53,810 bases of DNA, from positions 1-53,810 of the IMG/VR virus record IMGVR_UViG_3300044814_000019; one strand, written 5' to 3'. The position numbers and the translations under genes were made by a program. The number at the start of each line of letters is the position of its first letter. The first letter of the stretch is position 1. The DNA comes from a virus. Shown piece after piece: positions 1 to 53,810 of the stretch. Under the pieces are notes generated by a model, which made no database searches, was not told the DNA's origin, and saw only the letters and a program-made list of their open reading frames with translations.

Positions 1-127
1 GCAGTCCTCGCCGGGCCTTTAACTATCAACCCGCAATCTGGAGTAATTCCAGGATTCACGATCAATCAATCTCTATCTGGCTCGTCCCTGCCGACCGGCA
101 ATGCCGCAAATCTGATCTTCATAACAG
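1..127. repeat. Terminal direct repeat marking circular assembly
   Basis: These 127 bases are identical to 53684-53810. The length equals a common maximum assembler k-mer (127), and a reading frame continues across the join without a shift. This indicates circular closure of the contig rather than a biological terminal repeat. The genome is then 53,683 bp, either circularly permuted or circular. Confidence 0.93.
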
Positions 128-1152
128 GAGACACCGCACAGGCTGGGGCTGGTTTCATCAATGGTTCGGAAATCACGCATTTCGTGGGAGGGTCAGCAGT
201 CACAGGCGGCCGAGAGGCGTTCGCCTCCTTTCTAAAGCTCACCGCCCCGACAAATGCCTCCAACCCAAATCGCAACTATGTTGGGATTTGGGGGAATGCC
301 TTCTCGGATGCCGGCGATGGCGGGACGAATACAGGCGCGGGTGCCTTGGGCGCGCTTTTTGGGAGTGGCGCCTGGGGTGATCTTCAGTCCGGGGCGACGA
401 ATCTTCTCAATGTTTCTGCCGCTGAGTACAACGTCTCGGCGCGTACAGGGGCAAGCGTCAAGCATAAGACCATCATCCAGGCAGTCCAGCACGCTCTTGA
501 TGCGGTTCCAGGTGCCACGACAGATGCGGCAATCGTGGTGTCGTCGCAGGGCTCACCCGCGACCGGATTGACTGATGGATTGCTATTCTCCGATATGGCG
601 GGAGCGCAGGGCGTAAAGACGGCTGGCTCGCTGATCCGATCGACCGGCGGCACATTCGCAAACGGTGTTGACTTCTCCGCGTCCACTCTCACTACTGCAT
701 ACAAGTCGAGCGGGTTTAACGTAGACGGCAGTGGCAACGTCACGATGAACAACCGCGCCGTAGCGGGGGATATCTGGGCCGGGACCAGCAATAAATTTCT
801 TGATGCTGCAAGCGCACAGGCTGCACTCGCACCGCAGGCCATCGCGATCTCGACTAGCACGTTTACGCCGGTTATCGCGAATGGCATCAACTACGAAATT
901 ACGCTCGTCCACGCCTCGTGCCCATGCACGATCGCCAATATCGCGAGTCCTCCAGTAGGGCAGTCGTTCTATCTGACGGTCATTCAAAGTGCGACGGGAA
1001 GCGATACCATCGGGACATGGGGGACCAGTTATAAGTTCCCCGGCGGAACGCATCCGACATTATCAACAGGTGCGAATGCAGTGGACATTCTACCGGTGTA
1101 TTGCCGGACTGCAACATTCTGCGCTGTGGTGTTCGCGGGGAATTTCCAATGA
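1..1152 (+). CDS. Tail fibre-like protein, C-terminal part (continues from 52835)
   Basis: Open from the first base and in frame with the gene starting at 52835 once the 127-bp overlap is merged; the joined protein is about 666 residues. This part (about 383 residues) is rich in Gly, Ser, Thr and Ala. It ends in a beta-rich segment with paired cysteines (SCPCTI and later YCRTATFC) and a short tail ending in GNFQ, as in many phage tail-fibre tips. The stop codon overlaps the next start as ATGA. The role in host recognition is inferred from composition and position among tail genes. Confidence 0.8.
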   Translation, partial: AVLAGPLTINPQSGVIPGFTINQSLSGSSLPTGNAANLIFITGDTAQAGAGFINGSEITHFVGGSAVTGGREAFASFLKLTAPTNASNPNRNYVGIWGNAFSDAGDGGTNTGAGALGALFGSGAWGDLQSGATNLLNVSAAEYNVSARTGASVKHKTIIQAVQHALDAVPGATTDAAIVVSSQGSPATGLTDGLLFSDMAGAQGVKTAGSLIRSTGGTFANGVDFSASTLTTAYKSSGFNVDGSGNVTMNNRAVAGDIWAGTSNKFLDAASAQAALAPQAIAISTSTFTPVIANGINYEITLVHASCPCTIANIASPPVGQSFYLTVIQSATGSDTIGTWGTSYKFPGGTHPTLSTGANAVDILPVYCRTATFCAVVFAGNFQ

Positions 1153-2030
1153 CGCGGGTAGCAATAGCCGTAATTGGCTTTGTCATTGGCTTCTTCCTTG
1201 TCTTCTCTTCGCTGCAACATGCGCCAGCTCTGCCGCTACCGGGGCATCAGCCGCCGTTCTTCCTTGGGAGCACTGCGCAGACCGGATTTGGGAATCTTTC
1301 TGCAGACGGGACAGCCAATAATAAGGGGACTTCATCGGCGACAGTAGCTATTAATCTGTCCGCCGCGACTGCCGGTGATATTATTGTTGTTGCGACTAAT
1401 TGTTATCGGACTGCTGCGCAAGGCTCTCTTACGTCTGTTTCAACGGTTGCCTCTACTAACCTGCCTTCTGGTGGCTGGCATTTGCGTAAGCAGCTACAGA
1501 TGTCTGGAACCAATTCCTCAGGACTTGGAATCACAGCCTTCAACGATTTGGAGATTTGGTGGACTTATTCTTCTGCCACTCTCAGCGCCGAGTCCATCAC
1601 TGTCACGTATGGCGCCGCCTGCGACTGCCTGCAGTCGTGGGGTTTGGCTGTGAAGGGTTTTATAGGCACGCTATACCAAACCGCTCCTTGGGATGTAAAT
1701 GCATCGTTGCCGGCCGCGCGAACAGATCAAGGAACCAGCGAGCTGCCCAACAACCCATCGATAACCACCACGGCCTCTCATTTCATGCTCATCCAAGCAG
1801 TCGGAACTTATGGTGGGATTTATACGCAAAATCTAACTTCCGATGCTACATGCTGCACTGGTGGTGCTGATACAAATATCGACAACTCGAATACGAGGCA
1901 GGCTAACCTTGCTGTGCAATATGGCCCGGTTCCGCAAACCGGCACGATTGCGTCCGGCTACACGCTGATAATGGGCGGCTCGATGCCATTCACCTACCAC
2001 GCCATCGCTGATGCGCTAACATCGCCCTAG
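1149..2030 (+). CDS. Predicted exported or membrane-anchored tail-module protein
   Basis: 293 residues. The ATG overlaps the preceding stop (ATGA), which fixes the start. Residues 4-22 form a hydrophobic segment (IAVIGFVIGFFLVFSS) that could be a signal peptide or anchor; no clear AxA cleavage site follows. The rest is Thr/Ser/Gly-rich and beta-prone, with cysteine pairs (ACDC, CC). No enzyme motif was recognised. Its position directly after the split fibre gene suggests a tail or receptor-binding accessory protein. Confidence 0.7.
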   Translation: MTRVAIAVIGFVIGFFLVFSSLQHAPALPLPGHQPPFFLGSTAQTGFGNLSADGTANNKGTSSATVAINLSAATAGDIIVVATNCYRTAAQGSLTSVSTVASTNLPSGGWHLRKQLQMSGTNSSGLGITAFNDLEIWWTYSSATLSAESITVTYGAACDCLQSWGLAVKGFIGTLYQTAPWDVNASLPAARTDQGTSELPNNPSITTTASHFMLIQAVGTYGGIYTQNLTSDATCCTGGADTNIDNSNTRQANLAVQYGPVPQTGTIASGYTLIMGGSMPFTYHAIADALTSP

Positions 2031-2078
2031 CGCCCACGACCAAGGAAGAGGCCATCGGTCGTATGCAAGCGGACGGCG
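2030..2078 (+). repeat. 49-bp duplicated fragment of the small protein gene at 16798
   Basis: Matches 17002-17050 at 48 of 49 bases; the only difference is T2059 against C17031, silent in the source gene. The source segment encodes APTTKEEAIGRMQADG. Here it begins at the last base of a stop codon and is not part of any obvious gene, so it looks like a relic of recombination or a transplanted sequence. Confidence 0.9.
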
Positions 2079-2164
2079 CTACATTTTTAAAGGGCCTATG
2101 AAAGCTCGAAATTGGGTGGTATTATGCTTTGGACGTGTCATACCAACCGAACTGAGGGCAGCCC

Positions 2165-2425
2165 ATGATCACTTTTCGCGGTGTCAAGACCGGCTTCAAT
2201 AAGACGGGCAGCAATGAGTGTTGCCCGAACTTTATGGGGCCGCCGGCCACGAAGTTCTCGGGGCGTGGGGGCTTGCCGGAAGGGCCGCTGAAGCGCTACC
2301 CTGGCGTCGTGGCGGACATTGGCGGGGGCAACCGCCGGCTGGCAAAGTCCAATCACGGCGAAGGTGAAGGCTCTGGCACGCGCTTTAGCGGGTCGCCGTC
2401 CGGCTTCAGCAGAGGTCGCAAATAA
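2165..2425 (+). CDS. Small basic protein, function unknown
   Basis: 86 residues, rich in Gly, Lys and Arg, with little predicted secondary structure and a basic C-terminus ending SRGRK. A GAGGGCAG ribosome-binding site lies just before the ATG. The upstream 130 bp carry the duplicated 49-bp fragment and a TGTCATAC motif at 2136-2143. No family was recognised. It could be a DNA-binding virion component, but nothing in the sequence proves that. Confidence 0.6.
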   Translation: MITFRGVKTGFNKTGSNECCPNFMGPPATKFSGRGGLPEGPLKRYPGVVADIGGGNRRLAKSNHGEGEGSGTRFSGSPSGFSRGRK

Positions 2426-2442
2426 GCGCGGGGAGGGGTGCG

Positions 2443-2859
2443 TTGTTTTATAGACCAGGCGGCTCCGCGACGCGGATCAGTAACCAAACCGATACCGTCT
2501 ACGCCGACAGCGTGAACGGTGCGACTGGCTGGCTGCCTGTGAGTAAGGGCAACACTATTTCCGTCAACATAGCCCGCGCTTCGCTAGCGTTCGTCACCGC
2601 TGCGGCCAGCACCATAACGCCGTCCTATGTGGCGCCGGAAGCGCAAGTCGTCATGGAAATGAAGATGTACGGCGGCGACCCGGATTCGTCTGCACGACCA
2701 ATCGACCAATGGCAGAACATCGTTGTTGCTTCGTCGCGGCGTGCCCACCGCGAAGGCTGGGTACGGCTGCGCATCGTCAATATCAACAGCAGCGGAGGGA
2801 CGGGCGTCGTCATGGATATGCAGATCGCCCGTACGGGTGATGTTGGTGCATCTACATGA
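2443..2859 (+). CDS. Probable virion/tail protein, TTG start
   Basis: 138 residues. The frame opens with TTG at 2443 behind a strong GGGGAGGGG ribosome-binding site; no ATG precedes the conserved-looking N-terminus. It is beta-rich with hydrophobic alternation and no recognisable enzyme motif. It is the first of a run of four genes joined by ATGA overlaps (next start 2856), which suggests translational coupling and a shared structural role. Confidence 0.65.
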   Translation: MFYRPGGSATRISNQTDTVYADSVNGATGWLPVSKGNTISVNIARASLAFVTAAASTITPSYVAPEAQVVMEMKMYGGDPDSSARPIDQWQNIVVASSRRAHREGWVRLRIVNINSSGGTGVVMDMQIARTGDVGAST

Positions 2860-3485
2860 GCGGCTTTGACCAAGGGACGGCACAAGGCGGCGTCTTCGCC
2901 CAGGCAAAGCAGTTCGGCTCGATCCTGCGGGGTTTCGGGCCGCCCGTGCCGGCTGCTGGTGTCGTCGGCGATCTGTACATAGACACACAGACATGGTTTC
3001 TGTACGAGAAGCGCAATTCGGAAGCCACGGACCCGTGGGGCCACTATCTGTTTGCTGTGCCGGCACAGTACCAGTCAGGTCTGAATTGGTTTAGTTCCTC
3101 GCTTCCGACGAACAATTTTGGCGTAGACGGTGACTATTGCCTGCTTTGGGCTGGTTTCAACAATTACGGACTTCAGCCATCTTTTTGCGGTCCAAATACC
3201 GATGGGTACTGGCCGGAAAGCGGAGACGGACCGGCTTTGCTGCTCGATCCGACGAATGCAGGGTATACGATTCCTGTCGGGCTGACAGACGAAGGCGCGC
3301 TCATTGCGTTCGGCAATTCGTGGCAGCTTGTAGTTGCCGGCCTCGATACCGAATACGTCCTATCCATCCCGGTTCCACAAGTTACGGGTACGTCTTTGAT
3401 CGAGCGCGGGTTGCAGTCGGCACCGGCTGTCGTTCCTCTCGCCATCAATCCGCTGTACGCGGCTGTAGATGAGCACGCCATATGA
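2856..3485 (+). CDS. Tail-module protein, paralogue of next gene (long copy)
   Basis: 209 residues, starting in an ATGA overlap. It shares with the following gene the pattern MSGFD-GT, GVFAQAKQFG, PAAGVVGDLYIDTQT, WG-YLFAVP and GDYCLLW-G-NYGLQPS. The GDLYIDT-type motif is common in short beta modules of phage tail fibres. An insertion of about 65 residues near the C-terminus is absent from the paralogue. Likely a tail-fibre or virion surface protein. Confidence 0.7.
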   Translation: MSGFDQGTAQGGVFAQAKQFGSILRGFGPPVPAAGVVGDLYIDTQTWFLYEKRNSEATDPWGHYLFAVPAQYQSGLNWFSSSLPTNNFGVDGDYCLLWAGFNNYGLQPSFCGPNTDGYWPESGDGPALLLDPTNAGYTIPVGLTDEGALIAFGNSWQLVVAGLDTEYVLSIPVPQVTGTSLIERGLQSAPAVVPLAINPLYAAVDEHAI

Positions 3486-3910
3486 GCGGGTTCGACAACG
3501 GTACGATTCAACAGGGTGTCTTTGCGCAGGCGAAGCAGTTCGGCCCAGTGCTGCTCGGCACTGGCGAGCCCGTGCCGGCGGCCGGCGTTGTTGGTGACGT
3601 ATACATCGACACGCAAACTCAATTTTTATACGTCAAGCGTTCCAGCGATAGCACAAGCCCGTGGGGTAACTACCTGTTTGCCGTGCCTCCGACCTACCAA
3701 GGCGTGCTTAAGTGGTTCAGTTCGGCGCACCCGACGAACGATCTTGGTGCGAATGGCGACTATTGTCTGCTTTGGGGCGGCTACCCGAATTACGGGTTGC
3801 AGCCGTCCATCCTTGGACCAAAGGCAGCCGGCGCGTGGCCCGCCAACCCAGCTGCAGTCGCGGTCGCACTTAACCCGCTCTACACGGCGGAAAATGAGCA
3901 CGCGGTATGA
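3482..3910 (+). CDS. Tail-module protein, tandem paralogue (short copy)
   Basis: 142 residues, starting in an ATGA overlap. About half of its residues match the upstream gene across its whole length (MSGFDNGT, GVFAQAKQFG, GDVYIDTQT, GDYCLLWGG), and both end with a similar NPLY-A--EHA tail. The two genes are a tandem duplication followed by divergence and loss or gain of one segment. Probably a structural or receptor-binding module. Confidence 0.7.
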   Translation: MSGFDNGTIQQGVFAQAKQFGPVLLGTGEPVPAAGVVGDVYIDTQTQFLYVKRSSDSTSPWGNYLFAVPPTYQGVLKWFSSAHPTNDLGANGDYCLLWGGYPNYGLQPSILGPKAAGAWPANPAAVAVALNPLYTAENEHAV

Positions 3911-4518
3911 GCTACAATTCGGCAACGGATTTTATCGGGCTACTGCGGCTTGTCGGCAGTGGTGTGCGCTCGGAACGGATGCCGGGGCTTGATTACGTCG
4001 TCGCCGCGCTGGCCCGTGCAGGCATGTTTGCGCTGTCAGTTGGACAGACCGCGCCAACGGCAAATCAGCCGAGTACGTTTTGGTTCCAGCCTGCCATCCT
4101 ATCATGGTCGGCGGAAGGCACGCTGTACATCTGGAATCCGGTGGCCGGAGCTTATCAGGTCGCAACGCCAGCGCTGTGGCAAGCGTTCCTGTCGTCATCC
4201 GGTTCGGTGTTTCAATCGCTCGCCGCTGCGAACAACACCATAAATCCGGGAGTGTCGCTTGCTGCCATACAGCGTGCCGCGCCCGTTAATACGGCTGTGT
4301 TGTTGCCGACGATCGCAGCGCAGTACCTTACGCAGAAAGACATCGTGTTAGTTGACTTTTCAACAGGAGTCGTCAACCACACCATTGCGTTATCGACGCC
4401 GGATGGTGCTACAATTATGCAGCAAGTGGGGTGGCAGCTCCTATCAACGGCGGCCTACCTGGCGCGCGTACGTCTTCGTCCGTCTCCCGATCTCAACTCT
4501 TGGGTTTTAATACCATGA
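3907..4518 (+). CDS. Tail-module protein of unknown function
   Basis: 203 residues, ATGA-coupled to the preceding gene and, through ATGA at 4515, to the next. The centre (TFWFQPAILSWSAEGTLYIW) resembles the beta modules of the neighbouring tail proteins; the C-terminal half alternates hydrophobic and polar residues. No catalytic motif seen. Placement between duplicated fibre-like genes and a secreted fibre-like protein suggests a virion role. Confidence 0.65.
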   Translation: MSYNSATDFIGLLRLVGSGVRSERMPGLDYVVAALARAGMFALSVGQTAPTANQPSTFWFQPAILSWSAEGTLYIWNPVAGAYQVATPALWQAFLSSSGSVFQSLAAANNTINPGVSLAAIQRAAPVNTAVLLPTIAAQYLTQKDIVLVDFSTGVVNHTIALSTPDGATIMQQVGWQLLSTAAYLARVRLRPSPDLNSWVLIP

Positions 4519-5795
4519 AAATCCGTACCGCCGCAGCTCTCGCGTTCTTTTTGCTTTGCGCTCCCGTTCTTGCTCAGCAGACGCCGAACCACTCCATCCC
4601 GATCGGGCGCGGTGCCGGCATCACTGGCTACGGCGCCGCGGTGCCGAGCACTGCAGGACAGCCGCTCGTCAGCCAGGGCGCAACTACAGACCCGGCTTTC
4701 GGCACGATCGCCAACAGCGGATTTACGGCTGGCCCTGCGAATAGCGTCAAGGGCAGCTTGGACGGCACCAGCGTAGGGGACGAAGCGGTCCCTGCGTGCA
4801 CGGGTGTCAACCAAGCACTGCGCTGGACGGCCGGCGTCGGCTTTAGCTGCGGCACCGTCAGCGTCACGACTGGCTTTGATATGCCGGTCAATCTTGGCCT
4901 GTCCGCTTCTGCGTCCGGCAACGCGCTTACCATCACTCTGACGCAAGCGAGCGGGTCTGCGCCTACCGGCACCAGTCCGGTTTTGGTGCCGTTCCGATCC
5001 ACCACGGCGACGGCTGGCACGGTGACGTGGAGCACGATATCTGCCACTCAATCTATCGTCGTGCCGGCTGGCGCGACTCTCGGCACTTCAAGCGGAAGCG
5101 TTCCTTTCCGCGCCTGGATTTTTGAAGAGTACCACGGCGGTACGCCGGAGCTGGCCGTCGCGACGTGCAGCAGCCCGACAGCGGTTTTTCCATGTGCTGC
5201 TTGGGAAAGTTCGCTACCCACCAGCATAACCATTGGAGGGTCTTCCAACAGCGGCGGCGTGCTGTATGCCACGACTGGCGTCGCTGCTGATGCTGTACGG
5301 ATTATCGGCTATTGCGATTACGCCAGCGGCTTGGGCACGGCGGGTACTTGGGCTAGTTCGTGCACGGCTTTGCAAGTGTTTGGTCCTGGAATCAAGAAGC
5401 CAGGCGATGTGGTGCAGACTGTTGTTGGCACGCGAAACACCCCAACCTCCACGATTTCGGCTACGTTCGTCACGTCCAACATAACGGCGTCTATTTCGCT
5501 GAGTTCGTCAATGAACCTTGTTATGGGTTCTTACTATGCCGACGCTCAACCTACGAGCGGAACAACACAGACGGTTACCCACCAACCGACCCGGGGAAGC
5601 ACGCAAATAGGAATACCTGTTGGCTACACCACTTCAGCGTCCGGCATTCTCGCAAATGTGTACGGATCGTTTCTGGATGCCCCAGGCACCGCCGCTTCGA
5701 CCGCATACGCAGCGTTTTATAAGGTGAACGCTGGCCAAGGTACTGCATTTCCGGCAACGAATGGACAGATCATGCTGCAAGAGATCATGGGATAG
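4515..5795 (+). CDS. Signal-peptide-bearing tail fibre-like protein
   Basis: 426 residues. The start at 4515 (ATGA overlap) is preferred over an in-frame ATG at 4431 because it begins a textbook Sec signal peptide: MKIRTAAALAFFLLCAPVLA followed by QQT, with cleavage expected after VLA. The mature part is a long Thr/Ser/Gly/Ala-rich beta-type sequence with scattered Cys pairs, like a tail-fibre shaft. A signal peptide on a phage tail protein is unusual, and several other genes here share it. Confidence 0.72.
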   Translation: MKIRTAAALAFFLLCAPVLAQQTPNHSIPIGRGAGITGYGAAVPSTAGQPLVSQGATTDPAFGTIANSGFTAGPANSVKGSLDGTSVGDEAVPACTGVNQALRWTAGVGFSCGTVSVTTGFDMPVNLGLSASASGNALTITLTQASGSAPTGTSPVLVPFRSTTATAGTVTWSTISATQSIVVPAGATLGTSSGSVPFRAWIFEEYHGGTPELAVATCSSPTAVFPCAAWESSLPTSITIGGSSNSGGVLYATTGVAADAVRIIGYCDYASGLGTAGTWASSCTALQVFGPGIKKPGDVVQTVVGTRNTPTSTISATFVTSNITASISLSSSMNLVMGSYYADAQPTSGTTQTVTHQPTRGSTQIGIPVGYTTSASGILANVYGSFLDAPGTAASTAYAAFYKVNAGQGTAFPATNGQIMLQEIMG

Positions 5796-5798
5796 GTC

Positions 5799-6731
5799 AT
5801 GCCGAGCTTTTACGATACCGTAATTCGCAACTCGACTGCTTTCCGCAGCAGCGCAGTTTGCAAGGATCTCGCGCTACTCGAGCCGGGCACGCGGACGGCC
5901 GTGGTCGCGCTGTTGGCGGACGCCAAAGAGCAGGGCATCGACTTGCGGCTGTTGGAGACTTATCGATCGCAGACGCGGCAGAGTGCGCTATTCGTGCAGC
6001 GCGCAACGCAACTCCGCACGGTCGGGTGTCATGGCTACGGCGTTGCGGCAGATTTCGGCGTCTTCGTCAATGGCAAGTACGCCGAAGACAACAAGCCGTA
6101 CGTGTTCCTCCGCGTCATGGCGCGCAAGCATGGTTTGGTTTCAGGTCAAGATTGGGGGCACGCTGCCGAGAGCGCCAGCTTCGTCGATAGCGGCCATGTA
6201 CAGCGCGTGCCGGTGTGGCGGCAAAGCGCACTATTCTCCGGTGCGTGGTACCCACCGGAAGTATATGACCCGTATCAGGATGAGGCCGCACAGCATTCGG
6301 ACGTGGTTGCCAGCTTGGCGGCGCCATCTGCGCCAGTTGCGGCCTCTGTGCCAACGCCTTCGGCCGCCCTGTACCGAAATACGGGTATCGTCGCAACGGT
6401 GTTCGGCGGCGCTGCCGATCATGAAACCAGCGCGTATACCGGCCACCGAATCGACGACACGATCGTAGGTGTCGCGCTGCCGGCGCACATGCCGGGCGTC
6501 AAGGTTCGCGTTCACAGCGGCAGTAAGTCAGTCGTCGCGGACGTTGTTGACATCGGACCGTGGAACACGAATGATCCGTATTGGGTTACTCACGCACGCC
6601 CCCAAGCCGAGAGCGGGACCGACATGCGCGGCCGGCACACAAACAAGGCCGGCATAGATTTGACGCCAGCCGCAGCCCGCGCGCTCGGGATTGACGGCAA
6701 GGGCATCGTGGATTGGGAGCTTGTAGGCTAA
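5799..6731 (+). CDS. Endolysin: M15-type peptidase fused to double-psi beta-barrel
   Basis: 310 residues in two parts. The N-terminal ~140 residues carry the M15 D-Ala-D-Ala/L-Ala-D-Glu peptidase pattern: HGYGVAAD gives likely zinc ligands His78 and Asp85, and QDWGH followed by DSGHVQ gives His133. The C-terminal ~120 residues resemble an RlpA/expansin-like double-psi beta-barrel (VVADVVDIGPW, then TPAAARALGIDGKGIVDWE). A Pro/Ala linker joins them. No signal peptide, so release would need a holin; small membrane-protein genes follow directly. It should cut peptidoglycan at the end of infection. Confidence 0.82.
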   Translation: MPSFYDTVIRNSTAFRSSAVCKDLALLEPGTRTAVVALLADAKEQGIDLRLLETYRSQTRQSALFVQRATQLRTVGCHGYGVAADFGVFVNGKYAEDNKPYVFLRVMARKHGLVSGQDWGHAAESASFVDSGHVQRVPVWRQSALFSGAWYPPEVYDPYQDEAAQHSDVVASLAAPSAPVAASVPTPSAALYRNTGIVATVFGGAADHETSAYTGHRIDDTIVGVALPAHMPGVKVRVHSGSKSVVADVVDIGPWNTNDPYWVTHARPQAESGTDMRGRHTNKAGIDLTPAAARALGIDGKGIVDWELVG

Positions 6732-6732
6732 G

Positions 6733-7206
6733 ATGGCGCCTGATCAGCGCATAATTCGTCCTGATCCTGATCCGACTGAGCGGACGATTGAGCAGTCGCT
6801 TCGGGAAGTTGCGAACGTAGAAAAATTCCTGATGGGCCAGATCAATGCCCTTCAGGGGTTAATCGAAGAAAAATTAGTAGGCGTAGCGACTCAGTTTTCT
6901 ATGCGGGACACAGCGCTCACAGCCGCGTTCAAGGCCGCACAGGATGCCGTTACTGAGCAGAATCGGAGTAACGAAAAGGCCGCCACCAAATCGGAGGAGT
7001 CTTTCACCAAGCAAATCGACCAGATGAAACTACTTATCGAAACTAAAGGCAACGCGTCCGATGACAAGATTTATGACATCAAGGAAACAATGTCGCGCCG
7101 GGAGGGGCACTCGAAGGGGCTTGGTGACGGCTGGGGGTATTTGGTCGGCGCTATTGGCGTCGTGTGGGGAGTTGTTGCAACAATAGGGTTGATTACGAAA
7201 CATTGA
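6733..7206 (+). CDS. Coiled-coil protein with C-terminal membrane segment (lysis cassette)
   Basis: 157 residues: a charged helical region (about 10-130) with heptad-like spacing, then one hydrophobic segment (GYLVGAIGVVWGVVATIGLI) next to the C-terminus. It starts 1 bp after the endolysin stop. Such tail-anchored coiled coils occur in phage lysis cassettes as holin- or spanin-like factors; the exact role cannot be decided from sequence alone. Confidence 0.65.
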   Translation: MAPDQRIIRPDPDPTERTIEQSLREVANVEKFLMGQINALQGLIEEKLVGVATQFSMRDTALTAAFKAAQDAVTEQNRSNEKAATKSEESFTKQIDQMKLLIETKGNASDDKIYDIKETMSRREGHSKGLGDGWGYLVGAIGVVWGVVATIGLITKH

Positions 7207-7219
7207 GGAGGAGACGACC

Positions 7220-7405
7220 ATGGGTGCAAATATATGGTTTTGGTTGATTTACGTCCTCGTCGGCGTATTTGGCGGCTTTGGCATGAATCCGTGGCGTCCG
7301 ACTCCCTATGCGTGGGGCGTATTCGGCAGCTACCTTGTGCTGTTCATTCTCATTGGCATTCTGGGGCTTCACGACTTCGGCAGCCCGATTCAAGGCGGCC
7401 GTTGA
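7220..7405 (+). CDS. Small two-span membrane protein, candidate holin
   Basis: 61 residues with two hydrophobic spans (IWFWLIYVLVGVFGGFG and WGVFGSYLVLFILIGILGL) separated by a short Pro/Arg turn. A GAGGAG ribosome-binding site precedes the ATG. Size, topology and position behind the endolysin fit a small holin or antiholin. Confidence 0.65.
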   Translation: MGANIWFWLIYVLVGVFGGFGMNPWRPTPYAWGVFGSYLVLFILIGILGLHDFGSPIQGGR

Positions 7406-7509
7406 CACCCATGACCTTCCGTAATCCCTTCAGTCATGCCGACGATGACCGGAGACACAGCGAAACTGTCGGGTTGCTGAAAACCATCATCGCAAACCAG
7501 GAGAAAACC

Positions 7510-7767
7510 ATGATCGACACGTCTAAGATCCTCGCTTCTGTTGCTGCGGAAAGGACCGAGCTGGGCTCGTGGCAGACGCTCGCGACCGCCCTGCAAAAGG
7601 TAATCTCTGACCAAGCCACCGCGCTTGCCGCCGCTATCTCCAACAGCGATCCGGCTGCCATGGCCAAGGTCCAAGCCGATCTCGACAAGGCGTCCAGCGA
7701 TCTCGACACTGACAACGCCACCGCCGCGAACGCCATTATCGCGAACACGCCAGCGGCAAATCCCTGA
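7510..7767 (+). CDS. Small helical phage protein, unknown function
   Basis: 85 residues. The start is placed at 7510 because CCAGGAG lies 6 bases upstream; an in-frame ATG at 7411 would add 33 residues but has no clear ribosome-binding site. The protein is helical and Ala/Asp-rich (MIDTSKILASVAAERTELGS), like short coiled-coil proteins often found near phage lysis genes. Function unknown. Confidence 0.6.
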   Translation: MIDTSKILASVAAERTELGSWQTLATALQKVISDQATALAAAISNSDPAAMAKVQADLDKASSDLDTDNATAANAIIANTPAANP

Positions 7768-7784
7768 GTCTGCCGGCACCGAGA

Positions 7785-7826
7785 CACGGCCTCTGTCCGA
7801 GGCCGTGAAGACCGCCGCTCTGGCGG
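7785..7826 (+). other. Two tandem RNA hairpins
   Basis: CACGGCCTC (7785-7793) pairs perfectly with GAGGCCGTG (7799-7807) around a 5-base loop. CCGCC then pairs with GGCGG (7812-7826). No T-run follows either one, so they are not simple terminators. They lie in the 165-bp gap between the lysis cassette and the next membrane protein, just before the terminator at 7846. Confidence 0.6.
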
Positions 7827-7845
7827 AACGACCCTCCCTCTACTG

Positions 7846-7877
7846 GCCCTGCCTGGAAACGGGCGGGGCTTTTTTTA
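7846..7877 (+). terminator. Rho-independent terminator
   Basis: GCCCTGCC (7846-7853) pairs with GGCGGGGC (7862-7869), one G-U pair, followed by seven T. It closes the transcript of the tail-fibre and lysis genes before the holin-like gene and terL. Confidence 0.82.
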
Positions 7878-7932
7878 TGTCTGACACTGTGCTATGCAGG
7901 GCCCCTTAATCCATTTGGAAGGGCCAAGCGCT

Positions 7933-8283
7933 ATGAACAAGACGCAGCTTCAAACCAGTACCGCAGCCCTTATTGGCGTCGCTGCCGGCTTCGCAGCAGC
8001 CCACGGGTGGCTTGGGCTGGGCGTGGGCGACTGGACTACCATACTCGGCGCCCTAGTCGCGGCCGGCGCTGTCGTGGCTCCTGCCATCGTCACGCGCGCC
8101 ACAGCCCTGAAAGACGCCGTAGGCAGCATGCCAGCGACTACCGTCGTGACCGACAAGGCCACGGCCGACGCATTGCCCGACAATCCTAACGTGATTGCCG
8201 CCACGCCGGAAATCGTCGCCGCCGTTAAGAAGGGGAGCGATGCCACTCCCGGCGTTCCGTATACGGGCGCGACGGTGCGGTGA
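7933..8283 (+). CDS. Membrane protein, candidate holin
   Basis: 116 residues. The start at 7933 follows GGAAGGG; an upstream in-frame ATG at 7894 is less likely. Two hydrophobic helices (ALIGVAAGFAAAHGWLGLGV and TILGALVAAGAVVAPAIV) are followed by a polar tail. The stop overlaps the GTG of terL, so the two are probably co-translated. Topology and position fit a holin. Confidence 0.65.
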   Translation: MNKTQLQTSTAALIGVAAGFAAAHGWLGLGVGDWTTILGALVAAGAVVAPAIVTRATALKDAVGSMPATTVVTDKATADALPDNPNVIAATPEIVAAVKKGSDATPGVPYTGATVR

Positions 8284-9824
8284 ACTTTCCGTGGGCGCCA
8301 GCAGCTTCGCTCGTACAGACTAAGGAAGCCGTACGGGCGAAGCTTTGCAATTTCGATTACTATCGTGAAAAGTTTCTGTGTGTGCGTCCTCGCGAAGGCG
8401 GCGAGCGCATTCCGTTCATCTTGAACAGTGCGCAGCGCATGTTGCATGCCCGCATCGAGCGCGAGCGCGAAGTGTTCGGAATGGTGCGGGCACTCATCCC
8501 CAAAGCGCGCCGCATGGGCGTTAGCACGTACATAGGCGGTCGGTATTTCCATCAAACTGCAACGACGTTCGGGCGGCGCGCGCAAGTCGTGGCTCATAGA
8601 GCCGACAGCGCGAGAAACCTGCACCGGGAAGTGAAAGAATTTGCCGCCGGGTTGCCGGCGGCTTTACGTCCTTCGATCGGCGCCACGAACGCTCAAGAGT
8701 TGATTTTCGACAAGCTTAAGTCGTTGTACAAAGTATCGTCGGCGGACGGTGGCGACATCGGCCGTTCTGACGACTTTCACTTATTGCATATGTCCGAAGC
8801 GGCTCTATTTGACAACGTCGAAGATTTGTCGTCGGGTTTGCTTAAGACCGTATCGAGCCTTCCCGGTACCGAAATAGCCATGGAGAGCACTGGCAACGGT
8901 CAATCCGGTATGTTCTACAACATGTGTGAACAGGCAAATGCAGATGGCAATAGGGGACCGTGGCGTATTCATTTTTTGCCGTGGTCGCTGATGCCTGAGT
9001 ACCGCACGGCAGTCCCGTTTGGCTGGAAAGCACCTAAAGAATTTGAAGACTACGCTCGGCTGCACAGTTTGGACCGTGAGCAGCTCTATTGGTTTTGGAA
9101 AGAAAACTACGACTTAGCCACCATGAACGGCGGCCAGCCCGAGACGATTCACCGACTGACACGGCAAGAGTTTCCGGCCATCTATAGCGAGTGCTTCATG
9201 GCCGATAGCACGCTGGACTTCTATCCGGCGTCGTTGGTGCAGGCAGCCATGACCAGCAAGCCAGCGCCTTCCGCTGGGGCACTGAAGCTGCTCTGTGTGG
9301 ACCCGGCTGGCGACGGTCAAGACAAGCCCTTTGTATGCGATCGGCAAGGATCTGCGATCGGAATGCGGGTGTGGGGCGAACTGGCATCCCGCGATGCTAA
9401 CGTGGCGTCTGACTGGCTTGTGGCGACATTCCGACGCTTCGATATGGACGCCATTCTGGTTGACGGTACGGGTGGCTATGGGCGCGACCTGGTGGCGGGT
9501 TGCCGGCTGCGCATGCGGGAGTTGGGGCCGGAAAAGATTGTGGCCGTCATATTCAGCCATGGCGCCAACAACTCCGTTATGTACGGCAACCGGCGTGCGG
9601 AGTTGCACGACAAGCTGCTGCGCTGGCTCGGCGGCAAGGTATCAATGCCAAACGACAAGATGGCGCAAGAGGAAGCGGCGGCGTACAAGTGGGGGCAGAA
9701 TGCCTGCCGACGTGACGAGACGGCGCGACTGTTCATGACGCCGAAAGAGAAGATCAGGAAGCAAATCGGCCGCTCGCCAGATCGCTGGGATGCGTGCGCT
9801 ATTTCTATGGCGATCGAGGGCTGA
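8280..9824 (+). CDS. terL: Terminase large subunit
   Basis: 514 residues, GTG start overlapping the preceding stop. The ATPase domain has a Walker A variant PKARRMGVST (residues 74-83), a Walker B-like strand FHLLHMSEAALFD and the coupling motif MESTGNG. The C-terminal nuclease part shows LCVDPAGDG, ILVDGTGGYG and SPDRWDA, the acidic clusters expected for the RNase H-like nuclease. It pumps DNA into the prohead at the portal and cuts the concatemer. It stands apart from the portal, which is on the other strand at 13.8-15.7 kb. Confidence 0.92.
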   Translation: MNFPWAPAASLVQTKEAVRAKLCNFDYYREKFLCVRPREGGERIPFILNSAQRMLHARIEREREVFGMVRALIPKARRMGVSTYIGGRYFHQTATTFGRRAQVVAHRADSARNLHREVKEFAAGLPAALRPSIGATNAQELIFDKLKSLYKVSSADGGDIGRSDDFHLLHMSEAALFDNVEDLSSGLLKTVSSLPGTEIAMESTGNGQSGMFYNMCEQANADGNRGPWRIHFLPWSLMPEYRTAVPFGWKAPKEFEDYARLHSLDREQLYWFWKENYDLATMNGGQPETIHRLTRQEFPAIYSECFMADSTLDFYPASLVQAAMTSKPAPSAGALKLLCVDPAGDGQDKPFVCDRQGSAIGMRVWGELASRDANVASDWLVATFRRFDMDAILVDGTGGYGRDLVAGCRLRMRELGPEKIVAVIFSHGANNSVMYGNRRAELHDKLLRWLGGKVSMPNDKMAQEEAAAYKWGQNACRRDETARLFMTPKEKIRKQIGRSPDRWDACAISMAIEG

Positions 9825-9834
9825 CGTACCTGTA

Positions 9835-9863
9835 TTGACCTGTGTGGCAATGTATGTCATACG
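9835..9863 (+). promoter_or_regulatory. Sigma70-like promoter for the 9896 gene
   Basis: TTGACC (9835-9840), 17-bp spacer, CATACG (9858-9863). The -10 overlaps a TGTATGTCATAC palindrome related to the recurring AATGTATGACA motif. It sits 33 bp before the start codon. Confidence 0.5.
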
Positions 9864-9895
9864 CTTACCACTGTCAACCGTACAGGATCACAATT

Positions 9896-10186
9896 ATGGA
9901 CGTAATAGACACAGAAATCCCGAAACCGCTCAGCATGGCACCGGATGCCGTGCGCTCGCGCGCCCGCCGGGTGAAGGCCAAAGCGAGGTTCAGGCTTAAA
10001 CCTGAGCCCAAAGCGAAACTCAGGTCCAAGCGATCGCCGAAGTCGAAGCCCAGCACCGTTACGCGCTCGGAGCGGCTGGACATGCGGCTGACGAAAGCGG
10101 AGAAAGCCAAGATCATCGCCAAGGCCAAGAAAACCCGGCGTACGGTCACTAGCTTGGTTATCGAGGCGATCGAAAAGATCAAATGA
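9896..10186 (+). CDS. Basic protein with C-terminal ribbon-helix-helix-like domain
   Basis: 96 residues. The ATG at 9896 follows AGGA at 8 bases. The first half is a Lys/Arg/Pro-rich, histone-tail-like stretch; the last ~45 residues (SERLDMRLTKAEKAKIIAKA then TVTSLVIEAIEKI) match the strand-helix-helix layout of CopG/Arc-type DNA-binding proteins. It has its own promoter and its end overlaps a convergent gene by 8 bp. Probable transcription regulator or DNA-compaction protein. Confidence 0.65.
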   Translation: MDVIDTEIPKPLSMAPDAVRSRARRVKAKARFRLKPEPKAKLRSKRSPKSKPSTVTRSERLDMRLTKAEKAKIIAKAKKTRRTVTSLVIEAIEKIK

Positions 10187-10331
10187 GAACAGGAAGGGGC
10201 TTCGTTTTTGAGGTTTCTTCCTTACTGGCTTGGCGCCCCTGAAAGCTGCCATATGCCGATTTGCCAGCTTTGAGGATGGCGCTGACTTCATCCACAATTC
10301 GACTGTTGTCGGGCATTCGTTTCGGTTCCAT
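10179..10331 (-). CDS. Small protein of unknown function
   Basis: 50 residues, supported by a perfect AAGGAGGT ribosome-binding site 4 bases before the ATG. Charged, with a helical centre (SRIVDEVSAILKAGKSAYGS). It starts just downstream of the terminator that ends the leftward portal-region transcript, so it may be expressed by read-through or from its own weak promoter. Its 3' end overlaps the convergent gene by 8 bp. Confidence 0.6.
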   Translation of the reverse strand: MEPKRMPDNSRIVDEVSAILKAGKSAYGSFQGRQASKEETSKTKPLPVLI

Positions 10332-10363
10332 TCTTACCTCCTTGGCTCCACGCATTTGTAACG

Positions 10364-10392
10364 AAAAAGGCCCCGACTGTGAAGTCGGGGCC
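10364..10392 (-). terminator. Rho-independent terminator of the leftward structural operon
   Basis: Read on the minus strand: GGCCCCGACT (10392-10383), loop TCAC, AGTCGGGGCC (10378-10369), then TTTTT (10368-10364). A perfect 10-bp GC-rich stem with a T-run, located after the last long gene of the 15.7-to-10.4 kb block. Confidence 0.88.
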
Positions 10393-10455
10393 AAGTACAG
10401 GGAGGGTCGTAAAACCCCAAGCGGACAGCTTGGGCTCGGTGGGCCGCGCATGGCC

Positions 10456-10761
10456 CTATTCGTCCTTGGCGTTACCTTTGATCTGATTTTCCAGCCCACG
10501 AACGGTACCGCCCATCGTGGTCACCATCAGACTGAAATCGCTGACTTCCTGGGCCGCAATCCGGGTATGTTCGCGCATTGCCGATGACAACTTGCGGAGG
10601 CGATCGGCCAGTTTTTTGCCTTCCTGCTCGATAGCATCGGCCGCGCTGTCGATGCTGGCTGCGCTCGTACTGCCGATGTGGTCGACCGCCGCGACGGTGA
10701 TTTCGGCAACCCGTTCTGGCGTTCCGGTATCCACGGGCGTTAATCTGGTTACGGCGTTCAT
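10456..10761 (-). CDS. Helical protein, possible virion accessory
   Basis: 101 residues. The start at 10761 (MNAVTRLTPVDTGTPERV) lies 2 bp after the preceding stop. The long amphipathic helix-rich body (AADAIEQEGKKLADRLRKLS) suggests a coiled coil. It is the last gene before the terminator of the portal operon. No family recognised. Confidence 0.6.
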   Translation of the reverse strand: MNAVTRLTPVDTGTPERVAEITVAAVDHIGSTSAASIDSAADAIEQEGKKLADRLRKLSSAMREHTRIAAQEVSDFSLMVTTMGGTVRGLENQIKGNAKDE

Positions 10762-10763
10762 GG

Positions 10764-11492
10764 CTACCACTTCAACGCCAGGCCGGCGAGGTAGGTCGTG
10801 CCCACCCCGCCGCATGCTTGACCCTGCGGAAGGCCGTTGCCGAAGCACAAGCCCTTCTGCGGGAACTTGGTCATGGCGAACACGTCCACTACGGACCCCG
10901 AAGTGAGCTGGCCCAGCATGCCGACGCCCATTCCGGGGGCCAAGCGCCAGTCCTTGTTAGAGCCCATGCCGGCAATGTCGACCGTGATGTCGTCCTCGGT
11001 CAGTGCGCCGAAGATGTACGGTTTGATGTTCGATGCGACCTGTCCGCCGGGAAGGGTCGGGAACGGCGGGACCTGGAGGTTGAAGGTCGGGAACAGGGCT
11101 GCGATATCATTGAGCGGGGCCCCGACCATGACGCGCTGGGTGAACGTCGCCGGCCCGGTCAGGCTGAATCCCTGGGCCGATCCGTTGAAGTTCTGCCAGC
11201 CGAACCAGCCCTCCGCCGCGGCGAAATAGGCGCTGTTCGGGACGTTCCAGACATAGCCGACGATGCCGGCCACGCCGATCTGGTTGGATACGAGGCTGTT
11301 CTGATTAACGCCCGGAATATCGGCCGTCACGGTGCCCCCGCCCCCCAGGGTGCCAACGCCGAAATAAATCCCGCTGGTCGACGGGTAGGCCGTGCTGAGC
11401 AGCGGCGCTTTGACGGGGAAAGGCTTCATATCAGCCGCGAAAGCCGGGCTGCAAAGCACGGTTCCGAGCAGTAAACAAGCAATCCGTTTCAT
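10764..11492 (-). CDS. Outer-membrane beta-barrel protein (Omp25/Omp31-like)
   Basis: 242 residues with a Sec signal peptide (MKRIACLLLGTVLCSPAFA, cleavage before ADM). The mature N-terminus (VKAPLLSTAYPSTSGIYFGV) follows the pattern of hyphomicrobial Omp25/31-type porins (AAD...KAP...Y.W.GFYIG). It contains alternating-strand segments and ends in an aromatic residue (LALKW), the usual outer-membrane barrel signal. AAGGAT lies upstream of the ATG. It sits inside a virion operon with no sign of being a separate cargo unit. A host-derived protein that alters the cell surface, for example to block superinfection, is a plausible role but unproven. Confidence 0.7.
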   Translation of the reverse strand: MKRIACLLLGTVLCSPAFAADMKPFPVKAPLLSTAYPSTSGIYFGVGTLGGGGTVTADIPGVNQNSLVSNQIGVAGIVGYVWNVPNSAYFAAAEGWFGWQNFNGSAQGFSLTGPATFTQRVMVGAPLNDIAALFPTFNLQVPPFPTLPGGQVASNIKPYIFGALTEDDITVDIAGMGSNKDWRLAPGMGVGMLGQLTSGSVVDVFAMTKFPQKGLCFGNGLPQGQACGGVGTTYLAGLALKW

Positions 11493-11570
11493 GTCATCTA
11501 TCCTTTGTGAGTGGAATTTACGTGACCACTCTACGCCGGAAAGGTGTGGTAAAGCCGCAACAGTCGGGAT

Positions 11571-11786
11571 TTATTGTGCGGGAGCGAAGCACACGATACC
11601 GCCCCACCAAAAATGACATACGAGGAATCCGGTAATGAAGCCGGCGATGTACGGGAACGGTGGCCACGCCTTACTGACGGTCCACACCCATCGGGAGAGC
11701 GTCGGCGTACCCCGGCGCAGCGCCAGCCCTTCGAACAGCGCAAAGCTGCCCACGATGACGAATAGCCAAACAGCCCACAGTATCAT
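11571..11786 (-). CDS. Small membrane protein
   Basis: 71 residues, start at 11786 (MILWAVWLFVIVGS). Two hydrophobic helices (ILWAVWLFVIVGSFALFEGL and PYIAGFITGFLVCHFWWGG) are separated by an Arg-rich turn, so an Arg-in/two-span topology is likely. It sits 4 bp after the preceding virion-type gene and upstream of the porin-like gene. It could be an additional holin or superinfection-type factor; function unknown. Confidence 0.62.
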   Translation of the reverse strand: MILWAVWLFVIVGSFALFEGLALRRGTPTLSRWVWTVSKAWPPFPYIAGFITGFLVCHFWWGGIVCFAPAQ

Positions 11787-11790
11787 TTTC

Positions 11791-12339
11791 CTACCCTGCC
11801 TTGATGCGGAACCCAGCTCCAGTGAATTGACCCTTGGTGCCGTCCTTGGCGTCCACGTTGGCGGTGTACTTGCCGGATAGGTCTTTGTTACTCGGGTCCA
11901 TGCCGGCGTACAGGCTGGCGAGCTGCATGCGGTGGCGCTTGCGGATGTGATCGCCAACGGCCTTCGGGCGTGCGACTAAGATCGGGCGGAATGCCTTGCC
12001 CTCCTTGTCCGTGCCGGCGACAAGATCCCGGAACAGCTTGGACATTTCGTCGTCCGTGACTTCCTTGAAACCCTTGTTGTGGGCGTCCGCGATTTCGTGC
12101 GGAATGCTGTTGATGATCCTGAACTCATATTGCGGGTATTTTTCCTTGTTCGGGATGAACAGCTTTAGCGGCCGATCGAGTGTCAAGTTCTTGATGATCT
12201 CGTCAATGTCGAGCGCTTCCTTGAACGGCGATGCATTTGACATGGCGTCGCCGGCCGATTGCGGCTCGGGTACGGATGCCGGCGGATTCGGCTTGAGCGC
12301 GTCGGGGATGCCTGCAAACGGATTTGTCGGGTCGTTCAT
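11791..12339 (-). CDS. Virion-region protein of unknown function
   Basis: 182 residues, soluble, charged and Pro-rich at the N-terminus, with a compact C-terminal half (RPILVARPKAVGDHIRKRHR). It lies in the leftward operon between the scaffold candidate and the membrane genes. GGAAACACC precedes the ATG. No motif recognised; its place next to portal and scaffold suggests a head-assembly role. Confidence 0.65.
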   Translation of the reverse strand: MNDPTNPFAGIPDALKPNPPASVPEPQSAGDAMSNASPFKEALDIDEIIKNLTLDRPLKLFIPNKEKYPQYEFRIINSIPHEIADAHNKGFKEVTDDEMSKLFRDLVAGTDKEGKAFRPILVARPKAVGDHIRKRHRMQLASLYAGMDPSNKDLSGKYTANVDAKDGTKGQFTGAGFRIKAG

Positions 12340-12351
12340 GGTGTTTCCTGC

Positions 12352-12501
12352 TTATTGAAATGCGTCGTGAGTGGCGCCAGAATGCGTGTCTCTCGGTTCC
12401 GCCGCGCTGATTTCTTCCAGCCGCTTTGCGAGTTTACGCATTTCATGTGCTTCCAAAATCAAGGCTCGCGAACGTACCTCTAACAGCTCCACGCCTCGCA
12501 T
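12352..12501 (-). CDS. Tentative small helical ORF downstream of scaffold
   Basis: 49 residues from ATG 12501 to TAA 12352: a strongly helical, charged sequence (VELLEVRSRALILEAHEMRK). No ribosome-binding site is visible. The frame is the same as that of the scaffold-like gene and stays open all the way back to its TAG stop, so this stretch could also be a read-through extension (see findings). Confidence 0.4.
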   Translation of the reverse strand: MRGVELLEVRSRALILEAHEMRKLAKRLEEISAAEPRDTHSGATHDAFQ

Positions 12502-12558
12502 CAATTTCGCATGCGTGCGCTTGCGGTCGGCTGCTATTTCATCGTCTTGCTGCGTAGC

Positions 12559-13221
12559 CTATTTCTTTCCCTTCGCGAGCTGCGCCTTGCTGTAGTGCGC
12601 CTCAAGCGCCTTGGCTACAAATTTCTCGCGCCCTTCTTTAACACTCGGCGTTTTGGGCGCGAACTTGTCCGCCGTGCGGTTGATTTCCTTTTGCACGTCG
12701 GCCGGGGCATCGGACATCTTCGTCCACGGTCCCGACGTGCGGCGTGTGCGCGTACCGCCGGCATCGGCGTCCGCCGGCCCGTCGCTGGCGCGTGGTTTCT
12801 TTGCTTTGGCAGCAGCGGCTTCCGCTTCCTCTGCCTCTCGCGCTTCGCGTTCTTCGTCGGTTTCGCTTTCCGGCGGCTCTTTGGCGGCCGGTTTGAATTC
12901 TTCATCAACGACCTTGACCAGCGCCGCCGTGAACTCGGCAGCCGTCCCGAATTTCTTCGGGTCCATGGTCTTGCCGAGTTCGATCGTACGGCCGGATTTC
13001 TTCGGGTCCGTGCCGAACCACGGCAGTTTGTTCAGTTCCGCACGTATCTCGGCATCGCCGTACGCCATTGATGGCTTAGGCGCGGACGCGCTGTTGAGCG
13101 TGCTGATTCGGTCGGCTATCTTGCGCGCCGCTTCCGTGTCACCGTTGGTCACAGCGGTATCGAGTTCAGCTTGTAGGCCGCTTTTGGCGTGCTCCAGCAG
13201 CATTACGTTAAGGTCGGGCAT
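12559..13221 (-). CDS. Candidate scaffolding protein
   Basis: 220 residues, highly charged, with an acidic Ala/Glu-rich middle (EEREAREAEEAEAAAAKAKK) and a basic C-terminal helix ending QLAKGKK. This composition, a helical body with a basic end, is typical of phage scaffolding proteins that bind the coat protein and are lost on maturation. It follows the portal and GroES-like genes and overlaps the latter by 14 bp. Assignment is by composition and position. Confidence 0.55.
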   Translation of the reverse strand: MPDLNVMLLEHAKSGLQAELDTAVTNGDTEAARKIADRISTLNSASAPKPSMAYGDAEIRAELNKLPWFGTDPKKSGRTIELGKTMDPKKFGTAAEFTAALVKVVDEEFKPAAKEPPESETDEEREAREAEEAEAAAAKAKKPRASDGPADADAGGTRTRRTSGPWTKMSDAPADVQKEINRTADKFAPKTPSVKEGREKFVAKALEAHYSKAQLAKGKK

Positions 13222-13690
13222 AGATCACCTTTTCGCGTGGCTGAATTTTCAAATCTTCCGGGGCGGCTTGCGCGGGTGCTTTCGCTGCGTCTTCGTCCCA
13301 CAGCAGTGTTGCCGGGTCCGGCATCTTATCGGACGGTACGCAGCCGATCACGTCTTGAAAGCTAGAGAGGTAGCGCCAGTGCCCGGCACCGGAAATCTTG
13401 CCGCCCACCGTCTGCGTCCCGGCGTACGGACGAAAAATAACCCAGTCACCGGTGTTCACGGGCTGCCGACTGAGGGCGCCCTCCGCATCTTTGTAGACGA
13501 ATGCAAGCGGCCCCATGGCGACGACGCGCCCGACCATGACGTTGTATTGCGCCATGTCCCGATAAACATCGGGTATCTGTATGCTGCCTACCATCTTTGG
13601 CGGCACCGGCAGCCGTACGATAACTATGTCTCGCGTCGGCTGTACGTGGGCGTGTGGTATAGCGAAGTCATGGACGCCGATGTTGCTCAT
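13208..13690 (-). CDS. GroES-like co-chaperonin
   Basis: 160 residues. The first ~120 follow the chaperonin-10 pattern: HVQPTRDIVIVRLPVPPKMV (cf. RPLxDRVxVR), SIQIPDVYRDMAQYNVMVGR (the mobile-loop and GxIxIP region), VVAMGP and VNTGDWVIFRPYAGTQT (cf. GDxVLFxKYxG). A C-terminal extension of about 40 residues is not typical of GroES. Phage co-chaperonins such as T4 gp31 help fold the capsid protein with host GroEL; the setting among head genes supports that role. Confidence 0.72.
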   Translation of the reverse strand: MSNIGVHDFAIPHAHVQPTRDIVIVRLPVPPKMVGSIQIPDVYRDMAQYNVMVGRVVAMGPLAFVYKDAEGALSRQPVNTGDWVIFRPYAGTQTVGGKISGAGHWRYLSSFQDVIGCVPSDKMPDPATLLWDEDAAKAPAQAAPEDLKIQPREKVIYARP

Positions 13691-13916
13691 TCAGCTCTCG
13701 ATTTGCATTATTGAAAATTTCGATGATCTTTTCCGGTGGTTGCTCCAGCAGCCGCGCTGTTTCATTGAGGCCCGCTGCCAGCCCCTGGACCTCCGGAAGT
13801 ACCGTTCGGCCCCGCAGGAAGTCCTCCACTATCGGTGCCTGGCGGAACTTGAGATACATTACCAGGGCCTTGGTTTCCGGACTGCTGAGCCATTCCGCTA
13901 AGGATGCCGTCTGCAT
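13668..13916 (-). CDS. Small helical protein overlapping the portal 3' end
   Basis: 82 residues. It begins 155 bp inside the portal gene in another frame and overlaps the GroES-like start by 23 bp. Its content (AEWLSSPETKALVMYLKFRQ, then EKIIEIFNNANRELNEQ) is balanced, helical and protein-like, whereas the overlapping portal end is a low-complexity Gly/Pro/Ser tail. This suggests the small gene is real and the portal tail is unconstrained. Role in head assembly inferred from position only. Confidence 0.6.
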   Translation of the reverse strand: MQTASLAEWLSSPETKALVMYLKFRQAPIVEDFLRGRTVLPEVQGLAAGLNETARLLEQPPEKIIEIFNNANRELNEQHRRP

Positions 13917-15699
13917 TGTTCGCGCCCGCCATCAGTTCTTGTACGGTTTGCTCTATCTGTGCCATTTGCAGCAAAGCCGCGCGGTTGTCAAGCATTCCGC
14001 CGCTGGCTTCGACCATGTTCAACAAGGCTTGGGTCAGGTCTACGGCAACTTGGGCCTTGGCTTTCATTTGTTCGATTTGCATCTTGCCCATCCCGATCAT
14101 GCCCTTCATCTTTTCGTCGGGCGTGAGCTGCGGCTGCGCCGGGGGAGAGCCTAGCAGTTTCTGTGGATCGGGGAGCCGCAGCGTACGGTACAGGCGCAAA
14201 CGCACTTCGTCCCATTTCGTCATGGGATCTTTCATCAACTCCATGTAGATGCCGGCGAGCGCCGTACGTTGCATCTCGGTTGCCAGTGACGGGTCTGCCG
14301 TGACCGCAATGCCGTCCTTGCTGGACGCCAAGACGTTCTCGGGAAGCATGTCGTATGCATCCGCCATCTGGACGAACATGCGGAACTCTTGCGTCATCGA
14401 CGCCACAAGCCGACGATGCACGGCGGATTGTACTTGCGTGCCCGTATCTATGATGCCTTTCGCCATGGTTGCCGTCATGGACGAAGGTGCATTTTCCATC
14501 AGGTTCAGCGTACCGGCAAGCCGGTCGCCTAGCGTCATCAGCTTTTCGAGCGTCGCAACTGAGCCGGGCGACACCGACTTGACGGGGAACGGGGAGAACT
14601 TGTTGGCGAGCGGAGCACCATCCGTGTTGAGCGTGGCAATGCGATTGTTTTTCAACTCGATCTTGTCGGGGAGCCCAAAACCGCCGCCGGCAAACACGCC
14701 GCCGTTTTCGCTCTCGCTTTTGGCAGTTTCCACGATCGACCCTAAAAGCCGGTCGGCAGAGCTTTCCGTACGGTCCAGCAGCTTGCCAAATCCCATCGGA
14801 AGGAAAGTACCTTTCGGGTCCGGCAGGAAACGGTACGGGTAAAAACGACGGATCGGGTTGAAGAACAGAACCTCTTCGGTATCGACGACGGTCTTGGCGG
14901 ACCACCGAGGTTTTATCCGTACGACTTCCGGCGTATCGTCGCGAGCGATTACAATAGTCCACGGCTCGTCTATCCCGTCGCCGTCGAGATCGAGCCACAA
15001 GTCAGTGTCGTAAAAATGCTTCACCGCTTGCGGGTCGCGATCGTCATCGTATCGAGGTTCGTAATCAACCCACTTTTTGCGCTCAATCAAACGGTCGATT
15101 TCGTACGGGTAGCGTTCAAACTCGTCGGTAATGCGCGGTGCGCGCTCTATGGAGCGGATGCTGTCGTTTACGATGACGGACGTACATGGACGGAAAGCAG
15201 AATGAAACACGCGATCTTCATCGTCAAAGTCGCGCTTGCGCCAGCTCAAGCCAGTAACCGACATGTGAATAATCAGCGGGTCCGTGTCCAAAGTCCAGTT
15301 CGGGTCCTTTGTACGGAGCTGGCTGGATACCCACGCCGCTAGATCTTCGCTGCCGGGTTCGCTGGCGCGCGCCAAGTCGGGCTCGCCTAATAGCGCATCG
15401 GTTGCGCGAGCTGAAAATTGAATGACAGCAGATAACGTCATTTCAGTTTTTGGTGGTGGCTCTTCCCCGGCGCCCTCTTGCTCGCGATCGTTCGGATTGT
15501 CGTTTTCGTCGTTTTCGATTTTGTCGAGGTAGCCTTTGGCCTTCCCCATCCAATCCGACATCGACTGTTCGTCGATGCCGATCAACTCGATAATGTCGGT
15601 CGCGAGTGTACGGCGCTCATCCGGGCTCAATTTCTCGGCAACGTTGCCGAAATCTTGCGGCTTCTTTAGATCGAGCTTTAAGACGGGAAGATCGCGCAT
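13762..15699 (-). CDS. Portal protein
   Basis: 645 residues from ATG 15699, which has AAGGGACC just upstream; an ORF extension to 15867 would run into the capsid gene's leader. The N-terminal acidic region is followed by a body with features of podovirus portals (SWRKRDFDDEDRVFHSAFRP; FFNPIRRFYPYRFLPDPKGT; NGGVFAGGGFGLPDK), then a long helical barrel region and a Gly/Pro-rich tail. It would form the dodecameric ring for DNA entry and exit. First gene of the leftward structural operon; divergent from the major capsid gene. Confidence 0.82.
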   Translation of the reverse strand: MRDLPVLKLDLKKPQDFGNVAEKLSPDERRTLATDIIELIGIDEQSMSDWMGKAKGYLDKIENDENDNPNDREQEGAGEEPPPKTEMTLSAVIQFSARATDALLGEPDLARASEPGSEDLAAWVSSQLRTKDPNWTLDTDPLIIHMSVTGLSWRKRDFDDEDRVFHSAFRPCTSVIVNDSIRSIERAPRITDEFERYPYEIDRLIERKKWVDYEPRYDDDRDPQAVKHFYDTDLWLDLDGDGIDEPWTIVIARDDTPEVVRIKPRWSAKTVVDTEEVLFFNPIRRFYPYRFLPDPKGTFLPMGFGKLLDRTESSADRLLGSIVETAKSESENGGVFAGGGFGLPDKIELKNNRIATLNTDGAPLANKFSPFPVKSVSPGSVATLEKLMTLGDRLAGTLNLMENAPSSMTATMAKGIIDTGTQVQSAVHRRLVASMTQEFRMFVQMADAYDMLPENVLASSKDGIAVTADPSLATEMQRTALAGIYMELMKDPMTKWDEVRLRLYRTLRLPDPQKLLGSPPAQPQLTPDEKMKGMIGMGKMQIEQMKAKAQVAVDLTQALLNMVEASGGMLDNRAALLQMAQIEQTVQELMAGANNADGILSGMAQQSGNQGPGNVSQVPPGTDSGGLPAGPNGTSGGPGAGSGPQ

Positions 15700-15708
15700 G
15701 AGGTCCCT

Positions 15709-15737
15709 TGTATGACACGTCCTGTATGACAAAGCAA
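15709..15737 (-). promoter_or_regulatory. Promoter for the leftward portal operon
   Basis: On the minus strand: TTGCTT (15737-15732), 17-bp spacer, CATACA (15714-15709). Two copies of TGTATGACA (15709-15717 and 15723-15731) overlap it. The site lies 10 bp upstream of the portal start codon, which implies a very short leader. Confidence 0.45.
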
Positions 15738-15771
15738 GGGCACTATACCATATATTGCGTGTGTCCGTGTT

Positions 15772-15802
15772 CGGTGCTAAGTTCCTTTCGCGGGTAGCAC
15801 CG
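15772..15802 (+). other. Leader hairpin of the major capsid mRNA
   Basis: CGGTGCTA (15772-15779) pairs perfectly with TAGCACCG (15795-15802) around a 15-base loop, 17 bp before the GGGAG ribosome-binding site of the capsid gene. Such leader hairpins can stabilise abundant late mRNAs. Confidence 0.6.
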
Positions 15803-15831
15803 ACGCCCGGCCAGTAACAGGGAGAACTACC

Positions 15832-16764
15832 TTGCAAGTTATAGATCGCAGCCTCCAACCTAGCCAATATTGGCCGGGGCTCTATGCCCTTTTCGGACTC
15901 GACTACGAACGGCTGATGCCGATCTACACCCAGTTTTTCGACACCAAGTCATCCGAGAAAGCGTTTGAGGAGTTCATGACCGAACGCGCCGGCCTCGGCC
16001 TCGCCGTACAGCAGCCCGAGCTGGAGCCGGTGCAGTTCGACGTGCCGAACGAAGGCTACCGCACTCAGGTCACGCATGCGTCGTACGGCCTCGCCGTTGC
16101 GGTCTCGCGCGAAGCCGAAGATGACAACCTATACGAAGATGTCGGCGCCCGCATGATGAAGGAAATGGCGTTCAGCTTCCGGCAGACCGAAGAATACATC
16201 GCCCACGCGCCGTTGCAGGTCGCCGTGGACGCCGTGAACGGCATTCGCGCCGATGGCGTGCCGCTCGGCTCCCCGAGCCATCCGACTGCTTCCGGGCTGC
16301 AGAGCAACCTGCTCGTTTCGGCCAACGTGTCGGAACTGGCATTCGAGAATGCCGTCATCCAGATTTCGTACACGCGCAACGGTCGTGGTTTCATCATCAA
16401 TGAGCTGCCGCGCCGCGTCATCCTGTCGCCGGAAAGCGGCCCGGAAACCCGGCGTATTCTCGGCTCGCCGTTGCAGTGGAATGCGCAGACGAACAACATC
16501 AACGTCCTGCGGTCCACCGGCGCCCTGCCCGAAGTCATCGAGACGCCCTACCTCGTCGACAAGGACAACTACTTCATCCAGACCTCCGAGCAGGACAAGG
16601 ACAACGGCCAGGGCTTCACCTTCTGGGAGCGCTCCGCGCTGGAGATGCGCGAGGACAGCAACTGGAGCAACCAAGCGAAGCTCATGGCGGGCTGGATGCG
16701 GTGCGCGGCTTCCATCGTCGATTGGCGCACGGTGTACGTCAGTCCCGGCGCCGACAACGTATAG
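15832..16764 (+). CDS. Major capsid protein (TTG start)
   Basis: 310 residues. The frame opens with TTG at 15832 behind GGGAG; the next ATG would remove 27 ordered-looking residues. The sequence has the features of HK97-fold podovirus coat proteins of this size (QFDVPNEGYRTQVTHASYGL; RGFIINELPRRVILSPESGP; WERSALEMREDSNWSNQAKL). It lies divergent from the portal and is followed by a small acidic/Pro-rich protein and a terminator, a normal coat-gene setting. Confidence 0.82.
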   Translation: MQVIDRSLQPSQYWPGLYALFGLDYERLMPIYTQFFDTKSSEKAFEEFMTERAGLGLAVQQPELEPVQFDVPNEGYRTQVTHASYGLAVAVSREAEDDNLYEDVGARMMKEMAFSFRQTEEYIAHAPLQVAVDAVNGIRADGVPLGSPSHPTASGLQSNLLVSANVSELAFENAVIQISYTRNGRGFIINELPRRVILSPESGPETRRILGSPLQWNAQTNNINVLRSTGALPEVIETPYLVDKDNYFIQTSEQDKDNGQGFTFWERSALEMREDSNWSNQAKLMAGWMRCAASIVDWRTVYVSPGADNV

Positions 16765-16797
16765 CGAGACAGGGACAAACCAAAGGAGAACGGACTT

Positions 16798-17157
16798 ATG
16801 AGCGACTTGAAGAACAACCTTCAGAACGTATTGAGCGGACTGAAGGGACTGGAAGAGCGCGCCCGGGGGTTGAAAAACCAGAACCTTGCGGACATCGCCG
16901 CGTCGGCGCATGGGAAGGTCAAGCAGCTTTCCGAACACCCGGACCTGGAGTTGGCGGACGAAAGGAAAGACCAATCGCACCCCGGCAATCCGGTGTACGT
17001 CGCGCCCACGACCAAGGAAGAGGCCATCGGCCGTATGCAAGCGGACGGCGACGCAAACCCGGAGGGTAGCGCCCGCATGAATTGGCCGCACCTGTTCGAG
17101 CCGGCGCCACCGCCTTTCAATCCGAACGCCGGAGCGCCACCGGTCCCGCATTCGTAA
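16798..17157 (+). CDS. Small capsid-associated protein
   Basis: 119 residues: helical N-terminus (LQNVLSGLKGLEERARGLKN), then a Pro-rich, probably flexible C-terminal half (FEPAPPPFNPNAGAPPVPHS). A good ribosome-binding site (AAAGGAG) precedes it, 33 bp after the coat gene, and a terminator follows. A head-decoration or accessory protein is likely by position. Its segment APTTKEEAIGRMQADG is the one copied at 2030-2078. Confidence 0.65.
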   Translation: MSDLKNNLQNVLSGLKGLEERARGLKNQNLADIAASAHGKVKQLSEHPDLELADERKDQSHPGNPVYVAPTTKEEAIGRMQADGDANPEGSARMNWPHLFEPAPPPFNPNAGAPPVPHS

Positions 17158-17178
17158 CCGCGCAGTATTTAGTATTTA

Positions 17179-17210
17179 GGCCGCCTGCCGCAAGGGTGGG
17201 CGGCCTCTTT
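17179..17210 (+). terminator. Rho-independent terminator after the capsid genes
   Basis: GGCCGCC (from 17179) pairs with GGCGGCC (ending 17205), the stem extendable inward to a GCAAG loop through G-U pairs, then TCTTT. It separates the abundant coat transcript from the tail-completion genes. Confidence 0.75.
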
Positions 17211-17242
17211 CATCAGGGCAGCGCGTGTGATACATTCGCGGC

Positions 17243-17860
17243 ATGTCAGCGCCGCGCCACACGGCCGTCCCGAAATTCCCGCCCTTCGCTACTTGGGGCG
17301 CGTGCTCGCGCTGCAACGCCCGCGTCCTGTACTCGACGCTGAAGCGCGAACGGCTAACAGGGCTGCTTGTGTGCTCCAAAGCCAGCGGACGCGCCACGCG
17401 CCCTTGCTGGGACCCCTGGCCGGCTGTGTACGACTTCCAGGCTTTCCCCGACAAATCGATCGAGCCGCCACCGGAACCGCTGCCGCTGCGCTGGAACCTC
17501 GACGCCATCTGGGGCAACGGCCCTGTCGAAGGCACTACGGCCGTCTTCGCTGCGGCTCCCAAAGCCGCGCCTGACGACGCTACGCGGCTTGCCAAGCTGC
17601 TTACGTCGGTTCCCTACTATGCCAGTCTCGGGAAGTCGGCGGCGTTCATGGGACCGAATGCGCCACTATCGAGCAAGGTGCTCAACCTGACGACGATTGT
17701 GCCTCAAGAGTACGACGGGACGTTCTTGCCAAGTAATTCCATTCGCACAGTGACGCCGCCGGATGAGGCAACTGAACTGGCAAACGTCACCAAGACGGAC
17801 CCGGATTTTCCGAACGATCAATTGTGGTCACCGCCGTGGAGTGCCGCTAAGGGAGTTTGA
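17243..17860 (+). CDS. Head-tail region protein with cysteine-rich N-terminus
   Basis: 205 residues. Near the N-terminus ACSRCNARVLYS and LLVCSKASG, followed by RPCWDPWP, give four cysteines that could bind zinc (CxxC...C...C). The rest is Pro-rich with short helices. It starts just after the capsid terminator and precedes the P22 gp4-like gene, so a head-tail joining role is likely. GATACAT at 17229 could be a -10 element. Confidence 0.6.
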   Translation: MSAPRHTAVPKFPPFATWGACSRCNARVLYSTLKRERLTGLLVCSKASGRATRPCWDPWPAVYDFQAFPDKSIEPPPEPLPLRWNLDAIWGNGPVEGTTAVFAAAPKAAPDDATRLAKLLTSVPYYASLGKSAAFMGPNAPLSSKVLNLTTIVPQEYDGTFLPSNSIRTVTPPDEATELANVTKTDPDFPNDQLWSPPWSAAKGV

Positions 17861-17863
17861 AAA

Positions 17864-18115
17864 ATGTTTCCGAAAACAGGTGCGAAGGTGACGCAAACAG
17901 TGTTTCCAGTTTTCAAGAAATACCGCCGCAAACAAATTGCGGAAATGGCAGATTGGGAGCCGGGTTACGACATGGCTGGCGTATCCATTTCCGAACCGGA
18001 CAAGGCGACGGGATCTCCAAAGGCGGGCGACAAGATTGCGCGCAACCCAAAGAACCACGAAGATAAGTGGTTAGTTGCAGCGGCTTACTTTGCCGAGAAC
18101 TTCGGACCTGTTTGA
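17864..18115 (+). CDS. Small protein of unknown function
   Basis: 83 residues, basic at the start (FPVFKKYRRKQIAEMADWEP). AAGGGAG precedes the ATG and the stop overlaps the next start (TGATG). It lies between two head-tail completion genes and is presumably co-expressed with them. No motif recognised. Confidence 0.62.
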   Translation: MFPKTGAKVTQTVFPVFKKYRRKQIAEMADWEPGYDMAGVSISEPDKATGSPKAGDKIARNPKNHEDKWLVAAAYFAENFGPV

Positions 18116-18801
18116 TGCCCGTAACAGCCGCCCAAATCATCACGAGTGCCTTACACCTGTTCGGGATCACGGACCAGACCGAGGCCCCCACGGCTACAGA
18201 CATATCGAACAACGTCACGATCCTGAACGATTTGCTCCGCGCCGAGCAAGCGGATGGCGCGTGTCAGTACCTCATCAAGCGCCTCGCGTTCACGATGCCG
18301 CCCGGCACGAATGGGCAAGTCTATACGTTCGTAGTCGGCAACGGCAGTCTTGGCTACTTGGTCCAAGTTGACGCGGTGGCCGTGCGCGCCATTTGGATGA
18401 ACGACATAAACCTAACCGTGAATCGCGAGACACGTATGGCGCCGATTGCGGATTGCGTGCGCACAACGTATCCCGGCGTCGTCACCAAATGGCATCAGGA
18501 ACGGCAGGCGGACGGCTCCGTGCTGATTACCGCGTGGCAGCCGCCCCGCGCACCCGCGAACGCGCTGATCGAGTATGGCGGCCGTCTCGCGCTGATTTCC
18601 GCGCCGGATGGTAGCGATACGGTTGCGCTGCCGCCGGAAGGCATACACGATGCTACGCTGTTGTTAGGGCGCCGCATCATGGGCTCGTATGGTCGTACGC
18701 TGAGCCAGACGGACCCGATCGTCATGGATGCCGAACGCGTCAACGCGCGGTGGCGTGATTATGCGAGAGGGCAAATGTGGTTAAGATTCGTTAGGAGCTG
18801 A
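18115..18801 (+). CDS. Head-completion / tail accessory protein (P22 gp4-like)
   Basis: 228 residues. The start overlaps the previous stop. The N-terminus (MPVTAAQIITSALHLFGITD, then NNVTILNDLLRAEQADGACQ) and the conserved middle (PEGIHDATLLLGRRIMGSYG) match the pattern of P22 gp4-type proteins, which bind the portal ring after packaging and form the platform for the tail. The next genes follow the P22 order gp4-gp10-gp26. Confidence 0.75.
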   Translation: MPVTAAQIITSALHLFGITDQTEAPTATDISNNVTILNDLLRAEQADGACQYLIKRLAFTMPPGTNGQVYTFVVGNGSLGYLVQVDAVAVRAIWMNDINLTVNRETRMAPIADCVRTTYPGVVTKWHQERQADGSVLITAWQPPRAPANALIEYGGRLALISAPDGSDTVALPPEGIHDATLLLGRRIMGSYGRTLSQTDPIVMDAERVNARWRDYARGQMWLRFVRS

Positions 18802-18802
18802 T

Positions 18803-19060
18803 ATGGGCGAAGTTGTAAGTATTAAAGGCGAGACGGACATACAAGGCGCGAAAGCTACTGCTGCCGTTGTTGCTTGGTTGCGCGAGCAGGCCAATGGATT
18901 GGAGAGCGGTGAAGTGCGTCCAGCTCATAAAGCCGTGCTGACAGTGTTTGAAGATTGCAGCGGCACAATCAGGACGCATACCGTATTTTGTAACACGTCG
19001 GCAGTTGAGCGTATCGGTATTATGTACATGGCGCTAAACGATACGGCGAACGTGGGTTAG
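18803..19060 (+). CDS. Small protein of unknown function
   Basis: 85 residues, an alpha/beta composition with the central helix AAVVAWLREQANGLESG and a beta segment with two Cys. GGAGCT sits before the ATG. It is flanked by the gp4- and gp10-like genes at 1-bp spacings, which suggests one transcript and a small virion or regulatory role. Confidence 0.6.
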   Translation: MGEVVSIKGETDIQGAKATAAVVAWLREQANGLESGEVRPAHKAVLTVFEDCSGTIRTHTVFCNTSAVERIGIMYMALNDTANVG

Positions 19061-19061
19061 C

Positions 19062-20510
19062 ATGCCCATAATCGACATCCTAGGTTCGTTCCAAGATCCT
19101 TTGAACTTGGACGAGGGCGCGGGGAAGCTCGTTAACGTGCGCGTCGTGCCACGCGAGCAGAAAGAAGGCAAACCCGGTAAGGCTCGTCTTGTCGGCGCAC
19201 CGGGCCTGACGCAGGTTTGCCAGCCAACGGCTGTGCCATGCATCGCTATAGGGCAAGCCCTGCGGACGGTATGGAGCGGCCACGCGGACGGTTCGATTTA
19301 TTACAACGTGCAGACCAACGCACCGTCGTTGGCCGGCTTCGTCGCTGTGGATGCGCAACAGCCCGTCATTCGTTTCGCTGAAGATCGTACAGCGCTCTGC
19401 ATCGCATCGAATGCGAATACCAACAACGCCGCGGAATACGGTACTGGCTATACGGCGGTCATGACGCCGATGGCAGGCGTTGTCAACGCTGGCTTTGACG
19501 CCAGTATTAATTTTGACCCGTCTGCCGTCGCCGAGTTGAACAACATAACGGTATGGTCCGCCGCGTCCAATTTTTATGCGAGCCAAGACAGTAAAATGTA
19601 CAGCTCGCAACCGCTGAACCCCGCTAACGTGCTGCCGAACAGCTTTGCGACGAAGGAAGCCCGTGCCGATCGCGTTGTTGATCTGGCAGTGTCGGGGCTC
19701 GTATTATGGCCCCTTGGCTCCCGCTCGCTCGAACAATGGTACGATCCGGGCGGGCAAACCGACTTCGCGTTTACAGCCTACCCGAACTCGCTTTATTCCG
19801 TGGGACTCGCTGCGCGCCTGTCGCTTGCCACGCTACGCGACATAATTATGTTCGTGGGCACTGATCGCCGCATATGGCTGTGTACGGGGCAGACGGGTCA
19901 GCCGGTATCGCCCGCATGGATCGATCTGCTTTTGCAGCAGCTCACGGCGGCAACGCTGGCGACGTTGACAGCGTATGCATACGGGCAAGGAGGCGGCGAT
20001 TTCTATGTGCTCACGCTACCCGGCCAGTGGACGCTGGAACTATGCGGCTCTACCGGCGTCTGGTCTTACCGACAAACACCTGGTGGCCGGCTGGATCATG
20101 CGGGGCGCTGTGCCACGGAATTCAGCGGAGGGGTTACATACGTCGGGCTGGATACGGGCCAAATCTGTACCGTGAACATAAACGACAGCACGGAACCGGC
20201 CGGCACGCTGCAGCGCGCCATAATAACGCCGTATGTTGGCAGCGAAGAAACGCGGCAGACGTACAATTCAATCGACGTAACGTCATCAATGGGACCGGCG
20301 GCCGGGAGCTTTCAATTGGACTGGTCCCAAGACAGGGCCGCAACTTGGAACGGTGCACGACAAATTACGATGCCGCAACCCGGTACGCAGAGAGCGATCG
20401 GCCGGAATTTCGGCACCGGACGGCGGCGACAATTCCGCTTGCAGTACAGCGGTGCGCAAGCTCCCTTTACGATTGATGAATTGTTTTGTTCGGTAAATCT
20501 AGGTACTTAG
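19062..20510 (+). CDS. Tail protein (P22 gp10-like packaged-DNA stabilisation)
   Basis: 482 residues. Opens with MPIIDILGSFQDPLNLDEGA, close to the 'binding of multiple small beta strands' start seen in gp10-type tail hub proteins. Repeating beta-strand units (TGLVLW-like VVDLAVSGLVLWPLGSRS, then IIMFVGTDRRIWLCTG) suggest a beta-propeller-like hub. It follows the gp4-like gene. It would help close the portal channel after packaging. Confidence 0.72.
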   Translation: MPIIDILGSFQDPLNLDEGAGKLVNVRVVPREQKEGKPGKARLVGAPGLTQVCQPTAVPCIAIGQALRTVWSGHADGSIYYNVQTNAPSLAGFVAVDAQQPVIRFAEDRTALCIASNANTNNAAEYGTGYTAVMTPMAGVVNAGFDASINFDPSAVAELNNITVWSAASNFYASQDSKMYSSQPLNPANVLPNSFATKEARADRVVDLAVSGLVLWPLGSRSLEQWYDPGGQTDFAFTAYPNSLYSVGLAARLSLATLRDIIMFVGTDRRIWLCTGQTGQPVSPAWIDLLLQQLTAATLATLTAYAYGQGGGDFYVLTLPGQWTLELCGSTGVWSYRQTPGGRLDHAGRCATEFSGGVTYVGLDTGQICTVNINDSTEPAGTLQRAIITPYVGSEETRQTYNSIDVTSSMGPAAGSFQLDWSQDRAATWNGARQITMPQPGTQRAIGRNFGTGRRRQFRLQYSGAQAPFTIDELFCSVNLGT

Positions 20511-20575
20511 CAAAAGATGCTTGGTGCGGTGTTCTTGCCATACCTAGCCGTACAGGATCGTGCGAGTAAGTCAAC

Positions 20576-21028
20576 ATGCCGCTCAAACTGCCGCCCCCGC
20601 CACAGCTCCCCGTATCGTTCGGTGGTTTTGGACAGCAGCTAAATCGTTGGTTGCTTGAAATTCAGTCCATTTTGAATAGTGGGGGTACGATCGACCCTAG
20701 CAACGTTGATGGGTTGCCGGCGCTCATTATCCAAGTCGAAACGCTGGCCACAGAAGTCGCAACGCTGACTGCGGAGGTCGTGGCCAATACTGCCGACATC
20801 GCCACGCTGATTGCAGAGGTTGCGGCCAACACCGCCAACATCGCCACGAATACCGCCGATATCGCGACAAACACTGCCGCTCTTGCGGCTCTGGCTCTCA
20901 TACGGAACGGTGCTGGCGCTCCAGCGGCCGGACTTGGCAATAATGGTGATTTGTACATCAACAACACAGGCGGTGCCGGTACGTTCCTGTACGGTAAGAT
21001 CGCCGGTGCGTGGATCGCGTTTGCTTAA
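20576..21028 (+). CDS. Trimeric coiled-coil tail protein, candidate tail needle
   Basis: 150 residues. After a Pro-rich N-terminus, residues ~55-110 form a regular heptad coil with recurrent polar N/T (VVANTADIATL, VAANTANIAT, NTADIATNTAA), typical of trimeric phage fibres. A short beta tip (GDLYINNTGGAGTFLYGKI) follows. Its place after the gp10-like gene is that of the P22 gp26 tail needle. Its TAA shares the bases TTAA with the convergent gene's stop. Confidence 0.65.
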   Translation: MPLKLPPPPQLPVSFGGFGQQLNRWLLEIQSILNSGGTIDPSNVDGLPALIIQVETLATEVATLTAEVVANTADIATLIAEVAANTANIATNTADIATNTAALAALALIRNGAGAPAAGLGNNGDLYINNTGGAGTFLYGKIAGAWIAFA

Positions 21029-21429
21029 CCAAACATCGTAGCGCAATCAACAGTGATCTGGAAGTCTGCCAATGTACGGACAATAAAATACGCACCGCCC
21101 GCACGTTCCCAGCGCCGTTGAAACTTGATTTGGTCTGGGTCCTGTACGTTTTTGCCGTCTTTGAGTTCGATTGCAAGTTTGCGTCCACTAACCGGGAACG
21201 CGAGAAAATCCGCCACACCAGCCAAGACACCTTTGCGCTTCATTTTGACGTGATACTGTACGTGCGCTTTACGTTCATTGGCGACATGAAAAATCAGCAG
21301 TTCGGGGTGCGCCTTTTGGACCCAAGTCCACGCCTTTACATGGGTCTCGTTCTCGGACGGACCCTTGGCCCCCTGAGGGCAGTGCGGCCCCTTGACTTTG
21401 GGCGCTTTTTTGACGGGTTTCTTGGTCAT
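21025..21429 (-). CDS. VRR-NUC domain nuclease
   Basis: 134 residues. A Lys-rich N-terminus precedes the VRR-NUC fold: ESETHVKAWTWV-like SENETHVKAWTWVQKAHPEL, GVLAGVADFLAFP (catalytic Asp), LAIELKDGKNVQDPDQIKFQ (ExK) and GGAYFIVRT. VRR-NUC enzymes are PD-(D/E)XK nucleases, often structure-specific or Holliday-junction resolving, used by phages in recombination or DNA processing. Its start overlaps the stop of the RHH gene by ATGA. Confidence 0.82.
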   Translation of the reverse strand: MTKKPVKKAPKVKGPHCPQGAKGPSENETHVKAWTWVQKAHPELLIFHVANERKAHVQYHVKMKRKGVLAGVADFLAFPVSGRKLAIELKDGKNVQDPDQIKFQRRWERAGGAYFIVRTLADFQITVDCATMFG

Positions 21430-21632
21430 TTTCGCACTTTCGCCGTCATCACGCCCAGTTCCCTAAGCCGATCCTCGCAGCGTGGCAGCCATACCTCCAG
21501 AGCCTCCCGGAGCGCCGCAGAGCGGTTCTTTATGGTCTCACTGTCGATGTTCCGGGTGACGTAATCCAGGCGCTCCACAAGCGCCACAGGCAGCCGGCCG
21601 GATATCATGACGGTCTTTCGTTCTGTGCCCAT
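21426..21632 (-). CDS. Ribbon-helix-helix DNA-binding protein
   Basis: 68 residues with the classic layout: beta strand TVMISGRLPVALVERLDYVT, then helices (NRSAALREALEVWL). The family (CopG/Arc/MetJ) forms dimers that bind operator DNA. It is the promoter-proximal gene of a two-gene unit with the nuclease. The divergent intergenic region carries one TGTATGACA motif (21654-21662), a possible target. Confidence 0.75.
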   Translation of the reverse strand: MGTERKTVMISGRLPVALVERLDYVTRNIDSETIKNRSAALREALEVWLPRCEDRLRELGVMTAKVRK

Positions 21633-21681
21633 AGGTGCTATGCTCTAGCCGAATGTATGACACAACGCAAGGGCCTCGCAA

Positions 21682-22320
21682 ATGACGGTAGCGGCACCGG
21701 TCGGTTTTGGCGGCGGCCTCGGGGCAGTCATTGGCGCTCAGATAGGGGCCGACGATCTCAACAAGGGGCAGAATGCCGTCGACCACACGACAGACGCCTT
21801 CACGGCGGGAACGCAGCCGTACAACACGTTCGGACAGTCGTTCTTGCCGACTGCCACCAACGCGATAGGCAACATTCAGGGAAAGGCCGGAAACGTTCAA
21901 AGCTACGATCAGTTCATGTCCGGCTATTCGAATACGCCGGCCGCGCAGTACCAGATTCAGCAAGCGGACCAAGCACAGAACAACAGCGCCGCCGCCACTG
22001 GCGGTCTGCTTTCCGGTGCCAATGAGCGCGCACTTGGCACCATCAATCAAGGCATCACAGCGCAAGGTGCAAATACGGCGTACAACGAATACCTGCAAGG
22101 CAATCAGCAAGGTTTCGGCCAACTTGAAAGCGCCCTTGGCAATATGTTCAGTGCGATCGGCGTAGGGCAGACAGCGACGGGGCAGCAAGCTGGCGTTGAC
22201 ACGGCGCAGATCGGCGCCACGTCGAGTATAGCGCAAGCGCAGGCAAAGAACGCCGAAAGTAAAGGCAGCGGACTTGGGTCTATGTTCAGTGGGCTTGTTT
22301 CGAACATATTTGCGGTTTAA
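21682..22320 (+). CDS. DNA ejection protein (P22 gp7/gp20-like)
   Basis: 212 residues. Gly/Ala-rich hydrophobic N-terminus (FGGGLGAVIGAQIGADD), then a Gln/Ala/Asn-rich helical body (YQIQQADQAQNN, GGLLSGANERALGTINQGIT). This is the common pattern of podovirus pilot proteins released with the DNA ('DNA transfer proteins'). AAGGG precedes the ATG. Its stop shares TTAA with the convergent acetyltransferase gene. Confidence 0.68.
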   Translation: MTVAAPVGFGGGLGAVIGAQIGADDLNKGQNAVDHTTDAFTAGTQPYNTFGQSFLPTATNAIGNIQGKAGNVQSYDQFMSGYSNTPAAQYQIQQADQAQNNSAAATGGLLSGANERALGTINQGITAQGANTAYNEYLQGNQQGFGQLESALGNMFSAIGVGQTATGQQAGVDTAQIGATSSIAQAQAKNAESKGSGLGSMFSGLVSNIFAV

Positions 22321-22820
22321 CTGCGTACGATTGAATAAACGTAGCAATCCTGCGGCTCCGTGCTGACATTCGGAAAGAACTCAAATCGCCGTAACAACCC
22401 CTCACGCATGGCGCCCATGCGTTCGGTCATGCGCTGACCTGCGATGTTATCGACGTGCACGTACGTCCACAGTCGCCACGTTTGCGGGTGCGTAAAAATC
22501 CACTGCACGAACGGCCGGCAGAACTCGCGACCGGCACCGCGTGCTTTCCAGTCGGGACGGAACATGATTGACATGGTTGCCTGATGCCGCGCAACCTCTA
22601 GCCCGATGACACCCAGAAGATCATTGTCGGAGTACACGCCTTGCCACTTTGCAATGCTATTGCGGTACCGCTCTATGAGCTGCGTCGCTTCGTCAACGGA
22701 TTTGTGCGTACGGAAGCCCATGTATCGCGTCACGTCGGGGTTGCCCGTCATGACAAATAGAGCCGGACCTTCCCACGGGTTGAGGTCGCGAACAGTGAAG
22801 CGGCCGACTTGTGCGGTCAT
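22317..22820 (-). CDS. GNAT-family acetyltransferase
   Basis: 167 residues. Shows a RimJ/RimL-like pattern: N-terminal LNPWEGPALFVMTGNPDVTR, core strand DLLGVIGLEVARHQATMSIM, the acetyl-CoA loop region with RPDWKARGAGREF, and the helix DNIAGQRMTERMGAMREGLL (typical N.aSirvmEKlGf..EG). It may acetylate a host protein or another small molecule; the substrate cannot be told. ATGA-coupled downstream of the DNA polymerase. Confidence 0.75.
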   Translation of the reverse strand: MTAQVGRFTVRDLNPWEGPALFVMTGNPDVTRYMGFRTHKSVDEATQLIERYRNSIAKWQGVYSDNDLLGVIGLEVARHQATMSIMFRPDWKARGAGREFCRPFVQWIFTHPQTWRLWTYVHVDNIAGQRMTERMGAMREGLLRRFEFFPNVSTEPQDCYVYSIVRS

Positions 22821-24757
22821 TTACGCATGCGTACGTCAAAATAGCCCTCCGCGTCAAGCGGTAATCCTAAAGTCCACGATCTCGGTCTTTTCATTATGCT
22901 CCGCATTTGTTCACAGCGCTCTTCGGCAATAGCTCCGGGGGACAAAGCCAAAATAGAATCGTACACGTCTAAAATCAAAACCACGTCCGGCAGCTCACGC
23001 TCGATATCGGCCTCGGCCGCCGTCACAAGATCTCGCGTCATGGACTGGCAGGCAATTTCTAGTAGTGAACCGCCGAACGCCTTTTGACGGAGCATTGCGC
23101 CAAATTTGCCGCGGAAGAACGCCATTTCGCCGTCGTACGTGATATGTGCCGAGTAGTGCGGCACCGCACGGCCGGATGGCAGTAGCATCCACACGGTACC
23201 GCGGCCGTCCTTTTGGAAAGCAACTTTGCCGGCCGGAAAAATGCGGCCGGGCTGCTCGTAGATAGCAAACTTGAACGCATCGGCGAGCGCGCACCAAAGC
23301 GATTGCAAAAGCGGATTTGCCTGCCGATACCCATCGATACTAGAACGGGCTTTAGCTTCATCTATACTAATGCCGCCTTTACGCATGTGTGCTAGGAAAG
23401 TTTTCCAGCCGAGTTGATAGTTGCCGCCAAGCGTAACGTTTTTATAGATGGTGTACTCTTTTAAGTTCGTCTTTTTCGTCCACCCTTCGGGCCACCCGCC
23501 CATTTTAATGGCGTTGTATATGTACGGATTATTGTTTTTATCTGCAACCACGTTTAGGCGCTCGGTATCTCCCGCCATCCATAGCGCAATCCGGTATTCT
23601 GCGCCTGACAAGTCGTTGTCGCAAACCATCCAACCATCAGGAGCGATAATTACGCTCCGCAAGCAGTCTGTAAGTGCGATGTTGTTGTACCTGTAGCCGG
23701 CTTTGAGACCCTGAATTACGCTGTCAATCGTAGGTCTGCCATCTTCCCCGTCGTACTTACCGGATGGCCGCGCGATGTTGAACATATTTGCGCCTTCGGA
23801 AGTACCCCGGCCTGACCGTGCACCGAAGTACCGCGTTGCGTCTTTGTAAAAACCGCTCACATGGCGATCGAGCAGCGCTTGCGCTTTCAACGGGGCGGAG
23901 CCGCCTTCGGACTGCAGTAGCTCCAAAACAATCCGCACGTCTGGGTGCAGATTTTCGTCGGCCAACTTTTCCGCAACGATATGCTTTTGTGTGCTTTCCA
24001 ACCCAGCCGCTCGGTTGCCGCTATTGCACCACTCCATGATGCGCTGGCGTTGTGACAGCTTCGTTACTGCATTCTGCGTCAGCTCCATCAATGTGGCAGT
24101 GCTCTCCTGCTCAATTTCCTGCCGGCGCATTGCAATGGCAGTAGCTAGGTGCACGTCGATCGGCAATCCGATTTCGTTCTTTCGCCACGTGCGTTCGAAA
24201 ATCAGACGTTCGTGATCGGTCAAGGGTGGCAAGCGCTCGTCAACTCCTTTCAAAGCGCGTTTGTCACGAAGGCAGTACGCTACCAGCTTGCGGTATGTTT
24301 CCACGTCTTCATTGAACGTGCCGTCTTTTTGGGGTTTGCACGTCGCCATGACCAGCGCGTGACCTTCGGGGCTCTTACCTTCGGTCCCGAGCGTACGGCA
24401 GACTTGTTCTAAACCGCCGGGCAGCGCCAGTGCTTGAGCGCGTGCCATCGTGCAATCAATCTTAGATAGCGGCAAATCGAGAAACGGATTAACAGCGCGC
24501 AAAATCGCCACATCAAAATTAGCGTGATGTGCGACAAAGCGCCGGCACTCCCGCACATCGGCATACAGGTCTGCGAGCGCATGTGTGCCTAGGAACGGGT
24601 GCACGGGACATGCGGTCTTTTCGACGCCGCGGAACTCCCATGCTACACAAGTCACGCCTGTTGATGGGTCTGCCGCATAGCGTCGCGCGCCAGCCCGTTT
24701 AAGATCGGTGCGTGAGCGCGTCTCAAAATCGCATAGGAGATCGTCAGGGTGTGCCAT
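22817..24757 (-). CDS. Family A DNA polymerase with 3'-5' exonuclease
   Basis: 646 residues. Exonuclease motifs: LCDFETRS (Exo I, residues ~9-16), FVAHHANFDVAIL (Exo II) and YCLRDKRAL (Exo III). Polymerase: motif A VCDNDLSGAEYRIALW with catalytic Asp382; motif B in YTIYKNVTLGGNYQLG; motif C LDVYDSI with catalytic Asp600, where the usual HDE is YDS. It replicates the phage DNA. A strong hairpin and no clear ribosome-binding site lie directly upstream, so it may be translated at a lower level than the ssDNA-binding protein before it. Confidence 0.9.
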   Translation of the reverse strand: MAHPDDLLCDFETRSRTDLKRAGARRYAADPSTGVTCVAWEFRGVEKTACPVHPFLGTHALADLYADVRECRRFVAHHANFDVAILRAVNPFLDLPLSKIDCTMARAQALALPGGLEQVCRTLGTEGKSPEGHALVMATCKPQKDGTFNEDVETYRKLVAYCLRDKRALKGVDERLPPLTDHERLIFERTWRKNEIGLPIDVHLATAIAMRRQEIEQESTATLMELTQNAVTKLSQRQRIMEWCNSGNRAAGLESTQKHIVAEKLADENLHPDVRIVLELLQSEGGSAPLKAQALLDRHVSGFYKDATRYFGARSGRGTSEGANMFNIARPSGKYDGEDGRPTIDSVIQGLKAGYRYNNIALTDCLRSVIIAPDGWMVCDNDLSGAEYRIALWMAGDTERLNVVADKNNNPYIYNAIKMGGWPEGWTKKTNLKEYTIYKNVTLGGNYQLGWKTFLAHMRKGGISIDEAKARSSIDGYRQANPLLQSLWCALADAFKFAIYEQPGRIFPAGKVAFQKDGRGTVWMLLPSGRAVPHYSAHITYDGEMAFFRGKFGAMLRQKAFGGSLLEIACQSMTRDLVTAAEADIERELPDVVLILDVYDSILALSPGAIAEERCEQMRSIMKRPRSWTLGLPLDAEGYFDVRMRK

Positions 24758-24765
24758 GGTGAAAT

Positions 24766-24793
24766 GGGAGGGGCGTGCAACACGCCCCCTCCC
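24766..24793 (-). other. Strong hairpin between the ssDNA-binding protein and polymerase genes
   Basis: GGGAGGGGCGTG (24766-24777) pairs with CACGCCCCCTCCC (24781-24793), with one bulged base and a 3-base loop. No T-run follows on the minus strand. It fills almost the whole gap and ends 8 bp before the polymerase ATG, so it could act as an attenuator, processing site or translational block. Confidence 0.65.
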
Positions 24794-24800
24794 TGCTCAC

Positions 24801-25601
24801 TTAGCGCGGGCCGAACGGGTTAACCGGCGGCGCGCTAAAATGGGATGGTGTCGCCGCAGGCCCACCGAAACCCGGCCCACTCAGGGCCTGAGCACCCGAA
24901 AGGGCAGGGGCGTTCAGTGTCGGGGCAAATCCGCCTGCCGGCGGCGTAAAACCCCCAGGCTGTCCAAACTGCTGTTGCGGCGCTCCGAAGGGCTGAGGCA
25001 CAAACCCACCGGGCGACGCACTGAAGCCCGCAGGACGCAAGCCTTGCTGTTCCGCCATCCGCATCAGCTCGGCACCGCTGACGGAATTGGCGAACACGAT
25101 TTCCTCGCCCGGCGATGAAAACACAACGGCGTTGAGGTACAGCTTGACGCCACGCGGGTCGTTCTGTTTCACGGCTGCCGTTACGCCGGCCATGACGTAA
25201 TCACCGGACTTCACGCCGACTTTGTTCGTCAGCTTCGTGAGTACGCCGCCGGCTTGAACGATTTCGACATTCGGCGGGTTACCGCTCGATCCTGAAAATA
25301 GCCAGTGACCTTTGGCAAACTCGGACGACTTGCCCTCCGGGCTTGGCATGTCGCCATCGATGACGGGCCAAACGAGGACATGCGGATTCGTTTGGTAAAT
25401 TTTGCCGCACGCCGCCGCGATGCCCGCTAGCGCCGGTTCCTGGAACCACTGCGCCACAGTCTTCTTGACGAGGAACATGGCGAAGTAGTTGGGCTTCTGC
25501 GTGGGCTGCCCTTTGTACTCGCGGGAGGGGTCCCACAAGTGCCGCATGTCCGCAATGCGAGCGTTGAACACCGTTGCAGCTTCGTATTGTCGCTGTGCCA
25601 T
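24801..25601 (-). CDS. Single-stranded DNA-binding protein (DUF2815-like)
   Basis: 266 residues. The N-terminal ~180 residues match the pattern of phage DUF2815 proteins (MRHLWDPSREYKGQPTQKPN, YFAMFLVKKT, HWLFSGSSGN, GVKSGDYVMAGVTAAVKQND, GVKLYLNAVVF). A long Pro/Gly/Gln/Phe-rich disordered tail ends in NPFGPR. It likely coats ssDNA during replication. AAAAGG precedes the ATG; the gene is next to the polymerase and the DUF2800-like nuclease, the usual company of this family. Confidence 0.75.
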   Translation of the reverse strand: MAQRQYEAATVFNARIADMRHLWDPSREYKGQPTQKPNYFAMFLVKKTVAQWFQEPALAGIAAACGKIYQTNPHVLVWPVIDGDMPSPEGKSSEFAKGHWLFSGSSGNPPNVEIVQAGGVLTKLTNKVGVKSGDYVMAGVTAAVKQNDPRGVKLYLNAVVFSSPGEEIVFANSVSGAELMRMAEQQGLRPAGFSASPGGFVPQPFGAPQQQFGQPGGFTPPAGGFAPTLNAPALSGAQALSGPGFGGPAATPSHFSAPPVNPFGPR

Positions 25602-25624
25602 TTGTCAGTTTCCTTTTGCCATTG

Positions 25625-25813
25625 TCAAAGTTTCAACATGGGTAGTGTAGACGTACGGTTAGCGTTGGTCAATGCTTTTCGTTCGGCCATTCCAGATATC
25701 TGCCCCATTTCATAGGCACTATGGAATTGTTCAACGGGCGTATCATCAACGCCTAGGTAGCCATCCCGAAATCCGCGCTGCCAAGCATCGGACTTAGTGG
25801 CCCACTCTCGCAC
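25625..25813 (-). CDS. Small protein coupled to the DUF2800-like gene
   Basis: 62 residues, assigned from GTG 25813, which overlaps the end of the upstream gene (stop at 25815-25817). The sequence is protein-like (SDAWQRGFRDGYLGVDDTPV, EQFHSAYEMGQISG), with the W-x-x-G-x-x-D-G pattern of small phage proteins. No ribosome-binding site is visible, so re-initiation is assumed. Function unknown. Confidence 0.5.
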   Translation of the reverse strand: MREWATKSDAWQRGFRDGYLGVDDTPVEQFHSAYEMGQISGMAERKALTNANRTSTLPMLKL

Positions 25814-25814
25814 G

Positions 25815-26792
25815 TCAATAACTCGCTTTGAGCGGCGCCTCGGGCTTGTGCGCTCCGACAGCCGCATATTGCTTACCAGCCAGCCCGAGCTTTTCAGCTT
25901 GCGCTGGCGACACTGGCTTGATTCCACGCGCACCGAAACTCTCATACAGCACTTTGGCGGCTTGCTCCTGGTCATTCCAGGCGCGGAATGCGCGGCCCGG
26001 CTTCAGTATAGCGCCCGGTGTTGCGTAACCGAGCTTCAGCTTCATAGTCAATGCGTCATCGTAAACGGCTTTTACGTCGCCAAGCGCCCGGATGATTCGC
26101 AACAGCCGTACAAGTTCTTCGCTGGTCAAACTCTCGGGAGCGCGCGACATGGCGCCCATGACGAAACCGGCATCGGTCGCCATCGCAGGGCATTGCTGAA
26201 ACGCGTTGCACCAGCGGCACCAAGGACCGGGACGCGGAGCGCTACGGTCGGCAATCTGCCGCAGCACGCGATCACGGTGCGCTACGACTTCGCTGCGGTG
26301 CGCGACCCACTGCTTAAACGGTGTTTCGTCCAAGCCGTTCGGCTGAAAGATCACTAGGCGCCACCATTCGGCGTCACACTGACTAAGCAGTGCAGCCGCG
26401 TATGTCAGCATTTGCTTGTTGTGATATGCATCAACATCCCACCTGCCGTTTTTCAGATCAAGTATGGTGGCGATGTGTGGTGCGTGGTTGAATACGTCAG
26501 TCGTGCCGCCGCATTCGTGCGCCAGCTCGACCTTCAATTCTGCGTACAGATCGCCGGGTTCCAGTCCGCGTATAAACGCCATCCCGAGCGCGATCGTATC
26601 CTCGGCTGTGTCGCCTTCGGCTGCATCGGCGTCCGTAAAGGATGCCGCCAGCAGCGCGTGTACGCGCGTGCCTTCGTCGGCGGCGAGCTGCGTTTTCAGC
26701 GGCTTTGGCGCCTCGGGCACGCTGTTGCGTGCACTGAAAGAGCACTCTAACCACGTTGCGGCGGATGATGGTGCGAAGATCGCGTGGGCCAT
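25815..26792 (-). CDS. PD-(D/E)XK nuclease, DUF2800 / Cas4-RecB-like
   Basis: 325 residues. N-terminus FAPSSAATWLECSFSARNS (first Cys of an Fe-S set), ADEGTRVHALLAA, the nuclease core GGTTDVFNHA and ATILDLKNGRWDV (D...DxK), the helix NKQMLTYAAALL, then WCRWCNAFQQCPA giving three more cysteines. This is the RecB/Cas4-type exonuclease layout with a probable iron-sulphur cluster. The C-terminal ~65 residues are repeated as a free-standing protein at 38174. Probable recombination or replication exonuclease. Confidence 0.75.
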   Translation of the reverse strand: MAHAIFAPSSAATWLECSFSARNSVPEAPKPLKTQLAADEGTRVHALLAASFTDADAAEGDTAEDTIALGMAFIRGLEPGDLYAELKVELAHECGGTTDVFNHAPHIATILDLKNGRWDVDAYHNKQMLTYAAALLSQCDAEWWRLVIFQPNGLDETPFKQWVAHRSEVVAHRDRVLRQIADRSAPRPGPWCRWCNAFQQCPAMATDAGFVMGAMSRAPESLTSEELVRLLRIIRALGDVKAVYDDALTMKLKLGYATPGAILKPGRAFRAWNDQEQAAKVLYESFGARGIKPVSPAQAEKLGLAGKQYAAVGAHKPEAPLKASY

Positions 26793-26798
26793 CAGACC

Positions 26799-27125
26799 TC
26801 AACCTTTTCTACGCCAGCCGCGGTTATGTCGCTGCGTCTGCCATTCGAGGTTTTTGCTACGATCATCTAGCGAGTTGTCATTCAGATGCGCTGCATCATG
26901 GCCATCACTTGGACGCGGCTTCCCATGCAATTCTAAAATGAAGTGGGACAGCAGAATAGTCACTTTCCGGCCTTTTATTCTCGTTGTCCGCTTGGCATAA
27001 ACTTTTTGATTTCGCCGTTGTGCTGAAAGTTTATACTGCCAACACCAACGCGAAACTATCGGATAGTCTTCATCATCGATGATCGTAGTGTACCGCATGT
27101 TGGCCCCAAGCAGTAACTCAGCCAT
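26799..27125 (-). CDS. HNH endonuclease
   Basis: 108 residues. N-terminal AP2-like strand region (YPIVSRWCWQYKLS, VYAKRTTRI), then SHFILELHGKPRPSDGHDAA and HLNDNSLDDRSKNLEWQT, the pattern of phage HNH homing endonucleases. Such enzymes cut related genomes and spread themselves. It stands alone between the DUF2800-like gene and a gap of 184 bp. Confidence 0.75.
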   Translation of the reverse strand: MAELLLGANMRYTTIIDDEDYPIVSRWCWQYKLSAQRRNQKVYAKRTTRIKGRKVTILLSHFILELHGKPRPSDGHDAAHLNDNSLDDRSKNLEWQTQRHNRGWRRKG

Positions 27126-27146
27126 ATATGGACCTTTTGGAATTTA

Positions 27147-27176
27147 GGGGGCGGTGTGCATCCATTAGCCGCCCCC
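27147..27176 (-). other. Hairpin upstream of the HNH gene
   Basis: GGGGGCGG (27147-27154) pairs with CCGCCCCC (27169-27176), loop 14 bases. On the minus strand it lies just before AAAAGG and the HNH start codon. The rest of the 184-bp gap (27126-27309) shows no gene or T-run. Confidence 0.5.
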
Positions 27177-27309
27177 AAGGACGCAGTGGTGCGCCCTTTA
27201 TGAATGCAGAGGTTGGCTGCTTTGAACGCTGCAACATCCGGAGCCCGACGCGCCGCAAACAGCCTTTCTTTACCGATCCCTCTGCTGACCGGCCCTACAC
27301 CGCGCCGGG

Positions 27310-27741
27310 CTATGCGTTCATCAGCTTGGCGATGTTCTCCAGCCCCGGAACCGCGAGCTTGGGCAGGAAAACAGCCTTGATCTGGTCCATGGTGGCGGCA
27401 CTGGCTTCCGCACCGCATTGACCCCGGAACCAGTTCAGCACCGCGTCGGCAGGCTGACCGCTGGCGATTGCGCTGTCGATGCGGGCGACGATACGCTGAA
27501 CGAGGCCCGCAACAGTCGGATCGACAGTGGGCTGCCCAGCTGCGCCGGGAAACTGCGGCGGTGTGAACGCGGCCGGCGGGGGTGCAGGATTGAACGCAGT
27601 GGACTGCCCCTGGGGGGGCATCAGCGGGGGCGGGGCCTGCGTCGTGCCGGCCGGCTGGCCATCGTCGTCCTTGCCGCCGCGCGGATTCTTGATACGAGCC
27701 TTGAACTCCGCTTCGTTTTCGAATTCGACCGTGATCTTCAT
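27310..27741 (-). CDS. Early protein with Pro-rich linker, unknown function
   Basis: 143 residues: a short beta-type N-terminus (MKITVEFENEAEFKARIKN), a Pro/Gln/Gly-rich linker of about 50 residues, and a helical C-terminal domain (VAGLVQRIVARIDSAIASG...IKAVFLPKL). GGAGAGCG precedes the ATG within the shared 18-bp early leader, and a promoter lies upstream. Probably a replication accessory factor by position; no family recognised. Confidence 0.6.
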   Translation of the reverse strand: MKITVEFENEAEFKARIKNPRGGKDDDGQPAGTTQAPPPLMPPQGQSTAFNPAPPPAAFTPPQFPGAAGQPTVDPTVAGLVQRIVARIDSAIASGQPADAVLNWFRGQCGAEASAATMDQIKAVFLPKLAVPGLENIAKLMNA

Positions 27742-27771
27742 ATTTCGCTCTCCGTGGTTTGATGACGCAAA

Positions 27772-27800
27772 TGTATGACAAAGTTTTAGGGGTGCGTCAA
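27772..27800 (-). promoter_or_regulatory. Promoter for the 27741 gene
   Basis: Minus strand: TTGACG (27800-27795), 17-bp spacer, CATACA (27777-27772), overlapping the recurring TGTATGACA motif (27772-27780). Located in the only sizeable gap upstream of this gene, after the helicase stop. Confidence 0.5.
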
Positions 27801-27819
27801 CACCCTATTTCCGTACAAG

Positions 27820-29451
27820 TCATTTTTTGTGTATCTGTCTTTGCGTATCATACAGAGCCGCCGCGATATAGCGTCCATTCAGCGCGCGTATGAGGTACAC
27901 CGAATGTACGTCGGGCAGTACCTCATACGGCCACAACGCCGTAGTGTATCGCGTCGTCAAAGTCCAGCCGCCCGAAGGATTCTTGACCGGCGGACTGACG
28001 ATTTCTTGCCAAGGACTGCTTTCCACTATTTTGCGAATGCTGACGGCTTCGTTCGCACCGCCTCGCATTTTCAGATCCTTGCCGGCTGCCATGACCACGG
28101 TATTGTCAAAACCACAGAACGGGCAGAGCGGATGCAAAAATGCGGCATACGTTTCTTCGCACGCCGCGCATGTCTTTATTTCGGATTGCTGTTGACGGCA
28201 GTGCGGGCAGCGCATGCCGTGAAAATGCGGATCGAATCGTTCGTCGCAGCTCTTGCACTTCGGCGCGCTCCGGTGCAGCGTTTGGCACTCCGGGCACGTC
28301 TTACCGTTTTCCCACGTCTCCCATTCGGCTGTGCACGGGTCCGCTTCGCATTCCAGTAACCGGCCCGGTGCCGCCATGACGGCGTCGAGGGTGCCGTGGC
28401 GCTGAATGTTGCCGCCAAAATCCGACACTAGACAGTTAGCTGCATACGGCGTTATGCGGGCGCCGCGCCCCAGCGATTGCGCGTACAGTACAGCGGACTT
28501 GGTAGCTCGGCAGAACGCCATATAATCAATGTCGATGACGTTAAAGCCCGTCGTGAACATGTTGCACGATACGAGGACTTCCGCGCGCCCGGCTTTGAAT
28601 GCATCCACAGCTTTGTCACGCTTGCCTGTGATCGACCGCGAGTGCACTCCAACAACCGAAGCACCGCGCTTTTGCAGCTCAGCTTCCATCCTATCGACGT
28701 GCTCGATATTACAGCAAAACACCAACACGCGGCGACGGCCGTATTTTTGCATCACGTCCAAGATGGTTTTCGCGTGGCTCGGCGACAGCTTGATTGCGCG
28801 TGGCGCCATCTCGTCCATGTCGAAATCGCCGGCTACGGTTTTCAGCCCCGCCACTTCGATTGTTTCATCTTCACCGGCATCCACCGGGACCAGTGGTTTA
28901 ACGTAACCGTCGCGGAGCGCGTCGAGGAAAGTATACTTGAAAACAACCGGACCGAATGTGCGGTTGAGATCGCCGGTACCGTCTGATCGAAATGGCGTCG
29001 CGGTCAATCCGTGGACTTTGGTTTGCGCGAGTTTATCGAAAAGCCGCCGGTATTGCGACGACTTAGCGGGCGGCGTCCGGTGAACTTCGTCCACAAGAAT
29101 CGCCACCACGTCACGGAAAAGGTGAAGTCTACTAACGATTGTTCCGATAGTTCCGACTGTAACTCGGGCGAAGGCGTTGACGCTAATGGATGCTGAACAG
29201 ACGCCAGGGATGCACCCAAGTTGTTTGCATGCTTCGGCATTTTGAACCACCAGTTCTTTGTTGTGCGCAACGATCAGTACGCGGCCGAATTGACTGTAGT
29301 GAATTGCCAGCATCCCGAGCATGGCACTCTTGCCCGACGCGACGGACGCTTCGGCAACACTAAACCGTCCTTCGTGAGCAACAAGCGCTTGAACGCCCTC
29401 TATTTGATGACGGCGCGGTATGAAGGGTGCAAGGATCGGAGCCGGGTACAT
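27820..29451 (-). CDS. Superfamily 2 DNA helicase with zinc-ribbon C-terminal region
   Basis: 543 residues. Motifs: FIPRRHQIEGVQA, Walker A ASVASGKSAM, VDEVHR (DEVH box), LTATPFR (motif III), then the second RecA-like domain (RRVLVFCCNIEHVDRMEAEL; YAQSLGRGARITP, motif VI). Residues ~370-450 hold many CxxC pairs (CPECQ, CKSC, CPHC, CAAC, CPFC), i.e. zinc ribbons. Similar to UvsW/RecQ-like or DEAD-box phage helicases that remodel forks and recombination intermediates. TGATG overlap with the preceding gene. Confidence 0.85.
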   Translation of the reverse strand: MYPAPILAPFIPRRHQIEGVQALVAHEGRFSVAEASVASGKSAMLGMLAIHYSQFGRVLIVAHNKELVVQNAEACKQLGCIPGVCSASISVNAFARVTVGTIGTIVSRLHLFRDVVAILVDEVHRTPPAKSSQYRRLFDKLAQTKVHGLTATPFRSDGTGDLNRTFGPVVFKYTFLDALRDGYVKPLVPVDAGEDETIEVAGLKTVAGDFDMDEMAPRAIKLSPSHAKTILDVMQKYGRRRVLVFCCNIEHVDRMEAELQKRGASVVGVHSRSITGKRDKAVDAFKAGRAEVLVSCNMFTTGFNVIDIDYMAFCRATKSAVLYAQSLGRGARITPYAANCLVSDFGGNIQRHGTLDAVMAAPGRLLECEADPCTAEWETWENGKTCPECQTLHRSAPKCKSCDERFDPHFHGMRCPHCRQQQSEIKTCAACEETYAAFLHPLCPFCGFDNTVVMAAGKDLKMRGGANEAVSIRKIVESSPWQEIVSPPVKNPSGGWTLTTRYTTALWPYEVLPDVHSVYLIRALNGRYIAAALYDTQRQIHKK

Positions 29452-29669
29452 CAGCGCTTTGCTCGCGTCTCGTTCTCATACCGCAGGCTGTCGTGGTACC
29501 AAAACTCACTTGCGAGCGCCGCACTTCGAAAACCAAGTCCGAAAAGCGCGGCACGGAAAACAACTTCACTGATAGTCCGCGCTTGAAACTCAGCAACTGC
29601 AGCGGCCAGCTTCGCGCGTTCGATTTCAGCGGCGTCAACCGGATCGTGTCTGCTGTTAATGCTCGGCAT
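29451..29669 (-). CDS. Small helical early protein
   Basis: 72 residues. Start at 29669 (MPSINSRHDP) behind GGGGA; an ATG at 29711 is the alternative. Helical (AEIERAKLAAAVAEFQARTI) with an aromatic C-terminus. It overlaps the upstream gene by 14 bp and touches the helicase start, so probably co-translated. Function unknown. Confidence 0.55.
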   Translation of the reverse strand: MPSINSRHDPVDAAEIERAKLAAAVAEFQARTISEVVFRAALFGLGFRSAALASEFWYHDSLRYENETRAKR

Positions 29670-29934
29670 GGTTTTTCCCCAGGTATTGCATATCCCGATC
29701 AAGAGCTTCACGCAATTTAGCTAACGTAGCGTTAACAACGTCATCCTTGCTGGCATGGCTGCCCGCAATTGCCAGCGCCATGACGCCTGCCAAGCCGTCG
29801 ATGTACGCTGCGACGACATCCTGACCGCAGTGACGGCTTGTGCTGATTGTGTGCGCGAACACAATCATGTGTGTGCGTATCGCGTCACGGAGCGTGACGC
29901 CGGCCGCTGTCTCGATTTTTAAGCCGTCATCCAT
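29656..29934 (-). CDS. Small early protein of unknown function
   Basis: 92 residues, mostly helical (VAAYIDGLAGVMALAIAGSH, then DDVVNATLAKLREALDRDMQ). GGAGC precedes the ATG, and it overlaps its neighbours at both ends (8 and 14 bp). Part of the tight early operon between the methyltransferase and the helicase. No family recognised. Confidence 0.6.
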   Translation of the reverse strand: MDDGLKIETAAGVTLRDAIRTHMIVFAHTISTSRHCGQDVVAAYIDGLAGVMALAIAGSHASKDDVVNATLAKLREALDRDMQYLGKNHAEH

Positions 29935-30250
29935 TGTCCAGCTCCAGACCTAATTCACTTGCCAATTTCCAGACACGCGACATGATCTGCTGTACGGTCA
30001 TGTACTGCGTATTGACCTGCGGCATTCCGATATCTTGCAGCTCAATTGTCGTGCCGTCAAGGAATTTCACTTCGCCGCGCGGCACGATCTGGCCCCGTTG
30101 CGTGTTGGCCGTGAAAATCAGCATTGGATTGTTGGAATGCACCACAACTGCGGTATGCGTGACAGCGTACGCGAAATCGCTCTGCAGCAGCGCAACAATA
30201 TCCTCGACCGATCGAGGGTGTGGCTCCCATGGGAACAGTTCTTCAGTCAT
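29927..30250 (-). CDS. Early protein of unknown function
   Basis: 107 residues, alpha/beta: DIVALLQSDFAYAVTHTAVV, MLIFTANTQRGQIVPRGEVK, TVQQIMSRVWKLASELGLEL. The start lies in an ATGA overlap with the methyltransferase stop. It could be a small partner of the methyltransferase, but there is no direct evidence. Confidence 0.6.
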   Translation of the reverse strand: MTEELFPWEPHPRSVEDIVALLQSDFAYAVTHTAVVVHSNNPMLIFTANTQRGQIVPRGEVKFLDGTTIELQDIGMPQVNTQYMTVQQIMSRVWKLASELGLELDNG

Positions 30251-31245
30251 GGCATGTACTGCATAGCCGCTTTTATGAATTCTTCGGCTTGCGGCGCGAC
30301 GATAGCATTACCGTAGCCCCGCAAAAGTCCCACTCGATTGGCAACCCCATGAGCCAGCGGGAATGAACTGGGTTCAACTGGCCGCCACTTGTCATCTTTG
30401 CATCGAAGCCAGTCAGCAGCTCGCCAGTAGCCGTTAGTCGAGCCGGTCCCGTTATTGAAGTCACCAAGGCTTGCGTTTTTCGGCCGCTGTCCGTACTGCC
30501 CGCAGCCGTTGTTGTTGGCCAGCCCGCTAGCCATGCCGAACGGCCAAGCAGGGCATTCGTCGGAACCGTCCCCTCGCTTGCTCCGTCCTTCCAATCCCGC
30601 GTTGTTGTTGTTGGCCAGCCCGCTAACTGAACTTGTAACTCCAGAGGTTGACCCATCCCCCTCCCATGCTTCGCTATGCATCGAGCGTTCCGGGCTTCGT
30701 AATCGGACAGTTTCGGCGTCCCCCGCACCGTAAAAGCTCGTGGCGTAGGCCATCCAATAAAGCCGCTGTCTGATGTGCGGCGCCCCGAAGCCCGCAGCGC
30801 ATTGATCGAGCGCCCCGAAGGCGTAGTTCGTACCTTCCATGTCAGATTGTACAAGGTCGAGCCAAGCAAGTCCGTCCGGACTCGCAACCTGCTCGCCAAA
30901 AACGACGTCAGGTCTACACTGCTCGATAAGATGGAAAAACGCAGGCCATAAGTGCCGCTCGTCAGTAAACCCCGCGCCTTGGCCTGCTTGGCTGAAAGGT
31001 TGGCATGGGCAAGAACCGCTCCAGCTTTGCCGATCATCGGGCCACCCGGCGCGACGCATGGCGTAAGACCAGACACCGATGCCGGCGAAGAAATGGCATT
31101 GCGTGTACTTGGCAAGCTCCAAGGGAGTAACATCTTCGATGCTCCTTTCGTCGACATCGCCGGGTGCGATCATGTTCGCAGCAATCAATTTGCGCAGCCA
31201 CTCGGCTGCGAACGGGTCTTTTTCATTGTAGTAGGCTATTCCCAC
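30247..31245 (-). CDS. C5-cytosine DNA methyltransferase
   Basis: 332 residues, GTG start. Motif I is CHFFAGIGVWSYAMRRAG; motif IV is GSCPCQPFSQAG with nucleophile Cys81; motif VI is FGEQV (usual ENV); motif VIII is HIRQRLYWMA; motif X is YGNAIVAPQAEEFI. The variable target-recognition part holds a repeated SGLANNN unit. It would methylate cytosines in phage or host DNA, protecting against restriction. No restriction partner is adjacent. A second long frame runs through the same DNA (30273-31157). Confidence 0.87.
   Translation of the reverse strand: MGIAYYNEKDPFAAEWLRKLIAANMIAPGDVDERSIEDVTPLELAKYTQCHFFAGIGVWSYAMRRAGWPDDRQSWSGSCPCQPFSQAGQGAGFTDERHLWPAFFHLIEQCRPDVVFGEQVASPDGLAWLDLVQSDMEGTNYAFGALDQCAAGFGAPHIRQRLYWMAYATSFYGAGDAETVRLRSPERSMHSEAWEGDGSTSGVTSSVSGLANNNNAGLEGRSKRGDGSDECPAWPFGMASGLANNNGCGQYGQRPKNASLGDFNNGTGSTNGYWRAADWLRCKDDKWRPVEPSSFPLAHGVANRVGLLRGYGNAIVAPQAEEFIKAAMQYMP
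30273..31157 (-). other. Long alternative reading frame inside the methyltransferase gene
   Basis: 294 codons without a stop, same strand, shifted frame, starting at an ATG (31157). Its translation contains AGWPTTTTRDWKDG and ends NPVHSRWLMGLPIEWDFCGA, which resemble segments I recall from phage methyltransferase-like or 'hypothetical' proteins (WPTPxxxDWKxG; LNPxxxxWLMGxPxxW). Length alone is weak evidence, as this genome has other long antisense frames. Marked as a candidate overlapping gene. Confidence 0.4.
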
Positions 31246-31285
31246 GGCATCTTCTTTCGTAAATAGCTCGCATCCATCGGGTACA

Positions 31286-31870
31286 CTATTTCTCCGTCGC
31301 CGTCGTCCCAGACCACGGAAATCTCTGCATCTGCTTTTTCAGTTTTTCAACAAGTTTCTCTAGTTCTTCAATACTAGCGTCGCTTTTTATTCTGTTGGCC
31401 CGGTTACTGATAACCCACACGTTGCCGCGAACATAACCTAACGATGCCACTATTTTATCTAGTGAGGGAGACGCATCGTTAAATTTTCCCCTTCCTACTT
31501 TCAGCTCCGTACCAAACACCGGGCAGAATGCGGGTACTTGTACGTCATTTTCCGTGATGTTGAATGGGATGTTTCTTTCGGCTGCTCTTTTCTTTGCGCT
31601 TTTAAGCGAAATTTTTATAAAATCTTTTTCGTATCGCCTTCGCTCGCGCTCTTTTGCCAAGGCGGGGTCCACGGCGTACCGTTTGCGGTCTGACTCTCTG
31701 CGGCGTTCTGGGTACCTGTCGCGGTGTCTTTTATTTGCGTTTCTTCTGCACTGCATGCACTGACCGCGCTTGTCTCGGCCCGCGTCATGTCCGTTCCTGC
31801 ATGTATCACCCACGGCGTAGGCTGGTATGTCGTGTGTGCCAGAGGCGTGTGGGTCGCACCAAGGAAACAT
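31286..31870 (-). CDS. Putative HNH-like endonuclease with zinc-binding N-terminus
   Basis: 194 residues. N-terminus has CRNGH and CMQCRR (zinc-binding), followed by a very basic helix (RHRDRYPERRRESDRKRY). The C-terminal part has CPVFGTEL, then SPSLDKIVASLGYVRGNVWV and ISNRANRIKSDASIEELEKL, a pattern typical of a phage-associated endonuclease family (SLDRI...GYV.GNV.viS..aNriKsdA). Likely a mobile endonuclease. The ATG at 31870 has only a weak ribosome-binding site. Confidence 0.7.
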   Translation of the reverse strand: MFPWCDPHASGTHDIPAYAVGDTCRNGHDAGRDKRGQCMQCRRNANKRHRDRYPERRRESDRKRYAVDPALAKERERRRYEKDFIKISLKSAKKRAAERNIPFNITENDVQVPAFCPVFGTELKVGRGKFNDASPSLDKIVASLGYVRGNVWVISNRANRIKSDASIEELEKLVEKLKKQMQRFPWSGTTATEK

Positions 31871-31930
31871 CGTCGCCCGTCCATTTCCTTTTTACCGCAC
31901 GCGCAGATGCCGTCCCACTCGCCGTTCGCA

Positions 31931-32119
31931 TCAACGCCCATCGTCTTCGCCTGGAAACCCCTCTTGACGAGAGACGATGGCAATGCCGTGCATGTCGATT
32001 TCACCCTCATCGTTAATTGCGTGTTCGTAACCGGCCGCCTCCATTTTGTTGTATATTTCTTTATACGCGGCCCTGCTGACTTCCATAGTTACGTACGTAT
32101 GTGTCTGTCTTATTACCAC
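31931..32119 (-). CDS. Small early protein, GTG start
   Basis: 62 residues from GTG 32119, preceded by GGAGAG (6-base spacing) and overlapping the primase-helicase stop by 7 bp. Acidic with a helical first half (EVSRAAYKEIYNKMEAAGYE) and a beta segment (IDMHGIAIVS). No family recognised. Confidence 0.6.
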   Translation of the reverse strand: MVIRQTHTYVTMEVSRAAYKEIYNKMEAAGYEHAINDEGEIDMHGIAIVSRQEGFPGEDDGR

Positions 32120-34161
32120 GGAAAGCTCTCCTTCGGTATTTCGATTGTGAACGGAATAGTCAATTCTTGCCGTACGCTGCCGGCCGGCGGATATATAACA
32201 AAAAACGGAAAACCGTACAAGGCCCGAAGGTGCCCGCTGTCCATTAAATTTTTCAAACCGTCTTCGAACATTTTTTTGGCGGCGTCCTTACTGACGACGT
32301 AGCCGGGTACTTCGCCCTTGATAGCGTGACCAACTTCGGCCGCTACGCTGTCAAATCTGACGACGCTGCCCGCTCGCAGGGCGTCCATGCCCGCAGCCGT
32401 AACGCCCGGCAGCATCGCGGCCAGCCTGAGCACCGCGGACTGCTCCTTGTTCTCTTTGATGATCTCGGAAGTGCGCTTAAACACGTTAACCGTTGTTGTA
32501 CGCCCCTTCGCGTCTTTACCGTAGTTCTCCGAGACGATTCGGCCGGTATAACTCTTGGCCTTCGGCGCTCCGCGCGCCTTGCCACAATCGACCGATACGT
32601 AATCGTTGCGAGTGCCAGTGACGCGGTACACAAAGCCGCTATTGCCGGTTTTGGCGCCGTTGCCTTTCTGCCACGCGTCTTCGTTGCCGAGCGGCAAGTG
32701 ATCAGTGACGACCAAAGCCGCGTTTGTACGGCGCGCTACGCTTTTCAAGATGAACATGGCTTTTAGGACAGCTTCAGTATCGTTGTCGGCAAAACAAAGG
32801 CCCGACGCTCCCCAAGTATCTAGCACGATCATATCGACGCGCTTGCCCATCGCAGCTAGTGCTTGCACTTGGGCCACACACTGCTGTTCGAAGGCCATCG
32901 GTTCGTTAACACTGTGAATCAAATGAAACCGCAGCCTCAATTCGAGCGCATTCGGCTCTTGTCGTAACAAGTGCCTTACGCGTCGTTCTGTGCCGTAATC
33001 ATCTTCGGCGGCGACCCATAATACGTGACCATCGACGCGTTCGTTATCGGCGTCGAGCCACGCTTGCCCTCGTAGAAATTGCACAGCCATATCAGTAACG
33101 AGCGCGGACTTGCCGGCGCCGCTGTGCCCGGTGAAGAAATGAACTTCACCACAAAGTATCCGTTGATATAATAACCATGGTAACTCTGCACTGTCATCCT
33201 CCAATGAGATTTCAAAGCCCGATCGCAATTCCAGCGTCGGCATTGTTCGTGCATCGTTTAGTCCTTGCAGAATCGTACGTCGCGACATGATCGCTTGCAT
33301 GATCAGATTGCCACGTAAGACTGGTAGTTCGTCTTGTCGGCTTATTTCTTCGCCCAGCGTGCGGCCGCCAATGCCTTCGTCCAGGCTGTGACCGGCTTCT
33401 ATGATGGCGTCTTCAATCTCGCTTCGCGTACACATGGCATGCTGTGCAGCGAATTTCAGCACGCCAACAATTGCGAAGATCGTAGATCCTCGCCCTTCGG
33501 TTTTGCCTAGCAGTTCATGCTTGAGCATCCCGAGGTATCGAGCGGCAGCATCACGCCCAGCCTCCCACTCATCGTACGTTTGCGGCGCCGCGTATTTCAA
33601 TTCGTCGGCGCTAGCGGTTTCGTGGTCGGCCGTAAAGCGTAGCGACGTTCCGGCTCTTAGTGGGACCTCTGACAAAACCTTTTGCAGTTGTTCGGCTGTC
33701 AAACGCGGCCAGTCAGCATCCCAATTTTCCCAACGGTAATCTCGGCCGGTATCTTTGTGCGGGCCGAAAGCAACGAACTGGCCTCCCATCAACTGCAGCT
33801 TATTGCCGTCTGGGAAACTAAACGTGCGGCCCTGTACGGGTGCGTCAACAAGATAAAACGGAATCAAGAACCTCGGCTCGCGACCCCAGCGCACGGGGAT
33901 ACTCGGACCTAATACGGAACGAAACGCTGCGAGCAATCGTTGTGATACCTGCGGGTCCGAATGGTCACAGTCGAAAGCGGTCAGTCCGTTATCGCCGCAG
34001 CGGAGTCCTACGCCGCCCGCGCCTGGGTGCGCGATTGGGTAGGTCCATATATTCCAACCCTCACCGATCGGGGCTTTGGAATTTCGGGCAATGGCCAGTG
34101 GGAACAGGCCGCGCGCGATGGCGGCGTCCCAGAAGGCTTGCAGGTCAGGCGGAAAAGACAC
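32113..34161 (-). CDS. Bifunctional primase-helicase (prim-pol + RepA-like ATPase)
   Basis: 682 residues, GTG start. N-terminal prim-pol pattern: FPLAIARNSKAPIGEGWNIW, LTAFDCDHSDP (catalytic DxD), FVAFGPHKDTGRDYRW (catalytic His). C-terminal RecA/RepA-like helicase: FFTGHSGAGKSALVTDMAVQ (Walker A, Lys351), VLWVAAEDD, MIVLDTWG (Walker B), ALVVTDHLPLGNEDA. It would both prime and unwind at the replication fork with the family A polymerase. A 9-bp hairpin directly upstream may tune its translation. Confidence 0.85.
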   Translation of the reverse strand: MSFPPDLQAFWDAAIARGLFPLAIARNSKAPIGEGWNIWTYPIAHPGAGGVGLRCGDNGLTAFDCDHSDPQVSQRLLAAFRSVLGPSIPVRWGREPRFLIPFYLVDAPVQGRTFSFPDGNKLQLMGGQFVAFGPHKDTGRDYRWENWDADWPRLTAEQLQKVLSEVPLRAGTSLRFTADHETASADELKYAAPQTYDEWEAGRDAAARYLGMLKHELLGKTEGRGSTIFAIVGVLKFAAQHAMCTRSEIEDAIIEAGHSLDEGIGGRTLGEEISRQDELPVLRGNLIMQAIMSRRTILQGLNDARTMPTLELRSGFEISLEDDSAELPWLLYQRILCGEVHFFTGHSGAGKSALVTDMAVQFLRGQAWLDADNERVDGHVLWVAAEDDYGTERRVRHLLRQEPNALELRLRFHLIHSVNEPMAFEQQCVAQVQALAAMGKRVDMIVLDTWGASGLCFADNDTEAVLKAMFILKSVARRTNAALVVTDHLPLGNEDAWQKGNGAKTGNSGFVYRVTGTRNDYVSVDCGKARGAPKAKSYTGRIVSENYGKDAKGRTTTVNVFKRTSEIIKENKEQSAVLRLAAMLPGVTAAGMDALRAGSVVRFDSVAAEVGHAIKGEVPGYVVSKDAAKKMFEDGLKNLMDSGHLRALYGFPFFVIYPPAGSVRQELTIPFTIEIPKESFPW

Positions 34162-34162
34162 G

Positions 34163-34186
34163 TTGACGCCCGAGTCAGGGCGTCAA
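34163..34186 (-). other. Hairpin over the stop codon before the primase-helicase start
   Basis: TTGACGCCC (34163-34171) and GGGCGTCAA (34178-34186) form a perfect 9-bp inverted repeat with a 6-base loop. It contains the stop codon of the Ala-rich protein (34175-34177) and ends one base before the GTG start at 34161, suggesting coupled or regulated translation. Confidence 0.6.
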
Positions 34187-34810
34187 CACATTTGGCGGGA
34201 ACGCGGTAATGATGTCCGTGCGTTGACGCACCCGTTCCACCGCCGCCGCATTCGCCGCCCACGCCGCATTCGCCGCATTCGCCGCATTCGCCGCCGCCCC
34301 CGCCGCCCACGCCGCCGCCCCCGCCGCCCACGCCGCCGCCCCCGCCGCCCACGCCGCCGCCCCCGCCGCATCCGCCGCCCACGCCGCCGCCCCCGCCGCA
34401 TCCGCCGCATTCGCCGCATCCGCCGCATTCGCCGCATTCGCCGCCGCCCACGCCGCCGCATCCAGGTCAACAGAGTTGTCGCCTTCGCACCATTTTTTGA
34501 CTGCAGCGATACAGTCATGCACCCTGGCATCCGCTGTGTGCACAGATGCCCTCGCGACAGCTGGCACTATGGTACTGGATATGACGCGCCTGCGAACCGA
34601 AATATCGGACCAATTCAGCACGCGAATGCACCAGAGGGCGTCAGCAACGCCATTTGCTTGCGCTATGTCTCCGAGTGAAAGACGGGTATTCATCGGTGTT
34701 TTTGCCGGGAGCGCGCCGAGCAACTGCGACCATCCGGTCGCACATGGATGCGCATTGCTAATGTCTTGCAACGTGAATAAAATCTTTTTACGGTGAGGGT
34801 GGTTTACCAT
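34175..34810 (-). CDS. Ala-rich repeat protein
   Basis: 211 residues. The N-terminal ~115 residues match the common phage family that begins with ...PC..GW..LL...GK... and has a conserved DALWC (here ISNAHPCATGWSQLLGALPA, then NGVADALWCIRV). The remainder is an alanine-rich helical tract of AAWAAG / AANAADAAN units (about 70 residues), then a charged end. Homologues are widespread in phages but uncharacterised. The DNA is a GC-rich tandem repeat (34241-34463). Confidence 0.7.
   Translation of the reverse strand: MVNHPHRKKILFTLQDISNAHPCATGWSQLLGALPAKTPMNTRLSLGDIAQANGVADALWCIRVLNWSDISVRRRVISSTIVPAVARASVHTADARVHDCIAAVKKWCEGDNSVDLDAAAWAAANAANAADAANAADAAGAAAWAADAAGAAAWAAGAAAWAAGAAAWAAGAAANAANAANAAWAANAAAVERVRQRTDIITAFPPNVLTP
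34241..34463. repeat. GC-rich tandem repeat coding for the Ala-rich tract
   Basis: Imperfect repeats of GCCGCATTC, GCCGCCCAC and GCCGCCCCC, mostly 9-mers and combinations of them, with no stop codons in several frames. They encode the (AAWAAG/AANAAD)n tract on the minus strand. Not a CRISPR: no unique spacers. Likely prone to slippage, so repeat number may vary. Confidence 0.8.
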
Positions 34811-34884
34811 GGTCGAATACTCCGCCCACTGAGGGTCCGCGAGGCGCCGGCATTTGAAAGGCTACGCTCGTTGAGTTGGAGGTG

Positions 34885-35097
34885 TCAAGCGATTTCATCC
34901 ATAAGAAAAACCACCAAATCGACGACAATGTCTCGCAGCGCTTCGATGGTGTACAATTCACCGGCGCGAAGACGAATTTTATAAAGCTCTTTCTTACGCC
35001 ATTCTCCCATCAGTATTTCACGAGCTTCGTGAAATCCGCACGAGTGCGTGTCGCGGTACGCTCTGATCTCAGTTCCGGTTGGTTTCAGATTCATCAT
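34885..35097 (-). CDS. Small early protein
   Basis: 70 residues. Start at 35097 (MMNLKPTGTEIRAY), with GGAG just upstream and overlapping the preceding stop. Mixed charge, helical (ELYTIEALRDIVVDLVVFLM). The sequence GFHEAREILMGEWRK suggests a small DNA- or protein-binding helix. Function unknown. Confidence 0.58.
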   Translation of the reverse strand: MMNLKPTGTEIRAYRDTHSCGFHEAREILMGEWRKKELYKIRLRAGELYTIEALRDIVVDLVVFLMDEIA

Positions 35098-35264
35098 ATC
35101 GTCTCCACCCAAACGCTGATTATGATATGCGCGAAGAACGCCGCGCCGATCAGCAACGCACTGCCGACAATAATGCGCGCTGTGCGTTCGCCGAAAGCGA
35201 ACGCGATGGCGGCGACAATCGCGAAGATGCCGAGTGCGCCACCGTGGCTGTGATGGTGCCTCAT
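35094..35264 (-). CDS. Small two-span membrane protein
   Basis: 56 residues. Starts at 35264 in an ATGA overlap with the 31-residue gene; the His-rich N-terminus (MRHHHSHGG) is followed by two hydrophobic helices (ALGIFAIVAAIAFAF and IIVGSALLIGAAFFAHIIISV). Membrane protein of unknown role, in a cluster of tiny early genes. Confidence 0.6.
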   Translation of the reverse strand: MRHHHSHGGALGIFAIVAAIAFAFGERTARIIVGSALLIGAAFFAHIIISVWVETI

Positions 35265-35356
35265 GGCATTACCAGAATAAGAATGCATGCCCATGCGTAG
35301 AAAAGTGTTGCGACGCCGACCAGCAACACAAATGCGGTAATCTTTGCGTCGCTCAT
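35261..35356 (-). CDS. 31-residue single-span membrane peptide
   Basis: M-SDAKITAFVLLVGVATL, then FYAWACILILVMP: almost entirely one membrane helix. Linked by ATGA overlaps to the genes on both sides (35356 and 35264), which supports real translation despite its size. Confidence 0.55.
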   Translation of the reverse strand: MSDAKITAFVLLVGVATLFYAWACILILVMP

Positions 35357-35574
35357 GGCTCGTAACTCACTTCGGGTAGCAATGCGTTTGCTGGCGCCGT
35401 TACGCGTCCTACTCGCCACACATTGCCGTCGTTAGGATCAGCTACGACGCGGTAGCAGTACAGGCGGGCCTTATCGTCGCGTTTGAATTCTCCGGGCGCT
35501 GCGCTGTTCTCGAAAACGGCGCGCTTGCGGGCACCTTCATACGTCTTGTATTTCTGTGCAATCAGTTTCATCAT
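35353..35574 (-). CDS. Small early protein
   Basis: 73 residues, basic N-terminal half (LIAQKYKTYEGARKRAVFEN), then a compact beta-like part (YCYRVVADPNDGNVWRVGRV). CGGAG precedes the ATG, which overlaps the upstream stop. Function unknown. Confidence 0.62.
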   Translation of the reverse strand: MMKLIAQKYKTYEGARKRAVFENSAAPGEFKRDDKARLYCYRVVADPNDGNVWRVGRVTAPANALLPEVSYEP

Positions 35575-35738
35575 ACAGACTCCGTCTCAAACTGCTTCCA
35601 CCACTCGATCGATTGCGCGTATTGAAGCACCTCGACCATGTCTTTGCAAGCCTGGTCGAATTCGTTGGTGGTGGCAAGCGCCAGCTTGCGGGCGGCTTCC
35701 TGCACTAATTCCTTGTCGGTCTTTATTCGGTTGATCAT
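35571..35738 (-). CDS. 55-residue early protein, first gene of a leftward unit
   Basis: Read from ATG 35738: helical and acidic (ELVQEAARKLALATTNEFDQ, AQSIEWWKQFETES). Directly preceded by the shared leader AAACCGCTGGAGAGCGCA and by a TTGACA-17-TAGAAC promoter. The stop overlaps the next start. Function unknown. Confidence 0.62.
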   Translation of the reverse strand: MINRIKTDKELVQEAARKLALATTNEFDQACKDMVEVLQYAQSIEWWKQFETESV

Positions 35739-35740
35739 TT

Positions 35741-35758
35741 TGCGCTCTCCAGCGGTTT
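35741..35758 (-). promoter_or_regulatory. Shared early leader element with ribosome-binding site
   Basis: Minus strand AAACCGCTGGAGAGCGCA, 2 bases before the ATG at 35738. The same element lies before the genes starting at 36018, 37896, 38174 and (diverged) 27741. GGAGAG is the ribosome-binding site; the longer conservation suggests a further regulatory function. Confidence 0.65.
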
Positions 35759-35768
35759 GAGTGGTTAT

Positions 35769-35797
35769 GTTCTAGCGTACGTACGGAGGACTGTCAA
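35769..35797 (-). promoter_or_regulatory. Early promoter
   Basis: Minus strand: TTGACA (35797-35792), 17-bp spacer, TAGAAC (35774-35769). Just upstream of the 18-bp leader and the 35738 start. Confidence 0.6.
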
Positions 35798-35808
35798 GCC
35801 TCACTCGC

Positions 35809-36018
35809 CTAGGCGGCTCGCAAGAGCCGCCGTTTGTTACCGGCCACATTCGACCACTTGGCGATTCGGCCCATGTGATACTCAATTGAGGCGCGTAATT
35901 CGGTTTCGCTCGAAAGCGGCGCACAACCGTGAATTGACAAGATGTCTTGCGAAATGATTGCCGGGTGGTTCTGGATTTGGGTGAGGGCGGCGATCAGGTC
36001 TTGGCGGCGGATGTTCAT
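35809..36018 (-). CDS. Early protein with shared leader
   Basis: 69 residues from ATG 36018 (MNIRRQDLIAALTQIQNHPA); an upstream in-frame ATG at 36066 lies in the promoter and is rejected. The leader GAACCGCTGGAGAGCGAAAA precedes it, with a promoter of its own. Basic C-terminus (NVAGNKRRLLRAA). No family recognised. Confidence 0.62.
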   Translation of the reverse strand: MNIRRQDLIAALTQIQNHPAIISQDILSIHGCAPLSSETELRASIEYHMGRIAKWSNVAGNKRRLLRAA

Positions 36019-36020
36019 TT

Positions 36021-36037
36021 TTCGCTCTCCAGCGGTT
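36021..36037 (-). promoter_or_regulatory. Shared early leader element
   Basis: Minus strand GAACCGCTGGAGAGCGA, next to the start at 36018; one of five copies in the genome (see 35741). Confidence 0.6.
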
Positions 36038-36055
36038 CGGCGTTTCGATGCCCAG

Positions 36056-36084
36056 AACGTACACACATGCCAGTACGCTGTCTA
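36056..36084 (-). promoter_or_regulatory. Early promoter, copy 1 of a duplicated 27-bp element
   Basis: Minus strand: TAGACA (36084-36079), 17 bp, TACGTT (36061-36056). The 27 bases 36056-36082 are identical to 36359-36385. Confidence 0.62.
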
Positions 36085-36095
36085 GTAACGAATTG

Positions 36096-36332
36096 TTACA
36101 GATCTGCGTCCTGAGCCCACGACGGCACCCAACCCTTGGGGGCGCGCCACTTGTGGCCGCCCGGCGTTACCCGGTAGCACTCCTCGGTGCCGCGATCCTC
36201 GACCACCACGCTTATGCGCCGGGTCGCCGCGATGCTGCGGGCCGCCTGGATCGTCGCGTCGCACACCCGTTGCGACTGGACGCCGTCCGTGATCGTGTGG
36301 CCGTCGAGGCCGTAGATCGTGCTGTAGGTCAT
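36096..36332 (-). CDS. Early protein of unknown function
   Basis: 78 residues. Start at 36332 (MTYSTIYGLDGHTITDG), with AGGAG at 6 bases; the ATG two codons upstream abuts the ribosome-binding site. Beta-rich with RISVVVEDRGTEECYRVT. Driven by its own promoter (36359-36387). Function unknown. Confidence 0.62.
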   Translation of the reverse strand: MTYSTIYGLDGHTITDGVQSQRVCDATIQAARSIAATRRISVVVEDRGTEECYRVTPGGHKWRAPKGWVPSWAQDADL

Positions 36333-36358
36333 GTCCATCTCCTGTTTTCGATGTTCGT

Positions 36359-36387
36359 AACGTACACACATGCCAGTACGCTGTCAA
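36359..36387 (-). promoter_or_regulatory. Early promoter, copy 2 of a duplicated 27-bp element
   Basis: Minus strand: TTGACA (36387-36382), 17 bp, TACGTT (36364-36359). Overlaps the 3' end of the upstream gene by 4 bp. Confidence 0.65.
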
Positions 36388-36971
36388 CCTCCTTCCCAAG
36401 GCATTTTTGAATTATTTTTGGCAAGCTGCTCATGTATCCTTTTTGTGGCTTCCGCCATAGTCAGGGGCTCAGGCAGCCGCCGATATGTCGCCGGTTCCAG
36501 CGGCTTCGTGGGCGGCTTCGTGGGCGGCTTGAAGCCGACGGTTTCGGCTGGCCGTTGCTGGCCGCGCAATTCCTTGAGCTGCACATACAGGCCCTCCAGC
36601 TCCTCTTTCATGGTGGCGTTGGCCGTACGCAGTGTTTCCAGTTCCTGCATTATTTCTGCCGGTACTGCTGCGATTGTGGTCTGTACGGGCGCCGACCCAT
36701 TCGCAACCGGCCTAGACGTGCCGCCGCGCGATCCGGGACCGCCGGCCTTACGTTCCGCACGGCACTTCGGGCAGTTGCGCAGCAGCAGTCCCGCGTTTTT
36801 CTTGCTGCCGTCGAGCGCGTGCCTAGTCACGTCGATGCTGATTTCAACTCCACAGGTCACGCACGGCTGCGTCACTCGGTACAGATGAATATAGTTGCCG
36901 TTCCAGAACTTTGTGACTGGGTCGCCGCCTTGCCAGCCATCCGGTAGCTCGCCATCGAATTTCGGGTGCAT
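36384..36971 (-). CDS. Zinc-binding coiled-coil early protein
   Basis: 195 residues from ATG 36971 (AGGAG at 8 bases). Residues ~37-75 hold CVTCGVE and CPKCRAE, a CxxC-x(~28)-CxxC zinc ribbon. A coiled coil follows (QELETLRTANATMKEELEGL, YVQLKELRGQQ), then a Pro/Thr-rich linker (PPTKPPTKP) and a helix. First gene of the leftward early arm, downstream of the operator array. Could be a regulator or replication factor. Confidence 0.62.
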   Translation of the reverse strand: MHPKFDGELPDGWQGGDPVTKFWNGNYIHLYRVTQPCVTCGVEISIDVTRHALDGSKKNAGLLLRNCPKCRAERKAGGPGSRGGTSRPVANGSAPVQTTIAAVPAEIMQELETLRTANATMKEELEGLYVQLKELRGQQRPAETVGFKPPTKPPTKPLEPATYRRLPEPLTMAEATKRIHEQLAKNNSKMPWEGG

Positions 36972-36983
36972 GTCAAAAACTCC

Positions 36984-37099
36984 TGTAAATCGCATTAATG
37001 CGTGTAAATTTCTGTGTAAACCACAATTCACCGCAGCGCAACATGTAAATTCACCGTATCACGTACTTGTGAACTCACGGTGAAAAGCCGTAAATTTAC
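36984..37099. promoter_or_regulatory. Array of GTRAATTYAC-like sites (operator or origin candidate)
   Basis: TGTAAAT (36984-36990), TGTAAATT (37003-37010), TGTAAA (37015-37020), AATTCAC (37025-37031), TGTAAATTCAC (37044-37054), GTGAACTCAC (37069-37078) and the perfect palindrome GTAAATTTAC (37090-37099). All are variants of one palindromic site, GTRAATTYAC. The stretch is AT-rich and lies between the two divergent early arms. Confidence 0.68.
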
Positions 37100-37134
37100 A
37101 GCGTACATATTCAATCAGTCCCTTCGAAGTGTGG

Positions 37135-37163
37135 GGGTGTGCAGGCTAAGCAGTAGCACACCC
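37135..37163 (+). other. Leader hairpin before the 37186 gene
   Basis: GGGTGTGC (37135-37142) pairs with GCACACCC (37156-37163), 13-base loop, in the untranslated leader of the first rightward early gene. No T-run. Confidence 0.55.
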
Positions 37164-37185
37164 ACTAGACGAGGGGGAGTCAGAG

Positions 37186-37680
37186 GTGATAACACCCACC
37201 CGTGAAAACGCGGAAATTCACATGAACACACTCCCAGCCACAATACGGCTCCCATACACGGCTGTACAGACGGTTGCGAATCACACGGATCGCATCGGTC
37301 GGCTGGTACGGATGAAAAGCTCGACGCTGACAACAGCGTGCAGGCAAGCCGGATTGCCGATCGAGCTTGCGGAGCTTTGCGGCGGATTGCTCGCGAGCGT
37401 CGTCGATGACCTGGTGACGATCGGACGACTGCGGCGCACGGATTTCGAACGCACGAAGCGTAAGCAACGCGTTCTGGCGGCTGCTGATGAGCCTGCAGCA
37501 TCGGCGCTGCGGATTGCCATCGTCGCATCGCCGGTCAATGGGCGGGCCGCTGTGGCCCATTGGGATGCCATTTGCGAGGGTTATGAACTGGGCAAGCTGG
37601 CCTGGCTTTTGGGGGTGGACACGGAAACGAGCTACGGCTATGGTCGGCGGATGGAAAAACGGGAAAAGCGTACGCAATGA
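37186..37680 (+). CDS. First rightward early protein, unknown function
   Basis: 164 residues from GTG 37186, which has GGGGGAG at 7 bases; ATG 37222 (after another AAATTCAC) is the alternative. Contains LVRMKSSTLTTACRQAGLPI and a long helix (ELAELCGGLLASVVDDLVTI), with a basic end (GRRMEKREKRTQ). It lies next to the operator array, so an autoregulated early regulator is possible, but no defined DNA-binding motif was recognised. Confidence 0.6.
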   Translation: MITPTRENAEIHMNTLPATIRLPYTAVQTVANHTDRIGRLVRMKSSTLTTACRQAGLPIELAELCGGLLASVVDDLVTIGRLRRTDFERTKRKQRVLAAADEPAASALRIAIVASPVNGRAAVAHWDAICEGYELGKLAWLLGVDTETSYGYGRRMEKREKRTQ

Positions 37681-37817
37681 CGTGGCGGGAACTGTCGCGA
37701 GCTCTGTGGAGCACCAATGCTGCGCTAGACCGTGGCGAGCCGTGCGCGCATGTACGCACTTGGCTATTATATCTGGCGGCGCAGTGGAGGGAGTCGGCCG
37801 TAAAACTGCGAAAATAA
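37677..37817 (+). CDS. 46-residue early protein
   Basis: Starts in an ATGA overlap: MTWRELSRALWSTNAALDRG, then RTWLLYLAAQWRESAVKLRK. Basic and amphipathic. Translational coupling supports it. Function unknown. Confidence 0.52.
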   Translation: MTWRELSRALWSTNAALDRGEPCAHVRTWLLYLAAQWRESAVKLRK

Positions 37818-37830
37818 TTCAAAATAGGTG

Positions 37831-37859
37831 TTGACACGGTTTTGGATCGTGTGTACGGT
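37831..37859 (+). promoter_or_regulatory. Early promoter
   Basis: TTGACA (37831-37836), 17 bp, TACGGT (37854-37859), 36 bp before the 37896 start. Confidence 0.65.
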
Positions 37860-37876
37860 GTGGGCATTGGAAACGC

Positions 37877-37894
37877 AAACCGCTGGAGAGCGCA
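37877..37894 (+). promoter_or_regulatory. Shared early leader element
   Basis: Exact copy of AAACCGCTGGAGAGCGCA one base before ATG 37896. Confidence 0.68.
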
Positions 37895-37895
37895 A

Positions 37896-38111
37896 ATGAC
37901 CAAGAAGGAATACGCGGCTCGCAAACTTGCATACAACACTGCTTTGTGGGAAGGTCGCGTTCTTCGTTTCTTTAATGGTCAGTCTCACCAATCTTACTCG
38001 ACAGTTGAGCGCCGCGATGCTGCGTTAGTCGAAGCTAAGGCAGCAGGCATTCCGTGCGAAATCGTCACCGTCACGCGCGAGTACGCTGCTGCGCATGGTG
38101 TTAGTGTTTAG
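37896..38111 (+). CDS. Early protein with shared leader
   Basis: 71 residues (MTKKEYAARKLAYNTALWEG; AALVEAKAAGIPCEIVTVTR). Start fixed by the leader's GGAGAG. Basic N-terminus, alpha/beta composition. Own promoter upstream. Function unknown; small single-promoter early genes of this type often target host functions. Confidence 0.63.
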   Translation: MTKKEYAARKLAYNTALWEGRVLRFFNGQSHQSYSTVERRDAALVEAKAAGIPCEIVTVTREYAAAHGVSV

Positions 38112-38114
38112 GAC

Positions 38115-38143
38115 TTGACACCCGCTAATTCCTTCCGTACGCT
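38115..38143 (+). promoter_or_regulatory. Early promoter
   Basis: TTGACA (38115-38120), 17 bp, TACGCT (38138-38143), just after the preceding stop. Confidence 0.65.
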
Positions 38144-38153
38144 ACCAACATTC

Positions 38154-38171
38154 AAACCGCTGGAGAGCGCA
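38154..38171 (+). promoter_or_regulatory. Shared early leader element
   Basis: Exact copy of AAACCGCTGGAGAGCGCA two bases before ATG 38174. Confidence 0.68.
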
Positions 38172-38173
38172 CC

Positions 38174-38584
38174 ATGAATACCAACACCCCCGCCCTTGCC
38201 ACCGTTTACGCTGATCTCGAATCGGTGCTAGCCAAACTGCAGGCCATCGACGCCAATGCGATCGAGAGCGCCAATCTCGTTCCGATGATCAAAGCCGTAC
38301 AGTCGATCGGCGCGTACACCGCAGCGATTGACGCCCAGATCCAAGCACGTGCGATCGGCAACGGCGAGCTGATTCCCGGCGTTGTCGTCAAGGACGCCAT
38401 CGTACATCGCAAGTGGCAGGATGACACTGCCGCTGCGCAGCTCGCGCAAGAGCAGTTCGGCGACGCGGCATTCGATCGCAAGATGAAATCACCGGCCGGC
38501 ATTGAGAAACTCGGCGATGCTGGCAAGTCGTTCGTCGCGGTGGCGAGCTTCAAGCCGGAAGCTGGCAAGCGAGTGGTTTACTGA
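38174..38584 (+). CDS. Free-standing homologue of the DUF2800 C-terminal domain
   Basis: 136 residues. The last ~65 residues (ELIPGVVVKDAIVHRKWQDD, AQEQFGDAAFDRKMKSPAGI, EKLGDAGKSFVAVASFKPEA) align with the C-terminus of the nuclease at 25815 (ILKPGRAFRAWNDQEQA, SPAQAEKLGLAGKQYAAV, HKPEA). The nuclease core and cysteines are absent. It may bind the same partner or DNA as the nuclease. Own promoter and leader. Confidence 0.65.
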   Translation: MNTNTPALATVYADLESVLAKLQAIDANAIESANLVPMIKAVQSIGAYTAAIDAQIQARAIGNGELIPGVVVKDAIVHRKWQDDTAAAQLAQEQFGDAAFDRKMKSPAGIEKLGDAGKSFVAVASFKPEAGKRVVY

Positions 38585-38586
38585 CG

Positions 38587-38766
38587 ATGACCTTTGACAT
38601 AGTGGAAAAGGCGGCAAACTGGCGCGTACACGCATCGTTCAGCAGTAGAGACGAAGCGGAGCGCTATCTGCGTGAAGACTTTTTCAGGTACGCAGAGAGG
38701 AATATCTACTGCGTAAGCAAAGGACTCAGTGTGGACGACTTTGAAATAATCGAGTGCGAAACATGA
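38587..38766 (+). CDS. 59-residue early protein
   Basis: MTFDIVEKAANWRVHASFSS, DEAERYLREDFFRYAERNIY. A small alpha/beta protein, ATGA-coupled to the next gene. Function unknown. Confidence 0.55.
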   Translation: MTFDIVEKAANWRVHASFSSRDEAERYLREDFFRYAERNIYCVSKGLSVDDFEIIECET

Positions 38767-38915
38767 ACATGGACAACGAGCGGCAGCGCACCCTTGAGGC
38801 CAGCATCGAGCGGCTGCGCCAGCGTGCCAAGCGCTTGGCAAAGGACGACACACGCGCTATCGTCGTTGTCGGCATTCTGCTCGGCATTCTGGATTTGCTC
38901 GGAGATGAGCTATGA
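38763..38915 (+). CDS. 50-residue early protein with hydrophobic helix
   Basis: Basic helical N-terminal half (LEASIERLRQRAKRLAKDDT), then a hydrophobic helix (AIVVVGILLGILDLL). ATG overlaps on both sides (38763, 38912). Possibly membrane-attached. Confidence 0.53.
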   Translation: MNMDNERQRTLEASIERLRQRAKRLAKDDTRAIVVVGILLGILDLLGDEL

Positions 38916-38983
38916 ATTGGTGGTTTATCGTTGCGCTGACAGCAAATTTTGTTGCTTGGTATCTTGCGTGGCTGCTCCAATGA
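38912..38983 (+). CDS. 23-residue membrane peptide
   Basis: MNWWFIVALTANFVAWYLAW then LLQ. A single aromatic-rich membrane span, with ATGA overlaps at both ends. Coupling is the only support besides the hydrophobic pattern. Confidence 0.45.
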   Translation: MNWWFIVALTANFVAWYLAWLLQ

Positions 38984-39216
38984 ACATCAAAGAATTCGGC
39001 GCACTCAAAGTCGGCGACAAGATCAGCAATCTCGCCATCGGCGGCTTGAACTGCGGCGAGATTGTCGAATGCACGTCCAGCGGCGTGCGTGTCGTGTGGG
39101 GGCCGCGCCATGATCGCGAGACGCGGTTTTTCTACAGCGTCGTTGGCACGTCTTGGATGCAATGGAGCAGCGTGACACCGCTTGGAGACGTGACACCGCT
39201 TGGAGACGTGCCATGA
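38980..39216 (+). CDS. Early protein, beta-rich, with C-terminal hexapeptide repeat
   Basis: 78 residues starting in an ATGA overlap (MNIKEFGALKVGDKISNLAI). The middle (GGLNCGEIVECTSSGVRVVW) looks like a small SH3-like barrel. Ends with VTPLGD twice, encoded by an 18-bp tandem repeat (39172-39207), then VP. Overlaps the gcrA start by ATGA. Confidence 0.6.
   Translation: MNIKEFGALKVGDKISNLAIGGLNCGEIVECTSSGVRVVWGPRHDRETRFFYSVVGTSWMQWSSVTPLGDVTPLGDVP
39172..39207 (+). repeat. 18-bp tandem repeat (2 copies)
   Basis: GTGACACCGCTTGGAGAC occurs twice in a row, encoding VTPLGD-VTPLGD at the end of the gene before gcrA. It also places GGAG upstream of the gcrA ATG. Confidence 0.85.
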
Positions 39217-39569
39217 CGCTGTGGACCGAGGAACGCGATACGCAGCTCCGCAAGTTGCGCGATCGGGGTTTTACGTTCGATGATATCGCTGCCAAGCTGG
39301 ACACGACTAAGGGCAGCGTCATCGGCAGGGCGGGTAGGCTCGGCCTGCCGAAGCGAGGGCAGCCCGTATGGCGGCACGTCTACCATCGCGCTGTCGCGTC
39401 AACTCCGTTGCTGCCTTCTGTTGGCCCTGTTGCGTTGCTCGACCTGGAGCCGCACCATTGCCGTTGGCCGGTCAATGACGCGCCTTACTTGTTCTGCGCC
39501 GGCACGAAAATCGACGGCAGTTCGTACTGCGAGCATCATTTCGGCGTATCCAGGCGTGGGGTGACATGA
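39213..39569 (+). CDS. gcrA: GcrA-family cell-cycle regulator
   Basis: 118 residues. The N-terminal helix-turn-helix (MTLWTEERDTQLRKLRDRGF, FDDIAAKLDTTKGSVIGRAG, RLGLPKR) and C-terminal part (LDLEPHHCRWPVNDAPYLFC, SSYCEHHFGVS) reproduce GcrA, with its Cys/His set. In alphaproteobacteria GcrA binds sigma70 and activates promoters carrying GANTC sites methylated by CcrM. The phage copy could steer host RNA polymerase to phage promoters or hold the cell in a chosen cycle stage. Last-but-two gene of the rightward early arm; ATGA-coupled. Confidence 0.85.
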   Translation: MTLWTEERDTQLRKLRDRGFTFDDIAAKLDTTKGSVIGRAGRLGLPKRGQPVWRHVYHRAVASTPLLPSVGPVALLDLEPHHCRWPVNDAPYLFCAGTKIDGSSYCEHHFGVSRRGVT

Positions 39570-39598
39570 CTTTGGGTAGTAGATGGAGGATTTACATC

Positions 39599-39796
39599 AT
39601 GTTCAAGCACTACACTGTAGGTGGAAAGTTCGATGCGGATACCCTTAAAGGCAGCATTACGGGGTTGTACGGGCGCATACCGCCAGATCTGCAAAGACTT
39701 GTTCGCAAGATAATGGACTCTCCTAGCATGGACTACGGAGCTATGGAGCTTCTGGACGTGTTTCAAATTGAGTGGAGGGATGAAAACAAGCCGTGA
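39599..39796 (+). CDS. Small early protein
   Basis: 65 residues, start at 39599 (MFKHYTVGGKFDADTLKGSI), with GGAGG 9 bases upstream; ATG 39566 is less supported. Helical C-terminal half (LQRLVRKIMDSPSMDYGAME). Stop overlaps the GTG of the next gene. Function unknown. Confidence 0.6.
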   Translation: MFKHYTVGGKFDADTLKGSITGLYGRIPPDLQRLVRKIMDSPSMDYGAMELLDVFQIEWRDENKP

Positions 39797-40044
39797 AGGA
39801 ACCAGTAAAGCTCGTCACCAAACCGACTGCGAAAGCTGAGATTCGCGACAGCATCATACGGAACTTGCGCGAAGTCCTGGCGCAAGCGGAGGCGGGCGAC
39901 ATCGACGCGGTGATTATACTTGCCCTGCATCCTAATGGCGAGTGGAGCGGTAACGACATTGCCACAACGCGGTTTTCCGAAGTAATCGGGCGGATTGAAA
40001 TCGTAAAACAGCAATGGGTTGCGCAGTACCTGAAAGCACGGTGA
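39793..40044 (+). CDS. Small early protein, GTG start
   Basis: 83 residues from GTG 39793. A long N-terminal helix (KAEIRDSIIRNLREVLAQAE), then a strand-loop segment (VIILALHPNGEWSGNDIATT) and a final helix. Looks like a compact domain of a known uncharacterised type; no assignment. Last gene before the late ejection protein. Confidence 0.6.
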   Translation: MKEPVKLVTKPTAKAEIRDSIIRNLREVLAQAEAGDIDAVIILALHPNGEWSGNDIATTRFSEVIGRIEIVKQQWVAQYLKAR

Positions 40045-40100
40045 CAGCCGGCCCATAACCGTGCTACTGTGTTGCAATTCCTCGCGTTGTTCGCGAGGAA
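40035..40100 (+). other. Two consecutive hairpins between early and late genes
   Basis: AGCACGGT (40035-40042) pairs with ACCGTGCT (40058-40065), and TTCCTCGCG (40078-40086) with CGCGAGGAA (40092-40100, 5-base loop). Neither has a T-run. They lie over the last stop codon of the early genes and the leader of the 1340-residue gene, and may be a factor-dependent terminator or processing site. Confidence 0.6.
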
Positions 40101-40120
40101 GCAGCGCGGAGCACGGCAAA

Positions 40121-43100
40121 ATGGCGGACGACTTCGGTAGCGGGCTGGCGGCACTCGACAATAGCGGCACGCTGCCCGCGAAGATGCCGCAGCCGCAAGG
40201 CAATCCGATTCAACAGTTCGGCAGTTCGCTCGCCAAGATACTGCCCGGGCCGCACTATACGTCCCTGCCCCCCGGCGCGCCCGCGCTCGACCAAGCGGAG
40301 AATCAGCTTAAGCAGCAGGTTGACCGTGCCAGTCAGGTTGCGGCCAATCCGATTGCGCAGCTGTTCGCGCCCGAGCAGGTCCAAGCGGCGCGTAACTTCG
40401 TGCCAAAAGCAGCCGAACAGCTTCGTACGATTGCTCAACAGAAACAGCAGCAGGTGGACATCCAAAAGAGTGCAACTAACTTCGGAATGCCGCAGTCCGC
40501 TCAAAATCCGTTCATGACGAACGACACGATTGATAACTGGCTGCTTGATCAATACAAAGCCGGCGATTTTAGCAAAGCCAACATGCTCAAGGCGCGCGGC
40601 AAAGGCGATTGGGTGCAGGACTTCGCCGGGCAGGCCGTGGACGGCGCCGGGGCCAAGCTCGCAGCGGCAAACGGAGTCATTACGAAGCTGAACGCTGCCG
40701 GCGGCAATCAACCCGCGTACGCGGCCACGCTTCGGAGTCTATCGCCGCAAGAAAAGCAATCCATTACTTCGCTGGGATTGCAAACGATCCCGGAAAAGGC
40801 GTCGGACTGGCAGGATGTTGTACAGCAGCACGGCGCGGCGTTTCTGCAGGCGCAACAGCTCCATTCCCAGGTTAGCCAGAAGCTCGCCAACATCACGAAT
40901 TTTGACGGTACGGTCCCCAAAGACGTGGAATCCGCGTCGCACGGGGACATCCGAATTGGCAGCTCAAACGAGCCCGCCGGCTTCCCCGTTCGCACGCGAT
41001 CAATCGACGGGCAGACAGGCCACGTCGGCCCCAACGGCTCTGTACAGATGGAAAAGTACGGGCTCGCGCCGAAAGTCGGCGGCTGGAATGCTACCAACCC
41101 GGACCGTCTCGCTAAAAACGACAAGATGCTTGCTGGCGACGACGTGAAAGGCGCCATAAATCAGTACAACATCGCCAATAAATTCAAAAACGAAGCGATG
41201 AATCTCGGGATGTACAGCTCATCGGCCGGGTTGGCGTTGCTGAAAGACACGCTTGGCGGCGTCGGCCGCGATGTAGCCGAAAAGTCGGCTGCCGCCGGCA
41301 CGACTGGCTTGTCGCAGATGTTTTCCAACCAAATGGGCGGCGTCGAGGGCTTCATCAACCGAGCAACGAGTGAAATAGCAGCCTACAAGAATTGGGTGGA
41401 TGGCGGTAAGAAAGGCGATCGACCGCGCATGTCGGATCAAACAATGCGCGGGCTCCAATTTATTGCGAACGAAAACTACAACTACGCACAACAGCAAGCG
41501 ACCGGGCGTCTTAGCGGCCCAATGCGTGACGCTGGGCAGATCGGGCGTCCGCTGGAAGATATGCCGCTGGACGCTGATTTGAAAGCCAGCGTCGCGCAGT
41601 ACCACGAAGAAGGCCGCGTAGACGCCATCAACGGCTGGCGTTCGTACCCCAGCATTGTGCGCGGCAATCAGCGCATTTTTTTCCCGCAAGGCTCAAATGT
41701 AAACGGCGCCAGTGCGCCACGACCACCGCTCAATACCGATGGCAGCGCCAATGGTGGAAGTTCCTTGACACCCGTACCGCAGGCGGGGCAGACTGCAGAC
41801 GCTCCTGTGTCAGGCGGGGGCGCATCGCCGAGGCCCGTGCCGTCGCCGTCAGCCTCCCAGCCCAGCAGCGGCACGGGCCAACCTTTCAAAAATCCGCAAG
41901 TCAACGACGCGATTACAAAGGTCTCAGCTGAGACTGGCGTCGATCCCGCCCTCATGCGGCGTTTTGCACAGATCGAGAGCGGCGGTCGGGCTGGCCCCGA
42001 GGCCGATACCGGATCGTACAGAGGCCTATTCAATCTCTCTGTGCCTGAGTTCAACAAGTACGGCGGCGGCGACATTCACAATCCCGAGGACAACGCGCGC
42101 GCCGCTGCGAATAAGTTAAAAGCTGAAGCGGCGCAATTCCAAGCTGCTAACGGGCGACCGCCGACGCCGGCTGAGCAATACTTGGTGCACAATCAAGGCG
42201 CGGCTGGGCTGGCGGCGCACGAGGCTAACCCGGACGCGCCGGCATGGCAGAACATGTACGCGACCGGTGAGGGACGCCAGAAAGGCATAGCTTGGGCCAA
42301 GAAAGCGGTTTGGGGCAACATACCGGACGACGTGAAGGCCAAGTTCCCCGGTGGCGTCGATAGCGTCACCAGCCGACAATTCATAGACGTGTGGCAGGCA
42401 AAGTTCGGAGGCGGGTCTGCGTCAAGTAATGCGCCGGCACCCGCTGCTGACCCGGCGGCCCCGACAAGCTTGACGCCGAGACAGCGCGAAGCCATGGCGC
42501 GCCGCGGGATTGACACGTCAGCGGCGCCGCGAGGATTGACGCCTGAGCAGCAGGCAGCATACTCAGAGCAGATGGCCCAGCAGGGGCGCGACATGGTCGG
42601 TGCCGCCCCCGCAGCACTCGGGACTATCGGCGCACTTGGCGGCGGTGCACTTGGCGGCCCTCCTGGTGCTGTCGCCGGGGGTGCGGCCGGCAGCGGCGCC
42701 GGCCAAGTGTTGAAAGACTACGTACAAGGCAACGCTCAGAGCCCGGCCAAGATTGCTGAGCAGGCCGCGCTTGGCGGTGTGCTCGGTGTTGCGTCGGCGG
42801 CACGGCCAGTCCTGGCAGCCGCGGGCCGCGTCGTCGGCAGCGGTGCGATCGAAGCCGGCACGAAGGCGGCCGAAGGTGGTAGCGGTCCTGAGATAGTTGA
42901 CGCGGGATTGCGCGGTGCGGCCGAAGGTCTCGGCGGCGAAGCGCTGGGGCGCTTCGTTTCGTCGGGCGGCGCGGCGATGTACAAGGCGGTGTCGCGCTAC
43001 ACGACGCCGGCGCAGCAAGAATTGATGGACCATGCTGGCAAGCTCGCAGCGGCGCGCGAAGTGCTGAAAACCGAGCAACCTAAATTGCCCGGCGATACGG

Positions 43101-44143
43101 GGCCTAATCCGAAATACGAAGCCGCGAAAAAGCAGGCGGACGATGCAACAGCGGCGATTAAAGCCGACCATGGGCAAAATCCTGATGATGTGGTTCATGC
43201 GTATGAACAAGCAACGTCCGGCGTGTCGGCCGGGGAAGCGGCAGTCATGCGCAAGGCTGCGAGTGAAAAAGCCGCTACGTCACAGGGCTACAATCAGCTA
43301 CGCCAAGACGCACGCGATGCCGGCGTCGGAGCGCCGAAGTCCAATCAACCGACGCCTAACGGCCCGCTTGCGCAGATCCGTACCGCAGAAAACCCGACGG
43401 GCGTGGTCGAGGCTAAATTTGCACCCGATGCGCAGCACGCCGAAATGCTGATTAAAGCGCCCGCTAAAGATTGGGGCGAAAAGTGGCAGCAATTGCAGAA
43501 TGCTGGTAGCGAATTGATCCAGAAGCGCATGGCGTTTCTGCAAAACGGCGATCGGCCAAGCGCAGACGCGATGGATGGCATCTTCCAAGGCGTACGGAAC
43601 CAGCAAAAGGCAGCGGCGGAATACGTATTCGGCGCGAAGAAAGGCGGTGAAGTCATCAGTCGGCTTGAAAATCTGGATCAGCGTTATGCTAAGGTCATGA
43701 ATGCGACGCAGGGGATGGACTACGGCAAAATGCGGAGTGTAATTCAGGCCGGCAACACGCCGGAACGTCGCGCGCTGGAAAAGAACTTCAAGGCGTTCGC
43801 GGGCGACGATCCTTCGGCCATGCGTGCGTTCAATGCAATGAAAGCTGGCGCGAAGGGGCGCTTGACCGACGAAGCCAAGTTGATGGTCCCGCTTATTACG
43901 GCTGAAAGTTTGGCGCACTTCGGCGGCATTCCGACTTTCGGCGTCATAAGCGCGGCGGTTGGCGGTCATCGCCTATACAAAGTCATGCAGCAGTTCATGA
44001 ACGCCAAAGTGCTCGGGCGGCCGGTCAAATTCAGAGATTTTTTCAATCGAGAACTGCAGTCGAGCGGTGCCGGACAGGCCGTCAGGGGCGCAGTACAGCG
44101 CGGCGCCGTACAAGGTGACGCGCTGGCCGGCGTCTCGCCATAA
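40121..44143 (+). CDS. Giant ejection protein with lytic transglycosylase domain
   Basis: 1340 residues from ATG 40121 (GGAG at 9 bases; 40061 is rejected, being within a hairpin leader). Residues ~600-770 form a soluble-lytic-transglycosylase-like domain: DPALMRRFAQIESGGRAGPE (catalytic Glu in QIESGG), DTGSYRGLFNLSVPEFNKYG, QYLVHNQGAAGLAAH, GVDSVTSRQFIDVWQAKFGG. Before it lies a Gln-rich helical region; after it a Gly/Ala-rich hydrophobic segment (GTIGALGGGALGGPPGAVAG), then long coiled coils. This matches internal core/ejection proteins such as T7 gp16 or P22 gp16, which open the cell wall and conduct DNA at infection. Confidence 0.83.
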   Translation: MADDFGSGLAALDNSGTLPAKMPQPQGNPIQQFGSSLAKILPGPHYTSLPPGAPALDQAENQLKQQVDRASQVAANPIAQLFAPEQVQAARNFVPKAAEQLRTIAQQKQQQVDIQKSATNFGMPQSAQNPFMTNDTIDNWLLDQYKAGDFSKANMLKARGKGDWVQDFAGQAVDGAGAKLAAANGVITKLNAAGGNQPAYAATLRSLSPQEKQSITSLGLQTIPEKASDWQDVVQQHGAAFLQAQQLHSQVSQKLANITNFDGTVPKDVESASHGDIRIGSSNEPAGFPVRTRSIDGQTGHVGPNGSVQMEKYGLAPKVGGWNATNPDRLAKNDKMLAGDDVKGAINQYNIANKFKNEAMNLGMYSSSAGLALLKDTLGGVGRDVAEKSAAAGTTGLSQMFSNQMGGVEGFINRATSEIAAYKNWVDGGKKGDRPRMSDQTMRGLQFIANENYNYAQQQATGRLSGPMRDAGQIGRPLEDMPLDADLKASVAQYHEEGRVDAINGWRSYPSIVRGNQRIFFPQGSNVNGASAPRPPLNTDGSANGGSSLTPVPQAGQTADAPVSGGGASPRPVPSPSASQPSSGTGQPFKNPQVNDAITKVSAETGVDPALMRRFAQIESGGRAGPEADTGSYRGLFNLSVPEFNKYGGGDIHNPEDNARAAANKLKAEAAQFQAANGRPPTPAEQYLVHNQGAAGLAAHEANPDAPAWQNMYATGEGRQKGIAWAKKAVWGNIPDDVKAKFPGGVDSVTSRQFIDVWQAKFGGGSASSNAPAPAADPAAPTSLTPRQREAMARRGIDTSAAPRGLTPEQQAAYSEQMAQQGRDMVGAAPAALGTIGALGGGALGGPPGAVAGGAAGSGAGQVLKDYVQGNAQSPAKIAEQAALGGVLGVASAARPVLAAAGRVVGSGAIEAGTKAAEGGSGPEIVDAGLRGAAEGLGGEALGRFVSSGGAAMYKAVSRYTTPAQQELMDHAGKLAAAREVLKTEQPKLPGDTGPNPKYEAAKKQADDATAAIKADHGQNPDDVVHAYEQATSGVSAGEAAVMRKAASEKAATSQGYNQLRQDARDAGVGAPKSNQPTPNGPLAQIRTAENPTGVVEAKFAPDAQHAEMLIKAPAKDWGEKWQQLQNAGSELIQKRMAFLQNGDRPSADAMDGIFQGVRNQQKAAAEYVFGAKKGGEVISRLENLDQRYAKVMNATQGMDYGKMRSVIQAGNTPERRALEKNFKAFAGDDPSAMRAFNAMKAGAKGRLTDEAKLMVPLITAESLAHFGGIPTFGVISAAVGGHRLYKVMQQFMNAKVLGRPVKFRDFFNRELQSSGAGQAVRGAVQRGAVQGDALAGVSP

Positions 44144-44151
44144 GGTACGCA

Positions 44152-44460
44152 ATGTTTCCGTGGCTGTTCACGCAAAAACCAAAAGCGACGGCGCCACGCG
44201 AGGTCATGCTGGATCGGTTGCGAGAAGGCGTACCATCGGAGTTAGCGGCTCGCGCCGCTGGCATCGAATGGAGCGCGGTAAAAGACGACCCTGAAATAGA
44301 CAAGGCACTCGCCGAAGGTGAAATACTACTGTTCGAACGAGCGCGTGACAGTGGCGTTACCGGCGTCGTACGCGCGGCGCTCAGGAACGAGACGAAGTCG
44401 TGGGTCCCCAAAGCTGAAGCGCCGCTAGGACTCAGTTTAGAAGACTATTTGCGTGATTAA
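44152..44460 (+). CDS. Helix-turn-helix protein, candidate small terminase
   Basis: 102 residues. An N-terminal HTH-like section (MLDRLREGVPSELAARAAGI), followed by a helix (DPEIDKALAEGEILLFERAR) in the order typical of small terminase subunits, and a C-terminal acidic tail. It is not next to terL, so the assignment is tentative. Its 3' end overlaps the convergent HNH gene by 29 bp. Confidence 0.45.
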   Translation: MFPWLFTQKPKATAPREVMLDRLREGVPSELAARAAGIEWSAVKDDPEIDKALAEGEILLFERARDSGVTGVVRAALRNETKSWVPKAEAPLGLSLEDYLRD

Positions 44461-44956
44461 GGGGTATCCAACCTGTTTTATCGTTCTTTCTTCGGTTGCA
44501 TGTTATGCACGCCCAAACTAAGTTGTTTTCAGTGTGTTTGCCGCCTTTAGATACTGGCGCTATATGATCTAACTCGCCTTCACCATGCAGCGCTGAACCA
44601 CAGTACGCGCACTTATCGTTTTGTGACGCACGGAGCGCGTCAAGAAAATGCTTATCAACAGCGCTGGTTTCTTTTTCAGCCGCGCGCCTTCTGTGTCGCT
44701 GTTTAGCGTTTTTAGCTTTCGCAGCGGCGGGATTTGACGTACGCCATAGTTTTTCACTGGTACTTTGTTTTTCGGGATTGTTATGACGCCAGCGATTATT
44801 AATGGTGCGTTTCTTTTCAAGGTTGCCGACGCGCCAACGTTCTTTGCTCGCGCGAGCGCAAGGCACGCACAGCTTTTTATTGGCTGCCGCGTAACGCAAC
44901 GTGCCGCCGCAGTTACGGCAGGGTTTCCCATGGAAGTGTTTGTTTTGGTTTTTCAT
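44432..44956 (-). CDS. HNH endonuclease (zinc-finger type)
   Basis: 174 residues from ATG 44956. N-terminal zinc-binding PCRNCGGTLRY and LCVPCARAS, a basic linker (RRRAAEKE), then the HNH core: KCAYCGSALHGEGELDHIAP, VSKGGKHTENNLVWACITCN, RRKNDKTG. A typical McrA-like/phage homing enzyme. It begins inside the preceding small gene (44-bp overlap) and runs past the end of the convergent gene, as a recently inserted element might. Confidence 0.8.
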   Translation of the reverse strand: MKNQNKHFHGKPCRNCGGTLRYAAANKKLCVPCARASKERWRVGNLEKKRTINNRWRHNNPEKQSTSEKLWRTSNPAAAKAKNAKQRHRRRAAEKETSAVDKHFLDALRASQNDKCAYCGSALHGEGELDHIAPVSKGGKHTENNLVWACITCNRRKNDKTGWIPLNHANSLLN

Positions 44957-45062
44957 CTTTTTGCGTTTTAAGCATGTACGGCGCAACGTTGTTGGCGTCG
45001 CGTTTGAGAAATGTAGGGATTTCGAGGCTGTCCCGTACAGGTGACTTCTCCCAGGGCATCAT
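44913..45062 (-). CDS. 49-residue protein overlapping the HNH start
   Basis: Start at 45062 (MMPWEKSPVRDSLEIPTFLK), GGAG about 10 bases upstream. Pro/Lys-rich; PWEK...EIPTFLKRD looks like a short interaction peptide. The C-terminal half overlaps the HNH gene, so it may have been longer or altered before HNH insertion. Confidence 0.55.
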   Translation of the reverse strand: MMPWEKSPVRDSLEIPTFLKRDANNVAPYMLKTQKDEKPKQTLPWETLP

Positions 45063-45169
45063 ATGTGTGCGTCTCCAGTCTGCCGTACGGACATGCACAG
45101 ATAACGCCGTTTACAAACCTGCGTCAACCCACTAAATGTATGACATGCGCCCATCTGAAAAACTAGCCC

Positions 45170-45198
45170 TTGCGGTATGACATTTTACCCGCTAGCTT
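45170..45198 (+). promoter_or_regulatory. Probable promoter of the virion/tail operon
   Basis: TTGCGG (45170-45175), 17 bp, TAGCTT (45193-45198). Upstream lies AATGTATGACA (45135-45145) and a second GGTATGACA (45174-45182). The 178-bp gap 45063-45240 shows nothing else. Confidence 0.45.
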
Positions 45199-45240
45199 CT
45201 TGTCCATTGATTTCCTTTTGCTAATCGAAAGGCAGCTCCA

Positions 45241-45978
45241 ATGTTCAATATCGTAAACGCCGGCCAGCTCGGAGGCGGTTACCGCCATTACTCCGGTTTG
45301 CTGCCACTCACGCCCGGTGACGGCGGACCGCAGGCGCAAGCGTCTGTCCGTGTGTTCCACATCCCCGCAGCCAACGCAGCGGCGATTTTTCGGGGCGATA
45401 TCGTCGTAATGGCGTCGGGCTCAATCGGCACGCCAGGCGCGGCCGACCTGCCTCAAAACATCGGTACGCCGGCAACGCCGTCCGTCGTCATCGGCAACGG
45501 CGGCGGTACGTTGCTCGGCAACGCATCCATGGTTGCGAACATCACTCGTTGGGTGCCTGGTGACACGACCAGCGTCATTGCCGGCGTCGTTGTGGGTTGG
45601 GGGCCGATCACGCTGTACCAAGCGAAAAACGGTTTTCAGTACGCGCCGGCATCCACCGAGTGCTGGGCATTTGTCGAAACCGATCCGGCGCTTGAAATGA
45701 GCTGCACCATGCCGACCGTGCCGGGCACTGCGTTCAATCTCGATCTTCAATCCGGCATCGACTTGAAGGCCAATGCCGGGCAGCAATCGACGCGCTTTGG
45801 CATTTCGGGTGTGTCGCTCGACCCGGCGACCATCGCGACCACGTCCACGCTGCCACTTCGCATCCTCGACAGCGGCCAGCAAATCGGCAACGATCCGACT
45901 GCTGCCGGCTTCGTCGCCCGCGTTCAGTTCAACCTTTCTCGCCACTACAGGGGCGGCGCCGGCTTCGTCGCCGACTAG
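45241..45978 (+). CDS. Virion structural protein
   Basis: 245 residues; AAAGG precedes the ATG. The layout (N-terminal GGGYRHYSGLLPLTPGDG; VRVFHIPAANAAAIFRGDIV; TSVIAGVVVGWGPITLYQAK; WAFVETDP) follows a common phage capsid-surface/virion protein family ('GFRPV... Y.I....a..f.GD.V'). Ends SRHYRGGAGFVAD. First gene of the rightward late operon. Confidence 0.68.
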   Translation: MFNIVNAGQLGGGYRHYSGLLPLTPGDGGPQAQASVRVFHIPAANAAAIFRGDIVVMASGSIGTPGAADLPQNIGTPATPSVVIGNGGGTLLGNASMVANITRWVPGDTTSVIAGVVVGWGPITLYQAKNGFQYAPASTECWAFVETDPALEMSCTMPTVPGTAFNLDLQSGIDLKANAGQQSTRFGISGVSLDPATIATTSTLPLRILDSGQQIGNDPTAAGFVARVQFNLSRHYRGGAGFVAD

Positions 45979-46014
45979 CCCGCTACGCAGTCACAGGAAC
46001 GAAGGGACATCACA

Positions 46015-46551
46015 ATGAAACTGTTTTGTAAGTTCAGCGCTGCGTTGCTGGTCGCGTTGATGCCGTTTTCCGCGGCTCTTGCGCAGACCGTCGTACAGGT
46101 TCCGTCGAACATAAACGCCGGAGTCGTTGCGGATCTCGGTAACGGCCCGACCGAAGTTCGCATGCTCCAAGGCAACATGGGGCTTTTCACTTCGCAAGGA
46201 TCTGGCATCGGCAGTGGGTCGACTACCACTATTACTTTGACGGCCAGCGCCGCCGCTAATCCGCCGTGTGTTGGGTGCTTAATATCGGGCACCGGCGTCA
46301 CGTCGGGGACGACCGTGACGGCGTTCAACGGCACCACGACGATTACCACGAATACGTCGCAGACAATTGCCGCCAGCACGGCGTTGTCGTGGGGCAAGGC
46401 GTGTCCGTCAGCGCCACCTTCGGCACCGCTCGCGTTGGTGCAGGCCGCAGTCGGTTCCGATCTCCCGATGTACACGCAAGCGCGCGTATGCGCATACGGC
46501 GGAAACGGTCCCGGCGGTCTGTACACTCAGTACGCCATCGGGGCGCACTAA
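46015..46551 (+). CDS. Signal-peptide protein, paralogue of the 52835 N-terminal domain
   Basis: 178 residues. Signal peptide MKLFCKFSAALLVALMPFSA then ALA/QT. The mature part aligns along its length with the first ~170 residues of the gene at 52835 (VADLGNGPTEVRM; LFTSQGSG; LISGTGVTSGTTVTAFNGTT; SWGKACPS; MYTQARVCA). The ...GTTVTAFNGTTTIT motif is typical of a tail-fibre beta module. Probably a free version of the fibre's head domain. Confidence 0.68.
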   Translation: MKLFCKFSAALLVALMPFSAALAQTVVQVPSNINAGVVADLGNGPTEVRMLQGNMGLFTSQGSGIGSGSTTTITLTASAAANPPCVGCLISGTGVTSGTTVTAFNGTTTITTNTSQTIAASTALSWGKACPSAPPSAPLALVQAAVGSDLPMYTQARVCAYGGNGPGGLYTQYAIGAH

Positions 46552-46628
46552 GTAGCTGGTTTGTTCTGGGCTGCCGTGTTCGCGTTGCCGTGCCTTAAGC
46601 GGGGCAATCAGCAAAAAGGTAAAGCCTG

Positions 46629-46940
46629 ATGGTCGCCAATCCCATAAAGACCATACCGCGCAGCTATCAGTCATGGGTCGCGCTCGCCGCGACGCCTGCG
46701 ACTGATTTTGAGCTGGACGCAGGCAGGTACGGCTTGACCGTGCAAACTGCCGGCTTTACGAGCTATCAGCTCCAGAGGTTGTTGCCCGATGGCGCGACGT
46801 ACGCGCCTGTCATGCCGGTAGCTGCCGCAGCGGGGTACACGGTGCTCGATTTGCCGGCGGGGCGGTACAGCATGGTTGTGGTCGGCGCAACTGCGTTTAC
46901 CGGTCTGATTGAAAAGATCGACACAGGGCGCGCACGATGA
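46629..46940 (+). CDS. Small virion protein
   Basis: 103 residues; AAAAAGG before the ATG. Beta-sandwich-like (LDAGRYGLTVQTAGFTSYQL; YTVLDLPAGRYSMVVVGATA). No signal peptide, unlike its neighbours, so it acts as an intracellular virion part. Four-base overlap with the next gene. Confidence 0.63.
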   Translation: MVANPIKTIPRSYQSWVALAATPATDFELDAGRYGLTVQTAGFTSYQLQRLLPDGATYAPVMPVAAAAGYTVLDLPAGRYSMVVVGATAFTGLIEKIDTGRAR

Positions 46941-47680
46941 AAAAACTCTTGCTTTTTGTTTTGCTGGCGTTGAGTGCGCTGTCTGCGCCCGCGAACGCGC
47001 AACAAGCGTCGTCAGCTTTCATTGTGTCGTCATGCGGTACACTTCCGGCCGGACTGACGTACGCCGCTGGGCAGTTCGGCATCCTCACGATGGATACGAC
47101 GGGAAAGCTCTGCGATAGCGCCACTGGCGGCGGAGGAGGTGGAGGCGCCATCACAGCTGCATCCGGCTCCTATGCCTCCGGGGCGCTGTCATCCGGTTCC
47201 GTGGTGGACCTCGGTTCGCAAGCCGATGCCGCCTGTGGAACGGCAACGGGTACGTGCTCGCTCATTGCGCTGCAGAAGTTCAATAATACGGCGACTAATT
47301 CGGCAATCCCCGCTGGTTCTGCAATCATCGGGCAAACTGGAATCGACCAAACTACTCCTGGTACCACTAACAAAGTTACCGTAGGTGCTCTGCCGCGTGC
47401 AGCTCGCAACACTCCTGGCTGTACAGTCGGAGCGACATCTGGGACATGCCTAGCTGCCGCTACTGCTATCACATTCCTGCAGATTCAGAACACATCGACG
47501 GCTAATACCGTGGCCTGCAACATAGTTGGCGGTACAGCTGTTCTCAACTCGGCGACCTCCGTACAGCTTGCTGTCGGCCAGTCGGCGTCATGGGGTCCGA
47601 ACACAGGCGGGGTGCCGAGCGGTGCGATCAATTGTATTGCCTCCGGGGCTTCTACACCGCTTTATGTTGAATGGAACTAG
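46937..47680 (+). CDS. Signal-peptide tail-module protein
   Basis: 247 residues. Signal peptide MKKLLLFVLLALSALSAPANA, cut before QQA. Followed by Gly-rich hinge (GGGGGGG) and a beta-rich, Cys-containing body. ATGA-coupled. Probably a fibre or surface protein; function not identifiable. Confidence 0.66.
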   Translation: MKKLLLFVLLALSALSAPANAQQASSAFIVSSCGTLPAGLTYAAGQFGILTMDTTGKLCDSATGGGGGGGAITAASGSYASGALSSGSVVDLGSQADAACGTATGTCSLIALQKFNNTATNSAIPAGSAIIGQTGIDQTTPGTTNKVTVGALPRAARNTPGCTVGATSGTCLAAATAITFLQIQNTSTANTVACNIVGGTAVLNSATSVQLAVGQSASWGPNTGGVPSGAINCIASGASTPLYVEWN

Positions 47681-47683
47681 GCC

Positions 47684-49141
47684 ATGAAAACCAAAAATCT
47701 ATTGGTTACCATCGCGTTTGGGGCGTGCTTTACGCTTGCTCTTGCGGTTGGCACGCAGGGACAGATTCAGCCCCCTCCGGGAAGCGGTGGCGGTAGCACA
47801 CCCGGCGGCTCGACGACGCAATGTCAGTACAACAACGCCGGTGCGTTTGGCGGCATCACTGGCTGCACAACTAACGGCACGGCGGTAACGCTGGTTGCTC
47901 CGGTGTTGGGCACGCCAGCAAGCGGAGTTGGGACTAACCTAACGGGCGTGCCGTTGACTACAGGCGTGACCGGAAATCTTCCGGTCACAAATTTGAACTC
48001 TGGCACTGCCGCGTCCTCGACAACATTCTGGCGCGGGGATGCAACTTGGGCAACACCGGCAGGGAGTGGGTCTCCAGGTGGATCAACGACTCAACTTCAA
48101 TATAATAATGCTGGCGCGTTCGCCGGAATTACTGACTGGACAACAGCCGGAACTACCGATCTTACCGGCCTGACCGGCAGCACTCTATCGGTTAATGGTG
48201 CTACAATCGGCACCAATAAATTTGCTGTGCTCGGCAAGACAGGCATAGGCGTTGGCAATCAGTCGGCCGCAAGCGTTTTTGGTACGGCTGGATATAATTT
48301 AGCGCAGCCAACTGGCACTGATACCGACACTGCTTCAACTGGAACGATTGCCCTCACATATGTAAATTCCTGGGGCTCCCGCACACTCGCCGCAAGCAGC
48401 GCCACGACACTGACGACAGTGGCGGGTAACTTTTTTGATGTTCCGGCTGCTGGCACGAATGTCACGTTTACCAATTCAGCACCTTCTGCAATTTTCAACA
48501 GTTCTGGGGTTGCTGGGTCGATAGTCGGATTTTCCGCCCCAGGAAACACAACAGCTTTTCGTTCTTATATGATGATTGCAAATAATACGGGAGTTAAGTT
48601 TCAGCGTTGGACTGATAATTTTGCTGCTCCTGCTGCAAGTGTATGGACTACTGATAATTCTCAGGGTAACGATACGTTTAATGTTTCAAATATCCTTACT
48701 GTTGCTGGAAACGCTATTATCAGCGGCCCTGCTTCCGCGACGTTTCAATTTGGTGCAGCAGCCGCTGCTTCGCCTGTAGCTCAAATTGCCAGAGCGCAGC
48801 CTTCGCGAGCCGGCACTGACACAAACGTCGGCGGTGCTAGTATTACATTTCAATCTGGTAATGGAACTGGAACCGGAACGCTTTCAGCAATTGCTCTGCA
48901 ATCGCCTATTGCTGTCGGCAGCGGCACTGGAGCGCAGACGCAGACTACAGGCCTGACAATTAAAGGCGGCACCGCCGTTCTGTCTGGTTACACAGTTTCA
49001 ACCCTACCCGCATCACCGACTACAGGCGCCATGGCTTATGTTACCGATGCTGTCGCTTGTACTTTTTTAGCAACTGTTACCGGCGGCGGTTCAACATTCT
49101 GCCCGGTTATTTGGACTGGCACAGCTTGGCAGGGCTCGTAA
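47684..49141 (+). CDS. Signal-peptide tail fibre-like protein with repeats
   Basis: 485 residues. Signal peptide [20 protein letters not shown] then AVGTQG/Q. Contains two copies of a [17 protein letters not shown] module (at about residues 43 and 130), which in other phages recurs in tail fibres. Thr/Gly/Ala-rich throughout. Likely receptor-binding or fibre shaft. Confidence 0.7.
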
Positions 49142-50218
49142 ATGCTAAAGTGTGTTTTATCGCTGATTATTAGTTCGGCGCTCGCTTGGAGTGCGCATGG
49201 CGTACAACTTCCAATTCCGGGCCTATGGCAGCCGCCAGCAATATCGGCGGATGGCAGCAAGATTTATATCCCGACATTTCCAGATAGCATTCTTGGGTCC
49301 CCGCCAGGATACTACCATTCGTCATATGATACCGGAAATACGTGGGTAAGGCAGGCCGGGTCGGGGAATAGGTTCTGGGTTGTTGGCTGCGCATCATCTG
49401 ATGGAACTATTGTTTATGGCGCTGATCAGAGCAGCAACGGTCTTGGCTCGATTTGGAAATCAATTGATAGCGGCGTTACGTGGGCGCAAACCAATAGTCC
49501 GCTAAAAGCATGGCAGCAGGTTTCCTGTTCAAGCGACGGGACAAAACTTGTTGGCTGCATTGGCTCACAAGGGGCGCAGGACGATTTATTTACATCAATC
49601 GACGGTGGAGTAACTTGGGTAGATCAAACAGGGTCGTTAACGCGTAATTGGTTGTTTTGCGTTATATCTGGCGACGGCGCCAAAATAGCCGCAACCAATT
49701 GGCTAGCGCACGGCCCCAACGGCGACGGTAAGGTTTACATATCAACCAACTGGCAAAGCGGGAGTCCTGTTTGGACAGGCAGCAATGCATCTGCAAATGG
49801 CTCTACGTTTGCTACGCCGAATTATTCTCGCGATGGATCGACGCTCTACGCTGCGTATAACGCTAACGGCAGCACCAGTCACATTTACAAAACGACCGAC
49901 AATGGTGCGAATTGGATTGACGTAAATCCTCCTGGGGGGACGACAAATCAGCGAAATTGGGGGTGGGTTGCGTGCTCAGCCAACGGACAGCGCGTCGTCG
50001 CATCAACCCTAGGACCGCGCACAGCATTTGTCTCAAACGATTTCGGTGCAACATGGACAGCATTCAATCCACAGCCTTACGGTCCGGCTGGATGGCAGGC
50101 ATCCTTCTTGGCTGTCTCCGATAATGGACTTGTCATCGTAAACGCTGGCTACGCCGGATACGTCAGCGTCTCTACGGACGGCGGCGCTCATTTTAACGTT
50201 ACTCAGGCAGTCAACTAA
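49142..50218 (+). CDS. Signal-peptide BNR/Asp-box beta-propeller protein
   Basis: 358 residues. Signal peptide MLKCVLSLIISSALAWSAHG. Five Asp-box motifs (S/T-x-D-x-G-x-x-W): SIDSGVTW (residue 107), SIDGGVTW (152), TTDNGANW (251), SNDFGATW (298), STDGGAHF (344). This is the mark of a sialidase-like beta-propeller. The catalytic Arg triad cannot be confirmed, so it may be glycan-binding only. Expected on the tail tip. Confidence 0.78.
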   Translation: MLKCVLSLIISSALAWSAHGVQLPIPGLWQPPAISADGSKIYIPTFPDSILGSPPGYYHSSYDTGNTWVRQAGSGNRFWVVGCASSDGTIVYGADQSSNGLGSIWKSIDSGVTWAQTNSPLKAWQQVSCSSDGTKLVGCIGSQGAQDDLFTSIDGGVTWVDQTGSLTRNWLFCVISGDGAKIAATNWLAHGPNGDGKVYISTNWQSGSPVWTGSNASANGSTFATPNYSRDGSTLYAAYNANGSTSHIYKTTDNGANWIDVNPPGGTTNQRNWGWVACSANGQRVVASTLGPRTAFVSNDFGATWTAFNPQPYGPAGWQASFLAVSDNGLVIVNAGYAGYVSVSTDGGAHFNVTQAVN

Positions 50219-50219
50219 C

Positions 50220-52808
50220 ATGAAAAAACGCATCCTCCCCCTTCTCGGCACCCTCCTAATCATCAGCGCCCTATCTGCATCGGCGTTCAGCGGGCCGGTC
50301 GAGGACGCGGCACTACAGTCGGGCTTCAACTCCTGGCGGCAGAACGGGAAGAACTTCCCGCTAGCGCAACTCAAGACGTGGCTCGCCGCAACCGCACCGA
50401 AAGGGCAGGCTGGACCACAGGGCGCCCCCGGTCCTATGGGATTGCAGGGACCGTCTGGGCCACAGGGTCCCGTCGGTTCGCAGGGGCCGGCTGGCGATCA
50501 GGTGGCGTGGAACGTGCATGGCACGGCAACATCGTTTGTGAATAGCACTTCATCCGTTGGAACAAATCTGACCAATTCATTCGGTTCGGCAGCAATGCCG
50601 TTTATGAATGTTTTCAAAACTGCTCAGCAGTGGTTTACGCGGACAGCAAGCATTGGTGATACCAACGAGGAAGCGTATCTCTACGCCAATGTTCTCGATG
50701 CCAATGGATACGCAACCAAGCTAACCGGCAATCCAACCGGGACATTTAACGCGACGTTCAACGGCACGACGACCATGGTGGTGAACTCGCCGACCAGCGG
50801 GGTAACTCCGTGGTTGGGCGGAACTCTAAACGTCGCCGGATCGCCAACTGTTACTGCTTGCCCGGTCGCAGGCTGTGGTGGGACGGGCAGTTATACGATT
50901 TCCGCCACTGTTTCCTCCGCCACGACCTCGGTCATTGAGAGCCCGACATTTACCCAACTTTCGATGGGGGTGCTAGGAGAGGTATCTACATTCGCGAGTC
51001 CATTTTATCCTGGCGGGAACGGCTCGTGGCTGTTCAAGTGGGATGGAAACGATTGTGCTGGATCGACCTGTTTTGAGTACCATAACGATGCAACTCTTGC
51101 GAGCCATTCATGCTCAGGTGGAACTTGCACCGACGTTCTGAATGTATCGCCAAGCTCAGGTGGCATTCGCGTATTTGAAACAGGCACCGGAGTAACGGCG
51201 CCGACCAACATTCGTCTTGTGCAGACGGCGCAGTACAACGCATTGAGCAGCGCGCAAAAAACCTCATTCGACAGCGGTGGAATATTTTTCAACCCCGACA
51301 GCACGAAGTACGACAAGCAGTTTCGCGGCTTCCGCATGATGGGGTGGAACCGCACGATAACTAGTATGGTGACTTCGTGGTCACAGAGATCGACTGTTGG
51401 GTGGGTATTCTGGCAGGATGGGATAAAATATAATTTCGACGTGCCGATAGAGGTGCAGCTTTCTTACTGCAACCAGCTTCACGGAGAGTGCTGGCTAAAC
51501 TCCCCCTGTATCGCTGATCAAGCGTACTACACCAGCGAAGCAACTTTCGTTCTGGCCAACCTTAACAGCGATCTTCCGGTTGTTCACGAAGCCTGCAATG
51601 AACAGTGGAACGGCGGTTCATTTCCTTCAGCGCTGCTTGCTGCGCAAAACACCAATGGTGCCGCTCTTTTTACCACTTGTACTGCTCTAAGCACGTTTCA
51701 GTGCAGGCTTGATTACAATGTCTATCAGGCCGTGACTTCATCGCTGATCTGGAAAAGCATTTGGACGGGCGGAAATGCAAGTCGCCTCACCATGGTTATG
51801 GGCGGTCAGTTTGGAAATCCGGGGGGCATAGATTTACCAAAATGCCAAATGCTTGCTACAGCGGACGGCGGTTCGTCGTACTGGACCGGACAGGCTTGCA
51901 GTCACGTCGATGCTGATGCGACTGCACCTTATTTCCCGGTTGGGTCGTTCGCCGGCATGTCGCCGCTGGCATGGACTGCCGATTCGGATGGTGGCTTGGC
52001 CCGTGTCTACACGCAACTTACATCCGGCACTTTGATCCCGAGCTCCAATGTCGCCGGTAACTGTGGCAATGGTGCGGGCATTACTTGCGGCGGCCCTGTT
52101 AACTACACTCTGACAACGGGGCTTAGCTTGAGCGCTGCCCCGGCAAATGGCTTCTGCATCGCCGCGACGTTCAATCAAATCGGTAGCACAAATCCTCACA
52201 TTGCGATAGATTCTCTCGGGTCTCTCCCGGTTATGGGGATGGACGGAGTTGTTGTGAACGCCATCCAAGCGCAGCAGTATGCATTGTGCTACACAACGGC
52301 AACTGCATCTGGCTCCGTAACTCCGCAATGGCAATTGAACGCCCCGCGATTTCCTTGTGGCACCAGTGAAATGGATTGCCAGGGAGTTTTGACTGCGTTG
52401 GCAAACACAACGGTTGCACAAGTATTCGGCATTAAGCTAATTGGTTACGAAGGCGGACAGACTTATAATGACCCGTGCGCCAATAGCGGCAATACGGCGT
52501 ATTGTGGAAACGCAGGCCATCCGGACGTTTTGCAAGAAACACTGCAAACGAACTTCAATCTTTCAACTCAAATGGGGCAGGCATACTCAGCATGGCTTGA
52601 TGAGCAAAAAGCTAACGGCATGGTTGATCTTTACCAGCTATCGGATAGCGGTCCTTGGTTGACAGACGGTTCCTTGTTGGGGCAAACTAACTACTTCCCG
52701 TTCAATCCAGGGACTTATTCGAGTAGCACACCAACCGCACGACAAAACGCCATTTACACCTGGATTCTAGCCAACCCATGTTGGTGGGCTGGCTGTACGA
52801 TAAATTAG
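50220..52808 (+). CDS. Signal-peptide collagen-like protein with glycoside-hydrolase-like motifs
   Basis: 862 residues. Signal peptide MKKRILPLLGTLLIISALSA then SAFS. Residues ~60-95 form about a dozen Gly-x-y collagen repeats (GPQGAPGPMGLQGPSGPQGP), typical of trimeric fibres. The C-terminal two-thirds carry HEACNEQWNGGSF with Glu461 and IGYEGGQTYNDPC with Glu744, which resemble acid/base and nucleophile motifs of clan A glycoside hydrolases (NE.W; YEGGQ). A capsule- or polysaccharide-degrading tailspike is likely; the spacing of the two Glu is wider than usual. Confidence 0.72.
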   Translation: MKKRILPLLGTLLIISALSASAFSGPVEDAALQSGFNSWRQNGKNFPLAQLKTWLAATAPKGQAGPQGAPGPMGLQGPSGPQGPVGSQGPAGDQVAWNVHGTATSFVNSTSSVGTNLTNSFGSAAMPFMNVFKTAQQWFTRTASIGDTNEEAYLYANVLDANGYATKLTGNPTGTFNATFNGTTTMVVNSPTSGVTPWLGGTLNVAGSPTVTACPVAGCGGTGSYTISATVSSATTSVIESPTFTQLSMGVLGEVSTFASPFYPGGNGSWLFKWDGNDCAGSTCFEYHNDATLASHSCSGGTCTDVLNVSPSSGGIRVFETGTGVTAPTNIRLVQTAQYNALSSAQKTSFDSGGIFFNPDSTKYDKQFRGFRMMGWNRTITSMVTSWSQRSTVGWVFWQDGIKYNFDVPIEVQLSYCNQLHGECWLNSPCIADQAYYTSEATFVLANLNSDLPVVHEACNEQWNGGSFPSALLAAQNTNGAALFTTCTALSTFQCRLDYNVYQAVTSSLIWKSIWTGGNASRLTMVMGGQFGNPGGIDLPKCQMLATADGGSSYWTGQACSHVDADATAPYFPVGSFAGMSPLAWTADSDGGLARVYTQLTSGTLIPSSNVAGNCGNGAGITCGGPVNYTLTTGLSLSAAPANGFCIAATFNQIGSTNPHIAIDSLGSLPVMGMDGVVVNAIQAQQYALCYTTATASGSVTPQWQLNAPRFPCGTSEMDCQGVLTALANTTVAQVFGIKLIGYEGGQTYNDPCANSGNTAYCGNAGHPDVLQETLQTNFNLSTQMGQAYSAWLDEQKANGMVDLYQLSDSGPWLTDGSLLGQTNYFPFNPGTYSSSTPTARQNAIYTWILANPCWWAGCTIN

Positions 52809-52834
52809 ATTGACGAGCGAGGCCGAGTATCCAG

Positions 52835-53810
52835 ATGAAAAAGCTCTTAGTCGCTCTATCAGTGCTATGCTGTACAGCGGTATCCGCGCTGGCGCAGAGC
52901 GCCGTCACGTTACCGATTGCTGCGAACGCCGTCGCCGACATCGGCAACGGCCCCATAAAAGTCCGCATGGTCGCGGGCAACGCGTCAATTTTCACGTCAC
53001 AAGGATCTGGCACTGGCAGCACGTCCGGCGCGTCTACAGCTTTGACGCTAACTGCGACGCCTGCAACACCACCGATCGTTGGCGGCCTGATTTCCGGCGT
53101 GGGTATCACATCAGGAACGACGGTCATCGCGTACAACGGTACGACGGGCATCACTTTGTCGGCCGCGATGACCGTAGCCGGCGGTACGGCGGTTGCGTGG
53201 GGTGCCGCGTGTCCGTCGACGCCGCCCAGCAACGTAATTCAAGCGTCACCCCAAGCCGACTACTACATTATGTACACGCAAGCCCGCGTGTGCGCAGTCT
53301 CGCCGGGCGGTCCGGTAAATACGCTTTTGATTGATCCGATTTTTTACGACCAAGCGACGCAGGGCGGTGGCGCCGGCCTAGTCGGATCAGTGTCCAATTC
53401 CGATGGAACGTTGACAATTACGCCAACAACCGGAGTGGTTATAGCATCTATTGCTTTGGGGCACCCAAACACATGGACTTCCACGCAGACATTTTCCACT
53501 TCCCCACTTGTTCCGACAGCGGCGCCTGGAACCAATAACACTCAGGCTGCTTCGACCGCATTTGTGCAAGCAGCGACGGCAACTTTTCTCAATAGTTTAT
53601 GCACTACGGCTGGCGCGTTTCCTGTCTATAACACAGTCAGCGCTGCCTGGGTTTGCTCTACAGTCGGCGGCGCAGGTTCGCAAGCAGTCCTCGCCGGGCC
53701 TTTAACTATCAACCCGCAATCTGGAGTAATTCCAGGATTCACGATCAATCAATCTCTATCTGGCTCGTCCCTGCCGACCGGCAATGCCGCAAATCTGATC
53801 TTCATAACAG
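52835..53810 (+). CDS. Tail fibre-like protein, N-terminal part (continues at base 1)
   Basis: Opens with signal peptide MKKLLVALSVLCCTAVSALA then QSA. First ~170 residues are paralogous to the gene at 46015 (see there). A linker with a short coiled-coil-like segment (NTQAASTAFVQAATATFLNS) resembles the AxTxFV modules of phage fibres. Continues through the 127-bp overlap into 1-1152; total ~666 residues. Cut only by the window ends. Confidence 0.8.
   Translation, partial: MKKLLVALSVLCCTAVSALAQSAVTLPIAANAVADIGNGPIKVRMVAGNASIFTSQGSGTGSTSGASTALTLTATPATPPIVGGLISGVGITSGTTVIAYNGTTGITLSAAMTVAGGTAVAWGAACPSTPPSNVIQASPQADYYIMYTQARVCAVSPGGPVNTLLIDPIFYDQATQGGGAGLVGSVSNSDGTLTITPTTGVVIASIALGHPNTWTSTQTFSTSPLVPTAAPGTNNTQAASTAFVQAATATFLNSLCTTAGAFPVYNTVSAAWVCSTVGGAGSQAVLAGPLTINPQSGVIPGFTINQSLSGSSLPTGNAANLIFIT
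53684..53810. repeat. Second copy of the 127-bp terminal overlap
   Basis: Exact copy of bases 1-127; see that entry. The tail gene starting at 52835 runs through this copy and continues at base 1 in the same frame. Confidence 0.93.

Follow-up and report, generated by a model that had tools for sequence, protein, structure and literature searches.

The window analysed here comprises the whole of virus record IMGVR_UViG_3300044814_000019, 53,810 bp in length. It begins and ends with identical copies of a 127-bp direct terminal repeat (1..127 and 53684..53810), and the record is circularly complete. For this reason the gene at 52835 is not truncated but crosses the record ends to position 1152, and a single cassette, to which 1149 and 4515 also belong, extends from 45241 through the junction as far as 5795. 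An endolysin gene (5799), a holin-like gene (7933) and the large terminase gene (TerL, 8280) follow 3' of it in this order. Its replication genes specify, among others, a DNA polymerase, a helicase and a gp2.5-like protein. A head-closure protein is also encoded, and relatives of this type are annotated as P22-like stabilisation proteins; these features make a podophage the most likely assignment for the virus. A tRNA search for host clues yielded none, and neither TerL nor the N-terminus of the 4515 protein had a relative among 84,980 bacterial and archaeal genomes, hence no host was assigned. In the capsid module, a possible GroES-like gene is suggested by its position at 13208-13690 (minus strand), and a co-chaperonin GroES is annotated between portal and scaffold in the capsid-module relatives MW202785, CRP-902 and QDWS535.

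All cassette genes lie on the plus strand and are referred to below by their first coordinate; 'exported' denotes a predicted signal peptide. The cassette starts with a conserved, non-exported structural protein (45241..45978) that is capsid decoration-like by homologue comparison, its homologue in the podovirus MW202785 lying immediately 5' of the major capsid gene. Next come an exported conserved protein of 178 aa (46015..46551; signal peptide 1-23, mature protein starting with Q, beta-rich, four mature Cys), a non-exported conserved partner of 103 aa (46629..46940) that shares 4 bp with the start of 46937, and an exported conserved protein with eight mature Cys (46937..47680; signal peptide 1-21). 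Three exported variable proteins follow: a fibre-like one with four mature Cys (47684..49141), one with BNR/Vps10-type beta-propeller similarity and five mature Cys (49142..50218), and an 862-aa protein with 24 mature Cys in which a collagen-like stretch precedes a large domain (50220..52808). This block differs completely among relatives. The exported 666-aa protein (52835..53810 continued at 1..1152, with the 127 bp shared by both ends; signal peptide 1-20) has an N-terminal domain of the type that constitutes 46015 alone, and its C-terminus is exchanged, being different in the homologue of relative L004. The cassette continues with an exported or anchored 293-aa protein (1149..2030), a non-exported conserved module protein (2443..2859), two copies of a non-exported conserved fibre-like protein (2856..3485 and 3482..3910), a non-exported adapter of about 200 aa (3907..4518) overlapping the next gene by 4 bp, and an exported fibre with six mature Cys (4515..5795; signal peptide 1-20, a conserved mature N-terminus of about 40 aa and an exchangeable C-terminus).

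Signal peptides were scored by a rule standing in for SignalP, which asks for a basic n-region, an uncharged hydrophobic core and a cleavage site with small residues at -3 and -1. Calibration with two 50-kb E. coli K-12 segments gave positive scores for 11/11 exported, 1/56 cytoplasmic and 4/18 inner-membrane proteins. Open reading frames were found at all listed starts and scored as coding. The results showed that 46015, 46937, 47684, 49142, 50220, 52835, 4515 and 1149 are positive, which amounts to 8/15 cassette genes compared with 2/49 genes elsewhere in the window (Fisher p = 5e-5). The two positives outside the cassette are the holin-like protein (7933) and a barrel-like protein (10764). 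Thus, the initial annotation was right in assigning Sec signal peptides to the first seven of these proteins: each has the positive n-region, hydrophobic core and small -3/-1 residues typical of Sec/SPI substrates, with cleavage itself predicted. The AxA-type cleavage site it gave to all of them holds for some, as 49142 has SAHG and the site in 47684 is ambiguous (ALA or TQG). It had further taken the start of 1149 for a bare hydrophobic anchor; a signal peptide is more likely, since the corresponding segment of a relative (L054:537), which starts MNWFLLALFLLGSAPAAAQ, is a clearer one, and 1149 probably carries a signal peptide as well. The exported proteins had also been described as a run from one operon. 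They do belong to a single cassette, but one that includes 45241, 46629, 2443, 2856, 3482 and 3907, all lacking a signal peptide.

To compare the cassette between phages, relatives were collected through the terminase (57 loci) and through 45241 (11 loci). As the loci were mostly found by TerL, the sample was not selected for signal peptides; gene order is kept in it. A search of related phages for the same feature, which had been proposed earlier, gave a clear answer, in that the conserved exported genes keep their signal peptides in essentially every relative. Counting distinct sequences, the rule was positive for 11/12 members of the 46015 family and 24/25 of the 4515 family, and the signal peptides of the remaining members (MSRLLAILLAAALPISDAIAQ and MKFGKLEVVLFVLFNMLVASPAIGQ, respectively) are clear by eye. 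The 46937 and 52835 families scored 5/7 and 5/6, the exceptions being wrongly called starts or one clear failure of the rule, and the 10764 family scored 11/11. Among control families, by comparison, no positives were found for TerL (0/33), 2856 (0/51), 3907 (0/42), 2443 (0/26), endolysin (0/11), 40061 (0/11) or 46629 (0/9), and 45241 gave 1/13. The signal peptides could in principle be products of chance or of wrongly chosen start codons, as the rule is also positive for 12/266 spurious ORFs. The enrichment in the cassette, together with signal peptides in almost all orthologues and in none or hardly any of the controls, leaves this explanation with next to no probability, and we regard it as refuted by the comparative data.

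The signal peptides are less alike than the next 45 mature residues in 259/300 pairs of the 4515 family and in 46/55 pairs of the 46015 family. The segment drifts in sequence and in length (18-34 residues), while the hydrophobic core, the positive charge and the A|Q junction are kept; in the conserved exported families this junction is nearly invariant and is followed by a conserved mature start. This is how a cleaved signal peptide evolves, and it is unlike the behaviour of a structural joint. In one relative, an 803-aa cassette protein (L064:1109-3520, MMKRRDFLTGASAAAIASLA) has a twin-arginine-type signal (RRDFLTG) in place of the Sec signal. These findings bear on the proposal that the hydrophobic N-terminus is never cleaved and serves a cytoplasmic virion protein as 'pilot', joint or membrane anchor. 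Hydrophobic N-termini alone would be expected to look similar, and the hydrophobic stretch of 1149 is long. Nevertheless, the variation of the segment in sequence and length up to a nearly invariant A|Q end and conserved mature start, the twin-arginine-type signal and the even cysteine numbers described below make a pilot or joint very improbable, and this part of the initial annotation is not upheld.

We then counted cysteines in the mature proteins. Among mature exported proteins with at least two Cys, even and odd numbers stood at 78:5, compared with 120:63 for other proteins of the same phages (p 1e-7); since related sequences are not independent, one count per sequence cluster was also taken, which corrects for this in part and gave about 33:4. 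In the domain shared by 46015 and 52835, the two cysteines of a CxxC motif are gained or lost together. The mature exported proteins thus have the paired cysteines of periplasmic proteins that fold with disulfides, and the even numbers fit disulfides made in the periplasm. The odd numbers in 49142 and 1149 count against this picture. Taken together with the conserved signal peptides and their drift with the essential features kept, the even cysteine numbers make it very likely that the proteins are exported by Sec and then fold with disulfides in the periplasm. Nearly all of the variable, host-recognising, tail-fibre-like proteins of this family of uncultured phages carry a bacterial export signal together with disulfide-type cysteine pairs, and their production and folding therefore probably take place outside the cytoplasm, separately from the other virus parts.

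As for the identity of the exported proteins, the conserved mature N-terminus of 4515 begins QWQTPNHSVPIGRG..., and the C-terminus is swapped between relatives; single members of the family match beta-helix, pectate-lyase-like, tail-spike and pre-neck-appendage families. The structure model of the window protein is of moderate quality (mean pLDDT 68), with the N-terminal 70 residues, including the putative docking segment, disordered, which speaks neither for nor against docking. Its C-terminal part is modelled as tail-fibre-tip-like and matches many phage proteins, e.g. the tail fibre of cyanophage S-CAM7 (E about 1e-7). The model of 46015 (pLDDT 82) gave a weak match (E 0.0065) to the capsid decoration protein 8eci, which according to the structure search comes from Arthrobacter phage Bridgette, and partial-length matches to phage collar, fibre and capsid proteins (E about 1e-4 to 1e-3), so that support for a fibre fold is weak in this case. 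The arrangement of receptor-binding proteins is nevertheless present, with a conserved N-terminus and an exchangeable C-terminus in both 4515 and 52835 and a fibre-tip or beta-helix fold in the 4515 family; the exported proteins look like adsorption parts.

The gene preceding 4515 suggests a link to the virion. In 20/23 loci with a visible upstream gene, 3907 lies directly 5' of 4515 (-4 to +2 bp), and the three relatives with a second exported fibre (L040, L053, L055) each have a separate copy of 3907 directly upstream of it. The first ~95 residues of 3907 are conserved and recur in longer non-exported proteins. One of these fuses the adapter to a pectate-lyase-like beta-helix tailspike (L054; PF12708, E 1.4e-9) and another to a phage tail collar domain (L042; PF07484, E 3e-16), both without a signal peptide, and where such long forms occur (L042, L064, L054) the coupled 4515 is absent. 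The fusions indicate that the adapter belongs to the tail appendage and that the exported fibre replaces a part which is fused to it elsewhere. Adapter-docked fibres likewise have an adapter gene of their own that is coupled with the gene for the fibre.

On this basis, the best reading, to which we give about even odds, is that the exported set consists of receptor-binding fibres produced in the periplasm and attached to virions upon lysis. The cassette would then be an adsorption module in two halves. The virion-side proteins 45241, 46629, 2443, 2856, 3482 and 3907 would remain in the cytoplasm, and the receptor-binding and glycan-active fibres 46015, 46937, 47684, 49142, 50220, 52835, 4515 and probably 1149 would pass through the host Sec pathway, shed their signal peptides and acquire disulfides once in the periplasm. 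Once holin and endolysin had opened the cell, fibres would meet tails, and the conserved mature N-termini would dock on the adapters. The endolysin (5799..6731, plus strand), with VanY-like and DPBB domains, has no signal peptide here or in the relatives (0/11), and lysis is thus probably holin-dependent, keeping the compartments apart until then; the holin-like small membrane protein is encoded at 7933..8283 (plus strand), and its positive score by the rule is likely false. The wider proposal of a two-compartment assembly of a tailed phage, in which head, tail and adapters form in the cytoplasm and Sec-exported, oxidised fibres attach only when lysis mixes the compartments, falls somewhat short of even in our estimate. 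'Assembly in the periplasm or at lysis' had been one of the meanings offered in the initial annotation; it gives the best fit to the gene coupling and the fusions, which are the grounds for predicting virion location and docking. Arguments against it include the cytoplasm being the normal site of tail-fibre folding and assembly, and the dilution from which docking after lysis would suffer.

The possibility exists that the exported proteins never join the virion and are instead directed to the envelope or released, acting in the periplasm, on the outer membrane or in the lysate, where they would modify or strip host surface glycans and so block superinfection or free the progeny from debris. 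Secretion of free glycan-active proteins had been suggested from the start, and we keep it as the main rival because several variable members look glycan-active: 49142 has its BNR/Vps10 similarity, L088:14614 in the variable block of a relative is weakly GH43-like, and L004:2205-3266, inserted between the 46015 and 46629 homologues, encodes an O-antigen-ligase-like (Wzy_C) membrane protein. Genes of similar size occupy this last position in L057, L062 and L086, and none is there in the window. Several variable-block proteins of relatives have motifs that by eye resemble TIM-barrel glycosidases (e.g. CWNEP and DSEGGW in L037:107), a likeness unconfirmed by any family model. Lipobox-like or twin-arginine-type signals in some relatives also favour an envelope role, as does the export of the outer-membrane-barrel-like protein at 10764..11492 (minus strand), which is encoded in the capsid/packaging operon (mature start ADMKPFPVKAP...). 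Besides the signal peptide, most members of its family have the C-terminal F, W or Y of a barrel; there was no convincing match to Pfam or NCBIfam and thus to any known barrel family, and no match was found when 10764 was compared with phages or one of its relatives with plasmids. That the barrel-like protein and, in relatives, the O-antigen-ligase-like protein accompany the system suggests envelope modification instead. In L057, an exported protein of 1091 aa with 18 mature Cys (L057:11969-15244, minus strand) replaces the barrel-like gene beside the terminase, and likewise in L065.

Despite these points, we judge the envelope or released role possible but distinctly less probable than attachment to virions. 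The most conserved exported proteins have the architecture of receptor-binding proteins, with C-termini that can be exchanged. Translation of 4515 is coupled to that of a virion-type adapter, itself fused to tailspikes in relatives, the genome has no further obvious variable receptor-binding genes, and Sec alone does not carry a protein across the outer membrane. The set could also be mixed, with the conserved 46015, 46937, 52835 and 4515 as virion fibres and the variable 47684-50220 and 1149 as free exported enzymes. Only the conserved proteins recur at fixed places beside conserved non-exported partners, and the variable block is wholly different between relatives, as such a division would predict. 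The block is, however, tightly spaced and situated between conserved exported fibres, and in L090, L091 and L093 its slot behind 45241 holds large non-exported fibres, mostly with few Cys (0/20 genes exported). A mixed set is therefore improbable in our view, though less so than an uncleaved pilot.

If the exported fibres do end on virions, they would be an exception to the wholly cytoplasmic assembly of tailed phages, and the host Sec and disulfide machinery would act as phage assembly factors. If they never do, the clade would have an unusually large set of exported anti-surface proteins made from tail-fibre parts. In both cases, the cassette connects export with disulfide stability and adsorption in a way that can be tested, and a signal peptide together with even Cys on fibre genes is a marker by which other phages can be searched.

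Comparison with known phages showed that tailspikes, adapters and Sec signals are each of known kinds, and that their combination was not found among the cultured phages examined or in the open-access papers searched. In cultured phages, homologues of 46015 and 10764 were not found, and 4515 had just one partial and weak match. Distant TerL relatives (about 35% identity) have mostly SAR-endolysin- and Rz-type-looking hydrophobic N-termini and no exported fibres, and the terminase/capsid relatives PTXU04, H6/1 and CRP-902 have no signal peptides by the rule. Vibrio phage 431E45.1 gave three small positives; two adjoining small signal-peptide proteins are encoded near its large late genes (L098:18906-19912). 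No report of Sec-exported tail fibres in a tailed phage was found in the open-access literature searched.

Podophage tailspikes and fibres of the beta-helix type (PF12708, PHROG tail spike, pre-neck appendage) likewise combine a conserved docking N-terminus with an exchangeable receptor-binding or depolymerase C-terminus, but the present cassette puts a Sec signal peptide in front of the docking part and encodes the adapter, which is not exported, in a gene of its own. In adapter-based branched fibres, a separate virion adapter gene is followed by the fibre gene. The cassette resembles them in having the adapter directly upstream and extra adapter copies with extra fibres; it differs in the prediction that the fibre stays in another compartment than the adapter up to lysis. 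The Lom protein of lambda is a phage-encoded, exported outer membrane protein specified near the tail genes (PMC12309495). The 10764 protein fits such Lom-type or conversion proteins, but Lom is a single barrel, whereas the cassette exports an entire fibre-like module. Agrobacterium phages Milano and 7-7-1 have disulfide-rich virions and structural proteins (PMC10491603, PMC10811340, PMC12796354), and the parts of these reports consulted do not mention signal peptides, whereas the strong even-Cys bias seen here is confined to signal-peptide proteins. The only comparable case found was PhiAX1_440 of the Acetobacter prophage phiAX1 (LC644973; L170:26418-27383), a gene of the structural module that is followed by a predicted glucanotransferase. 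Its product likewise has fibre-like repeats, a Sec signal peptide, Q at +1 and four Cys; it is a single gene without sequence homology to the cassette. Its occurrence suggests that fibre-like proteins may have come to be exported in other phages as well.
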